From Lentinus brumalis (lineage: Eukaryota; Basidiomycota; Agaricomycetes; Polyporales; Polyporaceae), in the NCBI GenBank assembly GCA_001792895.1, contig MARA01000072.1, forward strand, positions 28,328 through 92,327: 64,000 nt of DNA, written 5' to 3'. A program made the translations under genes and the position numbers. Positions 1-64,000 of this stretch are shown here, piece by piece; position 1 is the first letter of the stretch, and every line of letters begins with the position of its first letter. Under the pieces are notes generated by a model that was given only the letters and a program-made list of their open reading frames with translations, did no database searches and had not been told where the DNA came from.

Positions 1-177
1 CGGTTGCCCGCTCGTTCGCTACTTATACCAATCACACCCACCTCCCTGCCACCAACCGCTCCTCCGCCGCAATTTATGCTCTCCAGCAACTCGACCGCTC
101 GCAACGTACATTCGGCCCAATAATGCTCACCCTTACCTCCCCCTAACCCTAAGGGGGTTACAGAAATACCTATCAAT
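1..177. repeat. Terminal part of a dispersed unit, copy 1
   Basis: These 177 bases match 22993-23169 with only a few mismatches. The last 53 bases (125-177) also match 21488-21540. The unit ends in a telomere-motif hairpin (CCCCCT..AGGGGG around CCCTAA) followed by ACAGAAATACCTATCAAT. Beyond base 177 the sequence is the broken DNMT1-like gene, so this is a junction. The unit continues left of the window. Confidence 0.85.
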
Positions 178-1036
178 GCCACCTTCGACTGTGTACTTAC
201 TGGCCTGCGATGCGTGAAGATTGTATTGAAGGAAACCCTTCACATTCTCGAAGAAGCAGTATTTGGGGCGTAGGAAGTCTACCCAGGACAGTAGGGTGAG
301 CATGAGGTGGCTTTTCCTGTCGTGCGCCTGCTGGTACATATTCAGCGTCGAGTGAGATTGGCTGCTACGTCGTCAGCTGAAGTTCATCAACAACACAGAA
401 AGCGGTGCGCACCATGGAAAGCCAGCTACGATGCAGTCTATCTGGCCTGGGACCGGCGGAGGCGGAAGCTCCTCCTTGCTCTTGATGTGAGTAGGTACCT
501 TGTCCCGCTGTCCTGCGTGGCATTTGACTGCGTACTTGAGAACGGTGTTGGAACACTGGTTGTATACAACGGTGGATGGAGAGTTCCTCCTGTAACATGC
601 AATCCATCAGCTCAATCCAAGACGTTGGGGCGGGCAGACCATACTTGAGCGTGTCCGCGGCACTGGGCGATATCTCCACGGCGTGCGTGACCTTCATGTG
701 CCCTGTCTGCTCCATGGATCGCCCAAACGCGCCGCAGCCAGCGAAGGGGTCGAATGCCCTGAGAGGGCTCTCCTTCTTGAGCGCTTCGTACTCCTCCAGC
801 TTGCTCAAGGCGTCCTGAAAACAACGAGAGCATACAGGGATCTTGCGGCGCTCCAGCTTCGTCTGAGTAGCCCAGAGCGGAGGGTCAGATGGAACAAGAT
901 ATTGCATGTAGAAGTGTAGTGGGGACAGATTGAGCCACTGGTCAAGGCCCATGTCGGGGGTGGACTTGGGATGCAGTACGGTGCAGCGCTTCAGCAGGTC
1001 TTCGGCCTTCACGACGATTGGCGGTGTGTCTGTCAT
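178..1036 (-). pseudogene. DNMT1-like cytosine-5 DNA methyltransferase, truncated
   Basis: Proposed exons are 1036-645, 589-413 and 364-178, with introns of 55 nt (GTATGG..TTACAG) and 48 nt (GTGCGC..ACGTAG). Splicing gives methyltransferase motif I (FDPFAGCGAFGRSMEQTG, then a VEISPSAADTLK stretch), motif IV with the catalytic Pro-Cys (GFPCSQSHSTLN) and motif VI (ENV in RPKYCFFENVKGFL). Reading stops at base 178, where the dispersed unit begins, so the target-recognition region and motifs VIII-X are absent. Only about 100 residues precede motif I, so the RFTS/BAH regions of a full DNMT1 are also missing here. An upstream ATG at 1066 is a possible alternative start. In the family this enzyme maintains 5-methylcytosine; this copy should be inactive. 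Confidence 0.8.
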
Positions 1037-1238
1037 GAAGAGCTCCCTCTGCAGTGTATCAGTCAATTTGAACGGTTGTCACTCGAGAGTGGTGCTAACC
1101 TCGTGGAGGAGAAGTAACGACCCTTCTGCCATGCTTGACGCCAAGTCCACAATGCGTCCCAACAATCGGAGGGTCACCGTAGGGGTCGATGTCCTGTTGT
1201 TGTGGAATGAGACAGTGGCAAGCACCCCCACTGCACAT

Positions 1239-1798
1239 GATCGTCCGGGACGACCATACCCGTTATGCATTGCTTTTGCTAGGGACATTGGCGAACGAAG
1301 CGCGGGCGCGAGACCGCTCCAGCAGATGGTCGTCCGGGACGACCATAACGGGCATGGAGATGACGAGCAACACGCGCGCGAGGGGCCCGTTGCGCCTGTG
1401 GTCGTCCGGGACGACCATGCCCACACAGAGTCCAAGGGACTTGCCGAGCAACGCGCGCGCGAGGGACCCTTCAGCAGACGGTCGTCCGGGACGACCATAC
1501 ATCCATGGAGATGACGAGTAACACGCGCGCGAGGGACCCGTTGCGCCTGTGGTCGTCCGGGACGACCAGTCCAAGGGACTTGACGAGCAACGCGCGCGCG
1601 AGGGACCCTTCAGCAGATGGTCGTCCGGGACGACCATAACGGGCATGGAGATGACGAGCAACACGCGCGCGAGGGACCCGTTGCGCCCGTGGTCGTCCGG
1701 GACGACCATGCCCACACAGTCCAAGGGACTTTACGAGCAACGCGCGCGCAAGGGACCCTTCAGCAGATGGTCGTGCAGATGGTCGTCCTAGACGACCA
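1239..1798. repeat. PAL1 palindrome array (central G)
   Basis: Eight copies of the odd palindrome TGGTCGTCC-N-GGACGACCA, or one-base variants, lie about 70-80 bases apart. The central base is G in the first seven; the last, near 1780, has CTAG in the middle. The intervening DNA repeats in two alternating spacer types. Reading frames through the array are by-products of the repeat. Confidence 0.9.
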
Positions 1799-1926
1799 TC
1801 GAGAAATTGGTGCGTTCAGAGTGAGCTACGCGTGAATTCACCCAACGCGTGTTGTACGGGACCAGTGAATAGTATCAATAAAATGAAACCTGCACTACAC
1901 ATGGATGTATCGGTGACCAGACCCAT

Positions 1927-4900
1927 TTATAATGTATGCTGGACGTCCCAATCCATGAAGTCGCGCAGGTCGGGGAAGGGGGGTGGGGCGGGCCGGGGGC
2001 CACTGATAGGCAACAGGCGGCTGACAGTAGGGGTGGGAGGAGTCGGGGGGCGTGGAAGCTCCAACATGAACCGGTACTGGCGTATAGGAGTGTGCGGCGC
2101 GGGGGTGGCTGGGCGAGAGAGATCTAGATCACGGAACGGGTTTGTGGGCGAGTCAAAAGGGGAGGTTGTGGGTGACTGGACAGGAGCATTGTTGGGCGAG
2201 TCCACAAAAGGGTTTGTGGGAGACTCGAGACTCAGCAGAGAATCAGAGCGTCGGTGCTGCTGGGGTGTGCGTGGTTGCCAGCCCCCTCGTGCAGACAGAT
2301 GATCTGATTCAAAACGCGGCTGCTCGATAGGTGGATCCTCTTCGTCTTCTTCCTCTTCCTCGCGGAGGTTCCGGGCGGCGGTGGCGTCTGCAGCCTCGCC
2401 TTCTTCGATGAATCTCTGAACCGCAGCTCTACAGTCCTCAACTTGCGCCATGGCCATAACCCAAGGGTCTGGCCTCCGCTGCTGGGGGTGCTCTTCCTCC
2501 TCTTCCTCTTCCTCTTCCTCTTGCTGTGGGCCGGGCAGGCGAGGACGACTGTTAACGGGAGGGGACCGGCGTGGAGAGTCTGGTTCCTCTTCCTCTTCCT
2601 CTTGCTGTGGGCCGGGCAGGCGAGGACTGTTAATGGGAGGCGACCCGCGAGGAGAGTGCCGAGGGATGGGAGAGTGGGGAGTGCTGATGCTACGTGTCAG
2701 GCTGCGACGTGGGCCAAAGACCTGCGGGGGTGCGACGGACTCGCGATGGTTAGCGCGTGCCTGCTGCGCTAACCATGCCTGGTCTTCCTCTTCGAGGACC
2801 TCTCTTTCGTTGCGAACCTGCTGTGCCAGGTCCTCGGGGTCATAAAGGGCAATGTCGCGCACACTGTCAAGTAGACGTCTGTTGACGGCGATGTTGACGG
2901 TGGGGCCGGTGAGATCCTCGGGGTAGCGAAGCCAGCCGTTTGTGTTGTGTCTGGCCTTGGTGTCCCACATGCGATCAGTACTCGCGTGCGGAACCCACAA
3001 AAGGCCTAGGAACTTCTCTTTGAGAAGGAGGCGCACAATGTTGGAACTCCGTGTGGTTAGGCTGTCGAGTTCTGCCAGGTAGTCGCGGAAGTATTGAGCA
3101 TTGCGGAAGTTCTGGAGGTTAGGCGCAATCGGCTTGCCCTTGGGAGGATAATAACGCGGGAACATCATGTCCTTCCACTCGTCTTCGGACAAGATCCGTA
3201 TGTACGCAGCCTGGAAGGGGAGCGCGGTGACACTCTTGAATACTTCCTCGTTGGCCGCCTGGCGCTCGGCAAGGGACATGGTTAGGCGGGAGGGGGCCAG
3301 ACGCGAGCGGAAGTTGGGGGCGCACTGAATGATGTCGGAAGGGAATTGGGCCCAGATTTTGGAGAAAACACCATCCAACGGCCGCTCGGGTTCAAGGTCC
3401 TCGAATCCGCCGAGGTTGTCGACGTCATCCCCAGTCATCTGAAGGCGTCGCTGGCGACGAAGCCCGCGGTCCTGCAGGCCAAAGTCATGCAGCACGGGCT
3501 CCTGGAGAAGGGTGACCTCCTGGGTCGGGCGCCGGTTGTTGGTCCGCTCGCGGTTGGAGCGCGACAGCCTGGACAGCCCGAGTGCCATGCCAGAAACCGC
3601 CTGCTGAGCGGCAGGGAAGCCTCCTGTCTGCCCATACATCAGGCCGAGTTGGAATGGGTCGATCGTGCGGTCCGCGGGCAGACGGAGGTAGCCCCCACCG
3701 CGGTCACGAACAATGGCGCATATGAAGTACACCCCACGTGGTTCCAGGCATGGTACCATGTTGTCCTCGTCCACCTCCGCCCCTGCATTCTCCTCGTCCT
3801 CGGGATCGGCGTCGGGGTCATACCAGTATGCACATGCCTTCGCGAGCTCCTGCTCAGCCGGGCGCTCGCTGGGCCGGTACATCACTGCATTCATCATGTA
3901 CACGGTGACCGAGGCGAGCATCATGTTTGGCATCCAGCGGCGAGCCGCCCCTGGAGTGTCCTTGATCTCACTCAAGAGCTTGTACATGGCTGCCAGTCGG
4001 TAGAACTTGAAGTACCTAGGGAGAGGGTCGGTCTGCGTTCACAAAGATATTCTAACCGGACGTACCACCACATAGAGGCAGGGATCGCAAGTATGGATTG
4101 TTCCACCAGCGCATTGGGGAAGTCCGTAAGAGACTGCCTCGCATAGGCCGCATTGACACGAATCTCGAAACGGGCTGTACCGTCCTGTATGACACCGTTT
4201 CGCCCTGCACAGTCCAGGAAGGTGGTGCTAATGGTGTCCATGTCTTGCAAGAGCTTCTCAATTTTGCCTGGAATGAGGTCGTACGAGCCGCGCCGACGAT
4301 AAACCCCGTTGTTCATTTGGTAGGTGGCCGCCTTGTCCGTGGTGTAGACATTGCAATAGACAACATGATCATGCCGCCCGCGGCTGCGAGGTTCTAGGCG
4401 GAAACCGGCAAAGTCAGAGAGATGAGCGCTGGCATCCTGACGGTATAGCTTCTGGCTGCGTGCCAGGTCCTGCTCGACATTCGGTCCAATGGAAGGAAGG
4501 GCGTGGCGAATGAGACGAGGATGAGCAACAGTAAGCCACTGCAGCACGTAGCCCTCTTCGTGAATGTCGATGGCGACGTCAACAAACCAGCGGGTTTGCA
4601 CCTCCTCCGCAGGAACCAAGGTCAGGTCCAAGGGAGCCAGCAACGCCTCGAGAGCCTCCCTCCGGGCCTCCTCGTCACCGGGATCATGGAGTGTCTGAGC
4701 TTTGACTCCTCGCGCCTCGACCTCGAAGAACGCGTCCGCGAACGACGCCCCGAGGAGGGCGAGCTTTTGCAGGAACAGCGGGGCAAAGTCATCCAGCGCG
4801 GAAGCAGGAAGGTCGTGGGTGATCGTGCCAAGTTGCCCTCCGCCGCCGCGCGCGAGAGTGGTTGCATGGGATAGTTGTTGGGCCATTGCGCGGCTACCTC

Positions 4901-5481
4901 GGGCAGGAGTTCACGGACGCTTGGTAGCAGGGCTCGGTCATAGATGCTGGCGAAATGCTCCGGAGGAATGGCAGGGTTCGTGTGGGGGTCGAACCGGTGG
5001 GGAAAGAACACGCGCACTTGATGGCGGACTCCGTATTTGGCAAACATGAAGTTTGGGATCTTGTGAAGCGGAACTTCAACCATGCGCTCCTGCGCTAGTC
5101 AGCTCGTACTACGTGCGATGGTGACTCAACACTCACTCCCCGTCTAATAGGATACGTAAGGTGCACGTCCGTGGTGAGCGTTTCGCGGAAGGGCGGCACT
5201 GCGTGGATCGAGAGCGCTGCTGTGAAGGGCAGATGCTCGGTGAGGCCGATCAGAGAGTCGAAGTCCCTGCTGACAGTCGGAGACTCGGGAGCATCGAGGT
5301 CGAGGGTCGGATTGAGAAACAAACGACGCGCCTCTCCGTCGATGTCGGCCCGCCCAGCAAGAATGTACTGCATAAACGCGTGGCCGTCATCGTCAGTGTC
5401 AGCCAAGTCACGAGCAGTCAAGAGAAACTCTTCCAGCCCAACGGTCTTGGGAGGGAGGTACTCGTCAGGGAACAGAGGCAT
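1927..5481 (-). CDS. Large uncharacterised protein with Glu-rich low-complexity C-terminus
   Basis: I do not recognise the family. It starts at 5481 (MPLFPDEYLPPKT), with a TATA-like ATTATATAG about 35 bases upstream. The 47-nt intron at 5090-5136 (GTGAGT..GCGCAG) and the 49-nt intron at 4017-4065 (GTACGT..CCCTAG) join frames cleanly. Near 4880-4900 the frame changes (QWPNNYPMQ to MAQQLSHATT) without an intron I could identify, so a frameshift, a missed intron or two genes are possible. The last exon, 4016-1927, is long. It encodes a folded-looking first part and a tail rich in Pro, Arg and Ser with Glu runs of 6-10 residues, typical of a nuclear protein, and ends DWDVQHTL. No signal peptide or membrane segment is obvious. 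Confidence 0.6.
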
Positions 5482-5762
5482 GGTGAGTTGAACATACCCC
5501 GCCGCCGCCGCCGTTCTATATAATATCCTGGAACGAAAAATTTCCCCTCTCAGATGGGGAGTGATGCCGCCATGGGATTACCCACCAGCCACATTATCGA
5601 TTACCCCCGGATGATCGCTGTGCCCTGGGTAAACGGAAATGCCTGAATGGTCAGTATGTTGGCCACAACTGTTTACCCTAACTGCCTGACCACGCCGATC
5701 ACCATTGTTTACCATATTGAGCAAGTATGTTACGGGTGGTTAACGAGACCGCTGGCTACTTA

Positions 5763-6503
5763 TTTGCCGTTATTTACCTGTGTGGTTCGCGCGTGTATTC
5801 TCAGGACGCGCCGAACGCAAGCCCGTTCAATAACGGTGGTCGTCCAGGACGACCACAGGCGGGGGGACCCCACCAGACGCCGGCGGTGGGCACTCCCACG
5901 TACGCAGTGGCGCGATACTCCCGTCGGTACATGTTTGCCGTTATTTACCTGTGTGGTTCGCGTGTATATGCTCATGCCGCGCCGAACGCAACCCTTGGTG
6001 GTCGTCCAGGACGACCACAGGGCGGGGGAGCCCAGTGGTGCGCCAGCGCTTGTGCGTGGTGTCCCGCACATACTGTGGTCGTCCAGGACGACCACAGGCA
6101 GGGGCAGGCCCACGAGGCGCCGGCGCTGCGCACTGCCGCTTACTCAATGGCGGGGTGTTCCAGCGGGTCCATATTTGCCCTTATTTACCTGTGTGGTTCG
6201 CGGTGGATAAAATCAGGAGGCGCCGAACGCAAGCCTAACTGGTCGTCCAGGACGACCACAGACGGGGGAGCCCCATGGTGCGCCAGCGCTTGTGCGTCGT
6301 GTCCCGCACATACTGTGGTCGTCCAGGACGACCACAGGCGGGGGCAGCCCCACCAGACGCCGGCGCTGGGCACTGCCGCCTTTATCTACTTACCTGAGTT
6401 ACGTACAGTGGCGTAGTCGGTTCTTATAAATCTGTTCTCTGTACTCAGTGGCGCGGTACTCCAGCAGGTACATATTTGCCCTTATTTACCTGTGTGGCTC
6501 GCG
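5763..6503. repeat. Interleaved repeats with five PAL1 copies (central A)
   Basis: A ~30-bp motif centred on TTATTTACCTGTGTGG recurs near 5768, 5940, 6180 and 6480. Between these lie PAL1 palindromes near 5838, 5998, 6077, 6240 and 6317, all with central A. The block lies upstream of the gene at 1927-5481. I see no coding sequence in 5525-6700. Confidence 0.8.
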
Positions 6504-6739
6504 TGGATATGCTCAGCCTTTGACTAATACAGTCTGCCCCGAACGCCAGGCCGGTGGTTACCACCCTCTCTATGCAAACGACCAGAATCGCATACGCTAG
6601 TAAACGGTTGCATTGAGGTCCCAAGCCCTGACAGTAGAGGTGTTGAGAGAGACTAAAGTGTCGGCCCTGCTGCCTTGGTTCGTAGACAGTCTAGATAGTG
6701 CGTGAGGCAGTAAAAAATACCCGAGCCTGCAAGAACACG

Positions 6740-6814
6740 CAGCCCCGCAGGAATCGAACCTGCGACCGCTCGATGCCTTCGCAGAGCGGCTTACCCACTA
6801 AGCCAGGAGGGCTG
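6740..6814 (-). tRNA. tRNA-like gene, copy 1 (isotype unresolved)
   Basis: On the minus strand, CAGCCCT pairs with GGGGCTG as an acceptor stem. A good A box (TGGCTTAGTGG), a good B box (GGTTCGATTCC) and a T stem GCAGG/CCTGC are present. The anticodon arm is odd: CCGCTC/GAGCGG encloses a loop of about 12 nt instead of 7. A T6 run, a possible Pol III terminator, lies about 20 bases downstream. It could be an aberrant tRNA or a tRNA-derived Pol III unit. Confidence 0.6.
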
Positions 6815-6897
6815 ATGCTCAGTACCATCAGCACCGCGTCCCACCCCAATAACACGGTGTCGCCAGCTGACTGACAAAAAACATACGAGCAGTGAAA

Positions 6898-6971
6898 CAG
6901 CCCCGCAGGAATCGAACCTGCGACCGCTCAATGCATTGCACAGCGGCTTACCCACTAAGCCAGGAGGGCTG
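6898..6971 (-). tRNA. tRNA-like gene, copy 2
   Basis: This is the second member of a tandem ~158-bp repeat. Its A box, B box and acceptor stem match copy 1. The anticodon-arm region differs (GTGCAATGCATTG between CCGCT and AGCGG). A T6 run lies downstream on the minus strand. Confidence 0.6.
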
Positions 6972-7056
6972 GTGCTCAGTACCATCAGAACCCCGTGTCA
7001 TGCCAATAAGCTGCCGTTGTCAGGCGACAAAAAAAGTCACTCGCCACTTATTATAC

Positions 7057-7131
7057 CAGCCCCGCAGGAATCGAACCTGCGACCGCTCGATGCCTTCGCA
7101 GAGCGGCTTACCCACTACGCCAGTAGGGCTG
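7057..7131 (-). tRNA. tRNA-like gene, copy 3
   Basis: This is the third tandem copy, about 159 bp from copy 2. The anticodon arm is as in copy 1. Two base changes lie in the 5' third (CCTACTGGCG), and the A and B boxes are still recognisable. A T7 run lies downstream on the minus strand. Confidence 0.6.
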
Positions 7132-7366
7132 GTACACAGACCGACCCGAAACTAACCCTCACATGGAAGCAGCCCTCTGGACTCAGTGGTGAACAGAGAA
7201 CAGAAGAACCGACGCTACCGTAAGTAACTCAGGTAATAGGTAACAATTTAATACCCCGCCGGCCCGGTGGCTCAGTAAGGACCGATCTGATATACGGTAA
7301 GTCACTCAGCTTATTAAGATGTATGTACGAATTTATGGTGCTAAGCGCCACCCGGCCGTGTACATG

Positions 7367-7673
7367 CGTGGTCGTCCAGGACGACCAGTGTGCGCCGGGA
7401 ACCCCGGCCGTGCTGGCTCTGCCACTAGGGACATTGAAACTCTCAAAACATTTCCATGTCCCGGACTCACCATCAGGCAGAGAACCGTGGCTAGAGAGAG
7501 AGAGAGAGAGAGAGAGATATTCATTTAGTAGTCATTAAACCCTAAAGTGCAGCGCTACACGACCGTGCCCACAGCCCACCATGTGGTCGTCCAGGACGAC
7601 CACGGTGTACACTGAGCCCGCGGAGATTAAGCACTCGTCCCTCCAGCCCGCTATAGTCGTCCAGGACGACCAT
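7367..7673. repeat. Three scattered PAL1 palindromes and a (GA)n microsatellite
   Basis: PAL1 copies lie near 7369, 7582 and 7653. A (GA)n run of about 24 bases occupies roughly 7493-7517. I see no gene in 7135-7920. Confidence 0.8.
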
Positions 7674-7923
7674 TTAGCCATGCTGAGCTGTGCACCAGAA
7701 ACATTGAAACTCCCAATCAAATTGCATGTATCGCACACAACAGCAGAGAAGTCACTTAAGTACTCATTATCATCGAGTACAGCGGGACCTCAGGCACCAT
7801 GGAACGGTTGTACATATATACGCATCAATGATACAAGATCTAAAGTACATGCGACAGCGGCGGCCCAAGAAACTAGAGGGGTAACTACGTCTTTGCTATG
7901 TGTGTAGTCCGTTACCCGCTCCT

Positions 7924-10900
7924 CTATGACCGCTTCGCTCTCCTCCGCTTGTCCTTGGCCTTGTCCGCCTTGGCCTCCTGGTCCGCCTTCCCTGCCTTCC
8001 TGGGGCCCATTTTGGCGGTGAGCTCCGAGGCGGCCCCGACGTCGCTCAACTTGTCGAGCAAGTCCGTGTTGCGGCCCTTCCTCAGGCTGCTGCGTCGCTC
8101 GTCCCCGGCCACCACCTGCGCGGGGCTGACCTCAGCGCGCTTCCGTTTGCGGGTGCTGGGACCTGGCTCGCCCTGCGGGATGTCGTCCAAGTCGTCGACC
8201 GTGCCGCCGAAGTAGGTCTCGAAGGTGGAGTCGCGCGTGGCCTCCCCGTCGATGTCCATCCCCGTGTGGTCCAGGCGGGGCGAGTACCGGTGCCACTCGT
8301 CCATCTGGAACTCGCCGCCGCCCTGCTCCTGCTCGTCGGCGGTCTCGTCGGTGCCCTCAGGCTGCCGCGCGCCGCCCGCGGTCTCGTCCGCGCCGCCGCC
8401 CTGCTGCTGCTCGTCGGCGGTCTCGTCGGTGCCCTCAGGCTGCCGCGCGCCGCCCGCGGTCTCGTCCGCGCCGCCGCCCTGCTGCTGCTCGTCGGCGGTC
8501 TCGTCGGTGCCCTCAGGCTGCCGCGCGCCGCCCGCGGTCTCGTCCGCGCCGCCGCCCTGCTGCTGCTTGTCGGCGGTCTCGTCCGCGCCGCCGCCCTGCT
8601 GCTGCTTGTCGGCAGTGTTGTCGGCACCGTCGCCCTGCGGCGGGGCGCCCGCGGTTTGGGACTCGCCGCCCTGCGTCTGGCCATCGGTCGGGGCAACGGT
8701 CTGAGGCGGGGGGGCCTCGTCATCGCTCGTCGGGACCGTGGCGGGTGTCTTGGGGGCCTTGCGCCCGCGCCCGCGCCCGCCCTTGCTGGGGGAGTTGCTA
8801 GGACCAGCGGCCGTCACGGTCTTCTTGGCGGACAGGGCGGTCGCCGATTTACGGGGGGCCCTGGCCCTGCCCTTGCCCTTGCTTGCGCGAGTGGCAGTCT
8901 CCGGGACGGGGTTCTCCTCGTCCTCGGTCTCGGGCTCATCGGGCACCACCTCTTCCTCGACGATGTCCTGCAATCCCGAGGGTAGCATCGGGAGGACGAG
9001 CTTCTCTGTAGACCGAGTCAGCACAGTCAACAAACCATAGCAAAAAAACTTACTCATGTTGTCCGACGTCTCCAAGAACGCCATGAGGATCTGCGCCTTC
9101 GTGAACGACAGGATGTTCAAGAAGATGTCCGTCAGCGTCTTGAGGATCATGCGGTAGACGATGACGTCCTTCGTCTGGGGAAGGCGCCAAACGCGGCCGA
9201 CGAGTTGAGCGTCCTCCTGGCGGGACCAAGTGTTGTCCTGCACTAGCATTAGCAGCCGCAGACGGTCGGCGAACGCAGAGCTTACCAAGATGATGAGGAT
9301 GTTGGCCTCCGCAATATTGAGGCCAGTGAGGCCGACGTTGGACAAGATCAGGACTCGCGGTCCCTCCCTGCCGGCCTTCTTGAACGCGATGAGGTCCGTG
9401 TTGCGCGCCGTCATCGATTTCTTGCCGTTGATCTCCACGCAGCTGATGCCGTAGAACGACAGGACCTAGAAGTGTGTCAGCACATTTATAAGCGAAAACA
9501 AAGCGAGGGGAAGGCGACATAGATGACGACCTTGTCAGGGGGGGAGTTAGGGCCACGCGGCTTGGCGATCCAGTCCGTGGTGGGCACCAGCATGTCCTGC
9601 ATGTACATGTCGGGGTCGCGCTGGTAGTCTGAGCGGGGAAGCTCAGAGTCCTCCAAAACGTCGGACACCTGGAAGTTGGGGTTGACGACCAGGGGCGGGC
9701 GGTTGTCTTGCTCGAGGTGGTACTTGAGCAGCCGCAAGATCGAGTTCAACTTCGTGGAGGGCTGGAACTTGTAGTCCTCCAGGTTCGCAGGCAGGTAGGC
9801 ATCATTATCGGCGAGCCTCCAGTGCGTGTGCGTGCGGCGAAACTTGACGTAGAAACTCTGGGGGAGAATCAGTACTCGCGAAACAATCTCCAAGCGAGGG
9901 TGTGGTCGTCCTGGACGACCGTGCGCGCAAGGGCTCGCGCGGCGACCAAGCGCCCGCATTGGCCTCCACACACGAGTGGTCGTCCTGGACGACCATGCGC
10001 GCAGGGGCTCGCGCGGCGACCAAGCGCCCGCATTGGCCTCCACACACGAGTGGTCGTCCTGGACGACCATGCGCGCAGGGGCTCGCGCGGCGACCAAGCG
10101 CCCGCATTGGCCTCCACACACGAGTGGTCGTCCTGGACGACCATGCGCGCAGGGACTCGCGCGGCGACCAAGCGCCCGCGTTGGCCTCCACATGAGTGGT
10201 CGTCTTGGACGACCATGCGCGAGGGGTCGCGCGATGAAAAAGCGCTCAGAGGGGTGCCCCCACGCATGGTCGTCCTGGACGACCAGCTGCGAGACTGTAG
10301 TCAGTGATGGAAAAGAAAACTCACATGGCCAAAGTTCTTGGCGACCGTCGGCAATGTCGAACCGTACTCATCGACGGTCGCCTGCGCGTGCTCCTCCAAG
10401 ACGGTGGCCTCTCGCGGGAACGGCTCGAGGGTGAGGACGACCTCGTTGTACTTGTCGAGGCCAGAGATGGCATTGCCCTGCCAGTCGACCGAGTGGATCG
10501 TTCGTCGGATGACGTGGGGGGAGAAGACCGCGCGCAACCCGGAGACAAGCCCCGTGAAACTCTGGAGCTGCGCCTTCTTCTCTGGCAGGTCGACCTTGGA
10601 CTCGCTGACCGATTGCACGAAGTTGTCGGTCTCCCGGAGCTTCTGGAACTCCTTCGTGGCCTTGCGGTTCGCCGCCAAGATCTCCGTCCTCATCTCGGCC
10701 TCCCAGGTGGGGTCGTCGGTCCCCTTGATGTCGAGGATCTGGCCGAGATGCCAGACATCCTGGAAGAATTGTTAGTGGATGAATTCCCCGGCGTGGCCGA
10801 CTACTCACCAGCGGACTGTTGACGATCGGGGTCGCGGTCATCCCGACCGCCCCAAACGCGCGCAGGCGCAGACCTTTCAACGCAGCCGACCACTTGGTGA

Positions 10901-12898
10901 CGTTGCGGTACTGCCCGATCTCGTCGATGACGAGCAGGCCATAGTCGTGCGTGTAGGCAGTGACCGCCCGGGACGCCTCCGTCACGCCTGTGTCGACCGG
11001 GGGCAGATCGAAGCTCGTCCCGAAGCCGGACGAGTAGAAGTGCAGCCCGTCGCTCGTCACAGCCTAGTAACTCGCGTCAGTACGCACTATGCAGCGGCGT
11101 GGACACGGACAGGGACTCACCGTGATCGTCGCGAGGATGATCTTGTCGCTGAGCTTGAGGTCGCCCCGCGGCGTCATGATCGTGTCCCACACGATCTTGC
11201 GCGGGCCCTCCCGGAAGTTGAGCTGGTACGGGATGAGGTCGAACGACCCCCACCGCAGGAAGCGATGAATCTCGCCCTCCCATTGCTCCTTCAAGCAGGT
11301 GGGGACGACGATCATGTGGGGGCGGTCGGGGAGGTTCCCATCCGGCGTCTTGCAATTGTACTTTGCTGTGCAAGGGGATCAGCGCATGGGGTTAAACATA
11401 CTGCTTTGAAACTCACCGAACGCCCCAGGGAAGCGTCCGTGCTTCTCGCGGTGCCGCCGGAAGAGCTGATACAGGGCTATCACCATCAGCACCTGCATCG
11501 TCTTGCCAATCCCGACGTCGTCCAACAGCAAGACGGGGACCCCATCTCGGATGACGCGGAGCATCATCCCAAGTGCGCCGACCCACTGATGCCAGCGCGG
11601 AGCGATCGGGTGCCCCTTGTCGGTCTTGCAGAAGGCCTGCCACTCCTTGGTCCACGGATCGACGATGCCGTTGCGGTCCTCGACCTCGTTGAACGTCGGC
11701 AGCCTTTGCGCGTCGCCAAGGCCGAGCTGGGCCATCACCTCCTCGGGCGGCATGTGCTGGAAGTCCTCCACGCCGGACTCCCATTCGAACTCGTCGTCGC
11801 ACTCCGGCATGGCGAGCTCCTCGGGCTCCTCGTCGGCGTCGGCCATGACGGCAAGTGCGCGGTCGATGTCCTCAGCAACGACGGACACGGTCGCACTATC
11901 CGCGAGGCGCTTCAAAGCCCTCCGCAGATTGGCCGGGATGGCTGCAAAATGTTGTCAACGCGGTACACGGCAACGGCGATCAGACTCACTGGTTGTGCCT
12001 TCGGCCTCCTTGCGCTTGAGCATGACATTCTTGACATCGGTCAGAACGGCTTCCCAGTGCTTGAGCTTCGCCACCGACTCGTCGTCCGCGAACTTCTTGA
12101 GCCGCTTGACGGCTTGCTCGACCTTGCCGACATATCTCTTGAGATCGCCGACGGAGAGCGACTCGTTGGCGGTGTCGAGTTCTTGATGTAGGTTAGCAGC
12201 TGTGTGACCTGGCAACTACAATCACTTACCCTTGAACATGTCATGGAGCTCCGTCTCCGCCTTGTCCGAGTTCAAGCGCGTGCGATTCCACGCACGGGCC
12301 TGCTTCTGCCACTCCGCAACGATCCGCCCCGTGACGATCGGCGCGAGGCGGGGGTCGAGAATCTTCATGGGCCCCTCCACGGCGTCGGGACCGAACATCG
12401 CAACAGCAGCGCCGGTGCTACAGCGCTCGACAACCGGGCAACTATCAGTCAGCAGGAACTGTGACCGATGTTAGTACCTTCGCTACGTGGATACACCCGA
12501 TCGCTTACCTTGGTGTGCCGGCGCATGGACCGCATGAACTCAAAGCCCTCGAATCCTCCCGCCGCCATGGACTCGGCGACCACCTTCGCCATACCCCATG
12601 CAGCATACTTCTTGCGCGCCCAAGTCTTGAACGCTTCCCGGCCTACCGTGTACTGGTCTTGCTTGAGCCGCATGAACTTCAACCGGGGGCCCGGGCCTGA
12701 TATTCGCCCGTACGCTGCGATGAAGCTGCGCGCGTGCTCGTACTTGTCCGCGGGAAAGTCGATGGTCGCCGGGTTGCAGTTGACAGAGAACGGCACGACG
12801 GGGAACCCGTGGCGAGCATTGAAGACGGGCCACGCCCAGACGTCAGCGGTGTCGATGATGAGCTTCGCAACTACGTTGGAGACGTCTTCTGAGGGCAT
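7924..12898 (-). CDS. SNF2-family ATPase / helicase-like protein (SNF2 gene 1)
   Basis: A multi-exon gene starting at 12898 (MPSEDVSNVVAKL). Helicase motifs occur in the expected order: Walker A (DDVGIGKTMQ, ~11515), Ia (MIVVPTCLKEQW, ~11310), Walker B (LLVIDEIGQ, ~10925), III (GMTATPI, ~10840), V (NVGLTGLNIAEAN, ~9320) and VI (QLVGRVWRLPQ, ~9190). The Walker A and DEIG motifs deviate from classic DEGMGLGKT-type and DEAH forms, so this is a divergent SNF2 group. The family uses ATP to move or remodel DNA-bound protein; the substrate is unknown. Most introns are ~50 nt, but the one at 9858-10324 is 467 nt and holds six PAL1 copies. The tail (~8330-8640) has ~26-residue tandem repeats rich in Gly, Gln, Asp and Glu, followed by Lys/Arg-rich nuclear-type sequence. 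It appears intact. Confidence 0.8.
9858..10324 (-). repeat. PAL1 array filling an intron of SNF2 gene 1
   Basis: The donor GTGAGT (first base 10324) follows the codon for His of KNFGH. The acceptor CCCCCAG ends at 9858, before SFYVKFRR, and both exons are in phase 0. Inside are PAL1 copies at about 9903, 9977, 10051, 10125, 10197 and 10267. The spacing is 74 bp for most of the array and the central base is T on the plus strand. Confidence 0.85.
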
Positions 12899-13314
12899 GG
12901 TGGGCGGGAATGGATGTATGCGGTCGTTCGCCGCCAGCGCGCATCCTTTATACAACTCTGGCGCACCCCAGAATCAGCCGACGAGTCCTCAAAAAAATTT
13001 CCTTGCAGGGTTCCGTGGCGGGCAATCCCCTCAGCCCGACGGAGTTCACCTCATGTCAACCTCAATCAGGTAAATTCGATCACTCGACTTGACCGATCAG
13101 ACTTCTTTGATCGGCCCTCGGCACTACCCTCTATGCACCCTGCATGCCTATTTGGTTAAAAGGTTATCTTCACCAGATCTGTCACACGCTGCCGATCATT
13201 CTCTATGCAACCTTGGGTAAAAAGGTTAACTTCACCGGATCTGGCATACGATGCCGATCATTGGACGTCACCAGCTCGTGAGTGCTTCTTGCACCAGTTG
13301 TCTGCCACGAGTTT

Positions 13315-13900
13315 TGGTCGTCCCGGACGACCATACGTGCAGGCGGTCCCGACGCGGACGCGCCCAGACGGTAGGCACCGAACGCTGGTCGTCCAGGACG
13401 ACCATGCGCGCAGGCGGTCCCTACTAAGTTGGGCATCGAAGACGGTCTGCAGTGGCCACCATGAACCCTGCGACTATGGACACCGTTCAACTCTTCCGCG
13501 GAGACACGATCATCGTTCGGTATGTTCTTATATACTCTCTTTAAGGTCGCCCGCAACAACCTCCGCGTCAAGCTCGGTGACATGGTTAACGTTCACGCTT
13601 GCCTGGACATCAAGTACGGCAAGGCTGATAGACGCTGACTCGGGCGCACGCTCGGCGTTGGTCGTCCAGGACGACCATGCGCGCAGGTGGTCCGGAGGCT
13701 GGTAGACGCCGCCTTTGGCGTGCACTCAGGGGTGGTCGTCCAGGACGACCATGCTTGCAGGCAGTCCCAGCACGCATAGGCGCCGAGATAGGAGTGCACC
13801 CAGCGGTGGTCGTCCAGGACGACCATGCGCGCAGGCGGTCCCGACACGCACAGACGTCGAGAGGGGGGTCCACCCCCGGTGGTCGTCCAGGACGACTACC
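13315..13900. repeat. PAL1 palindromes between SNF2 gene 1 and the zinc-cluster gene
   Basis: Copies lie near 13315 (central C), 13386, 13657, 13731, 13806 and 13879 (central A; the last imperfect). The last four are ~74 bp apart and share a flank (ATGCGCGCAGG) with the intron array at 9.9-10.3 kb. I see no convincing gene in 12900-14400. Confidence 0.85.
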
Positions 13901-14014
13901 ACTGGCTCTCCTTCGGCTGAGAGGTCTGCACAGGCCAACAGTAACACGACGAGTGCGAATAGTGACTAATCTGCCAACCAGTGCTGAACTGGCCAACCTT
14001 CATTGCTCAATTAA

Positions 14015-14126
14015 GCTTCCCTTCACCTCCGCTGAGGACCTCCTTACGGCATCTTCCCCTTCGAAGACATCGCTTCGCGCTGCCTTCGGGAAGATGCCGT
14101 AAGGAGGTCTGAGGATGAAGGGAAGC
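14015..14126. repeat. Imperfect inverted repeat with ~46-bp arms
   Basis: A perfect 22-bp core arm at 14037-14058 is repeated inverted at 14088-14109, with a 29-base spacer. Outside the core the arms still match (GCTTCCCTTCA against its complement) with small interruptions. This could form a long hairpin or be a small non-autonomous element. It lies 280 bp upstream of the zinc-cluster gene. Confidence 0.85.
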
Positions 14127-14366
14127 CTCCTCATCTTCGATGTTGACCCAACATCTGTCCGCCTGCAATGCTTCTTTTTCCTGCTGACTTCCCTTTTCGC
14201 CTCCATACGCCGTGATCAATTCACTCCGAGCTTCGAGAACTCTGTGGCTAGTCCCGACGTCGTGCTCCACCGTTTTTCCAACGGCCTCCGCCCGCGCAAC
14301 CCTGCGCACTAGCTTTGCCTGCCTATTCGCCGATCATTCTTCTTCCAGGGTCCTCGCGTTGGTGCA

Positions 14367-14373
14367 TTATATA
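14367..14373 (+). promoter_or_regulatory. TATA box of the zinc-cluster gene
   Basis: TTATATA lies 30 bases before the chosen ATG at 14403. Confidence 0.5.
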
Positions 14374-14402
14374 CCTCTCCATGCGGCCCCTCTACACCCC
14401 CA

Positions 14403-15362
14403 ATGTACAGCCATGTCACACCCGCCCGACCCTCCCAGCCCGCTCACTCTCGCTGTGGCTCTCGGCCCCCGCCCCGCCCCCCCCGTCCTCAGCCTCTCTG
14501 GCTCGACCACCACCTCCTGGGGCCAGAATGTCCACCTCCCCGCATCTCTCGTCGTCCGCGCATCCGACGCTCTATGCCCTCCATGCGTCCCCCCCCACTC
14601 ATTTCCCTCCCATTACCCCCGTCCCCCGCCCTCCTCGCACCATCCACGCCCTACGCACTCTCCCCCGGCCTCTTGCCCGAACAGCCCGCACTCGACCACT
14701 CGCCGGCAGGCAGTTCCAATGAGACCCGTCCCCGCGGCTCCTCTGTCCGCTCCGCAACATATCCCCCGCTCCATCCTCGCCTTGCGACTAGCGTCCTCGA
14801 GCTCGAGGATGCCCTCAGGACCGACTTGTCCCTCAGGACCGACTTGTCCCTCGGGACCAGCATCTCCCTTGGGACCGGCATCACGCCCGGCAGCGTCGAG
14901 CTCGACACCTTCCTCGGGCCCGAGCTTGTCCTCGAGATTGAGAACGACGCCGGCTTTCAACTGCCCCATCCCGTAAGTCCTCTTCTACACCGACGCATGT
15001 TCAGCTGCTCACATACCTTAGTGCCTCCATTGCCATTTCGCACGCCTCGGCTGCACGCCTGCGCGCGAGGGCCGAGCGTGCTCCAGATGCACCGAAAAAG
15101 GTCTTCTCTGCTCTTGGGATATGCAGGCTTCGTAAGTACCACAACTTCGTGTGCATCTTTGTTCACTCATCTTTCTCGCAGCTGGCGGCCCGCCGAAGAC
15201 ATCCTCCCTGATGCCCGCCCCACCACTCCGCCCAACCAGGTCACCGCATCCCCCTGCGACGTGATCATAAACCGCTCCTACGTCGAGTCAGATGAGGAGC
15301 AGAACCCCGCATCCTTCGGCGTGGAGAAGCGTTCTGGGTGTGGTCGCTGCGTAGTCCAGTAG
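14403..15362 (+). CDS. Zn2Cys6-like zinc-cluster protein
   Basis: Exons 14403-14972, 15022-15131 and 15182-15362 join through a 49-nt intron (GTAAGT..CTTAG) and a 50-nt intron (GTAAGT..CGCAG) to give 286 residues. The N-terminal two thirds is rich in Pro, Ser and Arg. Exon 2 encodes C191-X2-C194-X6-C201-X8-C210-X2-C213-X6-C220, matching the spacing of fungal binuclear zinc clusters, which bind CGG triplets in DNA. The C-terminal part is short and has no recognisable activation or middle-homology domain, so this is much smaller than a typical fungal zinc-cluster regulator. The choice of this frame over two other open frames in exon 1 rests on the clean splice phase. A PAL1 cluster follows directly. 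Confidence 0.65.
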   Translation: MYSHVTPARPSQPAHSRCGSRPPPRPPRPQPLWLDHHLLGPECPPPRISRRPRIRRSMPSMRPPPLISLPLPPSPALLAPSTPYALSPGLLPEQPALDHSPAGSSNETRPRGSSVRSATYPPLHPRLATSVLELEDALRTDLSLRTDLSLGTSISLGTGITPGSVELDTFLGPELVLEIENDAGFQLPHPVSPLLHRRMFSCSHTLVPPLPFRTPRLHACARGPSVLQMHRKRSSLLLGYAGFVSTTTSCASLFTHLSRSWRPAEDILPDARPTTPPNQVTASPCDVIINRSYVESDEEQNPASFGVEKRSGCGRCVVQ

Positions 15363-15455
15363 TCGTCGTCGTGTACTTTGTATATAATGTTTCAGACATT
15401 TTCTTGGCAATGCAATGCACTCGCGCATGAGTGCGCTCGCTACTCCCGCGGGCAG

Positions 15456-15665
15456 TGGTCGTCCAGGACGACCACCGCGTGCGGCATCCCTCGGCGCCCA
15501 CGGCGACTGCGCCCCCTCACGCTCATGGTCGTCCTGGACGACCACTGCGTGGGTAGAGGCCTCGCCGCCTGTGACATTGACCCTCCACAGCTGCGACACC
15601 GTGTATGGCGTCCCTAAGACGCCCACGACGACGCCCCCCCCCGCGATGGTCGTCCTGGACGACCA
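15456..15665. repeat. Three PAL1 palindromes downstream of the zinc-cluster gene
   Basis: Copies lie near 15456 (central A), 15525 and 15647 (central T), separated by GC-rich partly repeated spacers. These are the last PAL1 copies in the window. Confidence 0.85.
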
Positions 15666-15793
15666 CTCCGTGGTCAGAGCCCTCGCCGCCTGTGACATCA
15701 ACCCCCACAGCTGTGACAGTGGTGCTGGACCAACACCGCGTGGCTACGCCCATATGCAAGTCCTGCCGTGGTATTTTTTATGACAGGTCACGT

Positions 15794-15904
15794 GACCTAA
15801 CCCCCCTCTGGGGTTAGGGTAGGGTTAGCAGACCCCGCCCTAGGGTTATATTCCTGCCTAGGTACCATCCCTGCATTTGCTGTACAAGTCTCTCATAACC
15901 CTAA
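15794..15904. repeat. Telomere-like tract left of the Penelope-like element
   Basis: The plus strand reads CTAACCCCCCTCTGGGGTTAG, an 8-bp-stem hairpin of telomeric motif, then TTAGGGTAGGGTTAG. More isolated CCCTAG and CCCTAA words follow up to the start of the 727-bp repeat. The net G-rich strand runs toward the right. Confidence 0.7.
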
Positions 15905-16631
15905 GAACCCGCAGGTGCGTCCTTAGGCGCCCTACACCCAGCCACGTGACCCGAGGCCTAGACGCCTCGGACCGAACAGCCGGTTAACCCCGGACTGAAG
16001 TCTACCCTGTTATGGTAAGAAGCCAAGCGCTCTGTACCCCGGCTCCGCTACGGCCCGGACCGGGTCAATTAGTCGCCAGGCACTTACCTTTACCGCCGGC
16101 CGGAGTGATCCGACCGGTCCGGAGCGCAGCCGTTGCGTGCTCTGGGGGACTAGGCGGACTCTGGTCCGGCTTATATACTGGCTTAGTAGGCGCCGTCACG
16201 GCAGCTGCCAGCCAATAGGATTTGAGGAACCATTTCCGATCGGAAACTCCGATCGGCATATCTATTATTACACCGGTGTCCCCTCGCGGGAACCTCGGAC
16301 TCGGGCCGAGACATAACCGGTGTGGGGTGAGAGAATTGATGTCGGAACTCGGCATTTCTGTCATATTACATGACAATGTCTTGATCGGTCCGCGTCAAGC
16401 GGATCGGAACGTAAGCGTTATCGCGTCATTAACTCCGAGGCCGGGATTAGTCACCGTCCGACATCGGAGTTAAGTGACAGCAGGTATCTTACCTAAGCAG
16501 CCCTGATGAGCCGTATAAAGGCGAAACAGCAGCTGCGGTAGTCTCTACCGAGCCTGTTGGCTGCTTCGCCTACATAGTCTTTTCTTAGCACACGTCTTTA
16601 GTGCGGTGCTTCGCACCGCCCTCCCTAACCC
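15905..16631 (+). repeat. 5' direct repeat (pseudo-LTR) of the Penelope-like element
   Basis: These 727 bp recur at 20743-21469, exactly 4838 bp downstream, with only two differences noticed. Penelope-like elements characteristically carry such pseudo-LTRs. The repeat includes the hammerhead ribozyme and ends in CCTCCCTAACCC. Its 3' part overlaps the leader of the RT gene. Confidence 0.9.
16495..16566 (+). ncRNA. Type I hammerhead ribozyme, 5' pseudo-LTR
   Basis: Core CUGAUGA is at 16503-16509 and GAAA at 16523-16526. Stem I is AAGCAGCC (16495-16502) with GGCUGCUU (16559-16566). Stem II is GCC/GGC with the 7-nt loop GUAUAAA. Stem III is ACAG/CUGU, extended by CGGUAG/CUACCG. Predicted self-cleavage follows U16558 (GUU). 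All conserved core bases are present. Hammerheads are known from Penelope-like elements. Confidence 0.88.
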
Positions 16632-16669
16632 TTCCACGTGCTTTGCTTCTCCCTCGGAACTCTCCCACC

Positions 16670-19600
16670 ATGTCCACCCCCTCTGCTTCCCACACTTTCA
16701 CTTTCGCAGCCGCCCGGGCCTTATCCCCCGGTATCGGCATCGCCGCCACTCATACGATCGGCTCCCCTGCGGAGCGATCACAGGCCGGTGACGTCATTCG
16801 GCGTCAGGTCTATGAGAAGGCGGCCTCGGTTACTGAGCTCGTGCACGCTGTGCCGGCTAACTACCGAGACGTTCTGGGCGTGGTGATTCGCGAGATCGCC
16901 GAGCAGGCTGAAAAGCTGGTCAACGCCCGGTCCGGCCTTCGAAAGCTGGAGTCGGCTCTTGCCGATAACGTTGTCCCTCCGCACCTGAAGCTCAAGGTGC
17001 CCGAACTCCAAGCTTGCAAGGAGTTCGCAAAGGACGGCTCGCTTACGCGTGCCAACCAGGAAATTGCCGAGGTGGTCACTGCAGCCTCGATCAAGATCCT
17101 GGAGTCCGCGATCACGACCAAGAAGGCCGAGATCGTCGTCCTGGAGGGACTGCTCAACCGAGAACACGTCTTCGCGAGGATGCGGGACAGCGTTGCAAAG
17201 CGCTGGACCGATGTCCGTGAACGGAACCATGTCCCCGTATACGAGTATGTCGGGGATGCGGCTATGGACGGACCGGCAACTGCCGCGACCGCCCGGGAGA
17301 TTAACGTGAAAACGTGGCAAATCGACCCCTCCGTCGTTATCGAGTTCGAGCACCTTCTCACGGACTTCCTCCCGATCGCCAATCGCATCAAATCGATCGT
17401 CGAGATGAAGGATCTGGCTATGCAGCAGAAGATCGAGAAGAAGAAGTCCGTTGTCAAGTCGACTGACGTGAACATGGCCGACGCCACCCGGCCCGGCCCA
17501 TCCATGCAGTCCCTGATCGACAAGTCGGTCAGCGGACACGTCAAGTCGCTGACGGCCCAGATTCAGAAGGCACGTGTTCCTTATCGCGCACGTGCCCAGC
17601 TTACTAATGCCCTTCTAGCTCACGGTCAAGAGCAAGAAGGGGGCCGTCACTCCCGGCAAGAAGGCGAAGTCGTCGACTTCGACGGCGAAGAGCGCCAAGC
17701 CCGGACAGAAGGGCAAGGCGCCTCCAAAGCCCGCCGGCAAGACCAAGTCCGTCAAGGGCAAGGACAGCAAGGGGAAGGGCAAGGCCGGTACGTATTCGGC
17801 CATCCCCGAACGCTTCCTGATCACGTACTCACGTGGTCGTACACCAGGCAACTAGAATATGTGCTCCAGAACACCCCGATCGGCGTGATCGAGGCGTCCC
17901 AGTTCCGCGCGTACGTTCATACGTCGCCGGGTGTATTTGTCCCTGATTCCATCGCATATGAACTATCCGTCGGACTTAAATATATGTATTATCAACCTCT
18001 CCGATCGAAGCTTATTGCTTCAGCGTGGGAAGATTTCGAGCGACGATTAAAATGGCGCTTGTATTTCACGTTTAAGGAGGGACCTGATAGGCCATTCGAC
18101 CCTGATTACGAGGTACCTCGTGAGAAATCTGACAAGCTACCTCGTTTACCGCGTTATTTAGAAAAAGGCTTCGAGTTGGGCAGGCGCTTCGTGTTCGACA
18201 CGATCGCCAAAATACCCTCGGAAGAGCCGACGGCGTTACCACACAAGACGCTCGCGCCGTCGCCGTCTAAAATTCTAAAGTTCTTACAGGAAAACGATTA
18301 TGTCGTTACGCCGACCGATAAGAACCTGGGACTCGCGGTGTCTGAGCGCACCTGGGTCATTGACCAAACCCTCAAACTGCTTGAGAATGATGCCGATTAT
18401 AAGCTCATTTCCAAAGAACGAGCAGATACGATCATGAGGAGGAAACAAAAGGAAATACGATCCATAGCTAAGCTAGTGGAAGATGTTATCGTATTGGCCG
18501 AGCTAAAAGTAGACGAATTTATTAAGTCGAAATTAAGCGATGACGGCGAAACATTCGCCTACCCGCAATTTTATGGTATTCCCAAAATACATAAAAAGCC
18601 TGTAGGATTCAGGCCGATTGTGCCATGTCACTCCGTCATCATGGGCCCTGCCGGACAATTTGTTTCAAAAGAGCTTAAACCGCTTATCCAAGCGGCGCCA
18701 ACCGTTATACACGGAACCAAAGACTTGGTGAAAAAATTGAGCCAGCTCCAACTACCGTCATTGCCGTTTGGCGAGAACTGGTATCTCGTCACCGGCGATG
18801 TTGTTGCTTTTTACCCCAATATTCCACTAGAACCATGCTTGGATATCGTGTACCAAATGTGGCTCGACTACAAATACGGGGATAAAGTCGTTGAATTCAA
18901 CGCAACAGAAGATGATGGCGTCGTTGCCGGGTTTCAAGGCAGCCAAATGCGACGATATGCTGAGATCTTCCGACACTGCTTACATGTTAGTTGTGAGCTT
19001 TTAATTTCGCAATTTCAAGGCAAGCATTACCTGCAAAAGCGAGGCCTAGCTATGGGCGTTGCAGAGTCTCCGGACCTTGCCAATCTTTATGGTTGGTATT
19101 TTGAAAATAAATGCAAAGTCTTAACCGACAATAGATTTGCTTTCTATGGTCGTTACATCGATGATTGCTTTGCGATCGTCCGCGCAAGTGATGGTAACAG
19201 CGCGAAACGCATCTGCAAAGATCTAATTGCGTTCGATGGTTGCGAAATCTTGTGGGAAGTTGGCAGTGAGCGCTGTAATTTCCTGGATGCGACATTCTAT
19301 TTTGATCGCGACGGTCGCCTTCAATGGAGGCCATTCAGGAAGCAACGAAACCACATGGAAAGAATTCCGTGGATAAGTCACCACCCGCTTGATGTCAAGC
19401 GTGGTACGTTTATTGGTGAACTATCACGGATGGCCGTGCTTAGTAGTGAATTTACCACCTACTTAGACAGCGTACGAGAGTTGGTAGCCTTGTACGTCAA
19501 GCGCGGCTATCCGCAGGAACTTGTATATACTTGGGTCAAGAAAAATGCTACAGAACGCTGGGAACAGCGTCTTAGTGACTCTACTCATGACGCCAGCGAA

Positions 19601-20146
19601 AGTGAGGGCGTTCTGGTCTTGAAAACCGAGTATAACTCGGCATGGAATTATTTCAGTGCCAAGGAATTAGGAGATGCCATCTTAGGATATTGGCGTGATT
19701 GGTACTCGCGTGCCGACGCCGGGCTCAATACAGTGTTTACTAACGCTGATTGGCCCAGACCGACGGTCGACATGGGAGACCTCGAGGTGAAGCCGGACCT
19801 CTTCGTTGAGGTCCCGGATACCCTTGGGGGGCACCTGTTGATCCCCGACGTCAGAAAAATTAATATCCTAAATAGACGAATGATTACGAGTCGCAAACGC
19901 ACTCGTAATATGTTTGATTTAACCAGTCTTTGGAAAAAGATGGTTCTCACAGGGATTGACGAGTCGTCAACGTCTATTGCACATGTGCAGCGGATGGGTG
20001 TTGCACACACCCAGCCCTTAGCTGGGCCGTCGACGGTTACTGTTGACCATGAAGAATATCACGATGCGCAACTCGCGTATCTCAATGACTATCGTGATAA
20101 TATTCATCGTCGCTCGCCATCCCCGAATAAGATGTTCTTCGGTTGA
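16670..20146 (+). CDS. Penelope-like reverse transcriptase without GIY-YIG endonuclease
   Basis: The start at 16670 (CACCATGTCC) is chosen by context. Introns 17570-17618 (GC..AG, branch-like TTACTAAT) and 17788-17855 (GTACGT..ACTAG) give 1119 residues and reveal a Lys-rich segment between them (KSKKGAVTPGKKAK). RT motifs include IPKIHKKPVGFRPIV, GDVVAFYPNIP, RGLAMGVAESPDLANLY and the catalytic YIDD (19154-19165). The long C-terminus has no GIY-YIG signature, so this is an endonuclease-lacking type. Such elements are known to add to exposed telomeres in basidiomycetes and rotifers, and related elements retain introns. The N-terminal third is GC-rich, while the RT part is clearly more AT-rich. 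The frame is open throughout, so the element may be functional. Confidence 0.88.
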   Translation: MSTPSASHTFTFAAARALSPGIGIAATHTIGSPAERSQAGDVIRRQVYEKAASVTELVHAVPANYRDVLGVVIREIAEQAEKLVNARSGLRKLESALADNVVPPHLKLKVPELQACKEFAKDGSLTRANQEIAEVVTAASIKILESAITTKKAEIVVLEGLLNREHVFARMRDSVAKRWTDVRERNHVPVYEYVGDAAMDGPATAATAREINVKTWQIDPSVVIEFEHLLTDFLPIANRIKSIVEMKDLAMQQKIEKKKSVVKSTDVNMADATRPGPSMQSLIDKSVSGHVKSLTAQIQKARVPYRARAQLTNALLAHGQEQEGGRHSRQEGEVVDFDGEERQARTEGQGASKARRQDQVRQGQGQQGEGQGRYVFGHPRTLPDHVLTWSYTRQLEYVLQNTPIGVIEASQFRAYVHTSPGVFVPDSIAYELSVGLKYMYYQPLRSKLIASAWEDFERRLKWRLYFTFKEGPDRPFDPDYEVPREKSDKLPRLPRYLEKGFELGRRFVFDTIAKIPSEEPTALPHKTLAPSPSKILKFLQENDYVVTPTDKNLGLAVSERTWVIDQTLKLLENDADYKLISKERADTIMRRKQKEIRSIAKLVEDVIVLAELKVDEFIKSKLSDDGETFAYPQFYGIPKIHKKPVGFRPIVPCHSVIMGPAGQFVSKELKPLIQAAPTVIHGTKDLVKKLSQLQLPSLPFGENWYLVTGDVVAFYPNIPLEPCLDIVYQMWLDYKYGDKVVEFNATEDDGVVAGFQGSQMRRYAEIFRHCLHVSCELLISQFQGKHYLQKRGLAMGVAESPDLANLYGWYFENKCKVLTDNRFAFYGRYIDDCFAIVRASDGNSAKRICKDLIAFDGCEILWEVGSERCNFLDATFYFDRDGRLQWRPFRKQRNHMERIPWISHHPLDVKRGTFIGELSRMAVLSSEFTTYLDSVRELVALYVKRGYPQELVYTWVKKNATERWEQRLSDSTHDASESEGVLVLKTEYNSAWNYFSAKELGDAILGYWRDWYSRADAGLNTVFTNADWPRPTVDMGDLEVKPDLFVEVPDTLGGHLLIPDVRKINILNRRMITSRKRTRNMFDLTSLWKKMVLTGIDESSTSIAHVQRMGVAHTQPLAGPSTVTVDHEEYHDAQLAYLNDYRDNIHRRSPSPNKMFFG

Positions 20147-20742
20147 GCGTCTCTCCGTTGGGGATTCGTTCAGCCCTCGCTACGTAAGACTAAATCGCTT
20201 GATCGTCCGCGTGACGGCGAGCGAGGAGACGGGGCCTTCTTCGGAAGCTCCCAAATGTAGGACCACCATTACTACCATGTGAGTTTGGGGAGAGGATGGT
20301 TAAGTGGCTCTGCGGCAATGTTCCGCATCCACCGTGTTTTGCCGGGGTTTTACCTGGGCCGCACACCGCCTCAGCCGTTGCACTGAACCCACGCATGGTA
20401 CATTTGGGTGCCAAATGGCCGTAGCTTAAACAATGCTCACATGTAGCTGGGAGTCCTCGGACGCCTATGAAAAACCAGCCTGTGAACCAGGTCTCCTGAC
20501 CCCATCGGTACTCGACCAATGGGGAACATCTTTATTCACTAATTCCTTATACGCAGATGCGATAACAATAGTAACTCACGCGAACACGTCACTAGTTCGT
20601 GGGTTGTACAGTGTTCTAACCCAACCCTAACCGTGAGTGCTTAATAACTTATTGTTATTTATGCTTATCTGTCTGACATCGTAACTGTTAGCTAACCCTA
20701 ACCAAACCGAACCCCAACCAAATCCTAACCGAACCTAACTGG
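20147..20742 (+). other. 3' non-coding region of the Penelope-like element
   Basis: No sense-strand gene is seen. On the minus strand, an open frame from 20519 to 20190 carries a zinc-knuckle pattern (CEHCLSYGHLAPKC, CX2CX4HX4C), perhaps a relic of another retroelement. The last ~120 bases hold degenerate telomere-like words (CTAACCCTAACC, then CCTAACC variants) right before the 3' direct repeat. Confidence 0.55.
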
Positions 20743-21469
20743 GAACCCGCAGGTGCGTCCTTAGGCGCCCTACACCCAGCCACGTGACCCGAGGCCTAGA
20801 CGCCTCGGACCGAACAGCCGGTTAACCCCGGACTGAAGTCTACCCTGTTATGGTAAGAAGCCAAGCGCTCTGTACCCCGGCTCCGCTACGGCCCGGACCG
20901 GGTCAATTAGTCGCCAGGCACTTACCTTTACCGCCGGCCGGAGTGATCCGACCGGTCCGGAGCGCAGCCGTTGCGCGCTCTGGGGGACTAGGCGGACTCT
21001 GGTCCGGCTTATATACTGGCTTAGTAGGCGCCGTCACGGCAGCTGCCAGCCAATAGGATTTGAGGAACCATTTCCGATCGGAAACTCCGATCGGCATATC
21101 TATTATTACACCGGTGTCCCCTCGCGGGAACCTCGGACTCGGGCCGAGACATAACCGGTGTGGGGTGAGAGAATTGATGTCGGAACTCGGCATTTCTGTC
21201 ATATTACATGACAATGTCTTGATCGGTCCGCGTCAAGCGGATCGGAACGTAAGCGTTATCGCGTCATTAACTCCGAGGCCGGGATTAGTCACCGTCCGAC
21301 ATCGGAGTTAAGTGACAGCAGGTATCTTACCTAAGCAGCCCTGATGAGCCGTATAAAGGCGAAACAGCAGCTGCGGTAGTCTCTACGGAGCCTGTTGGCT
21401 GCTTCGCCTACATAGTCTTTTCTTAGCACACGTCTTTAGTGCGGTGCTTCGCACCGCCCTCCCTAACCC
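20743..21469 (+). repeat. 3' direct repeat (pseudo-LTR) of the Penelope-like element
   Basis: Nearly identical to 15905-16631. Noted differences are T to C in the CGTGCTCTGG stretch and C to G at 21387. High identity suggests recent duplication or insertion, or gene conversion. It may equally be the start of a second, truncated tandem copy. Confidence 0.9.
21333..21404 (+). ncRNA. Type I hammerhead ribozyme, 3' pseudo-LTR
   Basis: Same fold as the 5' copy, with predicted cleavage between 21396 and 21397. The C to G change at 21387 breaks one pair in the outer extension of stem III and leaves the core intact. Confidence 0.85.
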
Positions 21470-21540
21470 CTAAACCCCCTAACCCTAGCTCACCCTTACC
21501 TCCCCCTAACCCTAAGGGGGTTACAGAAATACCTATCAAT
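21459..21540. repeat. Telomere-like tract and 53-bp terminal sequence, copy 2
   Basis: CCCTAACCCCTAAACCCCCTAACCC follows the Penelope-like repeat on the plus strand. From 21488 the 53 bases match 125-177 and 23117-23169, ending ACAGAAATACCTATCAAT. The next base starts unrelated PAL2-bearing DNA. Confidence 0.85.
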
Positions 21541-21544
21541 ACAA

Positions 21545-22920
21545 TATGAGCGGTCGACCACTCATATCCTGCCGCGAGCGGTTGACCGCTTGCGGGCTAT
21601 GCCTCGGCCACTTGTACCCTGCTATGAGTAGTCGACCGCTCGTACCATGCTGTGAGCGGTCGGCCGCTCGCTGCGATGTTTCAGGCAAGAACTGCCTGCT
21701 GTTGTGCACTTCAGGTTGTAGACAAGTGGACGTCCGCTGAGCATAGGGCACGAGCATCCAACCTCTGATCATGGATGACGAGGGAACATCTGCTGAATGT
21801 AGGCCACGAGCGGTCGACCGCTCACCATAGGTGCATCTACCAAACAGAGCACCTCGGACGTGCGCTGGGACGCAGGCTGATGCTGCACCTGCAACTCCAA
21901 GCCTATGATCCAAGCGTCGGCCGCTCTCGAATATGTATTGGTGCCGTATCTCCTGTCACTCGCGACACATCGCTGCGCATATGCTGAGCACACCCTGATG
22001 CCGCGCTCATGTGTGAGGTGCACACAAACAGCGGAGGAATCCCGCAGAGCGGTCGACCGCTCAGAACGGACCTGCAAAGCTTGTTTGCTAACTGAGCACC
22101 TTCTGTGGCAAATGAAATTAATGTAGAGCACTCTCATACACCTTATTTGAGCGGTCGACCGCTCAGAACAGCACTTGCATTGCTACGGTGCATACAAACA
22201 GCGCAGCAATCCCGCAGAGCGGTCGACCGCTCAGAACGGACCTGCAGAGCTTGTTGGCTAACTGAGCACCTTCTGTGGCAAATGAAATTGATGTAGAGCA
22301 CTCTCATACACCTTATTTGAGCGGTCGACCGCTCAGAACAGCACTTGCATTGCTACGGTGCATACAAACAGCGCAGCAATCCCGCAGAGCGGTCGACCGC
22401 TCAGAACGGACCGGCAGAGCTTGTTGGCTAACTGAGCACCTTCTGTGGCAAATAGAATTAATGTAGATCACTTTCATACACCCCAATTGAGCGGTCAACC
22501 GCTCAGAACAGCACTTGCATTGCTACGGTGCATACAAACAGCGCAGCAATCCCGCAGAGCGGTCGACCGCTCAGAACGGACCGGCAGAGCTTGTTGGCTA
22601 ACTGAGCACCTTCTGTGGCGAATAAAATTAATGTAGAGCACTCTCATACACCCCAATCGAGCGGTCGACCGCTCAGAACAGCACTTGCATTGCTACGGTG
22701 CATACAAACAGTGGTGCAATCCCGCAGAGCGGTCGACCACTCGGATTGATGCTTCCAAGCTCATTTATTGGCTGAGCACTTTCTATGGCCAAGGATATTA
22801 CTGTAGATCAGTCCTGTATGTACTATGTGAGCGGCTGACAGCTCGGAATGCACTGTTGACCCTTATGGTGGTTCTGTCGCTGGCCGATCACGGTGAGCGG
22901 TTGACCGCTCATATGCTCAT
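21545..22920. repeat. PAL2 palindrome region with 170-bp tandem repeats
   Basis: PAL2 is GAGCGG-NCGN-CCGCTC, here mostly GAGCGGTCGACCGCTC. From about 22148 to 22750 a 170-bp unit with two palindromes repeats four times (starts near 22148, 22318, 22488, 22658). Flanking palindromes are more degenerate. No gene is seen. Confidence 0.9.
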
Positions 22921-22992
22921 ATCTTATCGAAGTTATCGTGAGCAGGTGGCAGCTTACTATAATCAACTGCTCACCTTCTACACAGTTCTGAG

Positions 22993-23169
22993 CGGTTGCC
23001 CGCTCGTTCGCTACTCATACTGATCACACCAACCTCCCTGCCACCAACCGCTCCTCCGCCGCAATTTATGCTCTCCAGCAACTCGACCGCTCGCAACGTA
23101 CATTCAGCCCAATAATGCTCACCCTTACCTCCCCCTAACCCTAAGGGGGTTACAGAAATACCTATCAAT
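22993..23169. repeat. Terminal part of the dispersed unit, copy 3
   Basis: Matches the first 177 bases of the window and ends at the same base. Immediately beyond it, the coding sequence of the RT/RNase H element starts mid-gene on the minus strand. Confidence 0.9.
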
Positions 23170-26100
23170 GTTGTCGGACCGCACGAGGATCCGAGATCTG
23201 TCTCTCGGGAGATGTTCCAGAATGCGGTGGTGCAGCGCCATGTGCAGGCCGATTTCGACGGCCACAGCCTCGGCCCATCCAATGTCGAATTGTTGATGCG
23301 GCCCGACGGTGATGCCCGGCGCATAGCGCCAGACTCCCCAGAAGGGTCCTACTACTACTCCGACACCGAAGGATGAGCTGGCGTCCCCCCACCATCCGAT
23401 GTCTTCGGGTGTGGGTTGCGCGAGTGGGAGCTCGTTCGGAAGCAGGTGTAGCAAGTCGGAGATCCACCTCAGATCTGCCAGTACGCGTCCGGGGATGGCC
23501 AAAGCTGCTCGATGTGAGCGGAAGCTGGCTGCAAACTTGCCGGCTTCGCGGGTGAAAGGGCGGATGAGAGAGAAGATGGTAGCCACATGGATGAGCTTGC
23601 CGTGTAGGCTTGCTGCCTCGCGACGCTGTACTCGGTGTCCTGGTTGCTGCCATTGCTCGAGCAAGGCTAGGATGGCGACCAGCTTCTCGGTCGGAAGGGA
23701 CACCGTCAGTGCGACCAGATCCCAGTCGAAGCCGATGAACCGCTGGAGGGTCGCAAAGAAGCGAACCTTTAGCAGGCTCCATGGTACGCCAAGGGCCTCC
23801 GTGAGCGCCATGAAATCCTGCTCTGTGAACGATTGGTGGGGCAATCGAATGACGAGGAAGTCATCGACCCACTTTAGAACGACGGTGTACCCATGTGCCT
23901 TGTAGATGGCCACCAGAAGATCTGCGATCGATCCGAACACGCCGGCGCTGGAGGCGAGTCCGAAGCATACTGCCCGATCCACGAACACCTGTCCCTTCCA
24001 GAAGATGCAAAGCGCGTTCTGCTGTTCCGGCCGTACTGGGGTTATCCGATAAGCGGACGTTATGTCGAACGTAGCTGCGACACAGCCTGGTGGCAGGCTG
24101 AGCAGTGTTTCGGAGACCTTGTCAAAGGTGCCCCAATCGGTTGGGAAGTCGTCTGAGTTCACATCTGCATTGACGGACTGTACGATAGGCTACAGGACGA
24201 GAGTTACAAAGTCTGCCACGTGTACGATGTCAGAACGATGAGGCTACGTACATCGTCGCGCGGGTACGATAAGTCTTGAACAAGCCGCAACTTGTTTGAA
24301 TTTGGCTTTGGGACGAGCCCGAGGGGAGCGGTGCGGAAAGGCCCGATGATGCGCTCGAGCTCGGCAGCATTGAAACCGACCGAGTAACGGTCGGCCGCTT
24401 GCTCAGATGCGATGTAGTCGGTAATGAACGTTTCGTCTAACGCAGACGATGCGTGGTTGTCAAAAATGAGCGTGGTAGTGACGGGTTTGTGAATCCCGAC
24501 GTCGAATCCGTGCCTGAGACCATGGACGATGTGCGCCCACTGATCCCATAGACCTACCCCCTTAAGGACACGCTCGATGCGATCAGCGTCGAGGGGGTGA
24601 CCACCCGACGCGGATCAGACGCGGGGGCATGAGTTGGCACCGTGATCGATGGCGCCGCAGATGCTGCAGCTGTGAGCGTAGGCACAACGGCGGCCGTCCT
24701 TGCATGTGGATCGGAGTGCGTAATTGAAACAGAACGGTTCGCCGTTGGGGGCGGCGAGAGCGTTCGGGCTACTGGCGTGGGCGTGGAGTGGCGCACACGG
24801 GCGTCCGGCACAGGTGGTAGTGCTTGTACAAGTGGACGGGAAGTGGTCGGACTTGCCGCACCGAAAGCAATGGGTGGGCTTCCCATCCGTACGAGCGCGC
24901 TTCCTAGGGCCGGTGTCATTGCCAGTGGTGGGCGGACGGTGGGCGACGTTGCCAGTAGGATGGGCAGGCTGACGCGGCACGGCAGAGCGCAAGAAGTTCT
25001 GGACGAGTGTTTCAGCTCTGCGGCAGGAGAGGTCTGCCGAGATTGAACGAATGCGCTCCAGATTGGGTGTCGCCAGATCTATGGTAGGATCGGCGGCAGC
25101 CATCTCACGCTCCATGATGTCGTAGCGTAAAGCCGCTGGCCATCCGTGATTGCGTGCGAACTGAGGAATGCGTACGTGGTGGGCGTGGAGAGCGTCTGCG
25201 CGAGCGCTGCCGTGGTAGAGGCGTACAACGGGCTCGATGGACGCGCTAGCGGATAGCCATTCCTCGGACGGCAAGACCTCCTCGCCTGTGCGATCCAAAG
25301 CCGTGGTGGCGGTCAGCGCCGAGAGTACGCTGTCGTTCTCGACTGGACCCGCAGTCAGGCGAGCCGTCGTCGTCAGCTGGGAGTACGGCACATAGTGACC
25401 GAGACGAATCGCGCGATTGACCTTGGGCGGGATCGCTGTGGAAGCGATGTTAGCTACGAGATTTGCGAGACGGTACTATGCAGCATGGTGCACTGAGCGA
25501 GCACGCTGCACGGAAAGCCAAGTCAACGTCTGAAGACGTCAAGGTACGAGCGTGAACATGTAACGTGCGTGAATGCGTGCGCGTGTGCGTGTACGTGTAC
25601 GTGTGCGTGTGCGTGTGCGTGTGCATGAGCGTGTGCGCGTGCGTGTGCGTGTGCGTGTGCGTGTGCGATGCGTGCATGCATGTTCAGGAATAAAACAACG
25701 ACTTACGTAGAGCGAGCGTATCGGCCTGTTTGCCGGGAATGATCGCGGGCAGCGCGACTGCCTGCGGCTGTCCGGTCTCACGACCGATGGTTGCGAACAG
25801 ACGCGCGCGGTCTATGTCAGCAGATCCGGCCACCATGAGCGCGGTGGGCGGGGCTGCCGGCGACGTTGCGAGCATTGTGGCGTCCATCAGCTCGTTGGAA
25901 TCGCCCGCCGCAATGGAGGCGGCAGGAACACCGACACGCGCAGCTATGGCCTCGAGCTCTATGATGCGAGCCTGCATAGCGTCGAGGTCTGCTGTCCTGA
26001 TGGTGCGTCTACCGGGAGCGGCGACTGTAGGAGCGGCGGCGACAGACGTAGTGGCACCGCTGACACTGCCAGCTTGAATAGCAGGGTCAGGGGCAGTCGT

Positions 26101-26466
26101 CTTAGGGGCGGCCGTGGTCTTGGATGCACCTCCGGCGGTGGCGACGAGAGGCTGCGTGATCCCTTGCGTGTTACCTGCAGCTTGCACAAGTCCACTGCCG
26201 TCCTTGGAAGAACCGACGGCCGGACCCGCAGAGTTGATCTGGGGTTTCTTGCCCTTCGCAGTCGACGGTCCTTGGGCGTGAGCCCCGTCGGCGGCGTCGG
26301 GTTGCTTAGCGGCGGCCGTGTTGGCATCAGCAGCTTCAGCTTCGGCGGCGGCGGCAGTAGCTTCAGCTTGAGCGGCGTCCGCTTTGGCCCTACGAGTCCT
26401 AGCCTCGGTGAGGGGCTTAGGGGCTCCGTCCGGGAGGACCAGGCTGGTAGGGAGGTTGCCGGACAT
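23170..26466 (-). mobile_element. Truncated retroelement: gag-like, RT and partial RNase H
   Basis: The reading starts at 26466 (MSGNLPTSLVLP). Exon 26466-25707 is rich in Ala and Thr. A 271-nt intron (25436-25706, GTAAGT..CCACAG) holds a (GTGTGC)n microsatellite. The next part ends in CCHC and CCCH-type zinc motifs (CFRCGKSDHFPSTC; CFNYALRSTCKDGRRCAYAH). An in-frame TGA (24615-24617) separates this from RT sequence in the same frame (GPFRTAPLGLVPKPNSNKLR). A 62-nt intron (24190-24251, GTACGT..CTGTAG) leads to FDITSAYRITPV, FGLASSAGVFG, the catalytic KWVDDF and RNase H residues (WWGDASSS, WAEAVAVE, VRSDN). It breaks at 23170, so the rest of RNase H and any tyrosine recombinase are missing. 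It resembles DIRS-like basidiomycete elements. Confidence 0.75.
25560..25672. repeat. (GTGTGC)n-type microsatellite in a retroelement intron
   Basis: Alternating CGTGTG/CGTGTA/CATGAG hexamers run for about 110 bases inside the intron 25436-25706. Confidence 0.85.
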
Positions 26467-26677
26467 GTTGGTGATGAACTAGATGTGGATAGGGTAGAGT
26501 AGTACGGAGTGTATGATAGACCTCAGATTAAGCGAAAAGTACGATACGCGGGCGAGTTCGCTGGTGCGGACTTGCGAGGGTTGTCGTGGGAGGAAGAAAG
26601 GACTTCGCTCGGGATAGCGCTCACGCGGACGCTCTGTTGGACGCGCGGCGCCGGCCTCTCCTGTTCGGCCGGCCCCT

Positions 26678-29600
26678 CTACTGAACCCAGGTTTCCTGCG
26701 AGTCGAGGTCGGAGTCGAGCGGCGGCGCGCAGACCTTGCCAAGATGGTAGCGGACGATCTCGAGGGCGAGGGCGAGCTTCGTGGACTTGAGCGAGTCCCA
26801 ATCGAGCTCTTCTCTCTTGTCAGGCCACCTGTGTCCGTCGATTTCACCAAGGCACTTGTGCAGCAGTGCGCGACGGACATCTAGATAGAAGGCCTACGAC
26901 GTGTCAGTAGTGAGCAACACTGATCAGCGCGCGCCCCGCGCCAGACGCAGGCGACACGACGGCCACCCCGCCAGCCGCCGGGAGGCGCGCCCAATTTGAG
27001 CGCAAGTTGCGCACCCCGCCCGCACCTTGCCGGCCAGTCCGTGGACACACGTGCCAGGGTCACGCCTAGCCCCCTGGGGAGCGTGGGCTGCGCTCGGTGG
27101 GGGACCCAGCCCGCGACACAACACGCGCTACGTGGTCGTGTCCCACCACGTGTGAGGCTTGCGCAAGCCCCCGAGAGAGCGCAAGGTGCGCTCGTGGGCG
27201 ATCTCATTTCGCATCACAGGATGCGCTACGTGGCCCTGTCTGCACGTCTTAGCCCCGCGCAGCGCACCACAGCGAGCGTAGCTGGCGCTCTCTAACCCTC
27301 TGAGCCTCAGCATCTCGCCGGCGGCCGGGGCGCGTCATGCTCGCAGACCTTGTACGTGCGTGTGCGCTCACCTTCACACCCCTCTGGTTCACCGTGACTT
27401 CCCCATCGACCAATTCGGTGGCCAGTCGCTCCTGCACCGCCTGCTCGTCGGGTCGCAACTCGCAGTACATGCGCCGGTGCGTAATTGCCGGCAGCGATGA
27501 TATCGGCAGCCCGTCGGGACCCTTGGACGCTGTTGTCCGTCGGAGGATATTCGACGAGATAAGTACTCGCTGCTCGGTGATCCACTTTACCATTGCATGG
27601 CGGATTGCGTCGTCCTTGGGCTCCTTGGTGACTTGCCCCCGCGCCACTGCGGCCGCTTGCTTGAGCGTGTCTGGGTCCGCCTTGCGTTTGGTGCGCTCCT
27701 CGTCCCTAACGCGATTGAATGCCCTGCGCAACTCTTCCTGTTCCTCACTGTCAAACCCAGGGACGCGCAACAGCCGCGCGACATAGGTTAAGTCCTGAAA
27801 ACAACCCCGTCAGACTGCCATCTGGGTCCTCCAATTCGTACACGCACTATCGGGGCGGTGATGATAGGCGTCGCACTCATACCAATGGCATAGAAGGCCT
27901 TGGCGATGATCGCCGAGACATACAGGCGCTTTGCTGGGCGCCCGCGGTAGATGTGAATCTCATCCACGATGACGGTGCCGAAGGTCACCCCAGGGTTGAA
28001 CAACGAGAAGGGCAAAGAGGCGACGCCCACTTTAGTCTTCTTTGGGCTCAGCTCCGTGAACTCGTTGCTCTGGTTCATCTTCGTTGGTGCTGAAAGGACC
28101 GTTTTGCCATCCTCCGACACCGCCCCTTGCGCGACAAGCAGGATCACTGGCACCTGTGATGTTTGGGCAAGGGCCCAGATCGCCTTGCGGTTGTTAACAC
28201 TGAAGTTGCCCTGGTAAGGCAAGATTGTGAAGGACATCGGGGGAAGGAATCGATGCAGCTCGGCCTGCCACTGCGCGATCAGCCCTGGCGGTAGCACGAC
28301 CACGTGGGGCCCCTTTGGGAGTCTTCTTTCCCCCACGAGTTCCTCTGTGCACAAGCGGGGTCAGCGCAGCGCTTCGAGCTCAGAGAAATCACTCACTGAG
28401 AACCGCCGGCAACTGGTCGGCTTCCTGCATCGCGCGGATCCACTCGTACATGAGGATTGTCGAGATGGCCTGTGCCATCTTCCCCACGCCGACAGCGTCC
28501 ATGAGGAGGGTGTAACGCCCTGCCAACATGTTGTGGACCAGCTTTACAAGCCCTTGCCACTGGTGAGGGAAGAGTCCCAGCGCGACCGCGTCTTCGCTCT
28601 CAGCCAAGCGCCTTCCTTCCCTTGACCAAGCGTCGTGGGCCGACGTAGGGTGTTCCTTCTTCGCCATGCCGGGGACTTGCGGCTTCGACAACCCCAGCAT
28701 TCCCGCGAGCTCTGCCACTGTTCGGCCAGCCAACTCTTCAGTGCCCTCATCCCAGTCATCGGTCGACCATGATGGCATGTCTCTGGGCACCTCCATCGGC
28801 TCCTCGTCCTGCATCGCGCGAATCATTTCCGCCACTTTGGCTCGCGCCGACTCAATGTCCCTTTGGTTCGGGAGGTACTGCCACACCGCCCGTATCGCAA
28901 GTGGTAGCTCTAGAGTATTCATAAGCCATTAGACACGCGCCTGTCGAGCCAAGCACCTGCATCTGCTCACTTTTAAATGCGTCCGAATCGAGCCCCCCTG
29001 CCATGCCCTCTTGGGTCGTCTTCAACAACTCCACCATCCCCGAGTAGCGCTCTGGAATGGCGTCTTTCCACCTCGTGACATGGTCGGCCGCCTTTTTCAT
29101 AGCGGCGAGGTAAGCCCTCACCTCCGCATGGGTGTGGTTGGCATCCTCCTCCTGCATCTCTACATAGTCTCCATCAGTCCTGCCTATCTCTTCTCGGCTG
29201 TGACTGTGACTCACCCTTTTGCCGCTCCTGGAAAGCAGTCTGCGCCTTTTCAAGGGCTGCCACCTGCCGGTTGAATGAACTGCGCCAGCGGTGCCACGTC
29301 AGAGTGAGGTACCCACGAAGCCACGCAGTTATTTCGGGTTTGACGAAACGGCCACCCTCGTCCAGGCTGTCCTCACCAAAGAACTCCAGAGCGAGGTCGG
29401 ACAGGCACACGTAGGCGTTGGCAGCCTCCAGGGTACGCAACTGGTAACTCGTGAGCCCCCGTAGAATCTTGAAGAGTCCGTGCTTACCCCTGTCAGCTTC
29501 GGGAGGGCGACAGTATAGACGCTAATCCCAGTGTCGCTGAGCACCCGATCAAAGCGCGAATTGATTAGTGATGCCTTGGTGTCGCAGTCCAACCACCTCT

Positions 29601-29901
29601 GCAGCCTGGCCTTCGCATCCGCGACATTGCCCTGGAGGATGGCTTCGCGGGCATCCTGTTCGCTGGTCCCCTTCCCTTGTCCTGCCGCCCGGTATCGACG
29701 AACCAGGTCCACCATCGCTTCTTGGTGCCGTCGCTCATTGGGGTCCTCAGGGGCAGGGTACCCCGGGTGGAAGGGGGGCACCTTCCCAGAGCCCGCCGTC
29801 ATCCATTTAGCGTAACACCACGGGGCGGGGTCCTTGGGGTCCGAGCCAGCCGCGGTAGCAAGCTCGAGGAATATTGAGAGCATAGATGTGCGCGGAGCCA
29901 T
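26678..29901 (-). pseudogene. SNF2-like paralog (SNF2 gene 2), lacking the second helicase lobe
   Basis: Starts at 29901 (MAPRTSMLSIFLE) and has many short introns. Parts recognisable by comparison with SNF2 gene 1 are HQWQGLVKLVHNML with Walker A LLMDAVGVGKMAQA (~28500), VVVLPPGLIAQWQAELHRF (~28290), VIVDEIHIYRGRP (~27950) and IGMSATPI (~27870). The Walker A threonine is Met (GKM), which should impair ATP use. The last exon (AFYLDVRRALLHK..) ends at a stop, 26678-26680, where gene 1 continues with motifs V and VI, so the C-terminal lobe is absent. The intron 26894-27371 is 478 nt and occupies the same position as the PAL1-filled intron of gene 1. The retroelement begins about 210 bp beyond the stop. 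It could still be expressed as a truncated protein. Confidence 0.7.
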
Positions 29902-29989
29902 GGCGGCGAAGAAGCAGAGAGATTCCCTCGGGGGAAAAAGTGGTCCTCGTTTGCGTTTGAGACGTCCGCCGCACCTTATGTACCTCCTC

Positions 29990-31370
29990 TCCCGCCTGGC
30001 AGAAAGTTGTCCAGAAATTTTGCACCCCACGATCGACTCCCTAGCGGCTTGTATGATCCTCCGGATTCCAGGCTATGTCCTGGAAAACATTCCAGCCGCG
30101 CTAATATGGCTCGATTAAGCAAGATTAGGCCAACCCAACACTCCACAGAGGTGATGAAACACCATGGCATTCACACAAAGGCCTCCTGCACTGGACTTCC
30201 GAATGTTGCACGATGTGCGCGCACTGGCGGCCCGGGGGGCGTATGGACTGTAGACACCAGGCGGTGCTGGCCAGCCGCATGAGCGTACGTCGCGCCCGTG
30301 CAAGGCGCCGCCAAGGCATATCCTTCTCGACCGCGGGCCCGTCCCTCATGCACGCACGCTGCACCCCACCCGGCCGGCAAAGCGCGATATTCCCCCCTGT
30401 AACAGGGCCACCCCCCTCACCCCTAAGGCAACTTTTGACAGGCCTTTTACCCCCTCTGGGGTCAGATGACGAGGAAATTTTACCTTTGACAGCAATGGCA
30501 CTGGCCTCTTATAATTATAAGGTCGAACATCCGCCTGCCAGCCCCTGCGTCGCTAACGCATGCATCCCCGTTGGGCTATCTTTCACCCGCACCCATACCA
30601 AGTCCCTAGCGTGCCAGATGGCGGCAGGCGGAATCGGCCATGGGGCGCCGCCTCGCCTGCAGCTTGTATTGTATGATGCTGCGAAACATCTTAGCCACGC
30701 TAATATTGCTCGACCAAGCAAGATTAGGCCAACCCTAACACTCAGTTGCCGAGGTGATGGCACAACACTAAGGCCACCCGCACTGGACTTCTGTACCTAG
30801 CGCAATGCACGCGTAGGTGCGGCCCGCGCAGCGGCGTGGTTGGGCTGTCTGCTGTCCACCGGCGTGAGCGTACCTCGCGCCCGCGCGTGGCGAGGGTCGG
30901 CGCGTGGCCTCCTCCGCGCGCGTCGGCGACGTACATACCCAACCCACCGCGCCCATGCGCCGCGCACGCGCGGACGTGGCTCCGCAGCCGCCGACGAATG
31001 GCGCTGTATGCTACGCTTACCCGCCGCGCGCTGTGTGCGCCCCTCCCGCACCCACCCCGGCATGCACCACCTCTCGCACACGCGGTGGGCGCTAGATCCT
31101 CCTTGCGCTCCTCACGCACGCTCCGCGGCACGCACCACCTCCCGGGCGCTTGATGCTCCCCTTCCCCGCCACGCGCTGTGTGCGCCCCGCACGCACGTAC
31201 CCTGGCATGCACCACATCCCATCCCGCACGCGTGCTGGGCGCTAGATGCTAACGCTGCCCGCCACGCGCTGTGTGCGCCCAACTGAACGCGAAGGCGGGC
31301 CGGCAATGTATCACATTTCCATTCATCTTTCAGAGGGTTCCTCTCATTACCTTCTCGGCCCCCCAAGCAG
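29990..31370. other. Gene-free GC-rich repeat region
   Basis: A ~150-bp segment around 30063-30250 (with GATTAGGCCAACCC) recurs in diverged form around 30660-30830. From about 31010 to 31290, a ~125-bp GC-rich motif (CGCGCTGTGTGCGCCC, then GCATGCACCAC) repeats about three times. I see no convincing coding sequence. Confidence 0.6.
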
Positions 31371-31372
31371 AT

Positions 31373-31500
31373 CGGGTCCCACCTGCTCGGAGCCTAAGTC
31401 TAGCGCGCCAGGTGGGTGATAGGCGGGGTCGCAAAGTGCGACCCCGCCTATCACCCATCTCAGCGCACGCTAGACTTGTGCTCCTCACAAGTGGGACCCG
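31373..31500. repeat. Large imperfect hairpin (~60-bp arms)
   Basis: A perfect 20-bp inverted core, GGGTGATAGGCGGGGTCGCA and its complement, is separated by only 3 bases. Further outward, GTCTAGCG/CGCTAGAC and GGGTCCCAC/GTGGGACCC also pair. It is followed by a C11 run and ACCCTAATTTAGGGT, another telomere-motif palindrome. Confidence 0.85.
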
Positions 31501-31620
31501 CCCCCCCCCCGGGGAACTGACCCTAATTTAGGGTTCGAAACCCCGTCCTAGGGCTAACCCCCGCTGCCTTACCCCGACCCCTTGCCACCAGAGACCTTCC
31601 CCTGGGCTCCCTGGAAGGTC

Positions 31621-32520
31621 TCATAACCCAGCCACAACGCACCGTAACGTTCTAAGTCTGCAACCCTAACGTACCGTAACGTTAGCACGCCTCAGCCCCA
31701 ACGCACCGTAACGTTCTAAGTCTGCAACCCTAACGTACCGTAACGTTAGCACGCCTCAGCCACAACGCACCGTAACGTTCTAAGTCTGCAACCCTAACGT
31801 ACCGTAACGTTAGCACGCCCCAGCCACAACGCACCGTAACGTTCTAAGTCTGCAACCCTAACGCACCCTAACGTTAACACGCCTCAGCCGCAACGCACCC
31901 TAACGTTAACACGCCTCAGCCGCAACACACCGTAACGTTCTAAGTCTGCAACCCTAACGTACTGTAACGTTAGCACGCCCCAGCCACAACGCACCGTAAC
32001 GTTCTAAGTCTGCAACCCTAACGCACCCTAACGTTAACACGCCTCAGCCGCAACGCACCCTAACGTTAACACGCCTCAGCCGCAACACACCGTAACGTTC
32101 TAAGTCTGCAACCCTAACGTACTGTAACGTTAGCACGCCCCAGCCACAACGCACCGTAACGTTCTAAGTCTGCAACCCTAACGTACCCTAACGTTAACAC
32201 GCCTCAGCCGCACACCCTAACGTTAACACGCCTCAGCCGCAACACACCGTAACGTTCTAAGTCTGCAACCCTAACGTACCGTAACGTTAGCACGCCCAGC
32301 CACAACGCACCGTAACGTTCTAAGTCTGCAACCCTAACGTACCGTAACGTTAGCACGCCTCAGCCCCAACGCACCGTAACGTTCTAAGTCTGCACCCAGC
32401 CACAACGCACCGTAACGTTCTAAGTCTGCAACCCTAACGTACCGTAACATTAGCACGCCTCAGCCCCAACACACCCTAACGTTAACACACCTCAGCCGCA
32501 ACACACCGTAACGTACCTTG
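31621..32520. repeat. 64-bp satellite with embedded telomeric words
   Basis: About 14 tandem units of ~64 bp, some shortened. The unit contains CGCACCGTAACGTTCTAAG, CTGCAACCCTAACGT and CCGTAACGTTAGCACGCC. CCCTAACGTTAAC variants alternate with CCGTAACGTT. It degenerates after about 32460. Confidence 0.92.
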
Positions 32521-33920
32521 ACGCACTGTACCGCTTTGAACCTGATGAAAATATAACCCTTCCACCGGGCCTTGCACATCCCCACTCTTGCTTTTCTTCT
32601 TACTTGTAGCCTGCTCCAGTTATAAATTCTGGATCTCTTGTGCATCTTACATTGCCCACTTGAACCTCCAAATCCTAAGTGTCTTATGCCGAGCTTTGCA
32701 AGGTGTCCTGCTGTCAATGGCACAAGTGAGGTGCGGAGTTTGGAGCGGTGAACATCAAAGTTTATAGGCTGCCTTCGAGATATGAGGTTACTCACTTACT
32801 TACCACAACAGGTCGTTATCCGGTTGAGCAAAGATAAGTATTTAGACTATGAACAGGCGATGAGAAACTATTGGTTGCAATGGCTGCTACTAATGGGTTC
32901 GATTGGCCTCCAAGTACCCTTCCACATAGCAAAGTCAAGCCGTATTTCAACAACAAATGTTGCTGAGCCACAGGTCATCCTGGTTGGATTGTCTTGCACC
33001 GAGTTCTCCGAGGTGTTTCGCTGTCACTGTTAACGCTAAATTCGTGGCATGCATCTATAACTAATGGCGCAGCAGGGGGTCCCACATGGCTGCCATGTGT
33101 GCTGTTGCCGCCAAGCTTGCGAGGTCACTGGGCCTCTGTGCCGAGCTTGCGAGGCGCCCTGGGTGTCTGGCCGAGTCTGCCAGGCCCCCGAATCCTGAGT
33201 GTCTTATGCCAAGGTTAGCGAAGTGTCCCGCTGTTAGGAATTTATGCTTGAGTTTTGAAGAAGTGAACATCGAATTTCACAGCCTGCTTTTGAGATTGGA
33301 GGCTACTAAATAATTACTTACTGCAACGGATTGTTATCAGATCTCTGCAAATATAAGTATTTAGACCTATGAACGGGCGACCGGTAAGTATCAGTTCCAA
33401 TGGTTCCCACTAACGGATTCTATTGTCCTGTCTCACTGATCAAGGCACACTGGATGTTCAGACAACCTGGAGGCCTCTCAGTTAGACTGTCTTTGCCCTT
33501 GATTGTGTCTGAGGAGCCCTGATGCTAAGTTTTTGGGATGAAGCAACGTGCTTTTATCCAGGTAAGCAATTGCTTACTGCAGCGGGTTAGATTTGGCTCA
33601 CAGGATTATTAGGCAAACAAGCAATCAATTACTGCAATGGGTTTCATGTTGCCTATCGGGGTGAACCGTTCCTTACCGGGACAGGTTTGGCTTATTGAGT
33701 TATCCAAACAGGGTTACTTTTGGTTTACTGAATGCCTTGGAAATCACCCCACTAATGCACCTGTCAGCTTGCTTCATGCAGATGGTGTGATTGAATATCT
33801 GTGAGCACAGCTCAGCCAGCGGCGAAGCTACGTAGTGTTGAGCCACAGGCTCATTTTCGGGGCAAAGCCACGGGTAATAAACTAGTCATATTGAAGCCAC
33901 GGGCTGTCTTACTGTAACGG
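32521..33920. other. AT-richer region without genes, diverged internal duplications
   Basis: Base composition is noticeably more AT-rich than its neighbours. A segment near 32810-32910 (AAGATAAGTATTTAGAC..) recurs near 33330-33420. TTACTTACTGCAACGGGTT-like words recur about every 50-300 bases up to ~33975. It looks like old, decayed repeat DNA. Confidence 0.55.
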
Positions 33921-34077
33921 GTGAGATTTGGCTCGCTGCTCACTGTGCTTACAATTACTTACCGGAACCGGTTGGGCGCTTGTGACCGGCGTGTATATTG
34001 GCACATACAACACCGTTCGTTAATGTTCCGCCTCTGTGGTAATTCCATTAAGTTTACTGTTAAGCCGGAGGTTACTA

Positions 34078-34812
34078 CGAGAGGCGCTCTCGCAGCGGTC
34101 AGCCGCTCCACGGCCCGGGACGAACTTATCCAAGGCATTACGAGCGGGAGAGTGCTACAAATCACACACGTACAGCACGATTGTACATCGCGAGCGGGCG
34201 CCCGCTCGTCGTCGGCCCTAGTAGACACCGTCTGTATCGTCCGAGGCAGTCGAAAGTCATACAGAGCACGTCGTGACGACCCATCTACATCTTTGAAGAG
34301 ACGTTTCGAGCGGCCGACCGCTCACGAACAAGGATCGGTCGTGTATCTCCTGCTGCTCGCGACGCACCGCGCGATACGAGCAAAGAGGTCCCTGATACGG
34401 CTCCTGTCCTACCGACGCTACGTTTCGAGCGGCCGACCGCTCACGAACCAGGATCGGCCGTGTATCTCCTGCTGCTCGCGACGCACCGCGCGATACGAGC
34501 AAAGAGGTCCCTGATACGGCCCCTGTCCTACCGACGCTACGTTTCGAGCGGCCGACCGCTCACGAACAGGATCGGCACGTGTATCTCCTGCTGCTCGCGA
34601 CGCACCGCAGAGGTGAGCGGGTCACCGACCGTCATACGATGAGGTGCTGCGGCCCCGCAGGGTGAGCGGGCAACCGTCATAATGAGGTGCTGCATAGCCA
34701 TTGAGCGGTCGGCCGCTCATCGTCAGATGTGCTTGGAGTGATTCCAAGTGTATCACTTATTCCCTATCACTTATTCCCTATCACTGCTCCGGAGCGGTCG
34801 ACCGCTCACAAG
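34078..34812. repeat. PAL2 array upstream of gene A
   Basis: Palindromes occur with centres TCAG, GCGC, CCGA, CGGC and TCGA. Between about 34309 and 34610 a ~118-bp unit repeats three times with GAGCGGCCGACCGCTC. Confidence 0.88.
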
Positions 34813-34951
34813 CCTGTGTGCACGAGAGCGGGCCCGTAATTGCCTGCTACAATGTGACGGGTGATTGCCTTATATAGGTGACATGGTGCTCGAGGCCAGG
34901 TGAAGGGTGCAGCTGCGGCAGCCTGGTGTCCCTGCAGGGTCGGCGCCAGCG

Positions 34952-34957
34952 TATAAG
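34952..34957 (+). promoter_or_regulatory. TATA-like element of gene A
   Basis: GTATAAG follows CGCCAGC 98 bases before the ATG at 35050. Gene B has the equivalent TATAAA at the same distance after a similar GCGCCAG context. Confidence 0.5.
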
Positions 34958-35049
34958 TGCGCCATGCAGCGCGCTGTCTCCTCAGACTCTCGTCTCTGTC
35001 TCCTCTCCCTCGCGAACCTCTGCTTCCATCTTAACTCGTCCACATCAAG

Positions 35050-36487
35050 ATGTCGGAATCGTCGAACAACCGACTCACCATCCGCCTGCCGGCCACTCGC
35101 TCATCCAGCGTCATGTCAACGTCGATGGCAACGTCCGCAGCGACCGTCATGTACGAACCCGATGAGGAGCAGCGCGCCCACGATGCCAAATTGGACGAGC
35201 GCGTCGGCCCCCGCGACGAAATTTCCTCGTCCTTGGGGAGAACGCGGTCCCCATGCTCGTCCCCCACACGCGTAAGTGTACCTCACGCCGCTATCTGCGC
35301 GCCGCTCGCTGACACCCGCGCCCTCAGATCCGGAGGATTCGTGATTGAGACAGGCGGCCTGTGCGTACCATCTCACTGCGCCCGTTGCATGCGCTCCGTG
35401 CTGACCAAAGTTTCGGTTTTCCAGAGTCCGCGTGCGCGGACCCAGGCACCCGCGGACACTACACGTCGTCAACTACGACGCGATCGTCGTCGAGCAGCTC
35501 GAGAGCAGGAGCGAGCGCAAGGTGAGTGTGTCGCGAGCCGTAGCCGCGGTGGAATGTACTTACCTTGTCGCCCCAACAGCCCCTCGTCAAAGTACGCTCG
35601 TTGTATTCGTACGAAGACCTCGAGACGGCGTACATCAGCCCGAAGTCGCGGCACCCCAGCATCATCCGACTGGTGCAGGGCAAGAAGCAAGTCGTCCTTG
35701 GAGATTTCGACGAGATAGTCCTCCTAGAGAACATCATCGCCCCCCTCACCGACATCGCGCGCGTCCGCCTCGACGGCGTCAACCTGCCGTTCCTCACTCC
35801 CAGCGCAAGGTGGATCCGCGAAGACGTCACCGTCGCCCAGGCCAACAAGGTCAGGAATTGCGTCCTTTTGGGCGTCGACGACGTGAGTCTCTTCATTTTT
35901 TCGTGCGAAACTAACCGTTCTCATAATTGATTCGGTCTTTGCAGCAAGGCGTCGCGTGCTGCAGCAGCGAGCATTGCACCTCCGGGACGTTCTACTACCC
36001 GGAGGAGCAGCCGCTCCGCTACTGCACGCACTGCGAGCGGTGGTACCATGTCCGCTGCATGCGGCAGATCGGTACCGTCGCCAGCATCCGCTCTCTCACC
36101 TACGCCCAGGGCTCCGAGCCGCCGAGCTGGATCGTTTGGAAGGCCCCCGCTAGTACCCCATCTCACGTCGCGAGCGACCTCGAACACCTCGTCACCCTCC
36201 CCATTCAGCGTGGATACCTTCTCGGACCCCCCGGTGCCCACCCGCTGCTGTCCTTCGAGATGTTTAGCATCGCGTTACGGCACGCGGTGAAGTCTCGTCG
36301 TTTCAAGGCGCCCACGACGACCACCGAGGCGGAGGTCGTCCTGCAGACTCTGCTCAAGACGACACTGCTCGAGAACAACGATCTCAGCCTCCGCGAGGCG
36401 ACCGCGGCCCTCCACTGGCTCGCGCGCGTGCCGATGGGGCAGCGGGCGATCTACGAGTGCCCCCGCCGCAACCACCATCTTCTTTGA
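35050..36487 (+). CDS. BAH-like / PHD-like zinc protein, family member A
   Basis: Starts at 35050 (MSESSNNRLTIRLPATRS), with about five exons and introns of ~50-70 nt. A BAH-like stretch runs from LVKVRSLYSYEDLETAY through IVLLENIIAPLTDIARV to ARWIREDV. The last exon (from ~35945) holds a zinc motif (CCSSEHC..YCTHCERWYHVRCM) like the first three quarters of a PHD finger; the final CXXC is replaced by PSWIVW. The protein ends with the family signature YECPRRNHHLL. BAH and PHD modules usually bind modified histones or chromatin proteins, so a nuclear reader role is inferred. Gene B is a close tandem paralog, with promoter and leader also similar. Confidence 0.75.
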
Positions 36488-36692
36488 ACCGTAACGGACC
36501 GACGAATGTATGTACGCAAATGGTATCGCATGTATGTAGTTATAATGTACCAAAATGCTGCCGCTCGATCTGACGATGATAAGTAATAGTTCTCGAGTAA
36601 CCTGTCAATGGAAATGCATAGCACGAGTCTGATATCGCCTCGCGAGAGAGTGACAATGCGGAGGAACGGGGCGGATTATACGAAGGATGCTG

Positions 36693-37786
36693 TCGAGCGG
36701 ACGTCCGCTCGCCAGCGTACATAGGGAATGTTTCTATCGCTGCTCGGTACGCCGCACACGATGCGACCAAATCTCACACCGACACTACGCCGGGGCCTTC
36801 GACACTACGTTCTGAGCGGCCGCCCGCTCAGAAACGTACTTCAGCCATCTATCTCCCGCTGCTCGCGACACGCTGTCGGACACGAGCTCGGCACACCAGC
36901 CCATCGCACATTCGCCGTCGATGCTACGTTCTGAGCGGCCGCCCGCTCAGAAGCGTACTTCAGCCATCTATCTCCCGCTGCTCGCGACACGCTGTCGGAC
37001 ACGAGCTCGGCACACCAGCCCATCGCACATTCGCCGTCGATGCTACGTTCTGAGCGGCCGCCCGCTCAGAAGCGTACTTCAGCCATCTATCTCCCGCTGC
37101 TCGCGACACGCTGTCGGACACGAGCTCGGCACACCAGCCCATCGCACATTCGCCGTCGATGCTACGTTCTGAGCGGCCGCCCGCTCAGAAGCGTACTTCA
37201 GCCATCTATCTCCCGCTGCTCGCGACACGCTGTCGGACACGAGCTCGGCACACCAGCCCATCGCACATTCGCCGTCGATGCTACGTTCTGAGCGGCCGCC
37301 CGCTCAGAAACGTACTTCAGCCATCTATCTCCCGCTGCTCGCGACACGCTGTCGGACCCGAGCTCGGCACACCACCACACCGCACATTCACCGTCGATGC
37401 TACGTTCTGAGCGGTCGCCCGCCCACAAACGCACATCGGTCGCATATCTCCCGCTGCTCGCGACACGGTGCCGACCCTAGGCTGTGTGTCCTCTAATGCC
37501 GTGCGCGTACCTGAGATCCAATGACCTGACTCGTTATTTGGTTCGTTATCTCCAGCTCTTCACGCCATGCCCTTAGATGAGTGGTTAGCGAGCAGCCGCA
37601 TAGCTGCCCGACTACCCGGCCACAGGGGTTTGCGGGCAGGTGCCCTCTGAGAACACAAACATACAGAGCAATTCCACAACGCGGGCGGTCGCCCGCTCGT
37701 AGTGGGACCGCGTTAACACCGGTAGTATTCTTAGACGTATCTCTCTGTGGGGGCGATCACGGCTTCCGAGCGGTCGCCCGCTCGGA
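36693..37786. repeat. PAL2 array between genes A and B (119-bp units)
   Basis: From about 36807 to 37430, a 119-bp unit carrying GAGCGGCCGCCCGCTC is repeated five to six times with very few changes. Single palindromes flank it near 36693, 37684 and 37767. Frames of 60-83 codons here are repeat by-products. Confidence 0.92.
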
Positions 37787-37940
37787 GTGCCGTGTATCTG
37801 GGAATGCACAGCAAGGCACGGGAATTCCCTTCCAGCGACAGTGTGACGAGTATATCCCTAGTATAGTCAATTGGGTTCACGAAGCCAAGTGAAGACTACC
37901 TTGCTGGGTCCCCTCGGGCCTTCCAGGGGGAGCGCCAGTC

Positions 37941-37946
37941 TATAAA
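37941..37946 (+). promoter_or_regulatory. TATA box of gene B
   Basis: TATAAA lies 98 bases before the ATG at 38039, aligned with the equivalent element of gene A. Confidence 0.5.
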
Positions 37947-38038
37947 TGCGTGGGCGCAGTGCTGCCTCCTCCGACTCTCGTCTCTTTCTCCTCTCACTCG
38001 CGACTCGGTCGTTGCATCTCAAGTCCTCCCGCGCCACC

Positions 38039-39451
38039 ATGTCCCGATCCTCGAACAGTCCCCTCACCATCCGCGTGCCTGCTTCGCGCGCATCCAGCTC
38101 GGTCTCTTACCCTGCCGATTACGATCCCGAGGAAGAGCAGCGCGAAATCGACGCCAAATTGGACGAACACGTCGGTGTCCGGGACGAGGTCTCTGCAAAG
38201 ATGAAGCAGAACGCGGTGCGCGCCCCCGTGCCCCACACACGTACGTCGCCGCCGCGCTGGTGTTTACATGACAGCGCTCACACCTAACCGCGACAGACGC
38301 GCATGGATACGTGCTTGAGGTCGGAACGCTGTGCGTTCCTCTGCGTAGTTCTCGAGCGCGGGCAATGTGAGCTTACGCCCCGAATTTCCAGGGTCCGTGT
38401 GCGGGGTGCTAGGCACTCGCGCACGCTCCATGTCGTCAACTACGACGCGATGGTCACGGAGGTCCTCGAGAGCAGATTCTATCGCAAGGTGAGCCTCAGT
38501 TCGATCCCACCCTGCGTTTCGATTGCTAATAAATCGGGCGCATCAGGCCCTCGTCAAAGTGCGGGCGTTATACTCGCGAGAGGACCTCGACACGCCGTAC
38601 CTCGCTCTCAGCTCGCGGAACCCGAACACCATTCCCCTGGTCCAGGGCAGGCACCAGGTCGTCCTCGGAGACTACGATGATATCATCTTCATCGAGAACA
38701 TTATCGCCCCACTGACGGACGTCGCACGCGTCACCCTCGATGGCACCACTCTCCCCATCCTCACCCACAACGCGCGATGGATTCGCGAAGATGTCTGCGT
38801 TGCCCAGGGCCCGAAGGTGCAAGGATCCATTCTTTTCGCCATCGACAAGGTGAGTAACTCCCGACATCCGTGCTTGATTGATAGCACTGACCGGTTTTCA
38901 CTTTGCAGCAAGGCCTCGCGTGCTGCAGCAGCGACCGCTGCGTCTCCGGGAGGTTGTACTACCCGGAAGAGCAGCAGCTCCGCTACTGTACCCACTGCCC
39001 GCGGTGGTATCACATCCGCTGCATGCGGCAGGTCGGTACCGTCGCCAGCATCCGCGCGGCGACGTACGCCCCAGGCTCCGAACCTCCCAGTTGGATCATG
39101 TGGAGGGCCCCCGCGAACACCCCGCCGCACGTCGCCAACTACCTCGAGAGCCTCGTCACGTTGCCGATTCAGCGCGGGTACCTCGCGGGACCCCCCGGCG
39201 CGCACCCGCTTTTTTCGCTCGAGACGTTCACCATCGCCCTACGCCAGGCCGTGCGGTCCCACCGCTTCCAGGCCCCGGCCACCCCCGGCGAGGCCGAACT
39301 CATGCTGCAGAATGTCCTGAAGTCGAACCTGCTTGAGAACCACGAGCCAAGTCTCCGCGAGGCCACCGCCGCCATCCATTGGCTGGCGCACATCCCGATG
39401 AGCGAGCGGGCCATCTACCAGTGCCCCCGCCGCGACCATCACGTTCTCTGA
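38039..39451 (+). CDS. BAH-like / PHD-like zinc protein, family member B
   Basis: Starts at 38039 (CACCATGTCCCGATCC). The exon arrangement is as in gene A. Segments align over the whole length: DYDPEEEQREIDAKLDE, RTLHVVNYDAMVTEVLES, LVKVRALYSREDLDTPY, IIAPLTDVARV, ARWIREDV, then CCSSDRC..YCTHCPRWYHIRCM and PSWIMW. It ends YQCPRRDHHVL. The zinc motif again lacks the final CXXC pair of a PHD finger. It is clearly the product of a tandem duplication with gene A and appears intact. Confidence 0.75.
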
Positions 39452-39636
39452 GTCGCTCGGCTTCCCTGTGTACAGGTACGCTATCAAATGTAGTTTGCGT
39501 TCAAGTTCCATAGTTGTATCTGCTCAAGCCCATGTACCCGCTCGCACGTCGTCCAATGAATTGAGTCAAAACAATGAAGTCGCTCTGACATGTGTATAAA
39601 GCCGGCCCGATGTGCCAGACTCGCCAGGTATGTTGT

Positions 39637-39970
39637 CGAGCGGGCGACCGCTCGCGATCGTACATGCGTCGCATCTCTCGCCGTATCTCGATGTTCTCTC
39701 TACGTGCCGCTGCACGCGTGCGGAGAGTACCCAGATCTTGGACCGACGCCTCCATGCGTAGGTTTTGAGCGGCCGGCCGCTCGCCAATCTGCATCGGTGT
39801 CCTATGTGCGGGTGGCCGCGTCCTGAATGTAACCGCATCCTAACCCCTCGCGAGCCCGGAGTCGTGTAGAATCTGTTGCTCGCAATGCACTACTTGCCGC
39901 ATGCGATGCGCACCCGGATACCTCATCTACGCGTGCGAGGCGACGTTCTGAGCGGCCGACCGCTCGCGAA
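39637..39970. repeat. PAL2 palindromes between genes B and C
   Basis: Three copies with different centres: GAGCGGGCGACCGCTC (~39638), GAGCGGCCGGCCGCTC (~39767) and GAGCGGCCGACCGCTC (~39951). They are not in a tandem array. Confidence 0.85.
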
Positions 39971-40315
39971 CGTGGTTCAGTATTCCATCTCCATCTCCGT
40001 CTGCTCGCGATCAGCCATTGGACATACTCTGCGGGCAGACACCGCACTTGCACTCCCTTATGACTACTCACATGTTGTCCGCAGGAATGTACCTCCTCTT
40101 GTCTGGGCTCGCGGGTTCGTGCACGGCTAGCGAATAGCTCCCGTCCGGCCTACCGCGATCGAGATTGTCTTTCATGAGCGCGCAGCGGACCTGAGTGGCT
40201 GACGTCTCGCCCGAGCTTCGCTCAAAATTTCCACGGGACTCCCGCCCCGCCGCCGCCGCTCTTCGCGTCCATCGAACTCATCTGGAACGACCCCAACGCA
40301 GAGCCCGCGCGCATC

Positions 40316-41694
40316 ATGAAGAGCTCCGGCGCACCCAAGCGTGTTCGCACATACAATACCAACCTGCGCATCGCCACTGACGCGCATCGACGCGCAAGGG
40401 TGAAAAGCGACGCAGAGCGTCGCGCGGTTCAACAACGCCTCCATGGGCACCGGGTCGACGAGATCAACGTTCAAGGTGAGTCATTGCGAATACTGTTCCG
40501 CATCCCACGCATCCTCAGCATTTTCTGGCAGCATCATGCGGGGCCCAGGTTTCCGTGCGGCAGGGACAATGGTAGCCTCCATCCGCGCGTCACTCACAGC
40601 GTGATACTCACATTTCACAGCCTTCGCATCCTATTGCGACGCTCACAGACGATAGGAACCCTCATGTCCTGGATAGGAGAGGTCGATGAGATAAACCAGG
40701 ACGCAGAAGATCACGACGTACGTCCTCATCTCGCGCGCAGTGAGACTCATCGTCGCTAACTGTAGTGTCCTCTGTGCCGTAGGTATACTATGTTGTGCTC
40801 CGCGTCCTCTATACTGCACGGGACCTGTCACTAGGCGTACAGTATACGGAGCACGCCGCGGGGGACGCTGCTGCCCTCACAGGCAAAAAGCAGTTGATTC
40901 GCAGCAATGCGATGGTTCGCTGCTACTCCACCGATATTCTCGAAGTCATTCACGTCGCACGCATGACTCTCGACGCCGCCAACTTCCCCTTCGTTGACCC
41001 TACTCAGTTCTGGCTCCGCGAAGACATTGCCGTCAACACGGCGAACGAGAAACCTCTCTCCGACGAGCCTGTCGCTATTCAGGTGAGCCCGCGCCATCCC
41101 GCACAAGGAGATGACCAACTTCATCGCTCTACATAGGTCTCGCGCCGCTTCTGTCACGGAGACTGTGCAAAACAAGGGCTCTATCTCCCGGAGAGAGAGA
41201 CGGCCCGTTTCTGTCCAGAGTGCGCACACTGGTTCCATACTCAGTGTCTCGGCACGCCCCTCGGGACTGTCCAAGGCCTTCGCTCAGGCGACAACGGATT
41301 CAAGTTGCCCTCTTGGATCACCTGGCCCGGCCCGCAGTGTAACCCTGCGCTGGTCGACCACACAACGGTCGGCGAGGCTGTGAGCATGATAACCTTGCCG
41401 ATCGAACGCGGCAATAACGACGGCACTCTCCCCGGGAGTCCGCAGTGGGCGGTATCATTGGAATCATTTCTGATCTCCCTTCGCAATGACCTGGTTGCAG
41501 GGAGATATGCGTTCTCGTTCGCGGAACCCAGTTGGTCCAATCACCTAGAGGACCGGCTCGCAGGGTGCGTCGTCCCCCCCGGAGACGACGACACGTTGAC
41601 TGCAGCGATGAGCTACCTCAACGTAGCGACCAATAACCCCTTGTCCGAGCGTAAGGTTTATCTTTGCCCTTTCGATGACACGCACTATATCTAG
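40316..41694 (+). CDS. BAH-like / PHD-like zinc protein, diverged member C
   Basis: Starts at 40316 (MKSSGAPKRVRTYNTN). Introns include one ending TCCTCAG and one at about 40718-40782 (GTACGT..GCCGTAG). After the latter, VYYVVLRVLYTARDL opens the BAH-like part, which ends FWLREDIAV. The last exon has CHGDCAKQG..FCPECAHWFHTQC and LPSWITW, the same zinc pattern as A and B, and ends YLCPFDDTHYI. Sequence identity to A and B is low but the architecture and C-terminal signature are shared. Exact 5' exon borders are uncertain. Confidence 0.65.
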
Positions 41695-41849
41695 TCAACC
41701 GTTCTTGTCCTTGCGTCCTGTTGTACTTTAGTATACAATGAGATGAGATGTAACTTTCTTGCGCCTCCAAAAAATATGCAGCTCGACACGTCCTGTGCTG
41801 AACGCCTTTGAGTGCCGCATGTCACTCGTCTCGCGGGCGGTGTGTCCGT

Positions 41850-42500
41850 CGCGAGCGGTAGACCGCTCGAGCGGTGCTCCGGCGAAGGCGGGCGACATCC
41901 TCGCACCATCGCATTGCTTCAGACGGATGAGTCGTCGGGAGCGGGCGACCGCTCGACAACAGCGACAGCGTCTGTCGCGAGCGGTCGACCGCTCGCCCGA
42001 TGCTTCGGCGACGGCTGGGGACTCCCTCGCCGGAATCCATTGCTTCAGACGGATGACTCGTATCGAGCGGTCGACCGCTCGAGAGAGGCTCCGGCGACGG
42101 CGGGCGACATCCTCGCACCATCGCATTGCTTCAGACGGATGAGTCGTCGGGAGCGGGCGACCGCTCGACAACAGCGACAGCGTCCGTCGCGAGCGGTCGA
42201 CCGCTCGCCGGATGCTTCGGCGACGGCTGGGGACTCCCTCGCCGGAATCCATTGCTTCAGACGGATGACTCGTATCGAGCGGTCGACCGCTCGAGAGATG
42301 CTCCGGCGACGGCGGGCGACATCCTCGCACCATCGCATTGCTTCAGACGGATGAGTCGTCGGGAGCGGGCGACCGCTCGACAACAGCGACAGCGTCCGTC
42401 GCGAGCGGTCGACCGCTCGCCCGATGCTCCGGCGACGACTGGGGACTCCCTCGCCGGAATCCATTGCTGCAGACGGATGAGCGGTCGACCGCTCGAGCGA
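41850..42500. repeat. PAL2 array with 211-bp higher-order units
   Basis: A 211-bp unit repeats about three times from ~41930, each with three palindromes in fixed order (GGGCGACC, GGTCGACC, GGTCGACC cores). Long open frames on both strands result from repeat structure. Confidence 0.92.
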
Positions 42501-42559
42501 TGCCCCGGCGACGGTGGGCGACATCCTCGCCTCAATGCGTTGCTTCAGACAGATGACTC

Positions 42560-44640
42560 GTCGCGAACAATGCCGATTCTTCCGTAGGTTGACAAGTTTA
42601 TAATCAAATGCGAGGGACCGGCAGGTACGCCCGCCCACATATCCCATGCAAACCTCGTAGGCGCCCATGGAGTTCCGGCCACTCCAGCCCGTTCTTCATG
42701 TTATCGCGATGGGCATGAAGTGGATGAAAGTGTTACCTGGTTTAAACAGCAATGCTTCTATCACAAGTCTTTGAGCGACAGCTCAGACTTCCTTCGACAT
42801 CACGGGACATCATACCAGACCCTGTACCGCTATTGAGCCTCGGTACTGCCAGTTGGCACTGCCCGGCCCCCGAATATGCCCTCTTTCCTCGCTGCTATCC
42901 TCAACTCCGCCAGCGTGTTCTGCTCTTTGCTGGAGCGGTTAGCGGTGGTGAAGGCCTCTCGACGGGACTTCCGAGGAGGATCAAACAAGTCCTGCGTCGC
43001 CAACACCGCCAGATCTCAATTCGCCAATGCTGTCGCCTTTGCCGAACTATAGATCCTATAGTCGGCGTATCACCACAGCACCAGTCGTATGGAGGTGCAG
43101 TCTGTCTGATCCTGGTCCTGTGCAGCTCAGACCATCCCAAAGACCTTTATTCACTGTGTCTACTGATTGTATACATGCGTAGTCCTCATTTTAAAGTCTT
43201 GTGTTCTCATGCGCTCCCTTGTTGTCGTCCCCACTCATGCTCGCATGTTTTCTTAGGATCATGAGCCCTGTGTAATGCTTTCTGTGTCCCGTTTTCATCT
43301 TGTACCCCACCGGGAACCAATGATAGCCATCCTGTTAAATCTGTGCGTGCTGAGATGAGGTTCGGATGAAGTCCAGAGTTACGAAGTCCAGAAGGATGCG
43401 CACGGAGATGAGGACTTTGGGGCAAAGCTATTGAACAATGGCTTGGGGATCCACGAAGGTCTCCAATTTAGGACAGACAAGAGATCCGGATACCAGAGCA
43501 GGACAGACAAGAGATGCAGAGTTTATACCAGAGCAAGCAATGCATAAGAAGATAAGCAAGAGTTAATACCAAGCAGAAGAGTAATCAAGCCAGAGGGAAA
43601 GAGTCAAGCAGAAGTCGGAGTCAGAGGTCAGAATTCCGGTCGGAACTGAGGTCTCAGTGTGGCTACACAAAAGCTTATATAGTAAAGACTGTAAAGTCCG
43701 AGAGGCCGGAGAGGAGTAGCGAAGACATAACTAAAGGAGGTCAGGAACCATAGTCAGGTGGAAGCTAGTGATCGGCCAATACAAAGTACAGTAACTGTGG
43801 ACTGGAGGCGGATACAATCGAGGTCAGCATGGGGATGGATACAAGTGGAGTCAGAGTCAGGCAGAAAAAGAAAACACAGGCGGGTACAAGCAGGAGCAGT
43901 AAGACCAGATTCCGGGACAAAGTAAGCAAGTAGAATGCAGAAAGGTGGTTGACAATAGAAACACTTGTAAGACGAACTGAAGTTCTGGAGTCCGATGGAG
44001 GTCTGAATGGGAGTTGGTGTCTTGGAGGCACGGGATGTAACAGCGATCGGACTATGAGAGAAGAGTGAACAGAATAGATTGAGCTGGGAGTCCTAGTTGG
44101 TGGTGTAACACGAGATCAGGCCCGAGATCTAAGCACGACCATAAAGGTGGTCAGAAACCGGAGTCAGGCGGAAACTTATAGGTTAGGTAGAAAAGCGGTC
44201 AGGTGTGGAGATAATAGACAATAGCAACACATGTAAGACAAACGAGAGCAGTGAAGTCAGAGAGTTGGTGACTTGGAGGCATAACAGCTTTCAAGTGGGG
44301 GAGGGGTCGGCTCGAGGATAGGTCAAGCACAAGTCGAGCCCTCAGGGCGGTCCTTTAAACAGGCTCCTTGTTTATGGCATGGCAGCTCCTGATTTGCCTG
44401 TCAAGCCTGTGCATCAGATACAAAATGATATGCAGAATCTAAGCACTTGCCAACCATGACTTGCAGTCGTGCTGCAGTGTCCCACTCTTGAGTACGAGAA
44501 CCTGCTTGCTCCCTCAGGCTCGCATACCTGGTCTCTGAAGAGAGTGTTACGTGCATTGAGAATGTTCCGTACGGGCGGGCGCTTAGCACGTAGATGCACG
44601 GATGTACAGGGCCACATATGCGCCAGTCATGGTTCATTCG
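42560..44640. other. Gene-free interval
   Basis: No convincing gene is seen. An open frame at 42752-43264 has no recognisable motif. From about 43400 to 44340 the DNA is purine-rich, with recurring GTCAGG, GGAGTCAG and ACAGACAAGAGAT words, possibly a decayed mobile element. Confidence 0.4.
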
Positions 44641-44659
44641 GGCATGAGACGCACGAACC

Positions 44660-45485
44660 CGCGGAGCGGTCAGTCGCTCGGGCAAGGCGCGGATGTCAGG
44701 AGAAGTGCACCACAAAATGGTACTACGCCTGCTTCTTCGATGCTACAGTCTGAGCGGCCGGCCGCTCGCGAGAGCACATTGGTCCCGTATCTCCCGCTGC
44801 TTGCGACGCACGGCAGGACGGGTAAACAGAGCAGCGTGATACTGCGCCTAAGCCTACGACGGTATGTTCTGAGCGGTCGCCCGCCCACGAACGTATGTCG
44901 GTCAGGTATCTCCCGCCGCTCGCGACGCGGCGCCGGACGCGTGTTGAGTGTCCGGTGAAGGGTACGGGCACCATAGATGATACGCAGTGAGCGGCCGACC
45001 GCTCGCGAGAGCACATTGGTCCCGTATCTCCCGCTGCTTGCGACGCACCGCAGGACGGGTAAACAGATCAGCGTGATACTGGGCCTACGCCTTCGACGGT
45101 ACGTTCTGAGCGGTCGCCCGCCCACGAACGTATGTCGGTCAGGTATCTCCCGCCACTTGCGACACGGCGCAGGACGCGTGTTGAGTGTCCGGTGAAGGGT
45201 ACGGGCACCAGAGATGATACGCAGTGAGCGGCCGACCGCTCGCGAGAGTGCATCGCTCCCGTATCTCCCGCTGCTTGCGACGGACTGCAGGACGGGTAAA
45301 CAGAGCAGCGTGATACTTCGCCTACGCCTTCGACGGTATGTTCTGAGCGGTCGGCCGCCCACGAACGTACGTCGGTCAGGTATCTCCCGCCGCTCGCGAC
45401 ACGGCGCCGGACGCGTGTTGAGTGTCCGGTGAAGGGTACGGGCACCAGAGATGATACGCAGTCAGCGGCCGACCGCTCGCGAGAG
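44660..45485. repeat. PAL2 array with ~236-bp units upstream of gene D
   Basis: Three units of about 235-237 bp start near 44755, 44990 and 45227. Each has a full palindrome (GAGCGGCCGACCGCTC type) and a half-degenerate one ending CCGCCCAC, so the second arm is mutated in all units. Confidence 0.9.
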
Positions 45486-45783
45486 TGCATCGCTCCCGTA
45501 TTGTTAACGACCGCCCGCTTAGCTGCCGGGGGTGTAAGGTACTTATTCAGCACAGCAGAGCCGTGCAATCACTTGGTACGCCGTACGACTGTACTGACAC
45601 AAACGGCGGCTCAGGCGAGTGCAGAGCGTGCCTCAATGGGGGCTGAGAAACCCGGTGTTCTTATCGCGATGGAATGCACGTGAAACCTTATCGGATCCCG
45701 CAAGGACGCGACGAGTAAGGTCCGCGTAGGTTGTTCTATCTCCGCATCGTCTCGCTCTAGTACGAACGTCCACCTCGACTACC

Positions 45784-47100
45784 ATGCCTCCTCCGACGCT
45801 CGCAGACTATGGCCGCCACTTCGAGACGACTGTGCCGTCGATAACGAGGGTCCCGGAGAAGGTCCGCACGGCGGAGGAAGTGCCATCGGTACAACGCAAG
45901 TTTTCCTGACCGTCCGTGCATGGGTGCACACTGACCGATTATACAGACCCTGCTGGATTCGAAATCACAAAAGACATGGTGTGCGTGCTGAGGGAGTAAG
46001 CGGGGAGATGATGAGGCGATTACTGACATCGAATGCTGCAGGGTGTTGTGCAAGCAAGGGCGACATCCGCAGACGGACCACGCAATCGTGTTCTACGCCC
46101 TGGTGGAGCAACCCCTCGTACTTCGGCGGCTCCGCGAGGTGAGTACGGAATGAGAAGGGACGTCCGTGATGCTGACGGTGGATGTACTGTCAGCCGTTTC
46201 TCAAAGTGCGGCCATTCTACGTGCGCGACGATCTCGACGTGTCAAACCTGGCGGGGAGCTCGTGCCGAACGGAAACGAAGGCAGCGATTCAGGGATTGCA
46301 CCAGTGCGTGCTCGCCACGGACAGCGAACACATTCATGTGACGCAAGTCATCGGGCTTGAGCACGTACCGTTGCTCGAGGCGACCAAGATTTCGTTCCCG
46401 CTGGTCCTGGCACATACGCGGTGGTACCGCGCGGACGTGGAGATAGAGGTTATATCGCTCAACAAGAAGACGAAAATGCTACGTGCTGCGAAGGTGAGTT
46501 AGAACGTGTGCTCGCGTTCAGATGTCGTTAAGGCTACAGCGTGCTGACGCAGATGTGTCTGAGCAGGCGGTGGCGCCGTTCTGTGCGGCGCAATGCACGA
46601 AGATGCGGGCGTACTCTGCCGCGGACGACGTTGTCCGGTGGTGCGAGGACTGCCGGCAGTGGTTCCACGAGAGCTGCTTGGAGCAGCGGAATACGGTGGA
46701 GTTCTATCGCGAGGAACACGCGAAGGAGCCGTACACGGACTTTCCGGCATGGGTATTGTGGGACACAGAGGAACCGGTTCCCCCGCAGGTGTACCGACAC
46801 TTCCTGGGGCTGATCACGACACCGATCCGGAGATGCTATCCTGAGGTATCGCCCCACCACATATTGACGGCGGAGCTGTTTCTCAGCAAGTTGCGGGATG
46901 CGGCGAAGCGGCCGGGCTTCGCCATTCCGCCCAGCGAACGAGCATACCGAGCCTTCGTGGACTCCCTGCTGGTGCCGACACTACTGCGTCCGGACGTCCG
47001 CAGTCCGCACATCGACCGGTTCATCGAGTACCTGACGCAGGTGAACCTTGGTGAGAAGATGCTGTACCAGTGCCCCCGTCATCCCGACCACGTCATCTAA
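45784..47100 (+). CDS. BAH-like / PHD-like zinc protein, diverged member D
   Basis: Probable start at 45784 (MPPPTLADYGRHFETTV), with short exons. FLKVRPFYVRDDLDVSN begins the BAH-like part at ~46196, which continues to TRWYRADVEIEV. The final exon has CAAQCTKM..WCEDCRQWFHESC and FPAWVLW and ends YQCPRHPDHVI. It is the family architecture with strongly diverged sequence. Two short upstream exons (to ~46139) are tentative. Confidence 0.6.
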
Positions 47101-47189
47101 TAGCTCGGGTAGTATAGAGTTCAGGTAGGTATGGATTGCAATGTACTAGTTGGCAATTGGGCCAGGGTATGAAACGTTATAGCCGCGAC

Positions 47190-48035
47190 GGAATGCGTGG
47201 AGAGCGGGCGGCCGCTGGGAGACGGGTCGTAACCACATGGGGAGGCGTTCAGCTAGAGGCGAATCTTTGTGTATTCGCGTCCGAGTCTGTTAAGAGCGGG
47301 CGACCGCTGCGAGACGAGTAGGAGATCTGAGCGGCCGTCCGCTCACAGACAAACGTCTGTATATTCGCGTCCGATTCTGTTAAGAGCGGGCGACCGCTGC
47401 GAGACGAGTAGGAGGTCTGAGCGGCCGTCCGCTCAGAGACAAACGTCCGTGTATTCGCGTCCGAATCTCTTCAGAGCGGGCGACCGCTGCGAGACGAGTA
47501 GTAGGTCTGAGCGGCCGTCCGCTCAGAGACAAACGTCCGTGTATTCGCGTCCGAATCTGTTCGGAGCGGGCGACCGCTGCGAGACGAGTAGTAGGTCTGA
47601 GCGGCCGTCCGCTCAGAGACAAACGTCCGTGTATTCGCGTCCGAATCTGTTCGGAGCGGGCGACCGCTGCGAGACGAGTAGTAGGTCTGAGCGGCCGTCC
47701 GCTCAGAGACAAACGTCCGTGTATTCGCGTCCGAATCTGTTCGGAGCGGGCGACCGCTGCGAGACGAGTAGTAGGTCTGAGCGGCCGTCCGCTCAGAGAC
47801 AAACGTCCGTGTATTCGCGTCCGAATCTGTTCGGAGCGGGCGACCGCTGCGAGACGAGTAGTAGGTCTGAGCGGCCGTCCGCTCAGAGACAAACGTCCGT
47901 GTATTCGCGTCCGAATCTGTTCGGAGCGGGCGACCGCTGCGAGACGAGTAGTTGGTCTGAGCGGCCGTCCGCTCAGAGACAAACGTTCGTGTATTCGCGT
48001 CGGAATGCGTTCAGAGCGGTCGACCGCTGCGAGAC
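47190..48035. repeat. PAL2 array with 90-bp units between genes D and E
   Basis: Seven to eight near-identical 90-bp units, each with GAGCGGGCGACCGCT (outer arm shortened) and a full GAGCGGCCGTCCGCTC. Because 90 is divisible by 3, a 287-codon frame stays open through it. It is not a gene. Confidence 0.92.
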
Positions 48036-48095
48036 GACGCAATCACGAATTATACTGCCTTCTACATGCTTGTCGAACATATATTACAAACAAAA

Positions 48096-49394
48096 CTACA
48101 TGAAATGCTCGGAGCTACGGGGACATCGGTAGAGATATCGGTCTGTCAAAGGAACCTTCATGAGCTTAATGAAGTCGTCGAGCGCGTGCCACCGAGCGAG
48201 CGGCTCCTCGGGAACCGTAAACCGTCGGACGAGGGCTTGGATGTATATGACCTGGTCATCGGCGGTGGTTGGATATGTCCAGTGGGGGTTGAGGATGTCC
48301 TGCCGGACTTGGCCGAGCAACATCTCAAATGAGACGGAGCGAGCAGGAAAGAGGTCGGGGTAGTTGCGTTGGATCGGCAGCGTGACAAGGGGCGCCAAAT
48401 CGGGCCCCGTAGTACGCTCTGCGTTGGCGGGGGGTGTCCAGGTGACCCAGGCGGGCAGAGACGGGTTGTTCTGCGTGCGGTAGTGGGCAACGGTCTGCAG
48501 ACGCGGCACGCAGCCGATGTGGTACCACTTCCGGCAAAGCTCGCAGAACCTGAGCACGTCCTCCTCGAGGGCGAGGAGGTTTTGACGGCGACAGGAGCGA
48601 CGACATATGCTGACCATTTGTTCCTGGAAGGACAAGGAGTCAGAGAGTGAGGCGAGCTGCGAGGAGAAGCGTGCGGGAACTTACATGCTTGACGCTGAAG
48701 ATGTGGTGGTCAACATCGACAGAGACATCCTCCCGGAGCCACAGCGTGCCAGTGGCAATGTAGGGCATGCCGAAAAGGGCAAGATCGAGGCGGACGACCT
48801 GTACGATCTCAGTGATCTGGGCTGCGTACACATGGATCTTGCTGGAGCTGCGGACGACCTGGTACTGGCCGTGGATTGCGACGGCTGTGCCGTTGTCGAC
48901 GGTGGAGGGCGCGAGGACCTCAGTGTCGAGGTCCTGGCGGGTGTACAAGAGTGAGAGCTCGGCGATTGGCTGCAGTTGTGAACAGGGTGAGCACAAGCGG
49001 CACCGGAGGCGTAACTGTGGAGGCAGCGTACCTCGTGGAGAGTATTGCTGAGCTTGACAGCGACTATTTCGCCCAAGAAGGCGAGCGCATGATGAGTGCT
49101 GCGGCTGTGAACGTGATGGGTACACCGGACGCTGCAATAAAATGTAAGGGACATAGAGCGGTGAGACTGACAGGTGTAGTTACGGACATCATGCGCGGGC
49201 GCAGCACGAAACCTGCCGGATCTGAAGGTAAAGGGTTGATTAGTTGCGACATGAGGAAGAGATAGGGGAGGGTACCGACGTTCGACGGTGTCCTGTTGCA
49301 CCGCCGTCGCGATCTTGTCAGCTCGGGGAGCACCTGCGATGTCTGCAGGGACCTCGTGATGGCCGGCGTGGTGGCGGGGCGAGGGGAAGCTCAT
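48096..49394 (-). CDS. BAH-like / PHD-like zinc protein, diverged member E
   Basis: Minus strand, with a probable first exon at 49394 (MSFPSPRHHAGHHEV). The middle exon (~48980-48685) gives AELSLLYTRQDLDTEV, ITEIVQVVRLDLALFG and LWLREDVSVDVD, the BAH-like part. The last exon has CRRQ..FCELCRKWYHIGC and PAWVTW and ends YRCPRSSEHFM. It is the only family member on this strand and faces gene D tail to tail across a PAL2 array. The 5' exon borders are uncertain. Confidence 0.6.
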
Positions 49395-49692
49395 TGCGGT
49401 GTGGGGAGGCGATAGAGGGATGACAGGGTGGAGGGAAGAGAGAAGGCGAACATAGGCGGGCGCTCTGCGTGAGACTTGGTTGCGCTCAACAAAACCACGT
49501 GAGATGACACTCGCGGTGACGGGTGACGCATCACTGTGTGAGAGGCGGCGGTGGGCGGGAGATGGAATGAGGGCATGTCAGTATCAGGCGGTCGAGCGGG
49601 ACAGTGGCGACTGTTACTACCGGTGTTATACGTGCATCGCGGGCGGGCGGAGATACATCTCCTGCAGGCAGCGACGACAAATGAATGGCGTT

Positions 49693-49940
49693 CCGAGCGG
49701 CCGACCGCTCAGACATGACATTCCCAGGACACTGTAAGTGAATTTGGTGGTGGACGGGTTGTCATTAACGTAAGAAGTATATTCTGAGCGGTCGACCGCT
49801 GAGATGACACTGTTGCGCTGGTACGACCGCTTTGAACAGGGAACCTGTGCGCATGTGCAACACGCCGGATTGCACTGGATCTGTTGGATTATTCTCACAG
49901 CAATACACGCAACTGAGGGTCTGAGCGGCCGACCGCTCAT
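49693..49940. repeat. Three PAL2 palindromes between genes E and F
   Basis: Copies lie near 49695 (centre CCGA), 49788 (TCGA, one arm mutated) and 49922 (CCGA). They are not tandem. Confidence 0.85.
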
Positions 49941-50014
49941 ACGCACGAATGGTTGAACGCGAGGGGATTGCAGTGCGTGGATTATCATTGTAAAACGGAG
50001 CGGGACACATGAGT

Positions 50015-53000
50015 CTACACATAACGGCGGCGTTGAGAGGCAGGGGGTTGAGAGTCATCGTCAGAGCTCCAACTACCGGCGCGGGGACGGGTTGATGATG
50101 AGGGACCGGCTTGCAGACGATGCGAGTACTCCGTGTTAGCGGCGCGTTGCATCTGCGATCCGAAGTGACCTCTGCCGGCCAACATCTCCGCGACGTCGTG
50201 CCCGAAGATCTTCGTGACGATTGTGTGCGGGCCGTCGGGCTTTGTGAGCAGCGTTGTTCGGACCTCGCGGCTCCACGCGTGCAACTCGGGTACATCAAAG
50301 ATGTGATAGTCCCTGTGGAGGCGAGGTGACTTGAACATGGCAGCGCCCTTGCCGTAGGCGATCCCGAGACGGATGAGGTTTACGGTGTGAAGGTACTTGG
50401 GGCCTGAACGGGATTAGCGGAGTGAGACGAGGCAAGAACAGTAGAGCTGGGCAACATGCAGGCATACCGTGTTTCTTGTTCCACTGCGCGATGGACCCGC
50501 CGTTTTGGAGGTGGGTGCGCAGAGGCGACTTGGGGTCCATCCAAGCGAGGAAAGTGATGGCGGCGATAGTGAAGAATTGGTCCTCGGATTTACTGCCCTT
50601 GTGGTCGTTCGTGTAAACGCGCTGTGTCCAGGGGACCATGCGGAAATAGGTCACGGAGCCCTGAGGATTGGCAGTCGAGACTCGGTCGAGACCGGCCGGG
50701 CAATTCTCGGTTTCCCAAGCGACTCTGGGGAGGACCTTTGAGAGGAGAAATGCGAGAGTGAGGGCGAGCGAGCACAGGGGATCCTGGAGATTGGTGCGCA
50801 TGCGTTCGTCCGCCCACTCGTACGTCTCGAGAATCATCCCGGTTGCTTTAGCGGAGGCCCAGTTCCAAGACTGGGGAAGGACGGTGCGGTCCAAGTACTT
50901 GGGGAACTCGGAGATCTTGATGGAGACGGTGTCCCAGGAAGCACGAGGGTCCGCGTCGACGACGAGACGGGTGAACTGGGCCAGGGCAGCCTCCGCGCGG
51001 GCCTCCTGGGTCGGGAGACGGTTTACGGCGATGGAGGGAGTTGCGCTTGTCGCGCCGAGGGTGGTCCATGCGTGAATAGAGGGAGTACGCAGAGGGGCGC
51101 CTGTGCCGTTGGGGTTAGGCAGGGTGTCCGGGATGAAATTGACGTGGCGGGTCTGCATGACGGCAACGAGGGCGCGTTTGAAGTCCTTCAGGACGTCCCT
51201 GTCGTTGCTTCCTCTGAGCATCAGCCTTGCTTGCTGAATGCAAGCGCAGGCGACGGGGCCGAATGTGCCAGCGGGGTCGATGGGTGCGCGGAAGGAGCGA
51301 GCCGTCGGCAGCTTTGTCTGACTGATGATCTCGTCTGCGAACTGGTCGAGGGACCATTCGCCGCGGGAAGACTTCTGCAGACCGCGGCCAATGTCTGCGA
51401 CAGTGACAGAGGAAAAGCGGATGACTTGCTCGAGGGTGGACCGGTCGGGACCGTAGGAGAGACAATGATTAGACTTGCGCCACACGTCCCAGTTCTTCTT
51501 GCGCTCAATAGCCCTGACGTGGTCGGGATGGTTGCGATCCTTCAAGGCATCGGCGATCTCTGTGAACAGCTGCCGCTTGACGAGAGCGAGCACATCCTCC
51601 TCGTATGCGTCCATGGCGATCTGGGCCGTGATGAGGAGCCTCTGAATCGATGCGTTATACCTGGAGGTGCCTGGCGGTTTGGGGGAGACGTTGGCCAGAC
51701 GAAGCCGGAAGTCCGTGAGATATATCTGAGGGCGTTGTGAGGTCAGCGAAGGGTATGTAGCCACGGAAGTGAATCAAGAGTCTGGTCCAATATGAGCAGA
51801 CCATCAACAAGACGTGCGTACGAGCGGGCGGCCGCTCGCGGAGCACTTCTGAGGGGTCTGCGCACGATGCGCGGAGGTTGCATGGCAGAGATCGAGTCTC
51901 GGGAGCGGGCGACCGCTCGAAAGCATACGTCGCACGAGCGCAGCCGGTGAGATGACCGACGGGCAGACCATCAACAAGTCGCACGTACGAGCGGGCGACC
52001 GCTCGCGAGCACCTCTGAGGGCTCTGCGCACGATGCACGGAGGTTGCATGGCAGAGATCGAGTCTCGGGAGCGGGCGACCGCTCGAAAGCATACGTCGCA
52101 CGAGCGCAGCCGGTGAGATGACCGACGAGCAGACCATCAACAAGTCGCACGTACGAGCGGGCGACCGCTCGCGAGCACCTCTGAGGGCTCTGCGCACGAT
52201 GCACGGAGGTTGCATGGCAGAGATCGAGTCTCGGGAGCGGGCGACCGCTCGAAAGCATACGTCGCACGAGCGCAGCCGGTGAGATGACCGACGAGCAGAC
52301 CATCAACAAGTCGCACGTACGAGCGGGCGACCGCTCGCGAGCACCTCTGAGGGCTCTGCGCACGATGCACGGAGGTTGCATGGCAGAGATCGAGTCTCGG
52401 GAGCGGGCGACCGCTCGAAAGCATACGTCGCACGAGCGCAGCCGGTGAGATGACCGACGAGCAGACCATCAACAAGACGTGCGTACGAGCGGGCGGCCGC
52501 TCGCGAGCACTTCTGAGGGCTCTGCGCATGAAGGACGGAGGTTGCATGGCAGAGATCGAGTCTCGGGAGCGGGCGACCGCTCGAAAGCATACGTCGCACG
52601 AGCGCAGCCGGTGAGATGACCGACGAGCAGACCATCAACAAGACGTGCGTACGAGCGGGCGGCCGCTCGCGAGCACTTCTGAACGCCCTGCGCACTACAC
52701 ACGGAGGGTTCCGCCCACCAAACCGAAGACAGGCCACAATCAAAAGATGAGTACTTACCAAGAAGTGCGGGAGACCGTATGTGAGCTCCTGAGAGCGCTT
52801 CGACACCACGAGCGGCATATACTCCGGACGGGGGCCAGCGGCCACTGGGAGAGCTCGACAAATGGTGCGGTTCTTGTCTCGCCGCCGATGACCAGACCAG
52901 GCCAGAACGCGGGAAAGCCATTGTCGAGAATGCCGCGGGTGACCCACATGTGCCACATCAGATTTCTATTGAGGACCTTGGCTGCGCCTGTGTGCGCGAA

Positions 53001-56000
53001 ATTGAGGCAGCGCTCGGCCACAGAGGTGAGCTCGACGTAGACAGGATCAGGACGGCCGTTCTCAGCAGGATTCATAAGGTTTGGCTTGACACGCAATGTC
53101 CAGACTCGGTCGAGGAGGGTCGTGATTGGGTACGTCGTCCACTCCAGGATGCGAGGGTAGACCTGTGAGATGCCGCGCGCAGTCAGCATCATCCACGCAG
53201 ATCAAAAGTAAGTGGTGCGTCGTACCGCTGGTTTGAAGATTACCGTCGAGGAACGGAGCGCGTTGTTGACCTCAGGGCTGAAGAAGATCTTGCGGAGCTT
53301 CATGAGAACGTGCTCGTAGAAACCGCCACCAGAACGATACTCAGGCTTGATGCGCGCGATGTGGAAGATGAAGTTGTTCTCAAAGCGGAGGGCGTTCTTG
53401 TTGGCATGGTCCTCAGCGGTGCGCATCTGGCGGGCGAGGCGTTCATGGGGCAGCTGCGCAGACGCATAGCCCAACGTATCGAGAGCGGTCTTTTTGGTGG
53501 TGGCGTCGCGTGCCCAAGCACCGGCGGTAGCACCAGTGAGCGGCCCGCGCTGCGCGATGTGAGTGCGGGCCTTGTCTCGGACGTGATGGGCGACATTGTT
53601 GTATGCCTGGGACTTGAAGCCCTCAATGCAGAGGGGCCCGTCCGCAGTGACGCCTATGTCGCGGGCGAGACGGCGCAAGGGACGCAGGAGAGGCTTGATG
53701 ATTCCGTCCGCCTGCCACTGACCGATGTTCTTGGAGAAGAACTGGGGGTAGGTGAAGATGGGTGTCATGGGCTCAGACGGGTCCCCAAGGATGTCGGCGA
53801 TGAAGTCCTCGTCCTGGAGATCCCTCTCCCCGTCGTCGAGCTCAGGGTCCTGAAGCGGGATGATCGAGGACTCTTGAAAGAGGGGGAGGACCTTGTTGAG
53901 ATCCTGGAGCAAGCCGCAGGGAGGTGTGTCCGGGTCGCGAAACCTGTCTCTGCGGAGGATTGGAAGTCCGTCCTCGGAGAAGATGGGGATCTCGCGACCG
54001 TCACCGTCGAGGAGGTCGTAGTTTTCCAAGTCCTCGATGAGCTCGCGCGTGTTCGGATCGGCGGTCGTGTATACATGTGTGTAGCGATCGAGGATGCGCT
54101 GGGGGTCGATAGGCTCGAAGCCGCTTGCCTCAATAGCCCTACAGTCAGGATGCGTGTGGTGCAATTGATATGAGAGCATATGTATGAGATGCAGGTGTTA
54201 ACACGCACTGGGTATGCACAGCATAAGCCATGTGAATGCGGAGGATGTTGTTGAAGTCGATCATGTCGTTCCAAGTATCGCGATCGGCCTCGAAGGTAGC
54301 TGGGGCACAGATTTTGATGTTTTGGCCATACTTGGCGAGGATGGCAACGGGCTCAGCGTCGATGAACTCTGGGACTCTGTACGAGTCCGGTGCTCCCTGC
54401 CACCATTCGTCGTAATGCTCCTTGATCGCACGGTCGAGGTTCCGAAGAGTCTCGGTAGTGAACTGCCAGATGGGATTGTCGCTGACGAAACGAGTGAGCA
54501 TACATGACGTGCAACAAATGTGGAATGGGGAGAATAGGAGCGGGCGACCGCTCACAAGGCATCTTCTGCCACGGGTCAGCCGCTATTAGTACTCGACAAT
54601 CCATCTGGAGCGGGCAACCGCTTATGCGGTGTCGTCTGGCGACCTGTCGCACGCTCATGGTGATATGTCGTCTGGAGCGGGCGACCGCTCAGAGCGACAC
54701 TGATCCATGCGCTTGCTGTGATCCAGGGTCACGGTGAGCGGTCGTACGCTCACAATAGTGGGATGTGTCGTTCGGAGCGGGCGACCGCTCAGAGCGACAC
54801 GTTGTCCGGAGCGGGCGACCGCTCATCCATGCGCTTGCTATCATCCAAGGGTCACGGTGAGCGGTCGTACGCTCACAATATTGGGATGTATCGTCCGGAG
54901 CGGGCGACCGCTCAGAGCGACACATCGTCCGGAGCGGGCGACCGCTCAGAGCGACACGTTGTCCGGAGCGGGCGACCGCTCATCCATGCGCTTGCTATCA
55001 TCCAAGGGTCACGGTGAGCGGTCGTACGCTCACAATTTTGGGATGTATCGTCCGGAGCGGGCGACCGCTCATCGTCAATATCCCTTGTGGTTACCCAAGG
55101 GTTAGGGTGAGCGACGAGAGTCAAGACACGCGCCTGCCTCTGATTGTGCGCGGTAGCAATGGGCGGGCGTCGCAACGACATGGGCAAGACCACATGCGGG
55201 AAATGGCAGGACTCACAAGATGTTGGTTTGCAACCGCCATTCATACTCCTTCGCGACGTCGGGATACTCTTCCGTCATGTATACCGTACCATAGCCAGCC
55301 TTGACGAGCATGTAGGTGATCATGGAGATGGTAATGCGTGCCACAACAGAACTCATCGTCGTGGGCACGCGCGTGTGGCGGACGGGCTCCGGGTCTGCGG
55401 CAAAGGCGTCGACAGGCATGAGCGCGATGAACACATCAGCCTGCATCGGAGCCTGGCCAATGTATAACATCCGGTGGTCGGGCAGGAAACCAAAGACGCG
55501 CCGGTCGCCCTTGAACGTCCAATGTCTGCGGTCGAAGCGCATCGTGAACGACCAGTCCGGTTTGTCCACTGGCGGCAACACAGCACCGAAGCCGAGCTCC
55601 TTCGGGACACGTATGTCGCAGTCCCAGCGCACCTGCACGCCAGAAAGGGCACAGGGAGCGAGAACGCACGGGTGGGATGAGACACAGTGATGGTAACAGA
55701 GGTAGCATCATGTACACACCTCGCTCAGCTTCCAGTAGATCTTGGGATCATTGGCGGCGTACAAGTAGCGGCTGTCGACCTTGAGAAGGTTCTTGCGCTG
55801 CAGGAGCGAGAGAGCCCTCTCTTGGTTGCGGGAGTTGAAGTTCCGCTCAAGATCGGAGAGGAGGACGGTTCTGGTCGGCATCTCGACATACCTCTGCGCC
55901 AACTCGTCAAAGTGAGCGTCCGCGACGAGATGGCCGCGGGTGACCTCCTCCTGCGAGACACTGTCCTCGGTCACCATGGTCGGCGGGACGAAGCTGATGT

Positions 56001-56256
56001 TGAACGGCTCGCGGAGAGGCCCGTCTTCCTCGTCATCGGTGTACGCCGCCGCGCCGAGGGGCTCGTCGAGTTCGCTATTGAGAGAGGGGGAGGGGTACGA
56101 TGAGGACGGAGTGCGCAAAGCAGGACAGTGGCCAGATAGATAGATGCCCTCAGACACGTACTTTACGTCTTCTTCCGGCTGTTCATCTTGTTCGAAGGAC
56201 GGCTCCTCTTGAGAAAACGTCGGTTGATCATCGTAGAAGGCGAAGTTGGTGTCCAT
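50015..56256 (-). CDS. Gene F: large uncharacterised protein with PAL2-filled introns
   Basis: Starts at 56256 (MDTNFAFYDDQPTFSQEE) and ends at 50015 (SQPPASQRRRYV), over about eight exons. I do not recognise a domain. The N-terminus is acidic, a middle part contains WSFTMRFDRRHWTFKGD and EVNNALRSSTVIFKPA, and the last part is helix-rich and ends in a Ser/Arg tail. Two introns are greatly enlarged: 54482-55216 (735 nt, GTGAGT..GTCAG) and 51726-52758 (1033 nt, GTAAGT..CTCAG), each holding a PAL2 array. The first joins NI to F-DNPIWQF across phase 2. The other introns are short. It is read in the same direction as E and G. A nuclear role is only suggested by its neighbours. Confidence 0.65.
51820..52682 (-). 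repeat. PAL2 array, 166-bp units, inside a gene F intron
   Basis: Five to six units start near 51821, 51987, 52153, 52319, 52486 and 52652. Each has two palindromes, mostly GAGCGGGCGACCGCTC. In some units the first is GAGCGGGCGGCCGCTC, and these lie at the two ends of the array. Confidence 0.92.
54537..55072 (-). repeat. PAL2 array inside another gene F intron
   Basis: GAGCGGGCGACCGCTC alternates with GAGCGGTCGTACGCTC. Units of ~90-170 bp share GGTCACGGTGAGCGGTCGTA and CATGCGCTTGCT words. At the left end some copies are degenerate. Confidence 0.9.
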
Positions 56257-56710
56257 CGCGAGCAGCAGGAGATATCGCGAGCGGCGGGAGATGGAGATAG
56301 AATGCTGGAGGGAGGGGACGACAAGTTGGGGAGTTAGGGTAAGGGTGGGAGGGGACCGCAGACGACTTTTGACCACGCAGCAATGATTTATGCGACCCCA
56401 AGGCAGCGGTAGGCTAGAAAGAGCGGATCAGAGGGCTTCAAACGTTCAAGCAGCGGGAACGCTATTTGGTTGTGCGATCGGGGTGTGTCATTTCAGATGA
56501 GTCATCATTTAAAGGGCGAGAGACAATTGCATTCAATTATGGCGAGGAGAGATATACAGGAACGAGTAGGAGTGGTACATGGGCAGGACTATGCGACGGG
56601 AGGGAGGGAAGGATATGCGATACAAGTACAATGAGGAAGCGCGACATTCAGCGAACGACAAACAGACCGGCGGGCACAGGAGCGCGGAAGGAGAGACGGG
56701 GACAAAGAAC

Positions 56711-58070
56711 TCAACCGATCATCGCGTCAGTGTCGTCGTCCTTAACCATCGCGGCATTTGCCTTGGACTTCGCGCCGGGCTGAGGACGTTGACGAGTCCT
56801 CGCCGCGACAGGCTGCGTCGAGCTGGCCGCGCCAGAGCCAGTCTTGAGGTCCTTCTTCAGGACCTTGACCGCCTTATCTTCGGGCTCTGCTGTACTTGTC
56901 GCGGCACGCTTGCGAGTAATGCGGGCGGTGCCTTGGTTGTCGTCCTTCTGAGCGTGCGAGACCGGCGGGGTGACCACCATGGAACTGACGTCTGTACAAT
57001 CATTGCGTGAGCTTCAATGTCGGACAGAAGGTAGTGGAGCGTGGGTGAGGATGTGTTCGAGCGGTCGACCGCTCGCGAGCATCAGCTGTCGGACAGAAGG
57101 TAGCGGATCATGCTCGCAGCGGACGACCGCTCGCTAGCTCGCAGCGGCAGATACCGTCTGAGCGGTCGACCGCTCACGAGCATCCATTGTCGGACAACAG
57201 GTAGTGGATCGTGGGTGAGGATGCTCGCGAGCGGTCGACCGCTCGCTAGCTCGCAGCGGCAGGTACCGTCTGAGCGGTCGACCGCTCGCGAGCATCTTAG
57301 CGGCCGCACGTCATGTTGAGCGGTCGACCGCTCGAAGGCAATGTCGGGATTGCATCCACCAGAAGGGGACCATGCGAGCGGTCGACCGCTCGTTCTGACG
57401 TGCGGCTGCGATCCCCTCTTGAGCGGTCGACCGCTCCGAGAATACATTTGCTGCGTCTTCACCTGTCATTTGCGTAAGACAATATGAGAGAACTCACTAT
57501 GAGCGAGGTCCTCAACGCCCTGCTCAGCATCGTCGTCGAGGTCCACCATGCGGTCGGTCCTCCCGTGCTTCTTGAGACGTCGCAAAGGCTGCGGCGCGTC
57601 GTCCTCCGCATCGTCGCCGTTGTCGTCGGGGACCTCAGAGGTAGGGGGGCCGTCTTCGGGCTCGGAAGGACCCTTGTCATCGACCTCCATAGCGTCGCGA
57701 GCGGGCGACCGCTCGCGAGGGACATCCTCGTCAGGCTGAGCCTCCTCAGGGGGACGGACTTCGCTTCGTCCGTGGCGTGCTCCGAGGCACTCTGCGTTGC
57801 CGGGGCGGTGGAAACCTCGTCGGTGTGCTCACCGCTGGGCTCATCGAGCGTGATGGGACCGACAGAGGCCCAGAGCTTCTCTTCATCGGCATCCTCCCCC
57901 TCTGCGTCGAGGTCCTCGCCGTGAGCCGACTGGTCGTTCTTGCCGTGATTGCCCTGAGGAGGCTCGTCGCTGCTTGATTGGAGCTGGTCTTCGCCGTTCT
58001 CATCGCCCTCGTCCTCGTCCCCATCCCCGTCCTCGTCGTCGTCCCCGTCGTCGTCCGCGTCCGCGTCGTC

Positions 58071-58103
<33 letters not shown>

Positions 58104-61100
58104 CTCCTCATCGTCGCCCTCGTCCTTGTCCTTGTCAGCGCCCTCGGACGCGCTCTGGTTGTCAGACTCCCGATCGGCCGGGTCGGTGGGCTCTCCGTGA
58201 GTCGCCGTGCTCGCACCGCTGGGTCCGCCCATCTCCATTTCGACATCCTCGACGTCCGAACGATGTTCCTCCTTCGCGAGCGCCGCCGCCGCGAGTGCGC
58301 GCGCAGGAACGCTGGCCGCATCGAGCTTCATCGCCCCCACGGGCCCGTTCCAGCCGACGAGGTCTTGCGGGAGAATGTCCGTGTCCTTGTACGGGCCCAA
58401 GAGCTGCGGCTTGGGATAACCAAGCCTCTCCAATGCGCCCTCGTACCGGTCCATCTCCTTCCGCGACCGCGCGGTCCTCTCGGCTTGGATCTGCATATAA
58501 TTGAGCGACGGGTACGCGGAGCTGTCCGCCTTCGCCGCCATAGTCGGGAACTCCTCGTAGAAATGGTCCGCCGTCCAGACGGCTCGACGTACGGAGCCGT
58601 TGTCCCGCTTGCGCGGGCCACCTGCCGGTTCGCGTTCGTCCAGAGTGTCTGAAAGCACGCGATGCGCAGTGAGTACAAAGCATAGTACATCCAGACGCCG
58701 CACTCACCTTGATCAAGTCTTCGAAAGAGGTGAGCACCTCGCGGTCGAGGACCACCTGTTTCTTGGCAGCGTGGGGCCGAAATGCGCGACCTTGGACGAC
58801 CTGACGGTCTTGATGATGGTCGAGATCTCCGCGAGAACGTAGCCCGCATGGTGGCGGACTCGAGGAATGTGTCGAGGTCGAGGTCGAGCACATCCACCGA
58901 GACAGGCAGCGGCGACGCTTGGGTCTCGTACACTTTCCCGAGCTCAGCGTCCCAGTACTTCCAGACACTGACGCGCCGCCCCTCGCGCCCGATGGACTCG
59001 AATGCACCAATCGCGCTCAGGTGTTTCGCTGCGGCCGCCCGCAGGCTTTTGAACGCCAGAGAGGCGTAGAATGGCGCGACGTGCTCAAGCTGGTACGCCC
59101 ACCTGACCGGAAGTTCGACGCTCAGAGCCTTCAACGCCTTGTCCTCTCCGGCGCTGTTTGCCTTCTTCGCCACGAACGATCGGAACTCGGGAGCGGACGT
59201 GGTTACGAGCATGCGGAGCGCGGGCAGCTTGTCGAGCTGGGATGTAGTGAACCCCCCGTTCTCCGCATCTGCGTCCTTCCGCATGACGGTCAGAGCCTCC
59301 TTCATCGCCTGTAGTACGCCTCGCAGGTCGGCTTCCACGGATCGTCCTCCGAGTTGAAGTCGATGAATGCGCCGAAGGGGGACAACTTCGCGTTGACGCC
59401 GCCCTTCCCCCACACAGCTTTGCCGATCTTCTCGAAGATGAACCGCGAGTACCACGCAGGGCATCGGAGCCAGTTGTTGCCATTGCGTGGACCATGCGGC
59501 CTATGTCGGTAAGCTTGATGTGCTCGCGGAGCACAAACGACCACCACTGTTGGGCCGTCAGTGTATGAACTGTGAGCGTGCAGAAGGTATCCGATCAGAC
59601 TTACCCAGACTGAGACACCAGGGACTTGTCGGAAAAGTGTCGCATCTGACAGGAGGGCGTTGATTTGGTCACCGAGGAGGTTATGGGGATTGCCGCCGTG
59701 GAGCGGATCGAGCATGAACATGAGCTGCAGGGAGAGGTGTTAGCACAGCTGTTCACAGTGTAACTCCGCGGCCGAGCGGGCGACCGCTCGAAGTATGTAT
59801 TCACCCTTCGTGCCCTATCTCTTGGCACGAGCGGGCGACCGCTCGCACCGTAACTCTAGGGCCGAGCGGGCGACCGCTCGGAGCACGTCCATGGCATGAG
59901 CGGGCGACCGCTCGCACTGTAACTCTGGGCCCGAGCGGGCGACCGCTCGGAGCACGTCCATGGCATGAGCGGGCGACCGCTCGCACCGTAACTCTAGGGC
60001 CGAGCGGGCGACCGCTCGGAGCACGTCCATGGCATGAGCGGGCGACCGCTCGCACTGTAACTCTGGGCCGAGCGGGCGACCGCTCGGAGCACGTCCATGG
60101 CATGAGCGGGCGACCGCTCGCACCGTAACTCTAGGGCCGAGCGGGCGACCGCTCGGAGCACGTCCATGGCATGAGCGGGCGACCGCTCGCACCGTAACTC
60201 TAGGGCCGAGCGGGCGACCGCTCGGAGCACGTCCATGGCATGAGCGGGCGACCGCTCGCACTGTAACTCTGGGCCCGAGCGGGCGACCGCTCGGAGCACA
60301 TCCCTGGGATGAGCGGGCGACCGCTCGCATCGTAACCTCTTCGAACGAGCGGGCGGCCGCTCACGCTGCGTCTCGGCGATCGAACAGTCCGATGGACAAA
60401 GGCAATACCACTCACCGTCGCGATTCCGTCGTCTGCCGCGGTCAACTTCTCCTTCAGGGCGTCCATGAACGTCTTCGTCGGGACCGGGAGCGCGAAGGCC
60501 AGCCCGAGCCGCTGCAGCTCGAACACCCACTCCAGCTTCTGGGGTGCGTTCTCCAGCGCACGAATGGACTCCGAGTCCGGAGTCGTCGCCCGCAGCTTGT
60601 CGAGGGTCGCCGTCCAGTACTGCGCACACGACCGCCGGATCGAGGCCTGATAGCCACGCAGCGCGTCCATCCACAGAGGCGAGTCGCTGTGCGCCATGTG
60701 CGCAAGCCGGTCCTTGAGGCACGACCGGTACGCCGCGTCGATCGTGTCCAGGAGCTCCTTCGGGAACACCTCTTGCACAACTCGTGCGGCCCGCACCGTC
60801 GCCATGACCTCCTCGTACCTATTCTGCGCCTGCCGACGGGCACCCACCGCGGTCTTCGACACCGCAGGGAGAATCGCCTCCTGGCCATTCTGCAACGCCT
60901 CCATCACCGCCGTCCGTTCCTCGGCCTCCTGGATGCTCGCGATCTGGAACGCATACACCTCGCTGCCGAGCGCAGAGGCCTGGGGATTCACCAGCTTCCC
61001 CTGCTGGTTCACCTCCGGCCACTCACAGTCACTCGCGATGAAATGCAGCGCTGCCAGCCCTGAACGCAATATCTCCATGTGAAGCTGACACAAGCAGGTC

Positions 61101-62873
61101 AGCACTCGCATCCGCATACACACAAGCCAGAAAAAAGCACGCACCCAGTCACCGTAATCGCCGTCGTCCAGGTAGTCCCCAAATGCCTTCGTGTTGACCA
61201 CGGCTTCGCTCGTGTAGTATGGGAACACACTCATGAGCGACATGAGGTTCCAGGTGGACGGATTATGGAACGGCTTCATGAAGGAGGAATACTTCCGACG
61301 CGTTTTCGGGTCGCCCATCACATCCTCCAGGAGTCGCGAACTCCACCACCCATTGCCGGGGACGAGTGTCTCCACCGGGATATTGTGCGTCTTGGCAAGC
61401 TGCGCTGCCGCGGCCTTCAGCTCGTACACCCACCGCCATGTTCGCTCTACCATCGTCTCCGAGAGCTGGGGATCGATCTTGTTCATGGAGAGATGGCGGA
61501 GGGTTGGCTCCTGCAGCTTATCTATAACATAGCGCATCATCAGTCGTGTGATCTCGTGAAGTACAATCTAAAACAGCCGCAGTGTATGGTCGGAGAAAGC
61601 GGTCACGCCCTCGCGCTCGCCACGCCTCTCGAGCGGGCGACCGCTCACATTGGCGAGGCCGCTCCTACTGACCGAGCCTCGCGAGCGGTCGACCGCTCGA
61701 ATCGCAACATCGCACACGCAGCGGGCGATGCTGGCGACACTTTTGAGCGGTCGACGCTCACACTGACCACGCTCGCGAGCGGTCGCCCGCGACCGAGTCC
61801 GAGCGGGCGATGCTGGCGACACCTTTTGAGCGGTCGACCGCTCGAACTCGGTCGAGCGGTCGACCGCTCACACTGACCACGCCTCGCGAGCGGTCGACCG
61901 CTCGGACTCGGTCGAGCGGGCGACCGCTCACACTGACCACGCCTCTCGAGCGGTCGACCGCTCGCACTACAACAGCACCGGTCGAGCGGTCGACCGCTCG
62001 ATATAAAACAATCTCATACATGCAACACTCACCAATGTCATACAGCTCCACCGTCCACGTCCCTATTTCGCCGAGGAGGCTCTTGATCTTCGCGAGCTTG
62101 TCCGCCATGTCCGCGAGCTCCGATCGCAGCGCGCCCTCCGCCTCCTTCTTCACGGCCGCCTTGCCCTTCCTGGTGACGTCGCCGCCGTCGCCGATGTCGT
62201 TCAGCTTCTTCTGCTTCTTCGAGAGCGCCGTCTTCAGCTTCGCCGCCTCAACTTCAAGCTGCTTCTTGAAGCCCTGCACGGCCGCATGTCGGTGCTGCCC
62301 GCCGAGAACGGTGACCTCGGCGCCTTGGACCTTCGACGTCCACTGCACGGCCTTCAAGTCGTTGTCGTCGGCATTCTGAACAAGACAACCGGGGTCCACC
62401 CAGTCCACCTTGACAGCAACCGGCATCGGGTGGTCCTCGTGCTGGATGCCCATGCCGCGGAAACTGTGCACAAGGTCGGAGACGGCCTTCTTGTTCAAAG
62501 CTCGGTTGTTGTATTGACCGAACGACAGCTGGACCCCGGGGTTGAGGAGGTTAACAGTGGCGTACCCAAGTCGCGCCGCTGCCATCTCCTTCTTCAAAGC
62601 CAACTCCTTGCTCTGCTTCTCCGCCATCAGCGCCATCCGCTCAAGGGGAGGCGCAGCCGCGAGCTGTCCAATCCCATCCCTCAGCTCATCCGCACTCACA
62701 CGCGATGCTGCATACAGTACTCACCTCATCGCGACCGGCAGGAGATATATCTCCAGATGCTCGCGGCGCGTCGCCGCCGCCCCATCCTTCGTTTTACCAA
62801 CCCCGCCGCGGCCTGGGTCTTCGTCGCCTTCGCCTTCTTGCCAGCCTTGCTTGCCTTTGTTGCAGTACTCATC
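56711..62873 (-). CDS. Gene G: large protein with ParB-like N-terminal region and acidic tail
   Basis: Probable start at 62873 (MSTATKASKAGKKAK, basic); the exon border between this and ~62690 is unresolved. The next region has NPGVQLSFGQYNNRALNK and VTVLGGQHRHAAVQGF, resembling the ParB/sulfiredoxin fold with its G-x-HR box, followed by a Lys-rich coiled coil. Then come ~700 residues of helical sequence I do not recognise, a strongly acidic Asp/Glu run (~58000-58140) and a basic tail ending DAMIG. Introns 61522-62032, 59725-60415 and 56992-57497 (511, 691, 506 nt) each contain a PAL2 array and splice in frame. A 41-nt intron at 57792-57832 also fits. One PAL2 copy (57699-57714) lies in an exon and reads RERSPAR. 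The reading is open throughout, so it is likely intact. Confidence 0.65.
57058..57440 (-). repeat. PAL2 array in the last intron of gene G
   Basis: About eight palindromes, mostly the perfect GAGCGGTCGACCGCTC form, spaced 40-60 bp apart with partly repeated spacers (GTCGGACAGAAGGTAG words). Confidence 0.92.
59771..60362 (-). repeat. PAL2 array, ~69-bp units, in a gene G intron
   Basis: About 16 palindromes, nearly all GAGCGGGCGACCGCTC, about 34-35 bp apart with two alternating spacers (CACCGTAACTCTAGGGC and GAGCACGTCCATGGCAT). This is the most regular array in the window. Confidence 0.93.
61628..62002 (-). repeat. PAL2 array in the first large intron of gene G
   Basis: About ten palindromes, mostly GAGCGGTCGACCGCTC, separated by short spacers such as CACACTGACCACGCC. 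Some lost a few bases (GAGCGGTCGACGCTC). Confidence 0.9.
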
Positions 62874-63374
62874 GTGCCAGTAAGAGAGGAGTGGAGGAGT
62901 GTCTGTAGTAGGGGAGTGCGGTCGCTCAGAGGGTGATCGCGGGGAGAGAGAGAGAGAGAGAGTCGCTCCCCCCGCTCTATCTATCTCTGCCTGCCTGCGG
63001 CCTCATGCCTGCATCGCGGCCCATCGATCGGAACAATCCCAACCTTGTCCTTTTCCGTGCAGGGATCATCTATTCTCTCGAGCACTGCGATTCCCTTTTC
63101 CGTTCGCCATCACGCTCATCCATCTCCTCATCTCCTCATCTCCGTGTTTCGCACTTGGACGCGACATAATCTGTACCCCACCGCCCATCCCTGCACGTCC
63201 TTCCCTCTGAAGCGTTCAGCCCGTGATGTCTCTAACCACACTTCCACAGATGATCGCGTTCCTGATTGATCGACATAAACTGTCACACTCGATCACGAAT
63301 CATCATGACGTACTTGCCACGTGGCTATGCCGCCCACGTGCATCCTCAAGTGTCAAATCACTATCTCCTCCTGC

Positions 63375-64000
63375 GCGCGGTCGCCCGATCGCGACGCGTT
63401 GTCTCTGCGTCTCCAATAGTGAACGGTCGGCCGCCCGCAGGCCTCTTTCTGCGTATGTTCGATAGCGAGCGGTCGCCCGCTCGCGGGCATCTTTCTGCAT
63501 ATGTTCGATAGCGAGCGGTCGCCCGCTCGCGGGCATATTTCTGGGTATGTTCGATAGCCGGTCGCGCCGCAGGCCTCTTTCTGCGATGTTCGATAGCGAG
63601 CGGTCGCCCGCTCGCGGGCCTCTTTCTGCGTATGTTCGATAGCGAGCGGTCGCCGCCGCTCGGGCCTCTTTCTGCGTATGTTCGATAGCGAGCGGTCGCC
63701 CGCTCGCGGGCCTCTTTCTGCGTATGTTCGATAGCGAGCGGTCGGCCGCTCGCGGGCTCTTTCTGCGTATTCGATAGCGAGCGGTCGCCGCTCGCGGGCA
63801 ATCTTTCTGCGTATGTTCGATAGCGAGCGGTCGGCCGCTCGCGGGCATCTTTGGCGTATGTCGATAGCGAGCGGTGGCCGCTCGCGGGCATCTTTCTGCG
63901 TATGTTCGATAGCGAGCGGTCGGCCGCTCGCGGCATCTTTCTGCGTATGTTCGATAGCGAGCGGTCGGCCGCTCGCGGCATCTTGCTGCGTATGTTCGAT
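63375..64000. repeat. PAL2 array at the right edge, ~46-bp units
   Basis: At least 12 units of ~46 bp, each with GCGAGCGGTCGSCCGCTCGC (extended arms) and CTTTCTGCGTATGTTCGATA. Several have single-base losses. The array continues beyond the window. Between 62960 and 63370 I see only a (GA)n run (~62941-62961) and no gene. Confidence 0.92.

Follow-up and report, generated by a model that had tools for sequence, protein, structure and literature searches.

Six introns of gene F, gene G and a helicase gene in the window (the whole 64,000-nucleotide stretch of DNA that was analysed) were found to contain arrays of short palindromes. The palindrome stays constant amid changing DNA, which suggests that it is an address to which a protein binds rather than a mobile intron of a new type. 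On the sequence evidence, these arrays form part of large repeated blocks that are stacked on the ends of chromosomes. An even chance is given to the reading that the palindromes are dense sites for a sequence-specific protein within these selfish-looking, one-way-stacked blocks, the palindrome arms being kept by selection.

Two palindrome families, 16–19 nt in length, were distinguished. PAL1 has the form TGGTCGTCC-N-GGACGACCA, and PAL2 the form GAGCGG-NCGN-CCGCTC. All 107 exact PAL2 copies of the window lie between 21654 and 63974, against 0 in 20 simulated first-order Markov sequences, and all 24 exact PAL1 copies lie between 1327 and 15665. The two stretches are separate within the window; elsewhere the separation is incomplete, with PAL2 occurring near block termini beside PAL1 sequence on three contigs (C45, C50 and C60). 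In the region of genes F and G, 51 of 52 exact PAL2 copies fall inside five introns and one in an exon, though exons make up most of that sequence. The exonic copy (57699–57714) lies in frame within an acidic part of gene G that is of low complexity, and it was found at the same place in all 12 sequences recovered, one of them with a 1-nt deletion. Further PAL2 arrays stand outside F and G between 34192 and 47974 (34192–34807, 36695–37305, 37768–37783, 39638–39965, 41939–42494, 44752–45241 and 47329–47974), among open reading frames (ORFs), several of them with weak matches to PHD. Some spacers of these arrays could be aligned at about 57%, with the arms kept. Among the seven short introns tested (58–87 nt), palindromes occurred in 0 of 72 copies. 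The TCGA form of PAL2 was present in four contigs of viral_contigs, at one place each, and was taken as chance. A search of open-access literature with a few terms, covering titles and the beginnings of abstracts, found such palindromes or blocks unreported, which is weak evidence of absence.

All six array introns lie on the reverse strand. In gene F, the 735-nt intron (54482–55216) has 8 exact PAL2 copies between 54538 and 55070, and the 1033-nt intron (51726–52758) has 11 between 51822 and 52668. In gene G, the 511-nt intron (61522–62032) has 8 (61631–61999), the 691-nt intron (59725–60415) has 17 (59774–60362), and the 506-nt intron (56992–57497) has 7 (57059–57436). The arrays span 72–85% of the length of these five introns and end short of both splice sites, in agreement with the original prediction that the introns consist largely of PAL2. 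The 467-nt intron of the helicase gene (9858–10324) carried the expected PAL1 array, with four exact and two one-mismatch copies. The donors of all six introns were GTGAGT or GTAAGT, the 3' ends were AG, and the frames joined across each, so the canonical splice sites and matching phases that had been described were found again. The further claim of an undisturbed reading phase held at the array introns but not over the whole genes, because in this copy the F and G exons differ in length by single bases at several points, which breaks the frame away from the array introns. These differences were absent from most other copies compared.

The intron borders were also observed in homologs. The exon junction of the Lentinus brumalis protein model P0007 was exactly the predicted junction of the 511-nt G intron. 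Moreover, the exon start after the acceptor of the 1033-nt F intron was common to P0002, P0003, P0005 and P0006, and the donor position of the 691-nt G intron was common to P0001. The tested borders recurred in homologs of about 57–62% identity. Given the canonical sites, the borders common with homologs and the matching L. brumalis protein model, the array introns are very probably spliced out, as had been proposed.

Gene F (50015–56256, reverse strand) was delimited by frames and splice sites as about 1396 codons in 7 exons, and gene G (56711–62872, reverse strand) by frames, homologs and copies; both are multi-copy at contig ends. The exon ORFs of gene F had no Pfam match at E 0.01 and nothing credible at E 10, and exon 6 had homologs 74–98% identical, one of them from L. 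brumalis. The homologs of gene G were P0001 and P0007–P0013. The N-terminal part of gene G may carry ParB/sulfiredoxin-like motifs. A Pfam search with gene G at E up to 10 gave no ParB match, and a gene G profile run against PDB sequences returned sulfiredoxin at E 1.8 and 2.2, ranked below unrelated coiled coils. Structure prediction gave a pLDDT of 49.3 from the single sequence and 53.9 from an eight-sequence alignment; with the latter model, the best Foldseek E was 0.13, to unrelated proteins. No relative of gene G was found in viral_contigs, and a search of plasmids with one 501-base piece gave no match. In a Pfam scan of 30 window ORFs, the one match above the curated cut-off was Helicase_C (E 9.8e-6), in the helicase gene, for which "SNF2" was the label of the original prediction. 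Weak matches below the cut-off were to ERCC3, ResIII, CHB_HEX, PHD and RING.

Array length varied from copy to copy; the short introns differed by at most 1 nt. Among 11 copies, the 691-nt G intron measured 345–1196 nt with 5–31 PAL2, and the 506-nt G intron measured 506–550 nt. The 735-nt F intron measured 691–849 nt with 6–10 PAL2 among 10 copies in the stretches compared, and the 1033-nt F intron measured 865–867 nt in the 6 other copies. The range of the 691-nt intron bears out the predicted expansion of arrays within introns, and contraction occurs as well. In the stretches compared, every one of the 50 F/G array-intron copies that were found bore an array. The helicase-gene intron had six full-length near-identical copies, including that of the window, with four exact PAL1 at each locus. 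An array-free version was therefore seen in 0 of 50 F/G copies and in 0 of 6 full-length helicase-intron copies. Two candidate sources of such a version were rejected. A fragment of F on contig C116, at 81% in a protein search, had seemed a diverged array-free source; its DNA was 99.5–99.7% identical and the arrays were present. Another fragment, on C72 (78%), yielded no intron, and 4 kb there were without PAL2.

Conservation of the arms over the spacers was observed both between array families and among near-identical copies. Between families, the PAL2 arms were identical at 116 of 120 positions and the spacers at 586 of 1026, and the corresponding values for PAL1 were 180 of 180 and 250 of 513, each comparison consisting of 10 non-independent pairs with units picked at a palindrome. 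Among near-identical copies, with one copy of the 511-nt G intron omitted (2787 nt, with an insertion), the PAL2 arms had 3 substitutions in 5280 positions compared with 78 in 22546 for the spacers (Fisher p 9e-5). The difference between the arms and the short introns (11 in 4731) was weak (p 0.03), and the palindrome cores were constant like the arms (2 in 1762 against 3 in 5280, p 0.60), both of which count against the binding-site reading. A looser alignment-based count (arms 0 in 5740, cores 17 in 1912, spacers 238 in 23661) was set aside because tandem units may misalign.

These comparisons bear on the possibility that the arrays are ordinary subtelomeric minisatellites, functionless products of slippage in tolerant DNA (introns and intergenic sequence) in which the palindromes are incidental. 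Such an origin would fit the GC-rich repeats, the location at the ends of contigs and the variation in tandem copy number from copy to copy. Being near-identical recent duplicates, the copies are also expected to be homogenised. However, the same arms stand amid spacers that are strongly diverged or unrelated, identical arms recur in many separate arrays whose repeat units range from 34 to 237 nt, and the arms change less than the spacers among copies. The minisatellite explanation is accordingly considered unlikely.

The blocks, a wider setting that the original prediction had missed, share a terminus sequence, for which 41 matches were obtained, and on contigs longer than 100 kb it was oriented inward in 25 of 25 cases. 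Three termini lie on the forward strand of the window: at 148–177, where the contig DNA to the left is another PAL2 block; at 21511–21540, the right end of the PAL1-bearing stretch 178–21540; and at 23140–23169, the right end of a 1.6-kb piece (21541–23169). At four of the seven junctions read, the inner flank starts inside another block, the internal point differing from case to case. Telomere repeats, (CCCTAA)n, were present at some ends, and a 22-nt part of the terminus was absent from viral_contigs. A reverse transcriptase-like ORF, recognised by eye, lies at 23128–24189, at the 23-kb junction of the window, and its family is represented on the PAL2-bearing contig C31 and by one or more copies deep within another contig (C115:782581). 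Neither a Pfam reverse transcriptase nor a transposase was found among the 30 window ORFs scanned.

The one-way orientation and the shared terminus could also be expected if the palindromes were recombination or end-attachment sites for stacking blocks at chromosome ends, and PAL2 near the termini beside PAL1 sequence would agree with this. Nevertheless, the joins were at the terminus sequence and not at the palindrome in the seven junctions read, and many arrays are tens of kb from the terminus, which leaves this role quite improbable. The palindromes might instead act as pre-mRNA hairpins, for example by drawing splice sites together or feeding small-RNA production. A 6-bp GC-rich stem is possible for each PAL2, and the array introns fold at −0.42 to −0.60 kcal/mol per nt (values for the native sequences). 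On the other hand, arrays occur outside F and G in apparently intergenic DNA, and among six PAL2 copies with one or two mismatches in the F/G introns (examined by eye), 0 of 6 had a G-U at the changed pair on the transcribed strand; hairpins are therefore held to be very improbable. An introner-like reading, which takes up the resemblance named in the original prediction and makes the palindromic unit a mobile element inserting in genes and creating or filling introns, accords with several introns bearing arrays and with one palindrome at many places in differing surroundings, but it is most improbable, since the palindrome is only 16–19 nt, the borders recur in homologs 57–62% identical, no array-free copy was seen in 50 and 6, the splice sites lie outside the arrays, and arrays of identical palindromes also stand beyond F and G.

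On the binding-site reading, the array introns are part of genes in selfish-looking blocks that, in a Lentinus-like fungus, form one-directional stacks on the ends of chromosomes. PAL1 and PAL2 would each be a short site bound by a protein that is sequence-specific and probably dimeric. The candidate sites would be packed into the non-coding DNA of the block, introns included, where they would be tolerated because splicing clears them from the mRNA. Arrays would lengthen through tandem duplication and shorten through loss of units, with selection keeping the arms and the spacers drifting. The binding protein may be encoded by the block itself, and its task might be marking the block chromatin or keeping it open (anti-silencing), or serving block maintenance at chromosome ends. 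Bacterial ParB binds 16-bp palindromes. It is a long shot that each block class has its own palindromic address in introns and non-coding DNA together with its own encoded reader (for PAL2 perhaps the ParB-like G), the intron arrays serving a selfish element stacked at telomeres as loading sites like those of centromeres or partition systems. In that case, the block would protect, tether or propagate itself, and splicing would hide the sites from its own mRNAs. As binding sites in general, the palindromes would add a fungal, chromosome-end example to the selfish DNA that lodges protein addresses in its introns, and the sharp arm conservation against drifting spacers would make the motif, the protein and the turnover measurable. 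A large one-way-stacked chromosome-end element of mushrooms, with no Pfam reverse transcriptase among the 30 window ORFs scanned, would also be described.

The yeast Y' elements, which are subtelomeric and have spread from one chromosome end to another, carry a helicase gene together with tandem repeats. RecQ genes are described near the telomeres of fungi (PMC10817607). Like these telomere-linked helicases and Y', the present subtelomeric blocks have a helicase gene and tandem repeats, but they are larger and possess genes F and G, PHD-like genes and intron-borne palindrome arrays. According to PMC5537684, HeT-A/TART and the bdelloid Athena/Terminons form one-way stacks with a fixed end towards the centromere and truncated neighbours; Terminons are large with extra ORFs, and the Athena 3' end bears short telomere repeats. 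The present blocks similarly lie head-to-tail in one direction at chromosome ends, with a precise end and truncated neighbours, but the reverse transcriptase-like ORF may not be part of the block, its family occurring deep inside C115 as well as on the PAL2-bearing C31, and some of the ends here bear (CCCTAA)n telomere repeats. In comparison with introners, as defined in PMC9860276, a repeated sequence likewise makes up most of several introns. In contrast to introners, which span the whole intron and supply its splice sites, the PAL arrays cover 72–85% and stop short of both ends, and neither intron gain nor presence/absence variation was observed (50 of 50 F/G copies present). Many introner families, though not all, have terminal inverted repeats or target-site duplications. 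In the Arabidopsis VANDAL21 element, according to PMC5735166, the VANC targets are short motifs in introns and in intergenic and terminal non-coding DNA, the motifs are arranged in tandem, with repeats gained in some copies and lost in others, and the VANC6 and VANC21 target motifs differ. The motif here is a 16–19 nt palindrome in a fungal host, in blocks stacked at chromosome ends; the VANC-like protein and hypomethylation belong to the Arabidopsis system, and here the likeness to VANDAL (MULE) elements is one of motif layout, namely a tandem short motif in the introns and non-coding DNA of a multi-copy element, with copy number varying.

The window (C107:28328-92327) reaches the end of its 92-kb contig, in an assembly of 53.4 Mb and 136 contigs. 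The original prediction of six palindrome-array introns with canonical ends and joining phases was confirmed. The introns of gene F (735 and 1033 nt; F735 and F1033), gene G (511, 691 and 506 nt; G511, G691 and G506) and the helicase gene (467 nt), all on the minus strand, had GT-AG ends and frames that join, and a CTRAY-type branch site lay within 60 nt of the acceptor in four of the six. Exact copies of the palindrome PAL2 (GAGCGG-NCGN-CCGCTC) numbered 8 in F735, 11 in F1033, 8 in G511, 17 in G691, and 7 in G506; the arrays covered 72-85% of these five introns and reached neither splice site. Against the window copy, 113 exon indel events were counted over all F/G copies, 83 of them in a single copy. 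The window F and G carry several one-base exon length differences, absent from most other copies, which may be decay or assembly error.

Judged by homology, support for the reality of the array introns was good. The closest named proteins were from Lentinus brumalis, namely P0005, 98% identical to a portion of F exon 6, and P0007, 96% identical to an N-terminal portion of G. P0007 spans G511 and contains the predicted junction, YDI-DKLQEP, exactly. Coding matches of P0009-P0012 (57-62% identity) ran up to the G511 donor and diverged beyond it, while that of P0001 (59%) started after the G511 acceptor and stopped just beyond the G691 donor. F exon 6 began at the same residues in P0002, P0003, P0005, and P0006. 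P0008 continues beyond the G511 donor, with an extension resembling, by eye, translated PAL2 sequence. G may contain a ParB/sulfiredoxin-like domain; conserved in its alignment was NNRA...PVAV...VLGGQHR-AA, which may be ParB-like.

Intron copies were located by exon anchors in fetched genome stretches, the window counted in. PAL2 was present in all 50 copies of the F/G array introns: 10 of F735 (691-849 nt, at least 6 palindromes each), 7 of F1033 (865-1033 nt, at least 9), 11 of G511 (429-516 nt, at least 8), 11 of G691 (345-1196 nt, at least 5), and 11 of G506 (506-550 nt, at least 7). One G511 copy, at 2787 nt, fell outside its range and carries an insert, 2.3 kb long, in the PAL2 array (C107:19387-21729; L010, L011). 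A G691 copy on C79 was kept out of the count because it holds a 13-kb element. This element (12.96 kb; C79:22993-35955; L013, L014) lies inside the PAL2 array, carries roughly 1.1-kb inverted terminal repeats and shows, by eye, an apparent 7-bp target duplication. The helicase intron had an array of the second palindrome, PAL1, in all six full-length copies found, window included. Seven short introns (72 copies) contained no PAL2 and differed in length by at most 1 nt. The variable array lengths beside constant short introns indicate that arrays turn over by whole units while the host introns stay put.

PAL2 is more abundant in the window than expected by chance. The exact form occurred 107 times, with 27, 9, and 13 further sites at one, two, and three mismatches in the fixed positions; the means of 20 first-order simulated sequences were none, 0.05, 1.0, and 8.35, respectively. 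The NCGN core differed among arrays and was often, though not always, uniform within one. All 24 exact copies of PAL1 (TGGTCGTCC-N-GGACGACCA) lay at 1327-15647, and all exact PAL2 starts at 21654-63959. This separation is not strict, because some PAL2 near block ends on C45, C50, and C60 adjoins PAL1 sequence. The CCGA form of PAL2 had 173 matches in the assembly, and the first 100 were all within about 47 kb of a long-contig end or on contigs below 30 kb. At 35035-48680, PHD fingers were weakly matched by four ORFs, one of which resembles a further ORF at 35927-36484. PAL2 arrays begin about 190-250 nt past four of these five, and two adjacent stretches there were 64.5% identical across 2.8 kb, array DNA included. 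A second common word, about ATCTCCYGCYGCYCGCGA, occurred in three PAL2 arrays (34345-45399); its reverse complement appeared two times at the gene F start codon (56256-56292).

In orthologous-intron alignments, with the majority base as reference and the one long G511 copy excluded, PAL2 arms showed 3/5280 substitutions and cores 2/1762; the figures were 78/22546 for array spacers and 11/4731 for short introns. Fisher tests on the arms gave p = 9e-5 against spacers, 0.03 against short introns, and 0.60 against cores. A deeper PAL2 comparison, on arrays at 34-46 kb, used 10 pairs formed by 5 units that represented the 11 aligned; identity was 57% in alignable spacers (586/1026) and 116/120 in arms. 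The PAL1 comparison, on 10 pairs from 5 of the 8 units aligned, gave 49% in spacers (250/513) and 180/180 in arms. In both, pairs were non-independent and units were picked at a palindrome, so that the p-value for the deep PAL2 comparison is only nominal. Even so, the direction is clear: the palindrome is kept as the DNA around it is replaced.

Eleven other contigs, and C107 itself on its left, hold stretches that match the F/G region; all of these are on short contigs or no more than about 45 kb from a contig end. Matching pieces of at least 1 kb were about 97-99.8% identical. Two contigs start with (CCCTAA)n, with an F fragment from 1354 on C72 and PAL1 from 405 on C61; on C124, a broken F is directly followed by degenerate TTAGGG repeats. 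The repeated blocks end in a 30-nt terminus, CCTAAGGGGGTTACAGAAATACCTATCAAT, found 41 times (38 exact, one with one mismatch, two with three); three of these sites belong to the window (148-177, 21511-21540, and 23140-23169). On contigs above 100 kb, all 15 termini within 48 kb of the start were plus-strand and all 10 within 32 kb of the end were minus-strand, so the terminus faces inward; a test on the first 21 of these gave p = 9.5e-7. The remaining 16 were on contigs no longer than 92 kb. CCCTAA words stood just before the terminus in all seven junctions read. In four of them the inward DNA picked up inside another block, each time at a different position (window 13532, 15269, 22769, and 20852 or 16014); the three on C107 gave no clear placement. 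Such a pattern is what attachment to worn or broken chromosome ends would produce, and insertion of one block into another may still account for any single junction. A reverse-transcriptase-like ORF, recognized by eye (23128-24189, minus strand), overlaps the terminus at 23140-23169; it had no Pfam match, and its relatives among 20 matches included one deep inside C115 and one on the PAL2-bearing C31. A 1185-codon open frame in the PAL1 stretch (16589-20143, plus strand) likewise had no Pfam match. A tandem array at 31629-32514 has units of about 32/160 nt with CCCTAACG words resembling telomere repeats, and C50:17301-17411 (L020) holds an interstitial 15 x CCCTAA between G and a terminus at 19161-19190.

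The introner-like behavior originally proposed found no support; it is more fitting to regard the arrays as addresses of telomere-stacked blocks. Most likely, they are a protein-binding motif packed in the non-coding DNA of a chromosome-end element. Splicing would make introns a free store for putative binding sites, and tandem duplication would be the means of array increase. The palindromic motif suggests that the binding protein is a dimer; as to its identity and the purpose of binding, we infer rather than observe. The one-way stacking of the blocks recalls HeT-A and Athena (PMC5537684). For the palindrome arrays, the nearest worked example is the targets of the Arabidopsis VANC protein. 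According to PMC5735166, VANC occupies introns, intergenic and terminal non-coding DNA, where its target sites are short, tandemly repeated motifs whose repeats vary from copy to copy.
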